Positions 1-64,000 of a stretch of DNA of 64,000 bases are shown one piece after another; within the stretch, counting starts at the first letter, position 1, and the number at the start of each line of letters is the position of its first letter. The notes under the pieces are model-generated. The model had not been told where the DNA came from, searched no databases, and saw only the letters and a list, made by a program, of their open reading frames with translations. This DNA comes from Membranipora membranacea (taxonomy: Eukaryota; Bryozoa; Gymnolaemata; Cheilostomatida; Membraniporidae), in contig OU612072.1 in NCBI GenBank assembly GCA_914767715.1, positions 15,810,001-15,874,000 of the forward strand, written 5' to 3'. The translations under genes were made by a program, and so were the position numbers.

Positions 1-1350
1 ATCATTTAGGAGGCATTTGTAGCAAATCGACGTCGAGTCCATGTGATTATCAGAGGGGAAAATATCTCTGCGGTAGTCACACCACAAGTTTAAATCTGTA
101 TGATTTCTGCCACTGGAAATAACCCACAGTGCTTTGGCAGATACAACATGCTCGAGATAGAAATTGGCAATATAAAGGCAGATCAATACATCGCTAAGTA
201 TTTCAAGGTTTTGTTTACATTAATATGATGAATAAATGAGATTGTGGCTATGACATTCCAATCAAACTCCATTATCAGCCCCGCATGAAAACCAGTGATA
301 TTATACTTCAATTATTAGCTTCATGAATAGCGGCTTTCAATAGAATTTCAATGGAAGATACAAAATTTACACAGGTAGATTGTGTGTTTTTCTTGAAAAT
401 GTGTATTTCCAAACTGCACAGAAATCTAAAATAAATTCTTTGTAAATCTCGACACTTGAATTTGACAGCCTCCTAAAGAGGAGTATTGATAATCGTGTTA
501 GTAGTGGGATACCTGGAGAAACGTTCTATTTTTTCATTAGATCTTGTCCATCACAGATACTCAGCACATCCTAACATAGACTATCAATATTACTGACTGA
601 GTGCAGCAGGTCTTATGAGAGCACATGTCACTGCACACATCAGCCACTTAGGAAATTAATTTGTCGAGTTTTCGAGTTATTTCGTCAGTATGGATCTGAT
701 TTGGGAGGCTAGTGTTGGGTAAATTGCAAGATTCGGTACAAACTATAAAGCATGTCACGGACCATTTTTGGGTGAGTCTGAAATAAGCAAGGCTTTGTCA
801 GCAGGAAGAATCAATTGCTCCATTATAATCTTATTTTAACAAAGCAAACAAGTGCATCGGTCTGAAATGAAAATCACTCATTTTCATGCTTGAAAAACAG
901 CGGACAGGGAATGCGGCAAAGTCATAGTCGTTGATCGCAAATTATAGAACTTTCTTTTGCACTTTTATGTCATCAGACAGACTTGTGAGTAACTTTGTCA
1001 TTTATTTGCAAAAGTTGTTATCTAACCACAATAGTCACTAATATTACAGTATTTCCCCAATAACAGGCTCATCACAAATCGCCTGGACTAGTTGGGCGGT
1101 GCATGAGTAGGCAACTCAATGTTGTTAACTTATAACCCCCAAACCTACCAGACCAAATAACCCTGATGACTAATTTTATACGCAAATGCATGTGTGATAG
1201 CTGTCTTAATCTGATTTCAAGCTCAAAAAAGATACCAAGAAACCTGTTCCTTTACAATCACTTCAAATTGTCATGCATATGCCATTCTGCTTAACAAACA
1301 ACAACCACTGATTGAGCTCTGTGTTTTTAAAACTGAACAATACCACTAAA
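1..1350. other. 5' flank of the GPCR gene, no gene seen
   Basis: AT-rich single-copy sequence with no long reading frame and no recognisable domain on either strand. It should contain the promoter and 5' UTR of the GPCR gene that starts at 1351, but I see no convincing TATA box or initiator. An in-frame TGA at 1309-1311 closes the GPCR frame upstream, so the first ATG at 1351 is the natural start unless there is an upstream coding exon. Confidence 0.5.
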
Positions 1351-3298
1351 ATGTCTGGTTTAAACCAGGAGAATAGCACTTTAGCAGACTATGTTTCAAT
1401 CCACTCTGACGGGCAACTCTCTACTGGGGTGAAGTCTTATCTGATAGCTACTTCCTTTATCACATTGTATATTGGGGTACCGAGTAGTATTCTTTGCCTG
1501 TACTGCCTCCGAAAGTCTACAGCATTCAGGAAAAACCAGTTTGTATTTGTGACCTTACATTTAGTAACAATGTCATACTACAGCCTCACCGTTGGTTTAA
1601 CAAATGCGATGATTATGCTTAAAGGGGGGACAACAACCTTCCAGTGTCAGATCATAGCAGCCTCGACTTTCTGCGCAACTTTGCTCGATGTGTTTGCTGG
1701 CGCAGCTTTGGCTATTGGTGAGATCGGCAGGATAGCCTTTCCAAACCACGTATACAATTATCCTAGACTTTACATCATTCTGCTGCTAGCAACTATATTC
1801 GCTATCACGCTCTCGTCAGCTGTCTACAGATATGTTCATGTATATCTCAACCATTACACTGGCTGGTTTCGTTACTTCCTAACCTGTTTGGATGACAACA
1901 TCGTTCAAAACGACTCAGTAAACCAGCCGACCATTGTACATAATGCTCATTTTGTTGAGGTTGCTGTGACATTACCAATTGTAGCTATGATCGTAGGAAG
2001 CATGATACTGTTGACCATTAAAGTGACCAGTACAAGCTGTTACAAGAAAATAAGCAGATATATGAAGGCCAGTGATGGGTCTGATCTAGGAGTAACACCA
2101 AACCAGTCCTTGTCAACTGGGGATTCTCAGCAAAGTGAAGCGTGGGCTAACAGGGTAAGCTACAACAGTCCGACTATGCAAATTCACATAGACCTATTAC
2201 AGCTATTACGGATTGCAGTAGACCATTGAAATCCGGTCCAGTCAAGTCTTTGTCAATTGGGGGGTTCTCAGCAAATTGAAGAGTTGGCTAATAAGGTAAG
2301 CTACAGCAGTCCGGCCAAGCAATTTGACATATTACCATAAACCATAGAGGAGTATAGTATTTGCATTTCATCATTTCTCACATGCTTGATATAGCAAATT
2401 CATTGCTAGTGGATCCATTACCTCGGCCCCATTTCTTCAAAATTGCACCTTAACTAGTGAAGAAGGTGTAAGCTAACAGCAGGTCAACCTCTAACTGGCT
2501 AACCTTAACTGTAGCTAATATTTACACTTCAGGGTAAACAGGTTTTTATGCAAGTTACTAACTCATTTGCAGCAGTTCTGATCCAGCCTGCAATCAAGCT
2601 TTATAAATGTTAGACTTGCCGCTACCTGATGGCTGCTGTAAAAATAAAAATTGTTCAAATTGTTATTCACCATTCATAGAATTACACCAAGAAAGTTTGA
2701 GTTGAGTAATCAGCTTGATTTGACATCTTTTTTATGTCCATTTCAGATTAACTCAACCGTCTTGCTTATAGAGGCTTTCCAGATGATCCTTTGGCTACCG
2801 GTACTGGCGTTTAAACGTAACTCAAACATACCATTCAGCGCCACTGCCTGCATTTACCACACCATAATAGCCATCCAAGCTGTTGAACCTATTATATTAA
2901 TAAATTTCAACAGACAACTTTATAAGAGGTACCGTGAACTACGACACGCTCTCTTTGGTCCGCTATGTAGTGGGAAAGTTCAGAGTACTCTTCAAACAGA
3001 GGATGATGACACTTGGATGAGGGACTATGAAATGGCGATGCATTCTCAGTCACAACATCCTACAGTTCAAAACAAGAGACTGCCGGGTGATGATCTACAA
3101 ACACAACAGGCAAAAAAGGATAGCTGGTTAGAAAACCTGTTACAAGCTAAAGGTGTAAAAATACCCAACTCAAAACAGTCCAAACAATTTCGTGAAAAGA
3201 TCATTGGAGATGTTATGACATACAAGGAAAGTGCTTTGAAGTTATCAGAGAGAAGGAACGGCATTACTGTGATCGGAAATAATGAAACAAAAGAATAA
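1351..3298 (+). CDS. Class A (rhodopsin-like) G-protein-coupled receptor, two exons
   Basis: Exons 1351-2154 and 2747-3298 join in phase 0 (AGG|gtaagc ... tttcag|ATT) and encode 451 residues. Seven hydrophobic segments lie near residues 29-53, 63-90, 99-128, 138-160, 200-226, 270-290 and 297-321. Cys99 at the start of TM3 and Cys179 in the second extracellular loop match the class A disulfide. The TM3 end reads EIGRIAFP where most members have DRY. TM6 has LWLP, like the CWLP toggle motif. TM7 has EPIIL in place of NPxxY, followed by a basic helix 8. The N-terminus carries an NST glycosylation site and no signal peptide. The cytoplasmic tail is long, about 125 residues. The altered DRY and NPxxY motifs mean the ligand and coupling cannot be guessed. 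The tail is duplicated at 56766-57134. Family assignment is good; the subfamily is unknown. Confidence 0.8.
2083..2330 (+). repeat. Tandem duplication of the GPCR exon-1 end with its splice donor
   Basis: The stretch about 2098-2190, which ends exon 1 and carries the donor GTAAGC at 2155, is followed by a diverged second copy at about 2238-2330. That copy has its own GGTAAGC donor near 2296. An in-frame TGA at 2227-2229 lies between them, so the second donor cannot extend the receptor reading frame. It looks like a decayed duplication inside intron 1. Confidence 0.6.
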
Positions 3299-4284
3299 AC
3301 CCGAGAGCGTTTTACAAACGTTTTGAGTCAAACATTTTTACAAACGTTTTGAGTCTGTCAAAGCTTCCATTATCATCCAATTCGCCCAACAATTTATTTC
3401 AGGGATCAAAGGGGGCAGAATTGTTGCTGCTGGGTATATATTGTATAATATTATTATTTGTAATTAAATCGACACCGATGTCTAAAACACTCAAAGACTC
3501 ACATTCCTGAATAGCTTTCAAGACATCAAAACTAACATTGGTGGTAAATTAATTGTAATAAAAAACCTGTCTCCCTCAGTTGTTCATGGTCGAAAGAAGT
3601 TCAGGGCGCCGCACTTATTACATCAAAAAGTGAAGAGTTGATGTTTTAAAGTTGAAGAAAAGACTTGGTCAGTTTAAATGAAAACTGAAGAAGGTTTCAC
3701 TATTTTGGGGAAAAATTGTGTAGAAGATCACCTTCAATCTGCTGCAAAATATTTATCCTGAGACGAGTGAGAAGTTTGTTATAGTTTGTATCTGTGTAAT
3801 GAACTGACAGATCTAGGTGATACTGTGGCATTGATAGCCAGCCAAATATGGCTTACTTGGAAAACTATGATTAACTTGATAATATGTAATAGTAAACTGG
3901 CAATGTGTGACAGGTACTCTATGTACAGATATACCAGGCATTGAGAGATTGTTTATCATCCAAGGTCAGTATCAACAATGAAACTTAGCTAAGGCGAGAT
4001 AGATACAACATTGATCTATGTGTTTACATTAGCTGTCAATCAAAAAATGTCTTGCTTACAAAAAGGGAACATCATATAATACTGAAACATAAATTGAATT
4101 TCCAGCTGTCATCATCAGATAACATGTGAGCGATTGACATAAAGTCATGTGAAGTAGTAAAGGCTAACTCATTTCATTATTTCACATGACCCAGATGAGG
4201 AAGTTCGGATCACATCACTCAAAGTTGTCGAGCTTGCGTGTTGAGATTTCCATAACGTTGGAATTACTTTGACACTAGTTACAG
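3299..4284. other. GPCR 3' flank and conserved upstream block of receptor gene A
   Basis: Positions 3299-3736 follow the GPCR stop and are repeated at 57135-57564. An AATAAA at 3558-3563 is a possible poly(A) signal. From about 3737 the sequence is shared with the regions upstream of the other three receptor copies (about 30290, 41035 and 59030), so it probably holds the promoter and 5' UTR of gene A. No specific promoter motif was identified. Confidence 0.5.
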
Positions 4285-4320
4285 GACGCCTTGTTGCTGC
4301 CATTTCTGTCTTCAAAGAAC

Positions 4321-7300
4321 ATGGTGAGAGATTATCGAACCTATTTTGACCACCTAAAATTCATCTTGTGCTCAAACTTTCTCTGGTTACTGGTAGTAGC
4401 ATTGTTTTCTCATATTATAACAACGTAAAAATCAAAGAGAACTAATTTATCGAACACTGCGCATGGGACTCTACTCTCCAAGGATTAGGCGACCAAAACA
4501 ATTAGTTCTAGTAGCTATCCAGTCAAATTTGATTAGGGGTGCGAGACTGCATCTGCATTGAATGTACACATTTCCAAGGGGATGAAACTTTTTTAAAGCA
4601 GGCTAGTTGTGATGTTTTATTGGTTTTAGTTGTAGTGCTCGGAGTGTGAGATTTATGGGGGATAGAAACTAGAGTCAATCTCTGGAAACAAGAGTAGGGA
4701 ACAAGCCATGCGAAAATAAAGCATGACATCACATCCATGTTGTAAAACTGAGACTTGTGTCAGAATTTTCACTCTCTTCCAAGCAACCTCACTAGCAAAT
4801 GTAGTCGTAGTGGTTGAAATGGTCGTTGCAGCAATACAAGAAATCTTAACAGCAATAATTTCTTTTATCATGAAAACCTGCATTCCAAGTTTAAATAGAG
4901 TATCACTTCAGATATAGTTTGTCAATTGTAGGAGAGGACAATCTGCTTTCTGCTAGTGGCAGGTGTTGCTTGTGGATTGATGTAAGTATTGTCCTCAGAT
5001 ATTCCTTTCCAAATCAAATCTTAACATTGAACGATCGAAGTAGATTTTGATAAAGAAATCTGACCATTTAAGATGAAAATTGCCCACTGCCTGTCAGATG
5101 GAAGGAGAATGTGACAGGACAGGGATAAAAGTACATAGAATTACCTTGTCGATAATAGACATGAGGATTTGTTGTGGATTTGAAAATGCGGTTTGCATCA
5201 GAATAATGATGCGCTATCTCTATATTGTTTTGTAGATTATCACCTGAAAATGAGATGACAACTTACACTATAACTGAATACCATGTCTACCATTTGGAGG
5301 CTGACTTGTATAAAGTTGGTAATATTCTCTACTCAGATGAGAACGCAATTAAAACCACAGACGGGATAACTACATCTTTAATAGCAGGGTCAGCACCGTC
5401 ACGGGGATATCGGAACGGGATAGGAGGAGATGCCAGGTTCAATCATATCTTTGGTTTCATGCAGCTGTCTCCTGATCAGGTTATCCTCGCTGATTTTGTC
5501 AACCATTGTCTGAGATCTGTCGATCGAGCGACAAACTGGACATCAGACTACACAGGGAATTGTACATCAGGAGGTCACACAGATGGTACTGACGGCTTAT
5601 TCAGTTCTCCCACATCAGTTCTACTTGATATTCACAATCCCAATCGTCTCATCATTGCTGAAGTAAATGGCGCTTTGCGATCTCTGAATATTGTTTCGAA
5701 AAGTTTATCCACCATTTTTCGTGGGGTATTCAAATTTTACAATATTATTCAAGAGAAAGTCACAGGGAACATTTATATAGCTGGTGCTAACCTGATTGGT
5801 TATTATAGCTTTGATAGTAACACTTTGACAACACTAAGTGCTGATGGTGATTATTGGAATGTCAAGTTTTTGGATGAACACAGACTCCTTCTGTCTGAGG
5901 CTGTTGAACACAGACTTAAAGTCCTCGATCTTAAAACAAACGCAAGCTCTTACATCTGCTCCGGTATCCAAGGACATGAAAGTGGTAACTTAACCTCCTG
6001 CAGATTATTTCACCCGTGGTCACTGCTTGTCCTCGACAACACTCTCTATATCGGGGATTTCTTGCAAATAAGATCAGTGCAGGGTGAGTACAGGTAGGGT
6101 GTTAATTGTTACCCGTGTTTATCTTCTGATAAATCTGATGCAATATAAATTAATATCAATCATTTCCGGTTTGCTGTTGGGCCTGAGATTAGGGATTATA
6201 ATTAGGCATGTTTTTTGTCTAAGGGAGATTTTACCTCTCTAAACTATGGTTGCATAACTAGCTCTAACTCCCCTGATTGCATGTTAACAGGTTTGCCAAG
6301 CGCTTATATCTATTACTATCAAATCGATATTGGTATAATTGATTTTTTATATTGCTTTAAAATAAAGCAAAAGCTTTTTGACTCATTTGAACAAAAGCAC
6401 AGAACTATACTACATGTATTGGTGTATGCTGATAAATTAAAAATCATGATCATAAGTAGGACTTTCAATTAAATGCTGAGGGGGAAAGCCTTTAACCACA
6501 AGCTGGGGTTTATGTTGAAAACTGTCTAACCTCGTTAAAATCATCAAAACATGTCACTACTGTGAGGCATGATGCTAGAATAAGTCATCGTCTTCTTTCT
6601 CTAAGTTCCACTCTCTTTATACAGGGGAAGTAGATGGAATATCTCGAATATCTCCAACTACTACAACAGCTACCACTGCTACTGGTAAGATAACATTAAA
6701 ATCGGGATATTTGTAAGCCAAGATACAGGAACTTGAAAAAAGCTTGTGCTTTGTCTTAGATTTTTGACATGAACAAATCCAAAAACAAAAAACAAAATCA
6801 TTCTCACATTGCCGGTGATGAAAGTTCAGCCGAGAATTCAGTGAGCAATAATTTTTTGGAGGAAGAATTTTTGCCTCTTCAACTGTTTGAAGGGAGGTTT
6901 GCACATGTTCATGGTAGTGCCATCTAGCATTATATGATATTCCCAAGATAAGATATTAAGTTCAACTTTATCTTTCTGGAATAAGGTATTGAAATGGTAC
7001 TATAGGCCACTAAAGTAATTGATTAGTTTCTCCCTGTCCAATGTTCTTGGCAAATGTGGAAAGCATGTTGATTATAATTAGGCATGGTTTTTTTTCATTA
7101 AGATTGTCTACAAAATGTAGTTCAATACTAAGGGAGATTTTACCTCTCTAAGCTATGGTTGCATAACTAGCTCTGACTCACCTGATTGCATGTAATCAGG
7201 TTTGTCAAGCGCTTACATCTATTACTATCAAATCGATATTGGTATAATTAATTATTTTAAATTGCTTTAAAAAAAAGCGAAAGCTTTTTGACTCATTTGA

Positions 7301-8901
7301 ACAAAAGCACAGAACTATACTACACGTATTGGTATATGCTGATAAATTAAAATCATGATCATAAGTAGGACTTTCAATTGAATGCTGATAGGGAAAGCCT
7401 TAAGCTGGGATTTATGTTGAAAACTGTCTAACCTCGTTAAAATCATCCAAACATGTAACTACTGTGAGGCATGATGCTAGAATAAGTCATCGTCTTCTTT
7501 CTCTAAGTTCCACTCTCTTTATACAGGGGAAGTAGATGGAATATCTCGAATATCTCCAACTACTACAACAGCTACCACTGCTACTGGTAAGATAACATTA
7601 AAATCGGGATATTTGTAAGCCAAGATACAGGAACTTGAAAAAAGCTTGTGCTTTGTCTTAGATTTTTGACATGAACAAATCCAAAAACAAAAACCAAAAT
7701 CATTCTCACATTGCCGGTGATGAAAGTTCAGCTGAGAATCAAGTGAGCAATAATTTTTTGGAGGAAGAATTTTTGCCTCTTCAACTGTTTGAGGGAAGGT
7801 TTGCACATGTTCATGGTAGTGCCATCTAGCATTACATGATATTCCCAAGATAAGATATTAAGTTTAACTTTATATTTCTAAAATAAGGTATTGAAATGGT
7901 ACTATAGACCACTAAAGTAATTGATTAGTTTCTCCCTGTCCAATGTTCTTGGCAAATGTGGAAAGGATGTTGATTATTCAAATCTTTATCTTTAGCACAA
8001 GATACCTCTACTAAAACTACCAAAAAGTCATCACCTTCTACTGCCCAGATAGCAATTATATGTTCAACGGCGGCTGTTGTATTGTGTACTCTAATCGTTG
8101 GAGTGGTGATTGTTAAGATGAGAGGCAAACCGCCAACCCGATCTGCAGCTCAGAGGTAAAGTGAAACGGGGAGCTAAATCTGCAGATGTACTTTTGCACC
8201 ATAATGGACACAAACCCATACTTATACAGTATACGACAGTGCTGTCTTTTCTTGCAAATAAGATCGCACTAGAAATTCAAACGGTGTCATATTCAAACAC
8301 TTTCTTATTTCCCAGTATAACCATCAACATCCAAGCATAATCTGGTTATTTATACAGTCATTTTTAAAAAACGAGGAATTATAACATGATTTGTAAGCAA
8401 ACCCACAACTTATAATTTTTATCATACTTTCAGACGGTCTGAAGCTGATGGAATTCAGCTGGAAGTAACTGGCACTGCCCCCATGATTGGGAATCAGGTA
8501 ACTATCCAAGATGAAGAAGATGATGGGAACTACTGCCAGACAGATATGAGTCAGCCTGATTCTCATGTATACAGCTTGCCCAGGTGAGTTGTGAGGAAAG
8601 TTATTTGACCCCAAACATTACTTCTAAGACACACGCATAAGGTACACTAATAAGTACACAATTTGATGCAGGTTATCATTCGGATCGTAGCACAAATAAA
8701 TTGTCGTAGTCAAATGTGTTCATAAGGAACAATATTTTGTTCTCTTATTTCAGCCGTCCTACTGCTGAAGACAGTCAGCAGAAAGCTGCTGACGCTGCTA
8801 CTGGAATAAGGAATCAGGTCAATGTACAAGCAGATGAAGATGGTGGAGAATACTGTGGCCCAGATCCGGCTGATTATCACCAATACAGCCTGCCCATGTA
8901 A
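4321..8901 (+). CDS. Receptor A: signal peptide, six-bladed NHL-like propeller, Thr stalk, TM, Tyr-motif tail
   Basis: Coding exons are 4321-4323 (ATG only; the 5' UTR part of this exon may begin at 4285 or earlier), 4932-4981, 5236-6083, 6625-6684, 7527-7586, 7996-8155, 8434-8583 and 8754-8901. All junctions are GT-AG with matching phases and give 492 residues. Exon 2 encodes a signal peptide starting MERTICFLLVAGVACGL. Residues 19-300 form a propeller with NHL-type repeats (ADxxNHCLRSVD, DGTDGLFSxPxSVLLD), likely disulfides Cys109-Cys127 and Cys259-Cys273, and N-glycosylation sites. Two Thr-rich stalk exons follow, then a TM helix near 358-380 and an acidic tail with YSLP at Tyr440 and Tyr488. 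YxxP is the known consensus of Crk-type SH2 domains; signalling here is inference. The ligand is unknown. It is the best intact copy in the window. Confidence 0.82.
5236..6083 (+). other. Propeller exon of receptor A (six NHL-like blades in one exon)
   Basis: This is an 848-base exon, phase 2 in (tttgtag|a) and phase 1 out (cagg|gtgagt). Each of six blades has two recognisable turns. One is an [A/I/L]-[D/E/G]-x-x-x-x-(I/L)-(R/K) turn: residues 51-58, 103-111, 159-166, 200-207, 238-246 and 290-297. The other precedes the following inner strand: 32-36, 84-92, 139-146, 181-188, 220-228 and 273-282. The six-fold count matches the known six-bladed NHL fold. The positions that differ between copies sit in these turns. 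Strand assignment is by eye, not from a structure prediction. Confidence 0.7.
6190..7970 (+). repeat. Two tandem ~0.9-kb stalk-exon units in gene A
   Basis: Two near-identical units (about 6190-7068 and 7069-7970) each carry one 60-base Thr-rich exon (6625-6684 and 7527-7586, 902 bases apart) and the same flanking intron sequence. The exons are phase 1 at both ends, so any number can be included or skipped without a frameshift. The encoded module is GEVDGISRISP followed by Thr/Ala repeats, a likely O-glycosylated stalk. Confidence 0.8.
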
Positions 8902-10100
8902 AGTACAGGGAAAGCTATCTAAGGATTTCGAACTTAACATGACCATATCGAAGGAATATCTTATTGTTCCTATTTTCTCTAAACTTATTTTCACAAGCTG
9001 AAGAAGATGGTGGACATTACTCCGGCCAGATCCAGCTTATAATGAAATGTACAACTTACCCGTGTAAAGTACAGGGAAGGTTAGAATATATTGTTCCTTC
9101 TATCATATTATTCTCTAAATTTATTCTCACTTATAATCATCAATTGAACCTATACTTATGCTATATATTGCCCCCTCACTTTTGAACAAATCAATATTCT
9201 ATTCTTTGTTGATACTAGATACCTAGTGAAAAGCGCAACACATATTTAATCAGAGGGTGTGTGTCTGATGCGAATGCGAAATCCAAGTGTCAGATCGGAT
9301 TTTAAACCGGTCTATTATTACAGCTGTATTCCTATCAATCATCTTAACAGAAACTTTTATTTCTTTTCTTCCAGTTGATGCTGATTTCAAACTGTTTATT
9401 TTTTATGATATATATGATGTTGTTGTAAAAGAGTGAATTTTGTATTATGAAATAGAAACATCAGGAAGCAAACAGACCTTATCCAAAGTGGCTTAATGAG
9501 GTGTCTGGTTGACAGACCTGTTGCTAGCCATGACCTGTTGCTACTGCTAGCCAGTGTGATGGGTCTGACTGATTTGGTTAGATATCCCCAAATCAACCAG
9601 AGACATCGCATTAGCTAATATGTACATCATGTGGTAGTAATCAATCAACGGTATCTTGCCTTTATGTAGGGCTCAGGCCACTTGGCCAATGGAATCATCT
9701 TACTGCAATATTTCCCATGGTTTATATGGTTGTCTCCTGGAAAGGAGTGAGAGCAAATCTCTTGAAACAAGAGCAGGGAATAACCCATACTAAAACATAA
9801 TTTTAATGAAATTTCAAACATTTCTAAACTTGCTAACACTGGCTTTAATAAGGCATTCGAGGATATGAGCTGTAGCCAATTGATAAATGGCCGCCAACGC
9901 TTTATCAGGTCTAGAATGTGAAAAGTAAGGTTATGTTATGAAGAATTTTTTCATCAGTTTTATGAGAAGCCACGGCTATACTAGTGTTTTCTATGATATG
10001 TATTTCAGAATAGTCAACATCGAGTTATTTTCAAAAGGGTAACATTTTGATTTGTTTTCTATGAATTTTTATAATTGAGATAAACCTATAGTAGAGATAG
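8902..10100. repeat. Block S, first part (downstream of gene A)
   Basis: Non-coding sequence shared with the regions downstream of gene B (37000-38150) and at 53497-54225. It includes a conserved stretch around 9660-9900. No intact reading frame or transposon protein is visible. It is interrupted after 10100 by an insertion and resumes at 12858. Confidence 0.6.
8990..9066 (+). pseudogene. Decayed extra copy of the last receptor exon (gene A)
   Basis: About 90 bases after the stop of gene A, sequence resembling the end of exon 8754-8901 recurs (EEDGGHY-like start, then the Tyr and stop region with small indels, then the same AAAGTACAGGGAAGG flank). The reading frame is disrupted. The same relic sits downstream of B (about 37053-37130) and C (about 46613-46695), so it predates the gene duplications. 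It could be a disused alternative terminal exon. Confidence 0.55.
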
Positions 10101-11605
10101 TGTCAGATGCAGCAAACGATTAACCATACAAGAAAATTAGAGGGACACACACACACACAGTAAAAATCTTCGACAACGGGGATAACAAATTTTATTTCCG
10201 AAAAGTGCGACAGTACAAAACTAAAGGTCAATCACATATCATATAAAGACACAGTGCAGTGAATAACGTGTTAATATTCAACCAACACATTTCATAAACC
10301 AGACCCTGGACCGAAACCACAAAAATTGATAACCACTCATCAGCTGGATTAGAACTCCCATAAAATATGACACCTGTCAAAAATAATTACCTCTGCACCT
10401 ATTATCGGTGATTGGTTTCTAAAGCGGAGAAAAACAATGAGCGTGCAAAAGTCAAAAACTAAGACTAAGGGTGAACTCTAGGTCACCAGACATTATAACA
10501 CAAATTGCACTGGTTTCTGATTATATTTTTTTTTCTCATAAGTTCCATTGTCATCCACATGTTGTCAATTTGAATAGCTATGGTGATCTGTTTCGGCGTG
10601 ATTATTATAGGCTTGACCTGCTTGTTGTGAGAGCTTTGCTGCTTGTTCGCTGGCTTCGAATTGATGATATGAGAACCAAAGACTTTAAAGTTATAGATAT
10701 GAGATGAGTTCTGACAGTAGTGTGGTAGAGTATTCTTTAGATAATTAAGCTTGCACACTGTACTGTGAAGACAGGATATCACCATTAACCCACATAATCT
10801 GTAAAACAAAACAAAGTAAAGTTAGTTTAAATTCAATTATTACTAAGAGCTTAAACTGAGACCCAACGGATACATACTTAGGCATTCAGTGCATGGTGAC
10901 GGGTAGTTTAGGCTTAAACATCATAGGTTATCATTATTGAGATTTATCTAGACACAGGCTATATGGTAATGGAAAATAGTAATATTGTAGTAAATAGAGG
11001 GAATGGTGCACTGAGGGCGTGTTGAAATATAACAAAACATAATCACAGGGCCATGAGAAATCTGGGCACGTGCAACAACCCGTGGAGAATCAAACAACGG
11101 AAAACAACAGAAGTCACAAAACATCTTCAAAATAACCACAGAGTCACGAGATCTTTGGGCACGTCAATCAACCCTGGAAAGATTGCGAAATTAGAAAACC
11201 AATATATTGCACCACAGAAAACAAGTGCAGTTGACACCATAAGCTATTTTTAAAATAACGAGCAATAGAAGTCACTAAAGATCTTCAAAACAACCCTGGA
11301 AAGATTGCAAAATCAGGAAAACCAACAGATTACACCCTGGATAAACAGGTGCACTTGACACCATAAATTACTTAAAAATAATCGAAACAGAAATGAGGGA
11401 AGGTCAAGCAAAGGACAGACTAACTATGTTTTGACAGCTAGATAATTAAAACTGACAAAACACGCAAATCAAAAGAGAGTAATGACGAAATTGAGGCTAA
11501 AACCAATAACAAGGTAAACACCTTTACACCTGTAAATGCAAACGTTGCACAATAACAGGACAGCAAACCAGCACTATAAAAGCCTGATGGACACTTGTAA
11601 AAATC

Positions 11606-11803
11606 AGTCAGCGCCAGAGAGCGGGTTCACGACATACGGCATTACACATTTAATCAGATAACTATCTGATTTACTCAGCCCAAGGAGGCTTATTCTTCAA
11701 CTAAGAAGACAACAATTCAGTCAGCGCCAGAGAGCGGGTTAACGACGTACAGCATTACAGATTTAATCAGAGAATTATCTGATTCAGTCAGCCCAAGGAG
11801 GCA
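11606..11803. repeat. Two copies of a ~111-base repeat
   Basis: A unit beginning CAGTCAGCGCCAGAGAGCGG and ending in CAGCCCAAGGAGGC occurs at about 11606-11691 and again at about 11717-11803 with few differences. It lies inside the 2.76-kb insertion, just before the 49-base array. Confidence 0.75.
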
Positions 11804-11882
11804 CATCTACAGAGAGGAAAATTGTCTAAAAACTTTAGACACATTCAGCCAACAGAGCTTTTGGCAAGATATACAGAGATAC

Positions 11883-12290
11883 AAATACCGCGATTCACAG
11901 CGAGGAACCTAGTCTAACATAGCTTAGATAAAAGAGATACATATACCGCGATTCACAGCGAGGAACTTAGTCTAACATAGCCTAGATACAAATACCGCGA
12001 TTCACAGCGAGGAAATCAGTCTAACATAGCTTAGATGCAAATACCGCGATTCACAGCGAGGAACCTAGTCTAACATAGCCTAGATACAAATACCGCGATT
12101 CACAGCGAGGAAATCAGTCTAACATAGCTTAGATGCAAATACCGCGATTCACAGCGAGGAAATCAGTCTAACATAGCTTAGATACAAATACCGCGATTCA
12201 CAGCGAGGAACTTAGTCTAACATAGCTTAGATATAAAGAGATACATATACCGCGACTCACAGCGAGGAACCCAGTCTAACATAGTTTCAA
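11883..12290. repeat. Tandem array, about eight ~49-base units
   Basis: The core ACCGCGATTCACAGCGAGG followed by a TAGTCTAACATAG segment recurs about eight times, mostly every 47-50 bases, with two longer spacers that include AGAGATAC. The units are nearly identical, so the array is recent. Similar minisatellites are common inside Helitron-like and other non-autonomous elements, but this element has no diagnostic ends. Confidence 0.85.
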
Positions 12291-12857
12291 TACACAGAGA
12301 TATCACACTGAATATCACACTGAATTCGAGGTCATCTGCACCAAGGGTAAGATCTTATTATAAAGATTTTTGAATGTTTATGTATTTTTATGACTAAATG
12401 ATAAATGCTAAGATATTATTGTAAAATTATTGATTGATTTATTGCCTGACGAATAGAACCATATTTATATTTTGTTATTATTGTTTAAAATAAATCCTTG
12501 AGCAATTCCACCGAGAATTGCACCAAACTCAAATCTAAACCAGTGCTCAGTAGTTGAGGCTAGCGCACATTGTACGATAGTAGCTCTACTTACCGCTGAG
12601 GTATTGTTGATCAACAGTTCAGTTGTGTTTTTGAAGTCTCTCTTTAATAACCGAATTATCAGCAATTATAAGTCCAGATCTGCTACCATTGCATTTGCAC
12701 TACTTGAACCATACATATCGCGGATTCTAAAACAGAAAATTGGAGGATATTTTATTATTTGGGATTTGAGACAAGGAGTGAACAACTCCAAATTACAGTC
12801 CGATTAATCAAACACAAAATTCATTCACCATAACAAATCAAAAATTCCATGCTGATA

Positions 12858-13286
12858 ATAGGGGCGGGGCGGGAGGATATAAATTAAACTTTCTCATGAG
12901 CATCATGTGAGATAAATGAAGTATTTATTGACAGCTAAAAATCCCCAACACTCCTTGTTTCAAATGAATCGGACAAGGAAGATAAAATAACATCTCGAAA
13001 GTTCCTCAAACTTTTCTGATCGAGGATGTAGATTTAGTGAACAAGCCAATTTAAACTGAGTAAGGACTGGCAATCTAGGCTGGCCTTATACAGGATAAGG
13101 GTATGTTTCATACAATTGACTAATGTGTCCATACATGACCTAGTGAGGTGTGTAGAAAGCTGCCAATATGTGATAAAGACATCCTTTAGCCATCGTCAGC
13201 TGCTTTTGAGCATAGCGAACAGGACAAAACATGAACACTTAACTCAAAGTGAATACTTGTTTCCTTTAACTTGTTGATAGTAGGTT
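12858..13286. repeat. Block S, second part
   Basis: Continues block S after the 2.76-kb insertion and matches 38150-38570 and 54220-54835. It ends abruptly at 13286, where the paralogous copies continue into GGGTAGGAAGCTCAAC and this copy continues into the 13.1-kb insertion. Confidence 0.65.
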
Positions 13287-16200
13287 CTCTGCTGGTTTAA
13301 GGTAATTTATGAGTTACGGCTTATCTCCCCCACGTTGTGTACAATTTTCCTATCTGCCTCTCCAGCATTTTTGTATATATTATCATCTAGCGAAAAACAT
13401 TTAGCCCCCTCTGTAATTCTCTTACCTTATTTTTTTTATTCATACCAATCTACTCGTTAGAAAAAGCCGAACAAGGATCAAAATGTTTTTCTAAGAAAAA
13501 TTAATTTTATTGCAAGCTACACCAGGAAAACGTATTACATTATAATTCTATATAAGCACCCGCTAGCAGACTTATAAGACAGACCTGCCATTGAAATCGG
13601 TCAAGCGTATCAAACTGATACAGTGCAGGATGGTTGAAGCTCATAGACTCAATATGAAATATACGCTGAATATTAAACGGAGTATTATCAACTTTGTGAC
13701 CAGTCTGGGTTTACTCAGCAACTGGTAACTGGGTAATTAATGAGATGTCTCTCTATAACCCCTCTCGCAAATAACTGTAGTAGTACATGTAGCCTAATTA
13801 GTGTAGTGAAATGTAGTGTAATTGCAGAAGCTGATACTGCCCACTGGAATGTGTGGGAGCACAATATTTCTGGATTTATTATTTGCAAGCAGCCTATTGT
13901 CACGTCCAACAAAATGCAAGACACACATATCAGTATACCTCAGGCAAATGAGACGGAGGGCTCGTTCAGTCCTCAACTGCAAGCAGGAAACCAGACGTCA
14001 GGATAGAATTTGAAGATTTGCTTGATGATGCAATGAATGATGAGATATAGGCTAGTAAATAAACAACAACTTGCTGAGATTGAGAATGTTCCTGCAGTAG
14101 AGCAACTATGCTCCCGTCGTATTGCCAGTAGAGTAAGTACCATTTCAATGTATAAATAAATACTTCTATTGGCAACTAAAGTCGTCGTATTGGAGATATT
14201 TTGCACTCAGTGCCAGAAAAAAATAGCAACAGAAAAACCAGAAAGGAAATTGAATAGAATATCATTAACGTTGTTGATCATGTATATAACATATCGTTGA
14301 ATAGCAATAAAGGATGTTGACAATTTCATTTAAAGTACATCAACCACCCCAATGACGGGTCAGGTGTGTTCCAATTACAAATAAATAGCCAAAAATGCTA
14401 TCTGAGTGAAATGAAGAGGTGTGTCCCCGTTCACAAACCACTCACTGCTAGATGGAGCTGTAGGCTTTGTATCCTGAGTGAGCAATATGGAACTGAATGT
14501 TTCTAATTGAATAACCAAATAGTTCTGAGGTCAAGTGATTCTGATGATGAGAGCCTCACGCAAGCCTCATTTATTCTCAATGTATGCCTCCCTACCATCA
14601 ACACTAAAACATATTGAATAACGACTGGGAATTATTTGACCCACAGGTGAATATCACGCACTTCAATTTTGCAAGAGTTCTGGGAGTAGGTTATCATAAA
14701 ATCTCTGACAAAAACAACAGGGCAAAACCAAAAAAAAGCTAATCCGATGGCGTCTTGTGTTCCATCGAAAATATGTGTACGATAAACTTCGTGCCCTAGA
14801 GGATTGCACTATTGGTAGGGGATTTGCTATTTCAAGCAAATGTACTCTCCAAAATTACTTTATATAGGCTCCCACCACAGCTAGGCAGATAATCACGCTA
14901 GCTAACATTGAGTCCTCTCACCTAGTTAGATGGAGGTGGAGATGGTTAGGTGGATGTTTTGTGGCTTGTTGCTAGTTGCCTTTATTAATTTCTTCTATCT
15001 TTAGAATGATAAGATATAGTATACAGTTCACTGCTGGAGGATATTGAATGTCAGGGAAACTATGAATGAGCACAGATTCTATCTTCAACAGACTAATTAC
15101 AAACAGCCTATATGTATACTACTGCCCTCTTTTGAAGGCAATAGCAGACACCAGAATATTACTTGTCCCCTCAAATGTTCGAGAAGATCAGATGCCGAGT
15201 AACTAGCTTCTGGAGGCCTCGATTGAGAAAGTAACCGTGGTTGAGCAATCATGCTCTTCATGCCTATAAAGTAAGTATCACATCAATCCAGGTTGTACCT
15301 TAACCTATCTAAGGACACCGAGGCATAACCCAATCTTTTTTAAATCAGTTGTATTGCCTTCTGCAATTAGTCAAGGTTTTCGTATCAAATATTATTGTGT
15401 TGTGGATAATGAGATTATTGCATAATTTTCTGGCCACTGGGCTGGATGGTCATGGCCATGATAAATGGTCGCTCTGCACATTATGTCTCATAGCTGTCTT
15501 TCTCATAAATTCAGTCTCTCAAACAAAAAAGAATTCCATAAAAAGCTTACACAGCTAAGAGCATCTAGTGAAAGATTTACATTGTGCAACGTTTCGATCC
15601 CAGTATTGGTAACATGCCATTTTTCGTGTTTTTATATGTCATACGTTATGGGAAGACACTAGGCTAAGCCCACAGCAGAAGGATTTTTTTGTCTCAGCGG
15701 TACTGTGTTAATTGTGTTTGTTGGCCTTATTTAGTTGACCAATAAACTGTCACACAACAGTAGGTGAAAACGGTGTAGTAAACATCTCATGCCCATGGTA
15801 AAGTGTACTCAATAACTACCGTGGTATCGGTTATGTGATGCTACCTCCTCAACATTCCATTCTCAGATATGATAAGTCCTGTAGCAAAGATGACAAATTT
15901 GATGCTTTCATACAAGTCATGGCAAAAGTTTTGTTAAGGCAAAATCAGCATAATTAAGGGTTTGTCTGTGATTACATGGTAATGTTGGTCCCAAGAATGC
16001 CAAGCTCTTTAGACACTGGAAAACAATTGCATCAATATTTTATATCCTTGAAAAGTAATCGCCGGAGCAAAACCTCACCTTTTTGCACACAGCTAAATTC
16101 AAAGCTAGCTAACATTTACTCAGCATCTTGAATTTATATAGAACGACACTAATTTAGTACTTGCTAACATTAAGTCACCCCGTTTGGGGGGAGGGGGGGT

Positions 16201-16829
16201 ATTGATACTGGACATTGGCAAATTATACATGTTTGTAACTCCAGATGCCTTAGCCCTTTGCTAGCTGAACTCGAGCTCGTAGCTAGTATTAATCCGTCAA
16301 CAATTTACAATTACTTTGTGTGCTTGTTATCTTAAGTAATGGGGTAGGAATAGACAGATTTGTAGCCAGGGATGATATGCCCATGGTGCATTATATTTCT
16401 AGGGTTTTGCAACCAAAATCAAGCTATGCCCATCAGACTTGGATACACAGGTTATTCGTAGACTAAGGTCTGATCAATCTACTTGTGTTTGAATTTGTGT
16501 TACCACTAGAAACATACGAATGCTCTAGACTGGAATGTACAAGCTAGAAAGTTTCCTTATTTATTCAGAGCATTCCTCACGGCGCAGCGACACTGATCTA
16601 TCCACTTAGTGGTAGCATTGCAATGATTTTGTATGCAAGTGAATTGAGATATTGATGGTTACTGTACGCTCAGACTTAGAATGTGGTTGATAATGCCACT
16701 GACTCATATTTAGCCAAATAACAGTATTTCAACAGTGGAATACAAATAAATCTATAAATCTGTAAACATTTCAACTGTTCACATAGTTATCCCATCTGTT
16801 CTTGTGGTACCAAAGAGTTTACTGCAGAG

Positions 16830-16865
16830 ACCACAGCTTGACCACAGCTTGACCACAGCTTGACA
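16830..16865. repeat. Short tandem repeat GACCACAGCTT, three copies
   Basis: Three consecutive 11-12 base units (GACCACAGCTT) end in GACAGCTGTGAC inside the 13.1-kb insertion. No function is apparent. Confidence 0.7.
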
Positions 16866-18183
16866 GCTGTGACATTAAATCATAGTCTCTGATAAAACAT
16901 CGTTTCAAATTTAGCTGCAGGTATATTAGGCATTGTTAATTGGCCACAGAACTCTATCAGAGACTTGCCGAAGATTCTCAAACAGTATCCATCTTGCTAT
17001 ACTAACAAGGCGAGACGTAACTGAAGCAAGGTGTAAAAGAACTCTTTTACTCCTTGACTGAAGCAAGGCCGAACAGGGAATGACTTTTTATTGCAGTGGT
17101 TTATTTTCTGTCTGACAGAAAAAAGGACAACACTACTTAACATTACACTTCTTTTCTTCATTTGCAGGATTTGTTCGGTGCGATAGCTACCTAGCTACTC
17201 ATCATTCTATTTGAGATGGTATATCGTCTTGAGTTCTCTCCTGTTTTACATTATGAAGCTTTCGTCAACAGGAAAAGAGATGGCGACACAGTTGTAGGCT
17301 AGGCAGGCATTCCAATCTGATCAAAATCAACCCAAAATGGGTTTAATTCATAGACTGGTTTAATTAAAATTACATACATATTTCATATTCATATTACATT
17401 ACATATTGTTACATATAATAATTACATCAAGAGGAGCCTGCTCTGACTCTAAAGTTATATATTCCAGCTCTCTAACTGCAAATAAAATATTAGGGATGTG
17501 TTTATTGACAGAGAAGCGTTACTAAATTGTGCACCAGCATGAATAGAAAGTAAAATAATCAATTTCGCTTGGATCTGAAAGTTATGCAGTGAATTCAAGC
17601 CTTGTCACCGTGGCCGTCTCTGTTTCGAGTGTTGAGCCTTGTCACCCGCCTACCAAGAAGCCGTGTGACAAGGCTAGATAGATCATACAACAATTAACTG
17701 AAGGTTCATCTCCCCAAGCTGTCTTAGAATGGTGCATAATTGACCTACACTGATTTTCAATTGTATTATTATGGATGTTTTTTTATTAGTTTTATGTGTC
17801 TGTGTGCATGATAATGAAATAATAAAATCAGAAGGAAAAGTGAATCACCGGTTTCTGAGCTGAATTATAAGGTTGATCTTTGTCTAGTGCATGTGATCAC
17901 TGTGGGAATGAAGCTTTTCTTTTGTTTTAATGTGCGTCTGTTATCAATGGAACAAATTCCCAACGCTGAGTTGCTGACAATTTAAAATTCAAAGATAGAT
18001 AGCAGGTTGAGATTTGGTCAGTTTGAGGATGAAATGTTTACAGGTTTGAGAACAATGCTCAGTTTGTACGTGAATAAATCATAAGATTTAATTGGAATTG
18101 ATACCTTCACACAGTGTAGTTAAGGTCAGATCGTTGTCCAAGATGAGAAGTTTTGAAGCTTTTACCTCAAATACAAAAATCCT

Positions 18184-18256
18184 CTCCCAACCTGGGATTA
18201 GAACCTAGGAACTTGTGCATGCGAAACCAAAGCAATACCCCTGAGCTATACGTGAA
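18184..18256 (-). repeat. tRNA-like SINE fragment
   Basis: On the minus strand the sequence has a good A box (TAGCTCAGGGGTATTGC) and B box (GGTTCTAATCCC) at tRNA spacing. The acceptor and anticodon stems pair poorly, with CGC in the loop position. This argues for a tRNA-derived SINE head or decayed tRNA-like sequence rather than a working tRNA-Ala. Confidence 0.4.
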
Positions 18257-18830
18257 TGACTAAACATTACCGCATATACATTATCAATTGACAAATTGTT
18301 CTGTTTTGGCACAGTTCCAACATGCTATCACAAGAGCAAATACACAGCATAACGTCCAAGTGATGATCTCCATACAAGTACTTGTGGTTAGAGCATAATA
18401 GCGATGAATAACTATGATATGAAACTTAGGCTATGAAGTATTTTGTGAGCAGTGACATTGAAACATATTTGCTTTGTCTGGCAAACTGTGGTATGATACC
18501 GGAGACTATTATCCATAGTCTCTGATGCTACTACGAGCAAGCAGTGACCATTAAACTAAGATACCAATCTTCAATCGACAAAAAATAATCAAACAGTTTT
18601 CCTACCCGGTGATGGTGTTGCCTTGACTCCAGCCAAGGTTGTGGCTAAATAAAATGCACAGCCTAGCAGCAAACAATTAGTGGCAGGCCAGTCATAGGTA
18701 TATGGTATCAAAAATACTGAACCCCTTTCCCCTTGTCTAGTCAGACTTACATGCCAAACCTCATGGTAAATCTAAACTACATGACAAATGATAATCCCTC
18801 ATATCACCATCTCCTATCATCAGAGTTAAC

Positions 18831-18956
18831 ATAGACGAAGCTTGGTCCATTTGCCTGCATTCCATGTCGCTCTCAATCCACTGGTCATGCCACAGGCCTG
18901 CCGCGTAACCAGTGGAAGGGAGCAACAGGAATGCAGACAATTGGATTAATCTTGTT
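18831..18956. mobile_element. Foldback MITE, about 130 bases (copy 1)
   Basis: The ends form an imperfect inverted repeat of about 30 bases (AGACGAAGCTTGGTCC... against ...AATCTTGTTCT) containing TTGCCTGCATTCC. The interior also pairs (CCACTGG with CCAGTGG). AGAGTTAACAT flanks both sides and may be a target duplication. A related copy in opposite orientation is at about 21637-21757. Confidence 0.6.
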
Positions 18957-21636
18957 CTAGAGTTAACATGACAAAACTAAATCTGAATCAAAACTCGAGA
19001 ATATCGTTGTCTGACTCTATAATACTAAGATTTATTTGCTGAATATGGAGAAAATAGAATAGTGAATATGGATAAAAAACTATATATATATTATATACTT
19101 CTAGAGAAAATTTAGCTAAATAACTGGCAGTACCTGCTAATAAGGAAGTCATGGTAATATAATAAGTTGCAAAACCATTTTCACATTTTCATTGAGCAAG
19201 TTTTGTAAGACAGCTAACATCAAGCAAAGAATACACAGCCTTATCCCTTGTAGAAGCGTCTTTTATGCAACAAAATTACGGCCACTTGCAAAAAAACAGA
19301 GCCAGGCATAGGGAGTGGGAGTCGTTCGAGCAGCATCCTGAGATGAAGTCATTCATCGGGGAGCACTGTAAAGGCTTTGTTTAGGCGATAGAGTAATCGA
19401 TCTTGGCTCTAGCATGGTACTGTTTTTTCAAATCGCAATAGGTCCAGTCATATAAGATGTCCACTAAAATCTATATCTATAAAAAACAACATCATACAAG
19501 GAATTACCTCACCAGTTGATTAAACAATATGCAGAAAAATTCTCATTTTCTCAAAATTCTCATGGCATTGCATTGACCATTGGACTACACACAGTATTTG
19601 TTGTAATTTAGATCAGGTTATGATTGATTGGCGTTTACAAGCTGACTGATTTATTTTGTTTTAGCTACAGGATATAAAGATGACTTCGATTCATAAAGCA
19701 ATGATGAGGAAAACAGACATGATGCCACAATGGGCAAAAAACTAGAATTCCATTATACCACGTCTAATCTACATAACAGCTGGATGAATACACCTTTGAA
19801 TTATATAAACAACAGTATTCGTGTGCGTGTCCTCTCGCTTTCAACATGATAGAAATCTCCCCAGCGGTCTGTCAAGTTATTTATAAATCGTAACGATAGT
19901 AAGTGAAGCACCCAAAGTTAAATAATACCCAGCCCTAACTTCTTATAATCTTAGTAGCTGCAAATAAAAGTAATAGACAGTGTGTCTATTGACAGAGAGG
20001 TATTATTAGATTTCGCAACCACCATGAAAAGAAAGTCAAATATTTACTCTATTATCTCAGCATGATTCCTGTTGAACTGTAATAGCCAAACTGTTATAGG
20101 AAACCGATCAAAGGATGCCAACAAACTCTCCCCTAATTAACAGAAAGGGCTCTTTTATTTATGTATATCATTCAAAAACAATTGTGATTTTCTCTTCTCT
20201 GTGACAGATATAGCTCCATGGCTTTTTTTCATGGTACAACTGAAACTGCATTAAATTTGTTTTGAATTCCTCTGTCCACACATTACTGATAAGGGTGCTT
20301 TAGTCGGAATTTACAGAGATGATTTTTCCTCCCGCAGACGATAATCAATACTTATTTACGAATGGTGTCAGGGCTTCATGAAATGTAAATAAAGTTTTTC
20401 AATTGCTGATAGAAACAAAAAAGCATTCGCATAAATGGTTTCTGAAATATTCAGACGCAAAGCCAATTTCTCCACTAGAGTAAACAACATCAATGTACAG
20501 CAGGGATCAAGTTGAAATCCGGATAGAACACCGCCATCTGCATCCCACAGATGTAGGTGATCACAATAGTTAAATTGGAAAGGAGTGGTAAACAGTATTC
20601 AGCCAATGCCACTTTTTCTAAAATTACCAGCACTACAATGTACTCGTTAACCTGGTCTCGCTATAAAATCCAGAGAACTGTGTTACAAGTTAAATCAAAA
20701 TATTCCTATAATGGAGACCAATCTCAAATGTGAAAAGATAAGTTGCAGGAGAAAATACCTCTACAGAAGTGTTCTGCTTTGTAGTTTGATTACATACCCT
20801 TATATGCAAGGCCGAGTGTATCGGAAATCTTAAGTGATTGCAGCTGCGCCAGAAGTTCTTCCGAGCCTCATGTCCTCAGCCTAAAGATATATGAAATACC
20901 CATCACCATAACATTTGAAAATGGGAAAAAAAAGCGAGAAATTTCTATGTTTATGAGGAATTCCCAATAAATTGCATTGTGGGATATTCTCATACAAGCC
21001 CTTTTTTAATACATACATAGCATACAGCCAACTAGGTGGTGTTATTGCCGGGATATTTCAGACCTTCTTCACTAGGCCTGGTTGCAGTAGTGATAGCAGG
21101 GATATACAGACACAGGGGAAATTACTGATAGTTAAAGTGTCTGTGGATTTTGGATTGGCTAGGGGAAAGTTGTGTACAGCTTGTCATCTCTATATGTTAC
21201 AGTGGCCTTTTTCTTGCAGGCATACCTACCTATGATGAGCCATAACTTGTTTGCTACTTATCCTAAAAACTGGTTTCCAGCATTTGTAAAATGTCCAACC
21301 TTCAAACTATACCATATTGTTGGTATTTTGGGCTAGGATACATAGGCACTGAGTTATATGGGTTCTTGAAATAGGTTATCTCACATAGATATTTATGTTT
21401 TGACAGTTGATAGACTTCGGGCAACAAATTCAGGAAATGTCCGTGCACTGACTCAGCTCACACATAAATATTTATGAAATGACTTATTTTGTCACCCCAA
21501 ATAACTCAGCCTATTCACCGAGCCAAAATGACAATTATATGGTGTGCGTATAGGTTGAAATGTGGAAATTACAAAAAAGTTGCAAACCAGTGAGTTGTCA
21601 TGATTAATGTCAACAATATTATGCCCGCCATAGGTT

Positions 21637-21757
21637 AGATCAAGTTTAATCCAATTGCTTGTATTCCAGTTGCTCCTTTCCGCTGGTCAAGCTGCAGCGT
21701 GACCAGTGGATGGGGAGGAACTTCGAATGCAGGCAAATGGACATAACTTGGTCTATC
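21637..21757. mobile_element. Foldback MITE, about 120 bases (copy 2, inverted)
   Basis: Reverse-complement relative of the element at 18831-18956. Its ends TAGATCAAG and CTTGGTCTA pair, as do the inner TATTCC and GAATGCAGGC segments. CATAGGT occurs on both flanks, a possible 7-8 base target duplication that would suit a hAT-type MITE. Confidence 0.55.
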
Positions 21758-22009
21758 ATAGGTAGGTATGTATGCATGACAAATTGCCATTGTAATTTGC
21801 ATGATTAGTAAATCTTGAATGTAGCTAGCTTGACGAATCCCACCCCCCCCCCAATCAAAAACTAAATAGACTATGACGACTATCATTGAAGTATCCCCTC
21901 TGCATATTGTCACTCTGTGATTCAATTTTCATTATGAACCTTATGATACATAGAATTTTACATGTTTAGTACCTACTGTAAACAGAGATTTTCTTCCTCC
22001 TTGCTACAG

Positions 22010-22279
22010 GAAATATTTTGAAAACTACACTGCTTCTTCTATGAAAGACTTCCATGAGGCATTTTCAACAGAGTCCTGGAACCAGCTTCATCGAACTGAT
22101 AAATTTCGCCATGTAGTACTCAAGTGCAAGGAGTGTGTTAAAAGCCATCCTGAGTTCAAGCTAAAAAAAATTAATATTGAATTTACCAGAACTGTTCTTT
22201 CCTCGGAGGCATTAGAGAACGTGCTAAGGAGTTTGAGGGTAAACCTGAAGGGTTTACATTTGACACAAACAAATTATCA
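22010..22279 (+). CDS. Isolated internal exon of an unrecognised protein
   Basis: A 270-base exon has a strong acceptor (cttgctacag|g) and a strong donor (a|gtgagt). It is phase 2 at both ends and open throughout. The peptide is charged and plausible for a soluble protein, with segments KYFENYTASSMKDFHEAF, WNQLHRTDKFRHVVLKC and VKSHPEFKLKK. It has no signal or TM segment. I do not recognise the family. No partner exon was found within the 13.1-kb insertion, so it may be a captured exon or a relic of an element-encoded protein. Confidence 0.4.
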
Positions 22280-24589
22280 GTGAGTCCTATTTATCTTTGA
22301 TTGGATATTGACAGGGAATAGTTACACAAAACCTGACTACACCTACACCTCATCAAATTTAAAATGAAGATGTCTTAAGATTGCAGCTAAAACTCCTTCC
22401 ACTGCTATTAGACAAGGCCAAGGACATCGTATGATGAGATATATATTCTCAGCTAATTGGGCCAATACGGAAATTTGTAAGTGATGCCTGAGGGACTGGG
22501 CGAATATATAACGCCAAAATGTTTATCAGATCGATGTCTTACCTGATGTTAGAAGACTATCCGAGAAGGCTAGTTAAATGAAGGGTAGGGTCAAGACAGC
22601 TCATAATTCATCTCTTGCTACCGGCAACCCTACTAGATCTTCTGAAAAGTAATAATCAAGCTGTTACATTTATGCAGATAACTAGAAGAATGCAATGACA
22701 TTTTGCGAATACTTGCTAATCAAAGGAACAAATCAACAATGAGTACCAGCCCCCAATTACTCCTTGGTAGAATTACGTCGTACTTCAAATTTGTATGTGT
22801 CAAATTCTGTAATGTAAAATTAGATTTTGTATTAAATGATGTTATAGAATTTCTCACATACAATCTCATTTTTTTTTATGCTGGCGATTTCATTTTTTTT
22901 GCATATGCCCACCCAACGCTTCTGTAGAAAAAAGACAAGATTTGAAGGGATGAGATATATATATAGTTTACAACAAATTAAGGAAACAACCGCTGCTCTC
23001 TGCATCACTCCGTCTTGAAGAATGTATACTACATTTGCTACTCAGAGCCTCATGTGATATGATTTGGAAGGAGCTTGAAACCTGTTAAGTGATCTACTTA
23101 CAACTCATTCAATGATAGGATCTGTGAGATGGTATCATTCACGTGCTTGTAAATAAAATCTTTTCCTGCAAAGAACAACATAACTTCATCAAACATCGAA
23201 CAAATTAAATCTAAGTGTTATGAGGCTGAATGACTTAAAAAAGTGTGGTTGGAATAAAAGAGACAACGGACTAATCTTGGAGTATTGTAGGACCCTAACC
23301 TCAGGGCGCATGACACCAGGGAGAGCCAATTAAATTTTGACTTTGGTGAAAGTGGATTTGCAAAGAGTTTTCCTTCTCTGTTTTGAGAGTAGACAATTGA
23401 TAGTTAGCGATGAATTCATCCCATTACAAAGTTGTCTAGCCTTAACTTTTTCACGGGAAGGAAACTCCTACGCAAATTTAGCAGAGAGATGAAACTTTTT
23501 TTTAAAGAGCTGTAATTTGCAGGTTGACCTTCACTTGCTGCAGCTTTTGTGACACCAGGAAATGAACAAGTTGTATAATACACAGACGTATAAACCAATA
23601 CTGAAATTGGGAATCAATAACTGAATGACCGGGAGAATAGAATAAAGTAATGTTTATCTGGTAGATACCTTACCTGATATTGGAAAGCTTGCAGACTATC
23701 CAAGTGGGTAGAGTAGAGTCAAGACAGCTTCTAAGTCAATCCTTGTTTCTGGGGACTCATCTAAATCTAAATCGACTGAAAAACATTAACCATAGAAATT
23801 TGAGAAGACAATTCAAAGCAGGTAGAGACTTTTGTGGAACCTAGAGCTTATCAATGGTCAACAAAGTTATTGGATGCAGAATTGAGAGTTGGCACTGACA
23901 ATTTAGATCATTATAACAATGATCAAAACTGATATCTGACAATCCTCTATTCTATATAAAAAAGATAGGCAACAATGGTTGAAATATAAATATATTATGT
24001 TGTGAGTGATGGAAATGTTTGAAGTCATGTAAGTGATGGGAGGTAACGCACCAACCGTAATTCCTAAGAGTGACCTAGCATATCACATAGCTATAACATG
24101 CTGGAGTGAAAGTCGAGCCCCAACAGATGCTTCACCTTTCATAGCTATGGTCTCGTTAGGTGGGTATCCCTATTAACGGCACAGTTCTTTGACTTGAGTT
24201 AATATCTATAAACAAGAACATTAAGACTATAAAAAAAAAGTGAAATGAACTATGATGGAAACTCTGTGGTGCAAATAGCATGTGAATACAATTCTGGGGT
24301 TTGTGTTTAATGATGTTACTAGACCTATTAAGCCAACTTAAGCCAGAATTTAGCTATCCTCAACATTTTTCAATAAATACTGAGCACTTCAATGGTGAAG
24401 GGTCTGCTCTTCAATGTGGGGAGATCATTCATTACGAGTTTTCCCATATCTACCTGAGGTAACGCCAGATAATATCAGGATACTTGGTAATAGATAATAA
24501 AACTTTTCTGTTTTGGGTCACTAGCACAGAACAGAATTGTTGCTAATGCGACTGGTTGTGGAAAGCATGTAATTAGGTTTTCGGTCAGC

Positions 24590-24662
24590 TGGGCTTAGTG
24601 TTCAAGAGTCTGATCCCTTGCGATTGTGAGACCGGTGCTTTATCAACTGGGCTACTTCTGAT
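24590..24662 (-). repeat. tRNA-derived SINE-like fragment
   Basis: The minus strand reads TAGCCCAGTTGATAAAGC (A-box-like), then CTCACAATCGCAAGG, a pattern typical of tRNA-derived SINE heads. The B box is poor (GGATCAGACTC). It is not a functional tRNA. Confidence 0.4.
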
Positions 24663-25867
24663 CCTGAATCACACACAGTGTAGACATGGTTTGGAGTTAA
24701 TCTGGGACTACATTAAGATCGACCTAATGTGCTTGTTTTAGTTAGATCCACACTAACAACAAGCCTACTTCTGAACACTAGAGTAACTATGAATAATACT
24801 ATTACATAAATTGCACAAATTCCATAGACAGGGCTAGTAAACTAACTCCGACTCGAGCAAGATGTTTAGTTCGAGGTCTAATCCCAACCTCCCGACGGAA
24901 GAAAATGTTACGTGATGAACAGACCAAATTTTAGGACTGCTAAATTTTATTTTCGGAATAGTATGCGTGATGCAATTTTACCTGGATTGTAAATCACTCT
25001 ATTCACTGTAGCCTTAGTAACCAAGAAACATTAAAAGGACCTAGAAATTACCACTACGCCTCTTTGCCAGTAACAACCCAAAAAATTCGGCAAATGTGAT
25101 GACAATGATGGAGGAGAGAGTGGATTGAGGCCAACCTTAGCCTGTATTGACAAGCTAAGCCAAAGTCAAGATAAGCTGCTGAAGTACTTCAAAACTAACT
25201 TTGCTCAATTAGGCCTATTGTATCTACGCCAATACATTCACAGCATTAGTTGGTTAACTTTTAGCAAACATGCGTAGCACGCTGTTTTTTGGGTCCCAGT
25301 AATGTTACTATGTAATTATAAACTGAATTGAGTATTCCTTTTCATCCTACCAATTGACTGTATACTGATGATTATAATTGCATTGTGTTGCCCCTATTCA
25401 TAATTATGTCAATTTAAAAGTCCCAAAATTGAATGCATTGAATGTAATGGATTATGGAATGAAGCTTAGTAGGTGTCAGGATTGGCTAGCTAGGCCTGTT
25501 GGGGTTTGCTTCAATCACAAAATTATGCTGTCATGATCACTGTTATTCTGTAATAAGTTGAACCAAGGAGAACTCCTTAATTGAACTGATCTGACTCAAC
25601 ATACCACAAATAGGCCTTTTTTTATATGTGGTTCGGGGATAGAGCAGTCATTACACTACCTTCTTTGTCGCAATCTCACGGATCACCTGCAGATTGTTGT
25701 GCAAGTCAACTAGCTAGTGGCCCCAACCACGAGACTTAATATGCCAAGCTGCAGTGGGCCTTATTTATTGATGGGCATATGGTCAAACTGGAAGGGCTCA
25801 ATAATAAAATGATAATAATAATGCCAATTTCAGCAGGCATATCCCTATGGATACTGGATGTAAGAAA

Positions 25868-25905
25868 GGCCGACACACACGCCCGCACACACACACACAT
25901 ATCTA
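25868..25905. repeat. CA-rich microsatellite
   Basis: An impure (CA)n tract with embedded CGCCCG. It lies 500 bases inside the right end of the 13.1-kb insertion. No other signal was seen. Confidence 0.8.
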
Positions 25906-26391
25906 ACAAAAACTCTCTAGTCTCTGTCCAATGTTTGGTGAGTGTTGCCTCTCTCTAGTCTCTGACTCTGAGTGAGACAGAGGCAACACACAGCACACAC
26001 TCTCTCTCTCATCTCTGTCCATACACACAGCCAATAGTAATACGTATGAATAAAATCATTTTTTAATTACCTTAGTGCTGACTGACTCCAACATCCATCC
26101 ATAGTTGCAGCTCTCTCATGTGAGTGTGAAAAATTGCTAGTACTAGTGACTTGTACTAGCTAGAGCATGTTCTACTAAACATTCAAATACTACCAGTGCC
26201 AACTAACTATACTGACGACATCTGATACAAAAATAAAATTAACTTCAGTGCTACACTGTCATTGGACAACTTCTTTATGTAGGCGTGGCTTACATATAAT
26301 AACAAAAGGAGTTGTCCACACACTAAGATTGGGTGGAGAACTCCAACTTTTTTTTGCTCACAGGACTATGTTTTACCTTAATCCAGCAGAG

Positions 26392-28640
26392 TTGGGTAGG
26401 AAGCTCAACATTATCAAGATGTGTAGACAAGCCTAAATACACCTATATCGTGAATTGAGAGTCTATTACCCATCATGGCTGGTGTAAAGAATAAAACATT
26501 TGTGTGGGTGAGTTGAAGACTAATTCAGGCTATGTGTCGTTATATATAAGAATGGCAATGCATTGAAGCTATCAAACCTTTTGTTTACAAAAAGTGTGCA
26601 TCAAAAAATACAGGGAGGTAAATCGAACTTCCCTGTCATCATCAGATAACATATGATCCTATCTAAGGCCATAATGCTAATTACAGTTCTGTGTTCACTC
26701 ATTTCTTGATTTTCGCATGACCAGGATTGGGAAGTTCAACACGGTGACAAAGGAGTGACTGAAGTTTTCTGGACTTTGTGGTAGTTCAACTGTACCTATT
26801 TATTACATATTGTCCAACCACCTAATCGAATTCCACCTTCGCAAGCTCTACACTGTGACTTTGACCTAGAGGTAGATTGTTTATAACAGGTGGTAAGGTA
26901 GGCAATAAATCAGAGAAAGAACTAGGGGAGGACCCCTTATATATATATATAAATATTTACACTGCAACTATAACTAACCTGGCACAACATACATAACAAT
27001 ACATGCATTTGCTCTAAGACAATGCCAACCTGCTAACACTGTTCCTATGACCGGCTTTGTTGGAAGAACATCAACACATGATGCCCTGATAACCAATACA
27101 GGTAAGATATAATTAAATCTGGGTTATTTGTTAGCAAAGCAATGGAAATATGAAAAAAAGTTTCGGAATCATGTCATAGATTTTTGACGACTAAACAAGA
27201 ACAGATCCAAAAGTCATTTTCACTCTTATATACCCTGTGCTGGGAATGTTTCAGAAGGAAATAAACTTTCACTCTTTTGACAGTTCAAAGAATGAGGTTG
27301 ATATAAAAGCCATGGGTTACTTAGTTTGTGCGTATATCCTGCCTTTTACCCATGTCAAATGTTTTAAAATTTTTCATTTTTGGATGAGGATATTGCTGCA
27401 ATAAGATAATAAATGATGCGGTCTGTCTGTCTTGGACACTCCGGTAGCGAAATGGTATCCTAGCAGCTGATGTGATCTTCAAGTGAAATTTTTTTTGCAA
27501 AATTGTGGAACATTACATGCTGGCCCCTTCTGTTGCTGGTACACAGGACTTAATCCCTGGCTGTCAATTTGGCCTCCGTCAAATCCGTTACCTGGCACCG
27601 AGGACTTCTTCTTTGTGTTTGTGAAAATGAAGGTGAGTTCACTATAACGTCACCATTTATTTTGGTCAACAGCTGAAGGAGGAGGAGGGAGTAGCATCAG
27701 ATATCGGTATATTGTGTTTGCTGGTCCCAATATGATGTTCCAGAAGAGAATTGATAATATAGATTTAATAGATGATAGTTTGAGAATTAGTCATATTCCA
27801 ATACTCAATGATTTGAAAATCATCCAGTCAGTGTGTCAGTCTTCTTTCCTCCCAGTGCCTCCATTAAAAGGACACTACCAGTAATATTGCTTACCTCAAC
27901 ATGGTAACTCTCAATAAACTACTAAGTCTTGGTTTAGCCAAGAGTTATACTTACATTTTCATTACATTACATGACATTTGCACCTCAATATGTATGATGT
28001 TGGTTAGCCAATCAGGACCGCATACAATACTTCAAAGTAAATTTAAAAACACTAGTCGAAATAGACTGTGCTCTAAAATTACCACAAAGATCCTACCTTC
28101 TTCTGCCTGGATAGCAATCATATCTACCGTTGTCCTGTTGTGTGCTCTTATCATTGGAGCGGCGATTGTAAAATTGATATCAAAGCCAAGAACAGAATCC
28201 TCAGCTCAGAGGTAAAGTGGAACAGGGAACTAAGTCTGTAGAAATATTTTCAACTAATGATTCTTATGCAGTAACTACTTTTCACTGTCTGCTTTAGTAC
28301 ATACTATAATTACTGTATCAGTCCCTGCCCCCTTTACTTAATTACCCCTATGATACAAGCAAGATCATTTAGTGTACAGTAAAGAAATAAAGTCAGTGCA
28401 GTTGCATCCCACGGTAACATGTAAACATGTAACAGTCAAAATGTGTTTCAAATGAACAATATTGTTCGTCTTTTAGCAGTCACAGTCCTACCAGCTGATG
28501 TCATTGAACATGAAGTTACCAACGCCGCCCCTGGCTATGGGAATGTGGGTGTTTTACAAGGGGATATCGATGATGGAGTTAACTGTGGGTCAGATGAAGC
28601 TCATGTATACAGCTTGCCTCAGTGAAATGCAAAGTAAGCT
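26392..28640 (+). pseudogene. Receptor relic E1: 5' region, stalk, TM and tail exons without a propeller
   Basis: The 26600-26900 stretch resembles the upstream block of the receptor genes. A stalk-like exon ends at about 27101 (…THDALITNTG|gtaag) and its intron matches the stalk introns. The TM exon (about 28076-28215) encodes AWIAIISTVVLLCALIIGAA and ends SSAQR|gtaaag, exactly like receptor exon TAQIAIICS…SAAQR. The tail to 28625 resembles the first tail exon (DDGVNCGSDEAHVYSLPQ) but ends in a stop where the others have a donor. It is out of frame with the phase-2 TM donor. No propeller exon lies between. It is most likely a decayed paralogue, though a short propeller-less receptor is not excluded. 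Confidence 0.55.
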
Positions 28641-30290
28641 TTTAAAGAACTCGAAGTTACGATGAACAAACTGAAAAAACTATAGAAACAACATTTATTA
28701 TTCGCTAAATACAGACTTATATTATTATATGAACTATTATCGTGATGCTTTATTTTGAGGTCTTTGGTCCTTCTCTAGGCTTAAAATATTATTATTACTA
28801 TAAGTACTATTATATTGATGAATTTAATACTACTATACTTTTGCCCAGATGCTGGCTCAGCTCTTCAGATGTAGGTTCAGTTTTACGTCCAGTAAATCAG
28901 TTGTTTTGAAGAATTTAGTCTGAAGATGTAAGTCTTAAATTTGAAAAATTAAGGCAGTTTTATGTGCAGGGTGCCCCATGTTTATTATGTTTGTGATTAC
29001 AATACTATGAGTAAATGTTCTGCCACACAGAGAAAAGCCAACAATAGATAGAGAGTGATTATGTGGGGCTAAGTTGACAGTCCAAGCTTATGTTGTAGAC
29101 TTTGGATGGAGGATGATGCTTCTTCAGGGCCTTGTTTTATTCTGACTCTTACATAAATTTGGCAGTGTTTCCAAACAATACCTGCAGTGGGCTTCCAGGC
29201 AGAATTGAGGCTTGCTGTTGCTGTTATATCTGTCATCAGTTTGATGTATCCATTGATGTCGTTCATCTTTCCAATGAATTGTTGACTTCAAACTGTGGAA
29301 CACTGCGTCTTCTCAACATGGCAACTGAATCTCCACTCTGTACAAGATTTTAGGTTTGAAACACAAAAGATTTAGTTGCCACAGAGTAGCAGTCTTCAAG
29401 GAGTAAGAATTTATAGTTCATTGAGTTCATACTTGAAGAACGATACAGGTAAAAATATTTCTTGGTCAACAGAGCTTATGATCACGTATAGAGTTATAGA
29501 ATTGCTGCATTGAAGTTGATAGCCGATATTATTACTTGGTATACAGAGCCAAGAGATATAGAGTTGCTGTATCAAGTTAATGGTAGATACTATTACATGG
29601 ATACACCAAAATATGACAGCAGAGATTATTACCTGGCCAACCGCGTCCATATATATAGGGACACACTAGACACATTACACTGCAGTGGCTGGCGGCAGTT
29701 GCACACCCTCGGACAACCTTGCGTACAGAGCCCATAGACATACAACGTAATATAGCACTGTACTGGCTAACAACACCGGCGGGTTACCAAATGAGCAGAG
29801 CCAGTAAGCAGTCAGAGCTAAACTCTATTCCAAGGTGGCAGAACGTACTACAGCCAAAGAATAGCTCAGAATATAGAACGGCAGTGACACTGACAACACT
29901 GACAGTTATCAGATTGAGTTTGAGGAATATTAATTGTCATGATGCGTGTGGTTGTCTCCTCTTTTATTATAGGAAGACAACTTGTCACCATGCCTAGGCA
30001 CAATATTACGGAAGCTGGTGTAGTTTGATGCTGAGGATCAACGAAGCCCAAGAATGCAACAGAGGCTGTTAATTGAGTGAGAGGGGTGATCCAGGATAAA
30101 AATGCCATCAGATAAGCTCAATGTCTGTGATTGTTACAGCAGAACTGCGCTGAACTGTGAGCGAGAACGTCGGACTCTTCTCCTGGAGCAGAATGTTTCT
30201 TGCGCAGAAAGAGTACAATATATTGCATACTTGGGTATTATTGAATGGTCTGTTATTTAAATTGACCTGTTTCCAGGTTTTGTTCAATCT
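28641..30290. repeat. Block Q, full copy 1
   Basis: Non-coding segment repeated at 57565-59030 and, in its later part, at about 39771-40980. It contains short, interrupted frames only, including a repeated ACACTAGACACATTACACTG-type stretch. It always leads directly into the upstream block of a receptor gene. I see no transposon protein or terminal repeats. Confidence 0.6.
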
Positions 30291-30867
30291 TCTGCAAAAT
30301 ATTTATCCTGAGACGAGCGAGAAGGTTGTTATAGTTTGTCTCTGTGTAATGAACTGACAGATCTAGGTGATACTGTGGCTTTGATAGCCGGCAAAATAAG
30401 GCTCACTTGGAAAACTATGATTAACTTGATAACATGTAATTGTAATCTGGCAATGTGTGAGAGGTACTCTATGTACAGATATACCAGGCATTGAGAGGTT
30501 GTTTATCATCCAAGGTCAGTATCAAGAATGAAAATTAGCTAAGGCGAGTTAGACACAACATTGATCTATGCGTCTACATTAGCTGTCAATCAAAAAATGT
30601 TTTGCTTACAAAAAGGGAACATCATGTAATACTGAAACATAAATTGAATTTCCAGCTGTCATCATCAGATAACATGTGAGCTATTGACATAAAGTCATGT
30701 GAAGTAGTAAAGGCTAACTCATTTCATTATTTCACATGACCCAGATGAGGAAGTTTGGATCACATCGCTCAAAGTTGTCGAGCTGAGTTGAGATTTCCAT
30801 AACGTTGGAATTACTTTGACACTAGTTACAGGACGCCTTGTTGCTGCCATTTCTGTCTTCAAAGAAC

Positions 30868-33800
30868 ATGGTGAGAGAGTATCAAACCTATTTTGACCAC
30901 CTAAAATTCATCTTGTGCTCAAACTTTCTCCGGTTACTGGTAGTAGCAATGTTTTCTCATATTATAATAACGTAAAAATCGAAGAGAACTAATTGAACGA
31001 GCACTGCGCATGGGGCTCTACTCTCCAAAGATTAGGCGACCAAAACAATTAGTTCTAGCAGCAATCCAGTCAAATTTGATTGGGGTGCGAGACTGCATCT
31101 GCATTGAATGTACACATTTCCAATGGGATGAAACTTTTTTAAAGCAGGCTAGTTGTGATGTTTTATTGGTTTTAGTTGTAGTGCTCAGAGTGTGAGATTT
31201 ATGGGGGGATAGAAGCTAGAGTCAATCTCTTGAAACGAAACAAGAGTAGGGAACAAGCCATGCATAAACATAATTTACAATGCATTCTAAATGTTTCTGA
31301 CTTTTCCAAAGCTGACTCCATTGTTGTTGTTGAAAATCGAAACTCCCCCTCTCTCCTTAGTTCACATGAATCAGACAAGGATGTTCAAATCACATCACCC
31401 CAGTACCTAAAGCTCTTCTGATCGAGGATTTATTTTAAATGGACACAGCTAATTTACACTGAATAAGGATTGGGGGTCTGGGCTGGCCCTAAACAGGATT
31501 AGGGTCTGTTTTATACCAAAGACTTATATGGGTGAGACCATATATGACCTCGTAGAGTGTTCAGGAAGCTGACAAAATATGAACGAGACAACACTTAGCA
31601 ATCTGAGCTTGAGATTAGCAAATAGGCTAAAATATAAAAAAACCTCAGCTTCCTCAACGTTGATCCTTATAAACTTTTGATAGTAGGTTTGGTGGGCAGC
31701 CCAAAATTATCAAGGTCGGCAGATGAGCATAGAAGAGGAATTGTGTCAAGTTTCTTACACCACGAAACTAAAGCATGACATCACATCCATGTTGTAAAAC
31801 TGAGACTTGTGTCAGAATGTTCATTCTCTTCCAAGCAACCTCACTAGCAAATGTAGTCGTAGTGGTTGAAATGGTCGTTGCAGCGATACAAGAAATCTTA
31901 ACAGCAATAATTTTTCTTCTTTCATAAAAACCTGCATTCAATGTTTAAATAGAGTATCACTTCAGATATAGTTTGTCAATTGTAGGAGAGGACAATCTGC
32001 TTTCTGTTAGTGGCAGGTGTTGCTTGTGGATCGATGTAAGTAGTGTCCACAAATATTGTCTTTCAAATAAAATCTCACCATATGGAATAGGGATATTTCA
32101 GATACCTGGTACAGCTAAAAAGACCTTGGGTAAAATTCATACAAGAGAGGGAAATTCACTCGCTTGGCTTAATTTTAATGATCACTGTGTATTTTATGGA
32201 AGAAAGCTGACCATTGAAGATGAAAATTGCCCATTGACTGTCCGATGGAAGGAGAATGTGACAGGATAGGGATAAAAGTACGTAGAAATACCTTGTAAAT
32301 ATTAGACATGAGGATTTGTTGTGGATTTGAAAATGCAATTTGCATCAGAATAATGATGTGCTATCTCTATTTTGTTTATTAGATTATCACCTGATAATGA
32401 GGTGACAACTTACACTATAACTGAATACGCTGTCTACCATTTGGAGGCTGACTTGTATAAAGTTGGTAATATCCTCTTCTCAGATGAGATCGCAATTAAA
32501 ACCACAGACGGGAGAACTACAACTTTAATCGCAGGGTCAGCAGAGTTATGGGGATATCAGAACGGGTATGGAGGAGATGCCAGGTTCGAAGATATCTACG
32601 GCTTCATGCAGCTGTCTCCTGATCAGGTTATCCTCGCTGATTCCCATTGTCTGAGAGCTGTCGATCGAGCGACAAACTGGACATCAGACTACGCAGGAAG
32701 TTGTACAACAGCAGGTGACACAGATGGAACTGACGGTTTATTTAGTTATCCCATATCAGTTCTACTTGATATTAAGAATCCCTATCGTCTCATTATTGCT
32801 GAAGAACATGGGGCTTTACGATCTCTGAATATTGTTTCGAAAAGTTTATCCACCATTTTTCGTGGGGTATTCGAGTTTTACGGTATTATTCAAGAGAAAG
32901 TCACAGGGAACATTTATATAGCTGGTTATAACCTGATTGGTTATTATAGCTTTGATAGTAACACTTTGACAACACTAAGTGCTGAGGGTCAATATTGGAA
33001 TGTCAAGTTTTTGGATGAACACAGCCTCCTTCTGTCTGAGCGTTTTGAACACAGACTAAAAGTCCTCGATCTTAAAACAAACGCAAGCTCCTACATCTGC
33101 TCCGATATCCTAGGACATGATAGTGGTAACTTAACCTCCTGCAGATTAACTTATCCGGTGGGACTACTCATCCTCAACAACACTCTCTATATCGGGGAAG
33201 ATGAGCAAATAAGAACAGTGCAGGGTGAGTACAGGTAGGGTGTTAATTGTTAACCGGTGTTTATCCTCCGATAAATCTGATGCAATATAAATTAATATCA
33301 AGCATTTCAGGTTTTCTGGTGGGGCTGAGATTAGATAGGTTAGATTAGATAGATATAATTAGGCATGGTTTTTTTCATTAAGATTGTCTACAAAATGTAG
33401 TTCAATACTAAGGGAGATTTTACCTCTCTAAGCTATGGTTGCATAACTAGCTCTGACTCACCTGATTGCATGTAATAAGGTTTGCCAAGCGCTTATATCT
33501 ATTACTATCAAATCGATATTGGTATAATTGATTATTTTATATTGCTTTAAAATAAAGCAAAAGCTTTTGGACTCATTTGAACGAAAGCACAGAACTATAC
33601 TACATGTATTGGTGTATGCTGATAAATTAAAAATCATGATCATAAGTAGGACTTTCAATTAAACATTGAGGGGGAAAGCCTTAAGCTGGGGTTTATGTTG
33701 AAATCTGTCTAACCTCGTTAAAATCATCAAAACATGTCACTACTGTGAGGCGTGATGCTAGAATATTCATCGTCTTCTTTCTCTAAGCTCCACTCTCTTT

Positions 33801-36800
33801 ATACAGGGGAAGTAGATGGAATATCTCGAATATCTCCAACTACTACAACAGCTACCACTGCTACTGGTAAGATAACATTAAAATCGGGATATTTGTAAGC
33901 CAAGATATAGGAACTTGAAAAAAGCTTGTGCTTTGTCTAAGATTTTTGACACGAACAAATCCAAAAACAATAACCAAAATCATTCTCACATTGCCGGTGA
34001 TGAAAGTTCAGCTGAGAATTAGGTGAGCAATAATTTTTTTGGAGGAAGAATTTTTGCCTCTTCAACTGTTTGAGGGAAGGTTTGCACATGTTCATGGTAG
34101 TGCCATCTAGCATTATATGATATTCCCAAGATAAGATATTAAGTTCAACTTTATCTTTCTGGAATAAGGTATTGAAATGGTACTATAGGCCACTAAAGTA
34201 ATTGATTAGTTTCTCCCTGTCCAATGTTCTTGGCAAATGTGGAAAGCATGTTGATTATAATTAGGCATGGTTTTTTTTCATTAAGATTGTCTACAAAATG
34301 TAGTTCAATACTAAGGGAGATTTTACCTCTCTAAGCTATGGTTGCATAACTAGCTCTGACTCACCTGATTGCATGTAATCAGGTTTGTCAAGCGCTTACA
34401 TCTATTACTATCAAATCGATATTGGTATAATTAATTATTTTATATTGCTTTAAAAAAAAGCAAAAGCTTTTTGACTCATTTGAACAAAAGCACAGAACTA
34501 TACTACACGTATTGGTATATGCTGATAAATTTAAAATCATGATCATAAGTAGGACTTTCAATTAAATGCTGAGGGTTTATGTTGAAAACTGTCTAACCTC
34601 GTTAAAATCATCAAAACATGTCACTACTGTGAGGCATGATGCTAGAATAAGTCATCATCTTCTTTCTCTAAGTTCCACTCTCTTTATACAGGGGAAGTAG
34701 ATGGAATATCTCGAATATCTCGAACTACTACAACAGCTACCACTGCTACTGGTAAGATAACATTAAAATCGGGATATTTGTAAGCCAAGATACAGGAACT
34801 TGAAAAAAGCTTGTGCTTTGTCTTAGATTTTTGACATGAACAAATCCAAAAACAAAAAACAAAATCATTCTCACATTGCCGGTGATGAAAGTTCAGCCGA
34901 GAATTCAGTGAGCAATAATTTTTTTGGAGGAAGAATTTTTGCCTCTTCAACTGTTTGAAGGGAGGTTTGCACATGTTCATGGTAGTGCAATCTAGCATTA
35001 TATGATATTCCCAAGATAAGAAATCAAGTTCAACTTTATCTTTCTGGAATAAGGTATTGAAATGGTACTATAGGCCACTAAAGTAATTGATTAGTTTCTC
35101 CCTGTCCAATGTTCTTGGCAAATGTGGAAAGCATGTTGATTATAATTAGGCATGGTTTTTTTTCATTAATATTGTCTAAAAAATGTAGTTCAATACTAAG
35201 GGAGATTTTACCTCTCTAAGCTATGGTTGCATAACTAGCTCTGACTCACCTGATTGCATGTAATCAGGTTTGTCAAGCGCTTACATCTATTACTATCAAA
35301 TCGATATTGGTATAATTAATTATTTTATATTGCTTTAAAAAAAAGCGAAAGCTTTTTGACTCATTTGAACAAAAGCACAGAACTATACTACACGTATTGG
35401 TATATGCTGATAAATTTAAAATCATGATCATAAGTAGGACTTTCAATTGAATGCTGATAGGGAAAGCCTTAAGCTGGGATTTATGTTGAAAACTGTCTAA
35501 CCTCGTTAAAATCATCCAAACATGTAACTACTGTGAGGCATGATGCTAGAATAAGTCATCGTTTTCTTTCTCTAAGTTCCACTCTCTTTATACAGGGGAA
35601 GTAGATGGAATATCTCGAATATCTCCAACTACTACAACAGCTACCACTGCTACTGGTAAGATAACATTAAAATCGGGATATTTGTAAGCCAAGATACAGG
35701 AACTTGAAAAAAGCTTGTGCTTTGTCTTAGATTTTTGACATGAACAAATCCAAAAACAAATACCAAAATCATTCTCACATTGCCGGTGATGAATGTTCAG
35801 CTGAGAATTAAGTGAGCAATAATGTTTTTGGAGGAAGAATTTTTGCCTCTTCAACTGTTTGAAGGAAGGTTTGCACATGTTCACGGTAGTGCCATCTAGC
35901 ATTATATGATATTCCCAAGATAAGATATTAAGTTTAACTTTATATTTCTGGAATAAGGTATTGAAATGGTACTATAGACCACTAAAGTAATTGATTAGTT
36001 TCTCCCTGTCCAATGTTCTTGGCAAATGTGGAAAGGATGCTGATTATTCAAATCTTTATCTTTAGCACAAGATACCTCTACTAAAACTACCACAAAGTCA
36101 TCACCTTCTACTGCCCAGATAGCAATTATATGTTCAACGGCGGCTGTTGTATTGTGTACTCTAATCGTTGGAGTGGTGATTGTTAAGATGAGAGGCAAAC
36201 CGCCAACCCGATCTGCAGCTCAGAGGTAAAGTGAAACGGGGAGCTAAATCTCCAGATGTACTTTTGCACCATAATGGACACAAACTCATACTTATACAGT
36301 ATACGACAGTGCTGTCTTTTCTTGCAAATAAGATCGCACCAGAAATTCAAACGGTGTCATATTCAAACACTTTCTTATTTCCCAGTATAACCATCAACAT
36401 CCAAGCATAATCAAGTTATTTATACAGTCATTTTTAAAAAACGAGGAATTATAACATGATTTGTAAGCAAACCCACAACTTATAATTTTTATCATACTTT
36501 CAGCCGTTCTGAAGCTGATGAAATTCAGCTGGAAGTAACTGGCACTGCCCCCATGGTTGGAAATCAGGAAACTATCCAAGATGGAGAAGATGATGGGAAC
36601 CACTGCCAGATAGATATGAGTCAGCCTGATTTCCATGTATACAGCTCGCCAAGGTGAGTTGTGAAGAAAGTTATTTGACCCCAAACATTACTTCTAAGAC
36701 AAACGCATAAGGTACACTCATAATTACACAATTTGATGCAGGTTATCATTCGGATCGTAGCACAAATAAATTTTCGTAGTCAAATGTGTTTATAAGGAAC

Positions 36801-36992
36801 AATATTTTGTTCTCTTATTTCAGCCGTCCTACTGCTGAAGACAATCAGCAGAAAGCTGCTGACGCTGCTACTGGAATAAGGAATCAGGTCAATGTACAAG
36901 CAGAAGAAGATGGTGGAGAATCCTGTGACCCAGATCCGGCTGATTATCACCAAGACAGCCTGCCCCTGTTAAGTTCAGGGAAAGCAATCTAA
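30868..36992 (+). CDS. Receptor B: propeller receptor with three stalk exons and an altered tail
   Basis: Exons are ATG 30868-30870, signal peptide 31986-32035, propeller 32383-33224, stalks 33807-33866, 34692-34751 and 35596-35655, TM 36066-36225, and tails 36504-36653 and 36824-36992. All phases match and give 517 residues. Relative to A the propeller differs at roughly 45-50 residues, almost all in blade turns, and loses two residues at ADS-HCL. The tail is changed at key places. The first motif is YSSP. The second motif's Tyr is replaced by Asp (HQDSLP). The ancestral TAA is TTA, adding LSSGKAI before a new stop. It is intact and likely expressed, but perhaps with weaker Tyr-based signalling. 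Confidence 0.8.
31140..31750. repeat. Block-S-like repeat inside intron 1 of receptor B
   Basis: Intron 1 contains a diverged copy of block S (TCTCTTGAAAC…, GATCGAGGAT, AATTTACACTGAATAAGGATTG). Equivalent copies are in intron 1 of C (about 41930-42670) and D (about 59940-60430). In A about 500 bases of it are deleted near 4700. The repeat therefore occurs both inside and downstream of these genes. Confidence 0.55.
33350..36043 (+). repeat. Three tandem stalk-exon units in gene B
   Basis: Units begin at about 33350, 34253 and 35138 and run to about 36043. Each holds one 60-base phase-1 exon. The middle exon has Pro to Arg (ISRTT for ISPTT). Spacing is 885 and 904 bases. Compared with two units in A and D and one in C, stalk length is copy-number variable. 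Confidence 0.8.
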
Positions 36993-38790
36993 GGATTTCG
37001 AACTTAACATGACCATGTCGAAGGAATATGTTATTGTTCCTACTTATTTTCTCAAGCTGAAGAAGAGGGTGGGCATTACTCCGGCCAGATCCGGCTGATA
37101 ATAACATGTACAACTTACCCCTGTAAAGTACAGGGAAGGTTATAATATATAATTGTTCCTTCTATCATATTATTCTCTAAACTTATTCTCACTTATAATC
37201 ATCAATTGAACCTATACTGATGCTATATATTGCCCTCTCACTTTTGAACAAATCGATATTCTATTCTTTGTTGATACTAGATACCTAGTGAAAAGCACAA
37301 CACAGAGTTAATCAGAGGGTGTGTGTCTGATGCGAATGCGAAATGCAAATGTCAGATAGGATTTTAAACCGGTCTATTATGACAGCTGTATTCCTAGCAA
37401 TCATTTCTATTCTTCCAGTTGATACTGATTTCAAACTGTTTATTTTTTATGATATATATGATGTTGTTGTAAAAGAGTGAATTTTGTATTATGAAATAGA
37501 AAGATCAGGAAGCAAACAGACCTTATCCAAATGGTTGTGGCTTAATGAGGTGTCTGGTTGACATGACCTGTTGACACATCACTAGCATTCTATTGCTATC
37601 CGATGTGATGGGTTTGACTGATTTGGTTAGATATCGCCAAATCAACCAGATACAACGCATTAGCTAATATGTTCATCATGTGGTAGTAATCAATCAAGGG
37701 TATCTTACCTTTGTGTAGGGCTCAGGCCACTTGGCCAATGGAATCATCTTACTGCAATACTTCCCATGGTTTATATGGTTGTCTCTTGGAAAGGAGTGAG
37801 AGCAAATCTCTTGAAACAAGAGCAGGGAATAAACCATACAAAAGCATAATTTTAATGAAATTTCAAATATTTCTAAACTTGCTAAAAATGTCATATTTAG
37901 CCATTCGAGGATATGACCTGTAGCTAATTGATAAATGGCCGTCAGCGCTTTATCAGGTCTAGAATGTGAAAAGTAAGGCTATGAAGAATTTTTTCATCAG
38001 TTTTACGGGAAGCCACGGCTATACTAGTGTTTTCTATGATATGTATTTCAGAATATAGTTAACATCGAGCTATTGTCAGAAGGGTAACATTTTGATTTGT
38101 TTTCTATGATTTTTTATAATTGAGATAAACCTATAGTATAGAGGTAGGGGTGGGGCGGGAGGTTATAAATTAAACTTTCTCATGAGCATCATGTGAGATA
38201 AATGAAGTATTTATTGACAGCTAAAAATCCCCAACACTCCTTGTTTCAAATGAATTGGACAAGGAAGATAAAATAACATCTCGAACGTTCCTCAAACTTT
38301 TCTGATCGAGGATGTAGATTTAGTGAACAAGCCAATTTACACTGAGTAAGGACTGGCAATCTAGGCTGGCCTTAAACAGGATAAGGGTATGTTTCATACA
38401 ATTGACTAATGTGTCCATACATGACCTAGTGAGGTGTGTAGAAAGCTGCCAATATGTGATAAAGACATCCTTTAGCCATCGTCAGCTGCTTTTGAGCATA
38501 GCGAACAGGACAAAACATGAACACTTAACTCAAAGTGAATGCATGTTTCCTTTAACTTGTTGATAGTAGGTTGGGTAGGAAGCTCAACATTATCAAGATG
38601 TGTAGACAAGCCTAAATACACCCATATCATGAATTGAGAGTCTATTATCCATCATGGCTGGCGTAAAGAATAAAACATTTGTGAGGGTGAGTTGAAGGCC
38701 AATACAGGCTATGTGCTGTTATATATAAAAATGGTAATGCATTGAAGCTATCAAACCTTTTGTTTACAAAAAGTGTGCATCAAAGAATAG
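36993..38790. repeat. Block S downstream of gene B
   Basis: Begins with the tail-exon relic near 37053-37130, then runs without either of the insertions seen at the A copy. The junctions at about 38147 and 38571 are the empty sites that define those insertions. Similarity to the A-side copy (26392 onward) ends at about 38797. No gene was seen. Confidence 0.65.
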
Positions 38791-39665
38791 AGGGAGGTAA
38801 ATCTTTGAGCCAACTTCATAGCTTTCATGAGTTGTTCAACAAGCTTAGGTAGTTCTATCTATATCTTTAAAACCGAAAGCCTTTCAACTAAATTTAGCCG
38901 GCTATACAGGTCTTGCTTAAAAGCTAAGCTACAAACATCCAAGTTCATAGCAGTCCAATGTATGCAACAAATGGGCAAAGCTTCCAAATGATCTAAACTT
39001 TTTTGGGAGGATCACTTAAACATGGCTGTAAAATGAGCAATACATGATATATTAATTAGCTTTGTGGTGTTCCTTTGCAAATGTTCTTCTCTCGCCTCAA
39101 CAGTCTGTTGCGGCCTTGTTTGCAGCCCGAATTGCCTAGCTTAAGTCATATCATGCAATTATCATAACATCTATCACCATATACCAGTGCTGTCAAACTC
39201 TTGTGTCGTCCTGTTTGAATCAAACCAAGTCACCGGGCAGTCAATCGCGCTGAAATAAAAACTGGAAAGCAGCAGCATAGCATCCAATCTTGGTGATGTC
39301 AATGAATTGGAAAAACTTGAGAAACCGCATATCAGTGCCTGCAACAGATATGTGAATGTAAAACATTATTTTCACAGAAAGGGAGAGGAACCAAAACACT
39401 TTTTTTTTTAAGGAAAAGCTGAGTTTCTATAAAAATCTTTTGTACTGACTTCTGGAAAAAAAATGTTGTTGTCATAATGATGACCGCAGGGGCATTTTTT
39501 TTGCCCAGGCATACCGCATATGGTCATGCTTTGTAGAATTAAAAACCTGGTATCCACACCAATACAGATCCCCAAACCACTAACAAAGACATCATTCCGC
39601 CCTCTAAGCACCGCAATGCGGTGCATTATCGCTGTGAATTGAAATCTCCCATTTTTAAATGTAGA
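38791..39665. other. Unique stretch between gene blocks
   Basis: Not shared with the other copies in the window. No open frame with protein-like features, no RNA gene and no terminal repeats were found. It separates block S of gene B from the partial block Q upstream of gene C. Confidence 0.4.
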
Positions 39666-39763
39666 CTACTACTACCACCACCACCACCACCACCACCACC
39701 ACCACCACCACCACCACCACCACCACCACCACCACCACCACCACCACCCCACCACTACTACTA
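39666..39763. repeat. (CCA)n microsatellite, about 90 bases
   Basis: Nearly pure CCA triplets, interrupted by one CCCC and flanked by ACT triplets at both ends (ACTACTACTA...). The tract reads as poly-Val/Gly or His/Pro/Thr in different frames and is not coding. Confidence 0.95.
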
Positions 39764-39770
39764 GTATGCC

Positions 39771-41030
39771 CATAGATATAGGGACATACTTGATACATCA
39801 CACTGTAGTGACTGACGACAGTTGCACACGACCAGATCACTTGGCATACAGACGCCATAGATATAGGATACACATCCAACACATCTGACTGCATTGATAC
39901 AGATTACAGGTTTATTTATAATCCACTGTTTAAATACCCTGAGGTATTAAATAAAACAGTTGATGAGCTCTGGTAAAAAATAAAATTGGAATGATAAAAA
40001 ATTTGTAGCACCATCAAGGAAAAAAGATTTTCTGCGCTTTAAAGTATAGGCCATGATTAAAAAATTGTGCTTCAGTCGACTTGAATGTCTATACAGAGAC
40101 GACTGCCTCTCAGGGACTAACGCGTGGAGCCTATGCCTGCAGTTGCTGGCTATCTTGATAAAATGATTCTGATAAAGTGATTCACTAAAATGTCTTAACT
40201 CAGGAATGGCAAAAACTGATAGTCTCTCAATATAATCCTCTATGTGGGGTAAAATAACTCAAGTGCACAACATCTGAAATCGTTCCAAATATTTCAGCTG
40301 AACGTCAGTTAACATGGGAAAAAAGCAGGAATACAATAAGTACAGATTGATCGTATGTTGGCAACATAAAAAAGCACAAGATTGTTACATTGGCTCATGA
40401 ATGACAGTTGCACACACTTCGAACCATGTGGCATACAGAGCCCATACACATACAATGAAACATAGCACTGTACTGGATAACAACAATGCATGCAGCGGGT
40501 TACCAAACGAGCAGAGCCAGGAAGCAGTCAAAGCTAAACCCAATTATTCCAAGGTGGCAGAATGTATTACAGCAAGAATATAGCTCAGAATATATGCATA
40601 TAGAACGACCAGGACACTGACAATACTGACAGTTATCAGATTAAGTTTGAGGAATATTAATTTTCTGGATGTGTGAGGTTGTCTCCTCTTTTGTGGTAGG
40701 GAGACAACTTGTCACCTAGTCAAGCTACAATATAGAAAGGCTGATGTAGTTTGATGCTGAAGATCAACGAAGCTTAAAAATGCCACAGAGGCTGTCAATT
40801 GAGTGAGAGGGGTGCTCCAGGATAAAAATGCCATCAGATAAGCCCAATGTCTGCTCTTGTTACAGCAGAACTGCGCTGAACTGTGAGAGAGAACGTTGGA
40901 CTCTTCTTCTGAAAAAGAAAGTTACCTGCGCTATGAGAGTGTACAACATGCTGCATTAAATACTGGTGATTTATATAATGTTCTGTTATTTAATTTTTTC
41001 TTTTCCCGGTTGAATTAATTCTGCTTAGTT
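39771..41030. repeat. Partial block Q upstream of receptor C
   Basis: Homologous to the second half of block Q (about 29650-30290 and 58380-59030), with an insertion of unrelated sequence at about 39900-40400. It leads into the 5' block of receptor C. No gene was seen. Confidence 0.5.
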
Positions 41031-41583
41031 CAATCAGCTGCAAGTTATTTATTCAGAGAAGCGAGAGGGAGATGTTTATTATAGTTTGTCTCTGTGTATT
41101 GAACTGAAAAATCTAAGTGATATATTACTTTATCGGGCAAAACAACCCCATCTGAGATAGCTGTATTAACATGGTAATTATGAATTATGTAGTAAAAACT
41201 TGGCAGACCCATGAGAGGTGCTATGTGATCACTGTATATCACAAATTGACAGAATTTACAGTATTTGCAATGGCGAGTTAAAACACTAATCCAGTCCATG
41301 TGTCGAAACTTTAATCTAATTTAAACAAGATCCATCAAACGATGTATTTTTGCCAAAAGATGTGCATCATAAAATGCAGACTTGTAAATTGAACTTCCCT
41401 GTCAACATCAGATAACATTAAGACCTATTAACTCAAAGTTAATTAAAGTGATGTGATAACTTATTTCACATGATCCTGTTGGGGAAGTTAGAATCATAAC
41501 TCTCAAAGTTCTCCAGCCTGCGAGACATATTTTGGTTTAAGTTACAGGACAGTGTGTTGGTGCCATCATCGTCTTCAAAGATC

Positions 41584-44500
41584 ATGGTAAGAGATATGTT
41601 AACCCGGTTTTGACATGCTGCAATTTATCTTATGCTCAAACTATGTTGGGTTACTAATAGTAGCATTGAGTTATCATATTGTAATAACGTAATAATCAAA
41701 GAGAACTAGTTGCGCATGAGACTCTACTCTCCAAAGATAAAGGGAGTGAAACAGAGAGTTCCAATAGATCCCTGGTCAAGTTTGATAAGGATTGCAAGAA
41801 CTCATCGGCGTTGAATGTACATGTTTCCGATTAGATGAGATTGTATGAAACAGGCTAGTTGTGATTTTTTATTAGTTCACTTAGTAATTTGCTCAGAGTG
41901 TATCGGTTTTGTTGGAGAAAAGGAGCTAGGGCAAATCTCTTAAAACTTGATCAGGGAATAATCCGTTCAAAAAAACTTTTCATTGCATTGCAAATATCTC
42001 TTAGCTTTATTTAGTCATTCGAGGATGTTGGCTGTAGCTAATTGATTAATGGCTGCCAGCGTTTTATAAAGTCCAGCATGTAAAGAGTAAAGATATGAAG
42101 ATTTTTCTCATCACTTCTTCAAGAAGCCATGACTCTGCTTGTGTTTTATTCTATGATTGAAACTATCAAACAACGCTTTATTGTCAGAACGGTTACAATT
42201 TGAATTGTTTTCTGTGATTTTTCGTAATTGACATTAACGTATAGTAGGGATAGGGTTGGGGAGATATAAATTAAACTTTCTCATAAGCATCATGTTACAA
42301 AATTGAAATTTTTGTCGATAGTTTAAACTACCCCGCTCTCCCTTTTTCACATGAATCTAACAAGGAAGTCTTGCCAGTTCCTTATTGTTTTCTGATCGAG
42401 GATGTGATTTTGGTGAGCACGCTCAATTTACACTAATTAAGGACTGGCAATCTAGGCAGGCCTTAAACAGGATAACGGTGTGTTTCATACTAATGACTAA
42501 TGTGTTGAGGCCATATATGACCAAGCAAAGTGTGTAGAAAGCTGCCAAGATATGAAAGACATCACTTAGCCATCTGCAACCGCATGTGACGAGTTTAGTG
42601 AAAAGGCCAAAATATGAAAGATACAATACAATTGTTTCCTTGTAACCTGTAGATAAAAGGTGCGTAGACAAGGATGTCAGAGGAATACTGTCCAGTTTCT
42701 TGACATGTCAATAAAATATCATGAAATCACATCCCTGTTGTGAAACTCCAACATCTGTGCTAGAATTTTAACTTTCTTTCAAGCAACCTCACCAGCAAAT
42801 GTAGTCGTATTGGTTTAAATGGTCGTTGCAACAATAGAAAAATGTTCACAGCAATAAAGGTTATTCTATCATGAAAACATGCAATCCAAGTTTAGATAGA
42901 ATATCATTTCTATTATATTTTATCTATTGTAGGAGCGGACAATCTGCTTTCTGTTAGTGGCAGGAGTTGCTTGTGGATTGATGTAAGTACAGTCCTCAGA
43001 TATTGCCTTCCAAAAAAAATCCTACCATATTGAATAGGGATATTTCAGATACCTGGTACAGCGAAAAAAACCTTGGGTGAAATTCATACAAGAGAGGGAA
43101 ATTCACTCGCTTGGCTTAATTTTTGATGGTCACTGTGTATTTTATGGGAGAAAGCTGACCATTTAAGATGAAAATTGCCCATTGTCTGTCAGATGGAGGG
43201 AGAATGTGACAGGACCGGGATAAAAGTACATAGAATTACCTTGTCAATATTAGACATGAGGATTTGTTGTGGATTTTAAAATTCAATTTGCATCAGAATA
43301 ATGATGCGCTATCTCTATTTTGTTTTGTAGATTATCACCTGAAAATGAGATGACAACTTATGCTATGACTGAATTCTATGTCTACCATTTGGAGGCTGAC
43401 TTGTATAAACTTGGTAATATCCTCTTCTCAGTTGGCAACGCAATTAAAACCACAGACGGGATAACTACATCTTTAATAACAGATGCCAGGTTCAAGTACA
43501 TCAATGGTTTCATGCAGCTGTCTCCTTATCAGGTTATCCTTGTTGATTATTATAGCCATTGTCTGAGATCTGCCGATCGATGGACAAACCGGACATCGGA
43601 CTACGCAGGGAATTGTACAACAGCAGGTGACACAGACGGAACTGACGGCTCATTTAGTAAACCCAAATCAGTTCTACTTGATATTCACAACCCCAATCGT
43701 CTCATCATTGCTGAAAGAGGTGGCGCTTTGCGATCTCTGAATATTGTTTCGAAAAGTTTATCCACCATTTTTCGTGGGGTATTCATATTTTACAATATTA
43801 CTCAAGAGAAAGTCACAGGGAACATTTATATAGCTGGTGCTAACCTGATTGGTTATTATAGCTTTGATAGTAACACTTTGACAACACTGAGTACTGATGG
43901 TGATTATTGGAATGTCAAGTTTTTTGATGATCACACCCTCCTTCTGTGTGAGTATGATAGTCACAGACTAGAAACCCTCAATCTTGAAACAAACACAATC
44001 TCCTACATTTGCTCCGGTATTCGAGGACATGAGAGCGGTAACTTAACCTCCTGCAGCTTATTTTATCCTTAGGGACTACTCATCATCAACAACACTCTCT
44101 ATATCGGGGAATATGGCCGAATAAGATCAGTCCATGGTAAGTGTAGTGAGGGTGTCATGTGTCAACCTGTGTTAATCCTTAGATCAATTTGATGCAATAT
44201 TAATTTAAATCAAGCATTTCAAGAATTTTGTTGATACTGAGATCAGTCATGATAATTAGGCAAGGCTAATTTTCATAATGATTGTCTACAAAAGGTATGT
44301 GTATACTGAGGGAGTTTTAACCTCTCTAAACCATGGTTGCATAACTCTACATAACTAACTCTATCTCACCTGATTGCAATTCATCAGGTTTGTCAGGTGC
44401 TTATAAATTATTTATTATTGAATCAATAGTATTGTTATATTTGATTTTGTTATATTGCTTTAAAATAAAGCAAAAGCTTGTTGACTCATTTGAACAAAAG

Positions 44501-46522
44501 CACTGAATTACAATAGTTATATGTATTGATATAAATGCTGATAAACTTAAAATCATAATCATGAATAGGACATCCAATTTAATGCTGACAAGGAAAGCGT
44601 TCAGGCTTGTTTTAAATTTGATTCCACTCCACAATCAGTTATCAGAGGTATCAAACATGTCACTACTGTGAGGCAGGATGCTTTGATATGTCATCGTCTT
44701 CTTGCTCTTCATTACACTCTCTTATTTTATACAGGAAGTCCTACATCAACTACCACAACTACTCTAACTCCTCCAACTACTTCCACTACTACGACTACTT
44801 TAACTTCTACAGAAGCTACCACTGCTACTGGTGAGATATCATTAAAATTGGGTTATTTGTAAGCCAAGGAACTTGAATAGAAATTGAAATTTTGTGGTTT
44901 GTCTTAGACTTTCAACATGAACAAATCAAAAAACAAAAACAAAAACCAAAAATAATCTAACACCGCCTGTGTTGAAACTTCAGCAGCGAGTTAAGTGAGC
45001 TATAGTTTTTTTGGAGAAAGAATTTTTGCCTTTTCCACTGTTTGAAGGATCTTTTGTGTGGCATGTTCATGGTAGAGCAATCTAGAATTATTTGATGAGG
45101 TAATTGCTGTTAAAAGATATAAAGACAGGCTTTACCTGTTTTTGGTTATGTGTTCAAATGATATTCTAGTGATTGATTATATCTCTTATGCTTGGTTCAC
45201 ATTGTCCCAGAATACACTAGGATGCCATCCCAGATGCTTATCCCAATCGCATTATAACATTCATCCCAGATAGCCATACCAGATAGCCATCCCAGATAGC
45301 CATCCCAGTCAATGTGAACCAGAAAATGACACAACCCCAGACTGTCTGGGTCCGTCTGGGATAGCATCGGGAAAGTTCGTATGCGTCAAACTTTCCCGAT
45401 GCTATCCCAGACAGTCTGGGATTGTGTTATTTTCTGGTTCACAATTACTGGGATAGCTATCTGGGATGGCTATCTGGGATGAATGTTATAATGTGACCGG
45501 GATAAGCATCTGGGATGGCATCCTAGTGTCATCTGGGACAATGTGAACCAAGCATTAGACCAATGTTCTTGGCAATGTGAAAAGCATGTTAATTATTCAA
45601 ATCTTTATCTTTAGCACAAGATACCTCTACTAAAACTACCACAAAGTCATCACCTTCTACTGCCCAGATAGCAATTATATGTTCAACGGCGGCTGTTGTA
45701 TTGTGTACTCTAATCGTTGGAGTGGTGATTGTTAAGATGAGAGGCAAACCGCCAACCCGATCTGCAGCTCAGAGGTAAAGTGAAACGGGGAGCTAAATCT
45801 GCAGATGTACTTTTGCACCATAATGGACACAAACTCATACTTATACAGTATACGACAGTGCTGTCTTTTCTTGCAAATAAGATCGCACTAGAAATTCAAA
45901 CGGTGTCATATTCAAATACTTTCTTATTTCCCAGTATAACCATCAACATCCAAGCATAATCAGATTATTTATACAGTCATTTTGAAAAAACGAGGAATTA
46001 TAACATGATTTGTAAGCAAACCCACAACTTATAATTTGTATCATACTTTCAGCCGTTCTGAAGCTGATGAAATTCAGCTGGAGGTAACTGGCACTGCCCC
46101 CATGGTTGGGAATCAGGTAACTATCCAAGATGAAGAAGATGATGGAAACTACTGCCATATAGATATGAGTCAGCCTGATTCCCATGTATACAGCTCGCCC
46201 AGGTGAGTTGTGAGGAAAGTTATTTGGCCCCAAACATTACTTCTAAGACACATGCATAAGGTACACTCATAAGTACACAAATTGATGCAGGTTATCATTC
46301 GGATCGTAGCACAAATAGATTTTCCTAGTCAAATGTGTTTATAAGGAACAATTTATTTTGTTCTCTTATTTCAGCCGTCCTACTGCTGAAGACAATCAGC
46401 TGAAAGCTGCTGACGCCGCTACTGGAATAAGGAATCATGTCAATGTACAAGCAGAAGAAGATGGTGGAGAATACTGTGACCCAGATCTGGATGATTATCA
46501 CCAATACAGCCTGCCCCTGTAA
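41584..46522 (+). pseudogene. Receptor C: propeller receptor with in-frame stop
   Basis: Exon equivalents are ATG 41584-41586, signal peptide 42933-42982, propeller 43331-44136, stalk 44735-44830 (32 residues, richer in Thr than the others), TM 45615-45774, and tails 46053-46202 and 46375-46522. Splice sites and phases are intact. TAG at 44070-44072 stops translation at about codon 265, inside the last blade and before the TM. An in-frame deletion removes 14 codons around the first blade (LITDARF instead of LIAGSA…GDARF). Framework residues are also altered (DRWTNRTSDY, NLETNT). After the stop the frame stays open, so the stop is recent. It is either a pseudogene or a source of a truncated secreted propeller; the former is likelier. 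Confidence 0.75.
45189..45554. mobile_element. 366-base foldback MITE with TTA target duplication (Harbinger-type)
   Basis: Almost the whole element is an inverted repeat. It starts TGCTTGGTTCACATTGTCCCAGA and ends with the reverse complement. The centre is a strong hairpin (GGGATAGCATCGGGAAAGTT pairing across an 11-base loop). TTA flanks both sides (45186-45188 and 45555-45557). A 3-base TWA duplication is characteristic of PIF/Harbinger elements. It sits in the intron between the stalk and TM exons of receptor C and has no coding capacity. Confidence 0.85.
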
Positions 46523-47168
46523 AGTACAGGGAAAGCTATCTAAGGATTTCGAACTTAACATGACCATATCGAAGGAATATCTTATTGTTCCTATTTTCTC
46601 TAAATTTATTTTCACAAGCTGAAGAAGATGGTGGATATTACTCCGGCCAGATCCGGCTGATAATAACGTGTACAACTTACCCCTGTAAAGTACAGGGAAG
46701 GTTATAATATATAATTGTTCCTTCTATCATATTATTCTCTAAACTTATTCTCACTTATAATCATCAATTGAACATATACTCATGCTATATATTGCCCTCT
46801 CATGTTTGAACAAATCGATATTCTATTCTTTGTTGATACTAGATACCTAGTGAAAAGCGGAACACAGAGTTAATCAGAGGGTGTGTGTCTGATGCGAATG
46901 CGAAATGCAAATGTGAGATTGGATTCTAAACCGGTCTATTATGACAGCTGTATTCCTAGCAATCATCTTAACAGAAACTTTTATTTCTATTCTTCCATAG
47001 CATTAAAAAATAAAGTTTTTGGTACAAAACAGATTTTTCTCTGCCCTTATAACACTCTCCTTGTCTTGGCAATCAGTCCCAAGACATGACAAATAATCCA
47101 AGGTCAACTGAATAAAAAGTTGCCCTCCCCCAACCAACTAAGGAAAACTTATTCGTAAGGAAATCTTT

Positions 47169-47236
47169 GAACTACTGTTCACAGCCAATGATAGGCTTTC
47201 TTAGAACTACTGTTCACAGCCAATGATAGGCTTTTA
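47169..47236. repeat. 35-base direct repeat, two copies
   Basis: GAACTACTGTTCACAGCCAA plus TGATAGGCTTT occurs twice in tandem with near-perfect identity, within the 6.5-kb insertion. Confidence 0.85.
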
Positions 47237-50200
47237 TGTTACTCACATATTCTTTCCTTCAATCTGACATCCGGTCACCACGCCGGTCTTGAAAGAAACT
47301 AAGCCTGTCAATTCTATCTGCTCAAATTCTGAATTTCTTCGGTTTCCAAACTCACTATGCAAGCTACTCACTCAAAACTAGCTACTAACCTGGTAATTGA
47401 TGCATAGTGAGAACACATACTTGAACTGAAAAAAGGTATTGTCATTGATTTGATAGAGAAGACTGTGTCTAGAAAAATTTTCACTTTCAGGTTGAATATA
47501 TTCAATTCTTCATTATCATAATGATTATGATGATGATGTAGGTAATGAATGAACTAGTTCATTGATGATCATTCAATAAAAGGCGATTCAACACCAATAT
47601 TACCAAGGTTTGCCAATGTATAATAATTTGTTGGTTCTGACATGACCTGACTGGTCAGAGTTATGTTATTAAATGATGGAGTGTCACCTCCCTGGTAACC
47701 CAGTACTACATATTAGGAGTTATCTCCCCTTGTAGTTGAATTCATATTGAATTACAAGCGCAAACTCATGTCTGTCTCTCAAAATGTTACTCTCTTAAAT
47801 ATGTATTTGTTAGATACCTTTTCCCAAAAAAACAAAACAAATTGGGCTCAGCTTTGTACATGGTACAAGTGAATACATGCCCGCCAGATTATGTAGACGA
47901 AGTAGTCTAAAATCTGTTCTACTGCAAGTGAGTCTACCATCAAGAGATGGTAGTATGGTGAGAAACCTTTTCAACTAGTAAGTTGATTGTACTGCCTCGC
48001 TGTTAGTCATGCAACAATTGATTGTTATGCGATTATAATATCGGTGGGTAGTATATATTACCTGTCATGGGTATGTTTTATGTGTTACAACTATCCTGCG
48101 CTGTTGTAACTGACCTGGCATCTTTTAACAACTGTCTTATTCAGCAGATAAGTGAACCTATCATTAAATTAAAATTGATCATAATTATCATGCATTATGA
48201 TACCCGAAACGACCCGATATATAAGAACCTAGTGCTACCTGTTGTCGTTTTTGCGTTTTGACGCTGGTTGGAACTTGTTCGGAAGAGTCAGTGCCAGGCT
48301 GACCATGGTGATGCCACTGGCCCCATTGGTGGGTGTGTGCACGTTGGTCTCAAGAGAGTACCTTTTGCCAAATGGTCCTACCAGGCGTGAATTATTAGAA
48401 CAGACGGATATTTATATTCATCATTAGTTGGTAGAAGATCGGCTTAAAATTCTCACTTGCAGTTCTATTAACCTCAATTAACCCCCCTACCACCTGTTCA
48501 GGGGCCTTCACCGAGGCTCCTTCCAGCTAGTGCAAGTTGGTGCCGGGTCACCGTCGACTCTGAACTAGAAAGCTCATAAAAAACAAAAAAAATTGATAAG
48601 AAACACGTATCTGCTGAAAAAGGGTACTTGCCATCTCCTACCTGTATGTTCCCACTAATCAACTTAATCATTAAAGCATAGCGTTACCATTTCAGTAGGA
48701 TTACATGGTTGTAGCTTTGGGAAACATCCGTGATCAATGATATGGCAAGCGAAGACATCGCACAAACGGCAGCAATTCACACCGTGTTTATTCTATATGT
48801 AGGCGCAATTACTTGGTTTAATAGTAATTCAATTCATTCTTATCGCTACCCAGCCTGAACAGATAAATATATATATATAATTTACATTTGTACCCTATAC
48901 AAGTGAATGTTAGCGTTAGTTTATTTTGGCTATCTGAATGTTAGCTATCACAAAATTGTAGCCAGGAGGGATCAAAGTCTTCATGTGGCAGAGTTTACAT
49001 GTTTACTAATTTGCATATGTGCAAAGTCACAGACTCTGCCTTGTGCCAATACTTGTAAGGAACGGAAATTGTCGTCCTGCATATACTCACTGTGCATATA
49101 CTTTAAGAGAGTATATGCTGTGAGGAAGGGAATTGGTACTATCCTATACTAATGAATATGCCATGTACTATTAGTATGTATAGTTGTTCTATAACCGTCC
49201 TACTTTTAAATTTGGTTCTAACTATGGTTCTAGTAATGGTTTTAAATCTTGCACTCCGGACACTTCTAAATGTCACCTTATTGTTGTGTAATTTATTTGT
49301 AGTTCTAATTTGGGGTTACCTCCTCTTTCATGCACTGAAGAAAGACAAGATCACTCAAATCTATTAAAACGTGGTTCCAATTGGTAATACTAGCACTCTG
49401 ATGAGTACGAGGTATTTAACTTATCAATTTCTAGTGACAAACAGCTGCTTCCCACTACTCCCCAAAGCAATTTACTAAGGGGTTGTTATTGAGCCTGACC
49501 TCTTCTTAGCTTCACTAGAAGTTGCCTTCAAGTTGTTTAAGAAAAGTTCCTGCCGATAACCTGCTAAGACCCCTGTCTTGTTCTAACAGTAAAACTCTTG
49601 ATGAGTTTTGAGACAATGCTCTTACACAACAAAGTCAATATTATCCTTAGATGTTAGTACGACACAATCACTATTTATGAATGTGTTCAGGTACGTTTGA
49701 TATTATTGTTATTCGACTTAGGTGACTGATTTTAATTATGAGCACCTACTTGATCTCTGTATAGTGCCTGGAAGCCCAATCAGGTAATCAAGGCGGTGTA
49801 TCAGTATCACAGGCCTCTTAGCCAAGTTAAAGGGCAACCAAGGTTTCGCAGCAATGCATTTATGGGTAGCAAATAATGTGCTGGGCAGCATCAGCTTTGT
49901 GCATTACGCGATGCAAAACTAGTTGCTGACTCTAAGCTGGGTAACACTTCAGTTTGGGGGGAGGTTCCAAGACTTTGCTGTAATAATTATAGAGCACAGG
50001 CTAAATAATAACAGGAACCGGAAACTGCTATGTGGTATTCTCTTTTAGCTGAGTTTGAGTGCCTGATGGAAGAAATGTTTCACAATAATCCTGGCTGAAT
50101 AATCATCCGAATTATATTTTGTCTTTTTCCCCATGCAGAAGGTGCAATCTGCTATTAATCAATGGCCATCAATGAGAAGTTGTTTGAAACCTTTGTTGCA

Positions 50201-50454
50201 CTTAAAATTAGCTAAAGACTTCAACCCAATTTCTAGTGAAGGAAAGAGGTATCAGTCTGTGGTCACTCTAAAATTGATGTTCAATTTCTATATTCAATGA
50301 TGAATTAATGTTTCACAGATTAGAGGTATCTTATTTTAAATCGGTAGCGCCCTACTTCTTTAAAACACAAGAATCTAATCCTAAACTATTATTCCGAAAC
50401 TTAATCTATTATTATTTCTGTTCTGCTTTAACAATAGTTCCCAATGATACTTCT

Positions 50455-50700
50455 CAATGATTTCCGACTTGATATGATCACAGACGCGAATTACCTGCGT
50501 TTTACAGTGGGTCACAATGATTTCCGACTTTGATATGAGCACCAATGCGAATTACATGCGTTTAACGGTGGGTCACAATGATTTCCGACTTTGATTTCAG
50601 CACCAACGCGAATTACATACGTTTTACGGTGGGTCGCAATGATTTCCGACTTTGATATGAACACCTACGCGAAATACCTGCGTTTAGTGGTGGGTCACAA
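50455..50700. repeat. Tandem array, four ~61-base units
   Basis: Four units share CAATGATTTCCGACTT, CGCGAATTAC and GCGTTTTACGGTGGGTC. They differ at a few positions each. The array is in the 6.5-kb insertion and has no open reading frame of note. Confidence 0.85.
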
Positions 50701-51356
50701 TAATTAAACCTCCTAAAGTTAATTTTGAATCCTGTTTCAGAGTATTGTTATAGTATCAATAAACAACGACTTACTTTAGTTGCTTGCAAAATTGTCTTAT
50801 AAACTCTTAGTGAATATGACCTAACGTCTGAGTACCTGACGAACTGACCCTTATTACTTTGCCAATTACTATATGCATAGAAATCAACTACAACAGTATA
50901 TTCACTAAAGTTATGGTTTATTGTCTTGATACTTATAAAAAAATGATAGTGTAATTCAAATGATACTCACAGTATATATTGGTCCTCAGACTACACTTTA
51001 GCTTTAGCGTTCCAACAAAGATCTCTGATTTAAAACTAGTATTAATTAAATCAAAATTATTATATCTTTTACTAGCTATGTGCTGCTCAAAGAATTAAAC
51101 TGTAGTGATTTACTGTTCAAAATTTCGGCCTTTATATAGGTGCCGATTTTTGTGCTGACTCTGCTTGTTGTCGTCTGATTAGCTGTCAGCGGATAAACGG
51201 ATTAGTGTCTCTTGTGGCTTTGTTATATGAAACCGTTCTGTGGTCATGTCACCTGGGATACTGCTGCTGTTCCTCAGTCTACCCTCTGGAACTTATTGTT
51301 CTATTTTTGGGCTGACTTTGTTGTTGTTACTCCATGATTAATTACTTCCGTGTCAC

Positions 51357-51462
51357 CCTGAAGATTACTTGGTACTGGGTACTATGACGTTTTGGAAAAC
51401 CAAATTCCTGAAGATTACTTGGTACTTGGTACTATGATGTGTTGAAAAACCAAATTACTGTG
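51357..51462. repeat. ~50-base direct repeat, two copies
   Basis: CTGAAGATTACTTGGTACT, then GGTACTATGACG and AAAACCAAATT, is repeated in tandem with small differences. No other feature was seen here. Confidence 0.8.
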
Positions 51463-53496
51463 TCGCTGGAATTCCTATTTTCTGACCGGATTAGCATGCT
51501 CCGGTTGTCTTCGTTACATCTTTGATGGATCACTTCTGCGTCTCTCTGCTCATTGTGTATGCTTGTGACTACTAAATAACATGGAGGTTACTGGGTGCAT
51601 TTGTTTTCATATCTATCTGTACCCTCTGACTTCTGCGGCTGGCTGAATATAACTACATATGTCAAGTGCCCATTTTTGGTACTGACATACTCCATGGGAT
51701 TTCATCATATTCAAGTGATTGCTTATCCTGGGCAAAAACACTCCCTGCCATGCCTATTTTCGTACTTATATCCGTTATTATATCCCTTGTTTCCAAAATA
51801 AACCATGCAGCAATTGTATCATAGTAGATGATTAAGACAATGATGTAAATCATCATTTTATTGTGGCTGCAACATATATGTTTGTTAACTAAAGATGAAG
51901 GTTAGCTAGAGTTTAGTTTGGCTTGCTTAATTTTAGCTAGCAATAAACAATGTTAAGGTAAAGATAGAGACAATGAGGTAATTAAAAACCTGATGTTCTC
52001 TCAGAAGTTCATGATATTGCAGTATGATTTACGCTTAAAAGAGATCGAAGTAATAGAGTTTGAGGATAAGTAAATGTTCTTGCTGCTACAAAGAGTCAGG
52101 CAAGTGGTATCTATTATCAACATCGATGTCTGATTCTAAAGTTTGTATAACAGCTGTAATAGGTCCACAGATCATACAGGTCAGGGGGCAGTTCTACGAC
52201 TTCATGTCAGATGGAACACTGTCCCAGAGTGTAGGCCTATTGTCATAATTTTGTGGTAAATCCTTTATTTGCCAAAATTGCGTTTCAACTTAATGCCGAC
52301 AGTTTACAGGTTTAAGGTATAGTAACGCCTAAAAAAAAGTTGTCCGAGTTAGTTGATTTTGGCATATATGGAAGACCATCTAGGTAGGGGTATATTTCTA
52401 TGAGAGTCGAGGACGTAACGTCTGATGACGTCGCGTAATGACTGCACGAACATCACGTATTTTGCTGGAAAGGGAACTTTCAGGCAGCTGTAGCATAGAG
52501 ATGGAATTGGTTTTCTTCTTGATTTTTGAAAAACGGTTTATGAAGAAGGTGAGGTTGAATTATTTATCATCATATTCCTTCAATTTGGCTCCTGAGTCCT
52601 TTTTTGTGCACGTTGAAGAAACGCATAATTATGTGCCAGACATGAGGTTTCTTTTTGGTTTCCTCACAGCTGAATTCTAATCTGACAGCATAAAAAACCC
52701 TAGATTCTAGAGAATTCAAAATGTATATATATGGAAAAAATATTCTCCTGCATAGACTTTGGGAGTGGACACCACTGTGTAAAGGAAAGTAATATTTGCT
52801 CATTAGCTCATCTGTGCATTTAGATATTTATCTAACATAATTTGAGCACCTGACATGATTTATTGTATCTGTTGCATGCATTGACTCCTCATGACAACGC
52901 CTGACCATTGTGTAATTGATAAACGATCATTAACGCTCTACAAGCTCTCATTTCTATCAGTAGGGGATGTTTGATTATTTTCTCAATGACAAAACATGGT
53001 ATGATATGGAGTTATTTTTCTGAAGATATAGAAGGCCTCAGCCTTGATTGATTGCCAGTTATTTTAGTAAACCAACTGATAACAGCGGCGTGATAGTGCT
53101 CTTCAACTTAGCTACCATTGCAACAACTGTATCACCTGTCAAAGTTGACCTACTGAACACAGGAAGCAAATCTGCTCTATGGGGGTGACTCACCTCTTAA
53201 AACACAATTTGTCACTTATCCCCTTTGAATTTCATATTCATATTTCTTGGAAGGTGTGAGTTATGATTTTAACTTTGTTTTATGATGGTTTTTGACGAGT
53301 TTGGACATGTTTATCCAAATCTGTGGCCAATAGTACGACATAATCTCCACTTCGGTAATCAGATAATAATTTTTTATGAATGAAACAGAGATGTTTCCGG
53401 TTGACCTAATTTGATGACCAATAATTTGGTGAAGCGCCCCATATTTTTATCCCCTATAATATGTTACATTATAAGAAAGAAAAAAAACTTTTTGCA

Positions 53497-55370
53497 GTTC
53501 ATGCTGATTTCGAACTGTTTATTTTTTATGATATATATGATGTTGGTGTTAAAGAGTGAATTTTGTATTATGAAATAGAAACATCAGGAAGCAAACAGAC
53601 CTTATCCAAATGGTTGTGGCTTAATGAGGTACCTGGTTGACATGACTTGTTGATACATCACTAGCATTCTATTGCTAGCCAGTGTGATGGGTCTGACTGC
53701 TTTGGTTAGATATCGCCAAATCAACCAGAGACATCGCATTAGCCAATATGTACATCATGTGGTAGTAAACAATCAACGGTATCTTACCTTTGTGTAGGGC
53801 TCAGGCCACTTGGCCAATGGAATCATCTTACTGCAATACTTCCCATGGTTTATATGGTTATCTCTTGGAAAGGAGTGAGATCAAATCTCTTGAAACAAGA
53901 GCAGGGAATAAGCCATATAAAAGCTTAATTTTAATGAAATTTCAAACATTTCTAGACTTGCTAAAAATGGCATTATTTAGCCATTCGAGGATATGAGCTG
54001 TAGCCAATTGATAAATGGCCGTCAGCGCTTTATCAGGTCTAGAGTGTGAAAAGTAAGGTTATGAAGAATTTTTTCATCAGTTTTACGAGAAGCCACGGCT
54101 ATAGTAGTGTTTTCTATGATATGTATTTCAGAATAGTTAACATCGAGTTATTGTCAGAAGGGTAACATTTGGATTTGTTTTCTCTTATTTTTTATAATTG
54201 AGATAAACCTATAGTAGAGGCAGAGGTGGGGCGGGAGGATATAAATTAAACTTTCTCATGAGCATCATGTGAGATAAATGAAGTATTTATTGACAGCTAA
54301 AAATCCCCAACACTCCTTGTTTCAAATGAATTAGACAAGGAAGATAAAATAACATCTCGAAAGTTCCTCAAACTTTTCTGATCGAGGATGTAGTTTTAGT
54401 GAACAAGCCAATTTACACTGAGTAAGGACTGGCAATCTAGGCTGGCCTTAAACAAGATAAGGGTATGTTTCATAAAATTGACTAATGTATCCATACATGA
54501 CCTTGTGAGGCGTGTAGAAAGCTGTAAGAAACTGAAACAGGCACTAATCAGCCATTGGCCATGACACTTTGATCTTAGCCAATAGGCCGAGAAGCGAACG
54601 CGATGCCAACAATCTAGGCTGGCCTTTAACAGGATAAGGCTATGTTTCATACAATTGACTAATGTGTCCATACATGACCTAGTGAAGTGTGTAGAAAGCT
54701 TCCAATATGTGATAAAGACATCCTTTAGCCATCGTCAGCTGCTTTTGAGCATAGCGAACAGGACAAAACATGAACACTTAACTCAATGTGAATGCATGTT
54801 TCCTTTAACCTGTTGATAATAGGTTGGGTAGGAAGCTCAACATTATCAAGATGTGTAGACAAGCCTAAATATACCTATATCGTGAATTGAGAGTCTATTA
54901 TCCAACATGGCTGGCATAAAGAATACAACATTTGTGAGGGTGAGTTGAAGACTTATTCAGGCCATGTGCTGTTATATATAAAAATGGCAATGCATTGAAG
55001 CTATAAAACATTTTGTCCACAAAAAGTGTGCATAAAAAAATACAGGGAGGTAATCCGAACTTCCCTGTCATCATCAGATAACAGATGATCCTACCTAAGG
55101 CCATAAAGCTAATTACAGTTCTGTGTTCACTCATTTCGTTATTTTCGCATGACTAAGATGGGGAAGTTCAACACAGTGACAAAGGAGTGACTGAAGTTTT
55201 GTGGACTTTGTGATAGTTTAACTGTACATATTTATTACATTTTGTCCAACTACCTAATCAAATTCCACCTTCGCAAGCTCTACACTGTGACTTTGACCTA
55301 GAGGTAGATTGTTTATAACAGGTAAGGTAGGCAATCAATCAGAGAAAGAGCTAGGGGAGGACCCCTTATA
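53497..55370. repeat. Block S, third copy
   Basis: Matches 9380-10100 plus 12858-13286 plus 26392-26940 as one continuous sequence, so it provides a clean empty site for both insertions near gene A. A local tandem duplication at about 54430-54700 repeats the GGCTGGCCTTAAACAGGATAAGG region. No gene was seen. Confidence 0.65.
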
Positions 55371-55760
55371 TCTATATATATATATACATATATTGGCTAT
55401 CAGTGTGTAGGGCATATCCTTGCATTGGAGTTGTCCGACCATGTCAGGCTATTTTATCTACCATTAATTACTATTGGGTTAAGGATGCCCAACATGATTA
55501 TTTAAGAAGATTTAAGACATGATTTTTTTATGGGTCATATGAAATGACTCCTTATTTTTGAGTGACACTTAGTTGGGGCCAAATACACACAGATGACACT
55601 TAAAAGCACAGATTTGTATCTACATATATATATATTTATGAAGAACTCATTATCCAGGGTTTTTATGGGTACAATAGTGGGATATATAATATATGACACT
55701 TTATTGCACAAATGTGTGTATATAAATATATATATATATATATATTTACACTGCAACTAT
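55371..55760. repeat. AT-rich insertion with (TA)n tracts
   Basis: A short unique stretch bounded by TATATATATA tracts (about 55373-55390 and 55724-55745) lies between parts that are contiguous in the E1 copy (26940). It may be an expansion or small insertion at an AT microsatellite. No coding content was seen. Confidence 0.5.
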
Positions 55761-55799
55761 AACTAACCTGGCACAACATACATAACAGTACATGCATTT

Positions 55800-56760
55800 A
55801 CTCTTAGACAATGCCAACCTCCTACAACTGTTCCTTTGAGCGGCTTTGTTGGAAGAACATCAACACATGATGACCTGATAACCAATACAGGTAAGATGAA
55901 ATTAAATCTGGGTTATTTGTTAGCCAAGCAATGGAAACTTGAAAAAAAGTTTGGGAATCATGTCATAGATTTTTCACGACTAAACAAGAACAGATCCAAA
56001 AGTCATTTTCAATCTTATAGACCCTGTGCTGGGAATTGTTTTAGAAGGAAATAGACTTTCACTCATTTGATAGTTCAAAGAATGAGGTTGATATAAAAGC
56101 CATGGGTTACTTAGTTTGCGTGTATATTTTGCCTTTTACCCATGTCGAATGTTTCAAAATGTTGCATTTTTGGATGAGGATATTGCTGCAATAAGATAAT
56201 AAATGTTGCGGTTTGCCTGTCGTGGACATTCCGGTAGCGAAATGGAATGCTAGCAACTGATGTGATCTTCAAGGGAAATTTTCTTTGCAAAATTAAGGAA
56301 TATTTCATGCTGGCCCCTTCTGTTTCTGGTACACAGGACTCAATCCCTGGCTGTCAATTTGGCCTCCGTCAAATCTGTCACCTGGTACCCGGACTTCTTC
56401 TTTGTTTTTGTGAAAACGAAGGTGAGTTCACTATAACATCACCGTTTATTTTGGTCAACAGCTGGAGGAGGAGGAGGAGGGATTAACATCAGATATCCGT
56501 ATATATTGCTTTTGAAGGTCTTAATAAGCTACACTACACTACACTACCAGTAATATTGCTTACCTCAACATGGTAACTCTCAATAAACTACTAAGTCTTG
56601 GTTTAGCCAAGAGTTATACTTACATTTTCGATATTTTGAGCTCCACTGTCACTTGATCAGAGGTAAATCAGTGAAAGGAAGGTAAGTGACATTTGCACCT
56701 CAATATGTAAGATGTTGGTTAGCCAATCAGGACCGCATACAATACTACATAATACATAAT
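55800..56760 (+). pseudogene. Receptor relic E2: stalk-like exon and flanks, lacking the TM exon
   Basis: A stalk-like exon ends at about 55891 (THDDLITNTG|gtaag), paralogous to E1. An exon-like stretch at 56338-56421 has an acacag acceptor and a gtgagt donor and reads DSIPGCQFGLRQICHLVPG. The equivalent in E1 carries a one-base shift. After about 56626 the match to E1 becomes patchy and no TM exon is present. The copy is truncated where GPCR tail sequence begins. Confidence 0.45.
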
Positions 56761-56765
56761 ACAAT

Positions 56766-57134
56766 ACATACAAACTACGACACGCTCTCTTTGGTCCGCT
56801 ATGTAGTGTCAAAGTTCAGAGTACTCTTCAAACTGAGGATGATGACACTTTATTGAGGGACTATGAATTGGCGATGCACTCTCAGTCACAACATCCTACA
56901 GTTCAAAACAAGAGACTGCCGGGCGATGATCTACAAACACAACAGGCAAAAAAGGATAGCTGGTTAGAAAACCTGTTACAAGCTAAAGGTGTAAAAATAC
57001 CCAACTCAAAACAGTCCAAACAACTTTGTGAAAAGATCATTGGAGATGTTATGACTTACAAGGAAAGTGCTTTGAACTTATCAAAAAGAAGAAACGGCAT
57101 TACTGTGATCGGAAATAATGAAACGAAAGAATAA
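56766..57134 (+). pseudogene. Duplicated GPCR C-terminal tail fragment
   Basis: Matches the cytoplasmic tail of the GPCR (from LRHALFGPL to the stop after NNETKE) with about eight amino-acid changes and no frameshift. The seven TM segments are absent; upstream lies relic E2. The similarity continues past the stop to about 57564 and corresponds to 3299-3736. It is a fragment from segmental duplication and cannot encode a receptor. Confidence 0.8.
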
Positions 57135-57564
57135 AACCCGAGAATGTTTTACAGACATTTTGAGTCTGTCAAAGCTTCTATTATCATCAACTTTGCCCAA
57201 CAATTTGTTTCAGGGATCAAAGGGGGCAGAACTGTCGCTGCTGGGTACATATTGTGTAACATTATTACTTGTATTCTTGTTTGGGACTTAAATCGACACC
57301 GATGTCTAAAACACTCAAAGACTCACATTCCTGAATAGCTTTCAAGACATCAAAACTAACATTGGTGATAAATTACTTGTAATAAAAAAACTGTCCCCCT
57401 CAGTTGTTCATGGTCGAAAGAAGTTCAGGGCGCCGCGCTTGTTACATCAAAGAGTGAAGAGTTGATGTTTTAAAGTTGAAGAAAAGACTTGGTCAGTTTG
57501 AATGAAAAGTGAAGAAGAAGGTTTCTCAATCTTGGGGAAAAATTGTGTAGAAGATCACCTTCAT

Positions 57565-59030
57565 TTACTACTATACTTTTGCCCAGATGCTGGCTCAGCT
57601 CTTCAGATGTAGGTTCAGCTTTACGTCCAGTAAATCAGTTGTTTTGAAGATTTTATTCTGAAGATGTAAGTTTTAAAATTGAAAAATTAAGGCAGTTTTA
57701 TGTGCAGGGTGCGCAAAATTTTTTATGTTCGTGATTACAATACTATATGAGTAAATGTTCTGCCACACAGAGAAAAGCCAACAGTAGATAGAGAGTGATT
57801 ATGTTGGGCTAAGTTGACACTCCAAGCTTATATTGTAGACTTTGGATGGAGGATTATGCAATTCAGGGCTTTGTTATATTCTCACTCTTACATAAATTTG
57901 GCAGTATTTCCAAACAATACCTGCAGTCGGCTTCCAGGCAGAATTGAGGCTTGCTGTTGCTGTTATATCTGTCATCAGTTTGATGTATCCATTGATGTCG
58001 TTAATCTTTCCAATGAAATGCTGACTTCTAACTGTGGAACACTGCGTCTTCTCACACGACAACTGGATCTCCACTCTGAACAAGATATTAGGTTTGAAAC
58101 ACAAAAGATTTAGTTGCCACAGCGTAGCAGTCTTTAAGGAGTAAGAAGTTATAGTCTATTGAGTTCATACTTGAAGAACGATACAGGTAAAAATATTTCT
58201 TGGCCAACAGAGCTTATGATCACATATAGAGTTATAGAATTGCTGCATTAAAGTTGATGGCAGATATTATTACTTGGTATACAGAGCCCAGAGATATAAA
58301 GTTGCTGTATCAAGTTACTGGTAGACACTATTACCTGGATTCACCAAAATATGACAGCAGAGATTATTACTTGGCCAACAGAGTCCATAGATATAGGGAC
58401 ACACTTGACACATTACACTGCAGTGGCTGATGGCAGTTGCACACACTCGGACAACCATGCGTACAGAGCCCATATACATACAACGTAATATAGCCCTGTA
58501 CTGGATAACAACAGCGGGTTACCAAATGAGCAGAGCCAGTAAGCAGTCAGAGCTAAACTCTATTCCAAGGTGGCAGAACATACTACAGCAAGAGAATAGC
58601 TCAAAATATATGCATATAGACCGACAGTGACACTGCCAATACTGACAGTTATCAGATTGAGTTTGAGGAATATTAATGTCATGATGCGTGTGGTTGTCTC
58701 CTCTTTTGTAAAAGGAAGACAACTTGTCACCATGCCTAGCCACAATAATATGGAAGCTGATGTAGTTTGATGTTGAGGATCAACGAAGCCCAAGAATGCA
58801 ACAGAGGCTGATAATTGAGTTAGAGGGGTGTTCCAGGATAAAAATGCCATCAGATAAGCTCAATGTCTGCGCTTGTTACAGCAGAACTGCGCTGAACTGT
58901 GAGAGAGAACGTCAGACTCTTCTCCTGGAACATCATATTTCTTGAGCAGAAAGAGTACAATATATTGCATACTTGGGTATTATTGAATGGTCTGTTATTT
59001 AAATTGACCTGTTTCCAGGTTTTGTTCAAT
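57565..59030. repeat. Block Q, full copy 2
   Basis: Homologous to 28830-30290. In this unit it lies between the GPCR tail fragment and the upstream region of receptor D, whereas upstream of A it is absent and the GPCR flank joins the receptor block directly. No intact gene was seen. Confidence 0.6.
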
Positions 59031-59611
59031 CTGCTGCAAAATATTTATCCTTAGACATGTGAGAAGTTTGTTATAGTTTGTGTCTGTGTAATGAACTGAC
59101 AGGTCTAGGTGATACTGTGGCTGTGATAGCCGGCCAAATAAGGCTACTTGGAAAACTATGATTAACTTTATAATATGTAATAGTAATCTGGCAATGTGTG
59201 AGAAGTACTCTATGTACAGATATACCAGGCATTGAGAGATTGTTTATCATCCAAAGTCAGTATCAACAATGAGAATTAGCTAAGGCAAGTTAGACACAAC
59301 ATTGATCTATGTGTTTACATTAGCTGTCAATCTAAAAATGTCTTGCTTACAAAAAGGGAACATCATATAATACTGAGACATAAATTGAATTTCCAGCTGT
59401 CATCATCAGATAACATGTGAGCTATTGACATAAAGTCATGTGAAGTAGTAAAGGCTAACTCATTTCATTATTTCACATGACCCAGATGAGGAAGTTCGGA
59501 TCACATCGCTCAAAGTTGTCGAGCTTGCGTGTTGAGATTTCCATAACGTTGGAATTACTTTGACACTAGTTACAGGACGCCTTGTTGCTGCCATTTCTGT
59601 CTTCAAAGAAC

Positions 59612-62600
59612 ATGGTGAGAGATTATCAAACCAATTTTGACCACCTAAAATTCATCTTGTGCTCAAACTTTCTCCGGTTACTGGTAGTAGCATTGTTTTC
59701 TCATATTACAATAACGTAAAAATTAAGGAGAACTAATTGAACGGGCACTGCACATGGGACTCTACTCTCCAAAGATTAGGCGACCAAAACAGTAAGTTCC
59801 AGCAGCTATCCAGTCAAATTTGATTAGGGGTGCGAGACTGCCTCTGCATTGAATGTACACATTTCCAATGGGATGAATCTTTTTTAAAGCAGGCTAGTAG
59901 TGATGTTTTATTGGTTTTAGTTGTAGTGCTCGGAGTGTGAGATTTATTGGGGGATAAAAACTAGAGTCAATCTCTTGAAACAAGAGTAGGGAACAAGCCA
60001 TGCATAAACATAATTTACAATGCATTCTAAATGTTTCTGACTTTTCCAAAGCTGACTCGATTGTTATTGCTGAGAATCGAAACTCCCCCTCTCTCCTTAG
60101 TTCACATGAATCAGACAAGGACGTTCGAATCACATCACCCCAGTTCCTAAATCTCTTCTGATCGAGGATGTATTTTAAATGGACACAACTAATTTACACT
60201 GAATAAGGATTGGGGATCTGGGCTGACCCTAAACAGGATTAGGGTCTGTTTTATACCAAAGACTTATATGGGTGAGACCATATATGACCTCGTAGAGTGT
60301 TCAGGAAGCCGCCAAAATGTTAACAAGACAACACTTAGCAATCTGAGCTTGAGATTAGCAAATAGGCCAAAATAAAAAAAAACCTCAGCTTCCTCAAAGT
60401 TGATGCTTACAAACTTTTGATAGTAGGTTTGGTGGGCAGCCAAAAAATTATCAAGGTATGCAGATGAGCATAGAAGAGGAATTGTGTCAAGTTCCTTACA
60501 CGACGAAAATAAAGCATGACATCACATCCATGTTGTAAAACTGAGACTTGTGTCAGAATGTTCACTCTCTTCCAAGCAACCTCACTAGCAAATGTAGTCG
60601 TAGTGGTTGAAATGGTCGTTGTAGCAATACAAGAAAGCTTAACAGCAATAATTTTTCTTCTATCATAAAACCTGCATTCCATGTTTAAATAGAGTATCAC
60701 TTCAGATATAGTTTGTCAATTGTAGGAGAGGACAATCTGCTTTCTGTTAGTGGCAGGTGTTGCTTGTGGATTGATGTAAGTAGTGTCCACAGATATTGCC
60801 TTCCAAATAAAATCTAACCATATTGAATGGGGATATTTCAGATACCTGGTACAGCTAAAAAAACCTTGGGTAAAATTCATACAAGACAGGGAAATTCACT
60901 CGCTTGGCTTAATTTTAATGATCACTGTGTATTTTATGGAAGAAAGCTGACCATTGAAGATGAAAATTGCCCATTGTCTGTCCGATGGAAGGAGAATGTG
61001 ACAGGACAGGGATAAAAGTACATAGAATTACCTTGTCAATAATAGACATGAGGATTTGTTGTGGATTTGAAAATGTAATTTGAATCAGAATAATGATGCG
61101 CTATCTCTATATTGTTTTATAGATTATCACCTGATAATGAGATGACAACTTACACTAGGGCTGGATACGAGGTCTACCATTTGGAGGCTGACTTGTATAA
61201 TGTTGGTAAAATTCTCTACTCAGATGTCAACGCAATTAAAACCACAGACGGGATAACTACATCTTTAATAGCAGGGTCAGCAGGGTCACGAGGATATCAG
61301 AACGGGATAGGAGGAGATGCCAGGTTCAAGTACATCAAAGGTTTCATGCAGCTGTCTCCTGATCAGGTTATCCTGGCTGATTTTTTCAACCATTGTCTGA
61401 GATCTGTCGATCGAGCGACAAACTGGACATCAGACTACACAGGGAATTGTACAACAGCAGGTGACACAGATGGAACTGACGGCTTATTCAGTTATCCCAT
61501 ATCAGTTCTACTCGATATTAAGAATCCCAATTGTCTCATCATTGCTGAAAAAGGTGGCGCTTTGCGATCTCTGAATATTGTTTCGAAAAGTTTATCCACC
61601 ATTTTTCGTGGGTTATTCAACTTTTACAATATTATTCAAGAGAAAGTCACAGGGAACATTTATATAGCTGGTGCTAACCTGATTGGTTATTATAGCTTTG
61701 ATAGTAACACTTTGACAACACTTAGTGCTGATGGTTTTTATTGGAATGTCAAGTTTTTGGATGAACACAGCCTCCTTCTGTCTGAGGCTCTTGAACACAG
61801 ACTCAAAGTCCTCGATCTTAAAACAAACGCAAGCTCTTACATCTGCTCCGGAAAGAAAGGACTTGAGAACGGTAACTTAACCTCCTGCAGCTTTTATTCT
61901 CCGACGGGCCTTCTCATCCTCAACAACACTCTCTATATCGGGGATTTCTTGCAAATAAGATCAGTGCAGGGTGAGTACAGGTAGGGTGTTAATTGTTAAC
62001 CCGTGTTTATCTTCTGATAAATCTGATGCAATATAAATTAATATCAATCATTTCCGGTTTGCTGTTGGGGCTGAGATTAGGGATTATAATAAGGCATGTT
62101 TTTTGTCTAAGGGAGATTTTACCTCTCTAAACTATGGTTGCATAACTAGCTCTAACTCCCCTGATTGCATGTTAACAGGTTTGTCAAGCGTTTATATCTA
62201 TTACTATCAAATCGATATTGGTATAATTGATTATTTTATATTGCTTTAAAATAAAGCAAAAGCTTTTTGACTCATTTGAACAAAAGCACAGAACTATACT
62301 ACATGTATTGGTGTATGCTGATAAATTAAAAATCATGATCATAAGTAGGACTTTCAATTAAATGCTGAGGGGGAAAGCCTTTAACCACAAGCTGGGGTTT
62401 ATGTTGAAAACTGTCTAACCTCGTTAAAATCATCAAAACATGTCACTACTGTGAGGCATGATGCTAGAATAAGTCATCGTCTTCTTTCTCTAAGTTCCAC
62501 TCTCTTTATACAGGGGAAGTAGATGGAATATCTCGAATATCTCCAACTACTACAACAGCTACCACTGCTACTGGTAAGATAACATTAAAATCGGGATATT

Positions 62601-64000
62601 TGTAAGCCAAGATACAGGAACTTGAAAAAAGCTTGTGCTTTGTCTTAGATTTTTGACATGAACAAATCCAAAAACAAAAAACAAAATCATTCTCACATTG
62701 CCGGTGATGAAAGTTCAGCCGAGAATTCAGTGAGCAATAATTTTTTGGAGGAAGAATTTTTGCCTCTTCAACTGTTTGAAGGGAGGTTTGCACATGTTCA
62801 TGGTAGTGCCATCTAGCATTATATGATATTCCCAAGATAAGATATTAAGTTCAACTTTATCTTTCTGGAATAAGGTATTGAAATGGTACTATAGGCCACT
62901 AAAGTAATTGATTAGTTTCTCCCTGTCCAATGTTCTTGGCAAATGTGGAAAGCATGTTGATTATAATTAGGCATGGTTTTTTTTCATTAAGATTGTATAC
63001 AAAATGTAGTTCAATACTAAGGGAAATTTTACCTCTCTAAGCTATGGTTGCATAACTAGCTCTGACTCACCTGATTGCATGTAATCAGGTTTGTCAAGCG
63101 CTTACATCTATTACTATCAAATCGATATTGGTATAATTAATTATTTTATATTGCTTTAAAAAAAAGCGAAAGCTTTTTGACTCATTTGAACAAAAGCACA
63201 GAACTATACTACACGTATTGGTATATGCTGATAAATTTAAAATCATGATCATAAGTAGGACTTTCAATTGAATGCTGATAGGGAAAGCCTTAAGCTGGGA
63301 TTTATGTTGAAAACTGTCTAACCTCGTTAAAATCATCCAAACATGTAACTACGGTGAGGCATGATGCTAGAATAAGTCATCGTCTTCTTTCTCTAAGTTC
63401 CACTCTCTTTATACAGGGGAAGTAGATGGAATATCTCGAATATCTCCAACTACTACAACAGCTACCACTGCTACTGGTAAGATAACATTAAAATCGGGAT
63501 ATTTGTAAGCCAAGATACAGGAACTTGAAAAAAGCTTGTGCTTTGTCTTAGATTTTTGACATGAACAAATCCAAAAACAAAAACCAAAATCATTCTCACA
63601 TTGCCGGTGATGAAAGTTCAGCTGAGAATCAAGTGAGCAATAATTTTTTGGAGGAAGAATTTTTGCCTCTTCAACTGTTTGAGGGAAGGTTTGCACATGT
63701 TCATGGTAGTGCCATCTAGCATTATATGATATTCCCAAGATAAGATATTAAGTTTAACTTTATATTTCTTGAATAAGGTATTGAAATGGTACTATAGACC
63801 ACTAAAGTAATTGATTAGTTTCTCCCTGTCCAATGTTCTTGGCAAATGTGGAAAGGATGTTGATTATTCAAATCTTTATCTTTAGCACAAGATACCTCTA
63901 CTAAAACTACCACAAAGTCATCACCTTCTACTGCCCAGATAGCAATTATATGTTCAACGGCGGCTGTTGTATTGTGTACTCTAATCGTTGGAGTGGTGAT
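59612..64000 (+). CDS. Receptor D: propeller receptor, cut by the window end
   Basis: Exons are ATG 59612-59614, signal peptide 60726-60775, propeller 61123-61970, stalks 62514-62573 and 63417-63476, and TM 63896 onward, truncated at 64000 within the TM helix. Phases match those of A throughout. The propeller is open and differs from A mainly in blade turns (for example KYIK for NHIF, KG for VN, AL for AV, KKGLEN for IQGHES). Introns and stalk units are close to those of A, including the 902-base stalk spacing. The tail exons lie outside the window. Confidence 0.8.
62083..63862 (+). repeat. Two tandem stalk-exon units in gene D
   Basis: Units run about 62083-62960 and 62961-63862, each with one 60-base phase-1 Thr-rich exon. 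They are nearly identical to the two units of gene A, which suggests A and D are the closest pair or have been homogenised by gene conversion. Confidence 0.8.

Follow-up and report, generated by a model that had tools for sequence, protein, structure and literature searches.

Diversifying selection at recurring loop positions of NHL propellers in a large family of putative bryozoan receptors

Background

Why should four neighboring exons of a bryozoan genome share long identical stretches and yet differ, again and again, on the same two loops of each repeat that they encode? The question is raised by a stretch of 64,000 nucleotides (hereafter the window) on chromosome 8 (C8; positions 15810001-15874000) of Membranipora membranacea, whose genome comprises 339,339,785 bases in 18 contigs. 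A sequence-only reading of the window had named four propeller exons, A to D, and had proposed diversifying selection on one binding face. Histocompatibility and intraspecific fusion in bryozoans appear as subjects of older papers; among the full-text matches listed, a set outside which most subscription journals fall, no title or opening of an abstract names a bryozoan molecular allorecognition determinant or an NHL-based variable receptor.

Results

Gene anatomy in the window

All four exons lie, on the forward strand, where the sequence-only reading had placed them (A at 5236-6083, B at 32383-33224, C at 43331-44136 and D at 61123-61970), and are predicted to belong to four tandem genes, each encoding an NHL propeller. 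Exon A is bounded by an acceptor TAG directly before position 5236 (phase 2 in) and by a donor, CAGG followed by GTGAGT, after 6083 (phase 1 out). The residue numbering of that reading drifts, because its list of variable residues reaches 292-294 whereas exon A encodes 282 residues and its open frame 290.

For gene A a model of seven forward-strand exons, all phases agreeing, can be drawn up: a candidate signal-peptide exon (4321-4424; a hydrophobic open frame that ends in phase 2, matching the propeller exon, with a weak donor, GTAAAA), the propeller exon, two Thr-rich stalk exons (6625-6684, recognized by splice sites, phase and an approximately 900-base repeated block, and 7527-7586, within such a block; both symmetric, 1-1), a transmembrane exon (8002-8155; a hydrophobic segment, phases 1 to 2), and two cytoplasmic exons (8434-8583 and 8754-8897; phases 2-2, each ending in YSLP). 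So arranged, gene A reads as a putative type I single-pass receptor, with its splicing and surface location predicted from this anatomy. A stop codon stands directly past the donor of each tail exon (PR-stop and PM-stop, respectively), and either exon could therefore be the last if its donor were skipped. Tandem blocks of approximately 900 bases, each with one symmetric Thr-rich stalk exon, occupy about 6220-8000, 33350-36120 and 62100-63950 (two blocks in A, three in B and two in D), so that the length of the stalk can change by unequal exchange.

The other three genes, on the same strand, follow this plan in part. Gene B has a candidate signal-peptide exon (30868-30971, a tblastn match to that of A), three stalk exons (33807-33866, 34692-34751 and 35596-35655; tblastn matches with edges set by analogy with A), a transmembrane exon (36072-36225, edges likewise by analogy) and two cytoplasmic exons (about 36504-36653 and 36824-36967), of which the first ends in YSSP and the second in DSLP, a loss of the tyrosine that counts against reading the protein as a receptor that signals through its tail; its propeller is without two residues of the blade-2 b-c loop. 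Gene C has a candidate signal-peptide exon (41615-41688), a transmembrane exon (45621-45774) and two cytoplasmic exons (about 46053-46202 and 46375-46518), and no stalk exon was matched in it. Its propeller is 14 residues shorter, with part of the blade 1-2 loop missing, and given this gap and an in-frame stop at 44070-44072, C is probably a pseudogene. Gene D has a candidate signal-peptide exon (59612-59715), two stalk exons (62514-62573 and 63417-63476) and a transmembrane exon cut by the end of the window (63892-64000).

Counterparts of the signal exon were found upstream of six near copies only (A, B, C, D and two more, with E frame-broken); none was found upstream of the more distant family copies, which counts against the receptor reading. 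Related transmembrane exons lie downstream of propellers on C1, C4, C6 and C8 and, by inspection, on C7; for one member of the C8 20-Mb region (L066), the surrounding sequence to about 5.9 kb showed none, which also counts against that reading. The tails of other members carry YSSP, YSKP, YNTP or YSEP, variants of a YxxP motif that we take to be a Crk-type SH2 site. One member on C6 (L067, C6:16161000-16168000) differs in its downstream part: the propeller exon continues into a Cys-containing region, and a downstream frame with CPNDCSGNGKW looks EGF-like, a different architecture.

Other features of the window can be placed beside these genes. A transmembrane exon and a tail exon ending in YSLP, of an older type, stand at 28072-28619 without a neighboring propeller exon in the window; they may be left over from a lost member or belong to another gene of the propeller family. 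Upstream of gene A, at 1312-3298, two long open frames resemble pieces of a multi-pass membrane protein, by eye possibly a seven-helix receptor, although no Pfam family scored above its cut-off in them; the last part of the second is found again at 56853-57134, and this neighbor gene is therefore at least partly duplicated. Motif scans of the window for a receptor kinase gave no convincing candidate.

Domain identity and register

The propeller is related to NHL domains. In a single-sequence search of solved structures the best matches of the exon were SOQ1 (6.5e-10) and NHLRC2 (1.1e-4), and a profile search of structures, with 17 sequences matched, reached SOQ1, NHLRC2 and TRIM71; among public proteins, a profile search returned near relatives first and then many bacterial and metagenomic NHL proteins (best 120 of 188). 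The cut-off of the Pfam NHL model PF01436 is missed by A, B, C and D and by the public relatives P0001 and P0003, and is passed by the relatives P0004, P0005 and P0007. The NHL domains of SOQ1 and NHLRC2 have in common with the bryozoan propellers the motif aDtxNHxLR after strand b; SOQ1, a chloroplast protein by its molecule name, differs in domain context.

Aligned by motif, the NHL register divides the sequence into six blades, and the outer strand of blade 6 is formed by the N-terminal stretch. This arrangement fits TRIM-NHL domains (TRIM71/LIN41, Brat and TRIM2/3), which, in the available part of their description, are likewise six-bladed, have both chain ends in the sixth sheet, and present a top opening, the putative binding site, that together with the blade-connecting loops makes up the variable interaction side (PMC9634614); these proteins differ in being TRIM-family E3 ligases, some of them RNA-binding. 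Our assignment of strands, loops and faces follows this NHL repeat topology.

Where the variation falls

Counted by topology, the variable residues do fall, as the sequence-only reading had it, on two loop types per blade, those joining strand d to strand a (d-a) and strand b to strand c (b-c). With three near copies added to A, B, C and D, these loops, which make up 99 of 282 codons, hold 42 of the 59 sites with at least two extra residues and 19 of the 23 with at least three; when the loop classes were shifted circularly, the observed loop sum was reached, among 282 shifts, by the unshifted one only. The earlier remark that many variable codons differ at more than one base was also borne out: codons with two or three changed bases number 18 against 7.7 expected for A-B, 15 against 5.1 for A-D and 23 against 9.3 for B-D, counts equaled by none of 2000 shuffles in each case. 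The identity of the framework holds for the stretch ALRSLNIVSKSLSTIF, but this lies within a tract (codons 146-212) that is also nearly identical at silent sites (dS 0.02 for A-C and A-D, 0.05 for A-B), and gene conversion or recent copying therefore contributes there.

Exchange between copies is visible at a larger scale as well. In the propeller, 68 of 846 bases (8.0%) distinguish A from D, against only 12 of 2050 over 6061-8110, with the shift in divergence falling where the exon ends. Divergence of 8-13% is also present in the 375 bases before the exon, which is thus not the only diverged part. Between C and A the surroundings match at 69-84%, the exon tract at codons 146-212 has its dS of 0.02, and the membrane and tail part matches at 95%. 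Compatibility of neighboring sites is above that of shuffled alignments in the C7 group described below (3/2000) and in the window set with C (37/2000); such clustering is absent from the six intact genes (1008/2000) and the C8 set (453/2000). We read these tracts as places where conversion has homogenized framework and membrane parts, and it may therefore account for some of the identical framework noted earlier.

Codon models of selection

The sequence-only reading had also put the amino-acid differences between A and B at several times the silent ones. The raw count stands (64.5 versus 18.5), but it is approximately the ratio of the site numbers: over the exon dN is 0.107 and dS 0.103 (ω = 1.04), with whole-exon ω of 1.03 for A-D and 0.82 for B-D, and we rejected the raw count as evidence of selection because ω per site over the exon is about 1. 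Divided by topology, the same three genes (A, B and D) give an ω of 1.56 for the d-a and b-c loops and 0.33 for the strands; for the opposite turns, with 14 replacement changes and none that is silent, there is no ratio.

A DNA search of the genome gave 24 matches, of which 14 entered the codon alignment and ten were left out, six as broken (C8 15912417, 23305526, 16092113, 15903449, 16073132 and 16147979) and four as short pieces (C7 28094607 and C8 16087356, 16096066 and 16147930). From the 14 we drew a set of six genes taken to be intact and a set of nine that includes C (stop set to gap) and C7_14875 (without its first 47 codons), leaving five more distant copies unused. Two further subfamilies were sampled: a C7 group of 11 hand-picked loci (ten on C7 and L022 on C8, with L013, L019, L020, L021 and others omitted) and a C8 group of nine genes (eight at 20-21.5 Mb and one at 17.97 Mb), which was extended to 29 genes from the 30 places at 19.8-21.7 Mb together with the one at 17.97 Mb. 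A five-gene array on C9 (L025-L029, C9:5112914-5169273, about 56 kb) was dropped from the site test as too young (median dS 0.02); its replacement differences are mostly in d-a loops (52 of 80 pairwise-summed counts). Site models were fitted with custom code (F3x4 codon frequencies; M1a against M2a, without M7/M8), and posteriors are naive empirical rather than Bayes empirical.

Certain codons carry an excess of replacements in every set. In the window set M2a is favored over M1a by 72.4 units (twice the log-likelihood difference, 2ΔlnL) for the six genes, with 11% of codons at ω 6.7, and by 120.0 for the nine, with 9.3% at ω 6.8; the C7 group gives 180, with about 8% of codons at ω 5.7, the nine-gene C8 group 80, with about 8% at ω 4.45, and the 29-gene C8 set 330 (scaled nucleotide branch lengths). 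Across the window set and the two other subfamilies this class thus covers 8-13% of codons at ω of about 4-7, and the codon-site check proposed by the sequence-only reading came out in its favor for a minority of codons. Recombination was rejected as the cause of the signal: the maximum 2ΔlnL was 3.98 in 12 null simulations and 7.34 in 12 recombinant ones (six randomly relabeled segments per alignment with scaled nucleotide branch lengths, the one design that they cover), against 73.9 for the real six-gene set under the same procedure.

Positions with high posteriors fall largely where the topology would put them. Selected sites lie on d-a or b-c loops in 18 of 21 cases in the nine-gene window set (the exceptions being F72 in strand a, whose boundaries were set here, W101 in strand d and H133 in an a-b turn); of the sites above 0.9, all 21 in the C7 group and ten of 12 in the nine-gene C8 group do so, and of the 27 sites above 0.95 in the 29-gene set, 23 map to residues of A, with 20 of these on the two loop types. 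Clustering was thereby upheld in terms of NHL topology, with the strands and the a-b and c-d turns conserved. Tested as predefined classes in the six genes, the loops have ω 1.75 inside and 0.44 outside (2ΔlnL 17.2 against ω 1) and the opposite turns ω 0.46. Taken whole, the loop class falls slightly short of an ω of 1 in the other two groups (0.93 in C7 and 0.91 in C8), so that selection acts on particular loop residues. The topology classes were fixed after the window alignment had been viewed and before the C7 and C8 alignments. Taken over these codon models, diversifying selection at repeated NHL loop positions appears well supported in three subfamilies of one genome.

Recurring positions within the blade

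To name those residues we anchored each blade on P, the equivalent of the NHL proline before strand a, and on D, the residue that ends strand b (blades 1, 2, 4 and 5 of A are without the proline, and their anchors were set by eye), and defined 24 register positions as P-1, P+1, D+1 and D+2 in each blade. The mean probability of ω > 1 in the window, C8 and C7 sets, respectively, is 0.93, 0.69 and 0.89 at D+1; 0.59, 0.41 and 0.66 at D+2; 0.54, 0.43 and 0.50 at P-1; and 0.72, 0.49 and 0.50 at P+1. It is at most 0.03 for the four residues preceding D and 0.01, 0.02 and 0.28 for P itself, and in the C7 group P-2 is also high (0.56). Among sites above 0.9 that map to A, those in the four positions number 15 of 21 (window), seven of 11 (C8) and 14 of 20 (C7). 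The blades are unequal, and not all four positions are selected in every blade.

A tree-free estimate agrees in direction: at the 24 positions, dN over exon-wide dS is 6.2 for A, B and D (bootstrap 3.8-11.1), 2.0 for the nine C8 genes (1.4-2.7) and 1.9 for the C7 group (1.4-2.7). Against selection as the sole cause, silent divergence at these codons is itself raised (0.32 versus 0.107 exon-wide in A, B and D; 0.60 and 1.0 in the other groups), which multiply hit codons can cause and which local conversion or mutation could also produce. In the 29-gene set 17 sites above 0.95 are among the 24 pre-set positions; these had been set after nine C8 and 11 C7 sequences were viewed, so only the 20 further C8 sequences are unseen data, and they come from the array that the first nine had already sampled.

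The residues found at the 24 positions are distinctive. Trp accounts for 39 of 681 residues there and four of 6757 elsewhere (29-gene set), Tyr is enriched 4.5-fold in that set and 2.5- and 2.8-fold in the others, and Asn and His are raised in each; a make-up rich in Trp and Tyr is reminiscent of antibody contact residues. The 29 genes carry 25 distinct 24-residue strings.

Extent of the family

A genome search with P0004, in which 131 of 511 first-look candidates were scored, gave at least 135 matches, merging to at least 131 places, a figure for places that match the propeller family rather than a genome-wide count of intact genes. As lower bounds, C8 has 64 of these and C7 has 20, and none of the 11 chromosomes is without one. 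They are clustered, 77 of the 131 having another within 100 kb and 30 lying at C8 19.8-21.7 Mb. Among public relatives, P0002 is 99.5% identical to the copy at C8:23305526, and P0003-P0005 are about 50% identical to copies of the C7 type. P0001 comes from a public read assembly and shares 97% identity with the copy at C8:18444907, of which it is a candidate allele at most; in this one pair seven of 273 residues differ, five of them in d-a loops.

Discussion

A proposed explanation

We propose, with a probability of roughly two in three, that these genes belong to a diversified bryozoan family of putative recognition receptors in which one face of the propeller is under diversifying selection. 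A to D would belong, as tandem genes, to a large family whose members are putative type I single-pass receptors with, as extracellular head, a six-blade NHL propeller closed by its N-terminal strand and carried on a Thr-rich stalk of variable length, followed by a transmembrane helix and a tail with YxxP motifs. One face would be formed by the d-a and b-c loops, on which up to four recurring residues per blade, flanking the NHL proline and occupying the two positions after the aspartate of strand b, would diversify, with the strands and opposite turns mostly under purifying selection. That the selected loop positions make up a single ligand face is likely from NHL topology. The face would most likely bind a variable partner, whether microbe, parasite or another colony, and signaling from the tail would most likely run through phosphotyrosine adaptors; duplication and conversion may spread and homogenize the framework and membrane parts, and selection may keep the faces apart. 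Recognition of non-self is the most likely use of such a family, with allorecognition one possibility among several.

The loops might instead vary through weak constraint alone, with duplicated copies drifting and many of them dying. The whole-exon ω near 1 among close copies would fit this, as would the stop in C and the six of 24 DNA matches that are broken by stops or frame shifts. Drift would not, however, place a class of codons well above rather than at an ω of 1 in three subfamilies, nor would it lead one to expect the enrichment of Trp and Tyr; fixing the loop ω at 1 carries the cost in likelihood given above for the window set, and none of the 29 C8 copies has a stop in the aligned segment. 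We regard drift as a hardly credible account. The raised silent divergence at the 24 codons speaks for a different process, in which mutation or micro-conversion aimed at the loops makes the pattern and selection merely filters it, and conversion tracts do exist; both the C7 group and the window set that includes C show clustered site compatibility. Yet neighboring loop codons are ordinary in silent divergence (0.117 versus 0.107), the clustering does not extend to the six intact genes or the C8 set, and simulated recombinants did not reproduce the signal, so that we consider a loop-aimed process quite improbable.

More plausibly, though still unlikely in our judgment, the paralogs may each have diverged once toward a different fixed ligand, as in chemosensing, hormone or food detection, with no continuing contest. 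Many paralogs in arrays on all 11 chromosomes would be expected of such a repertoire, and YxxP tails, given the meaning that we presume for the motif, would suit any kinase-coupled receptor. Against it, near and more distant groups are selected at the same positions, and the differences between P0001 and its genome copy fall mainly on d-a loops, albeit in one pair only.

Comparison with known systems

Read as diversified recognition receptors, these propellers would work as does their nearest known parallel, the HET-D/HET-E (HNWD) genes of the fungus Podospora anserina, in which, in the available part of the account, four codons per WD40 repeat are under diversifying selection, as one pair in the d-to-a loop and one in the b-c turn, each around a conserved site (PMC1805685). 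As far as that part goes, the two systems are alike in having d-a and b-c pairs that are positively selected (in the bryozoan not every blade has all four positions), in forming gene families and in exchange between copies. They differ in that the HET-D/E domain is WD40, its within-gene repeats are near-identical and exchanged as units, and the genes are NACHT/WD-repeat genes that control heterokaryon incompatibility, not membrane receptors; in the bryozoan propellers, unlike these, the blades of one protein have diverged from each other and exchange involves whole exons or tracts. The bryozoan genes are thus not members of the HET-D/E family, the domain being NHL and its six blades mutually different (for NACHT the scope is the Pfam scan of the propeller). 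Coral tachylectin-2, likewise a putative immune protein of an invertebrate, is highly diverse in amino acids and under positive selection, but it is a putative lectin, represented by alleles of one Oculina gene and modeled on horseshoe-crab tachylectin-2, and the accessible portion of its description names neither NHL repeats nor receptor anatomy (PMC2880987).

Whether recognition in this bryozoan would concern its own kind is a narrower matter. The allorecognition genes of Hydractinia (Alr) and Botryllus encode clustered, diversified cell-surface proteins of colonial animals, with different folds. It is a speculative and rather doubtful extension of our proposal that the family forms an NHL-propeller repertoire with a six-fold, paratope-like face, part of which is the missing molecular basis of self/non-self discrimination in bryozoan colonies and a convergent animal membrane-receptor counterpart of HET-D/E.

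Conclusion

Because the loop positions expected to touch a partner change unusually fast, the members of this family are candidates for recognizing foreign or rival organisms, and the family offers at least 131 places and a short list of codons with which recognition in bryozoans can be tested. If the proposal is true, the WD40 propellers of a fungus and the NHL propellers of an animal, as separate lineages, would diversify at matching pairs of loop positions.
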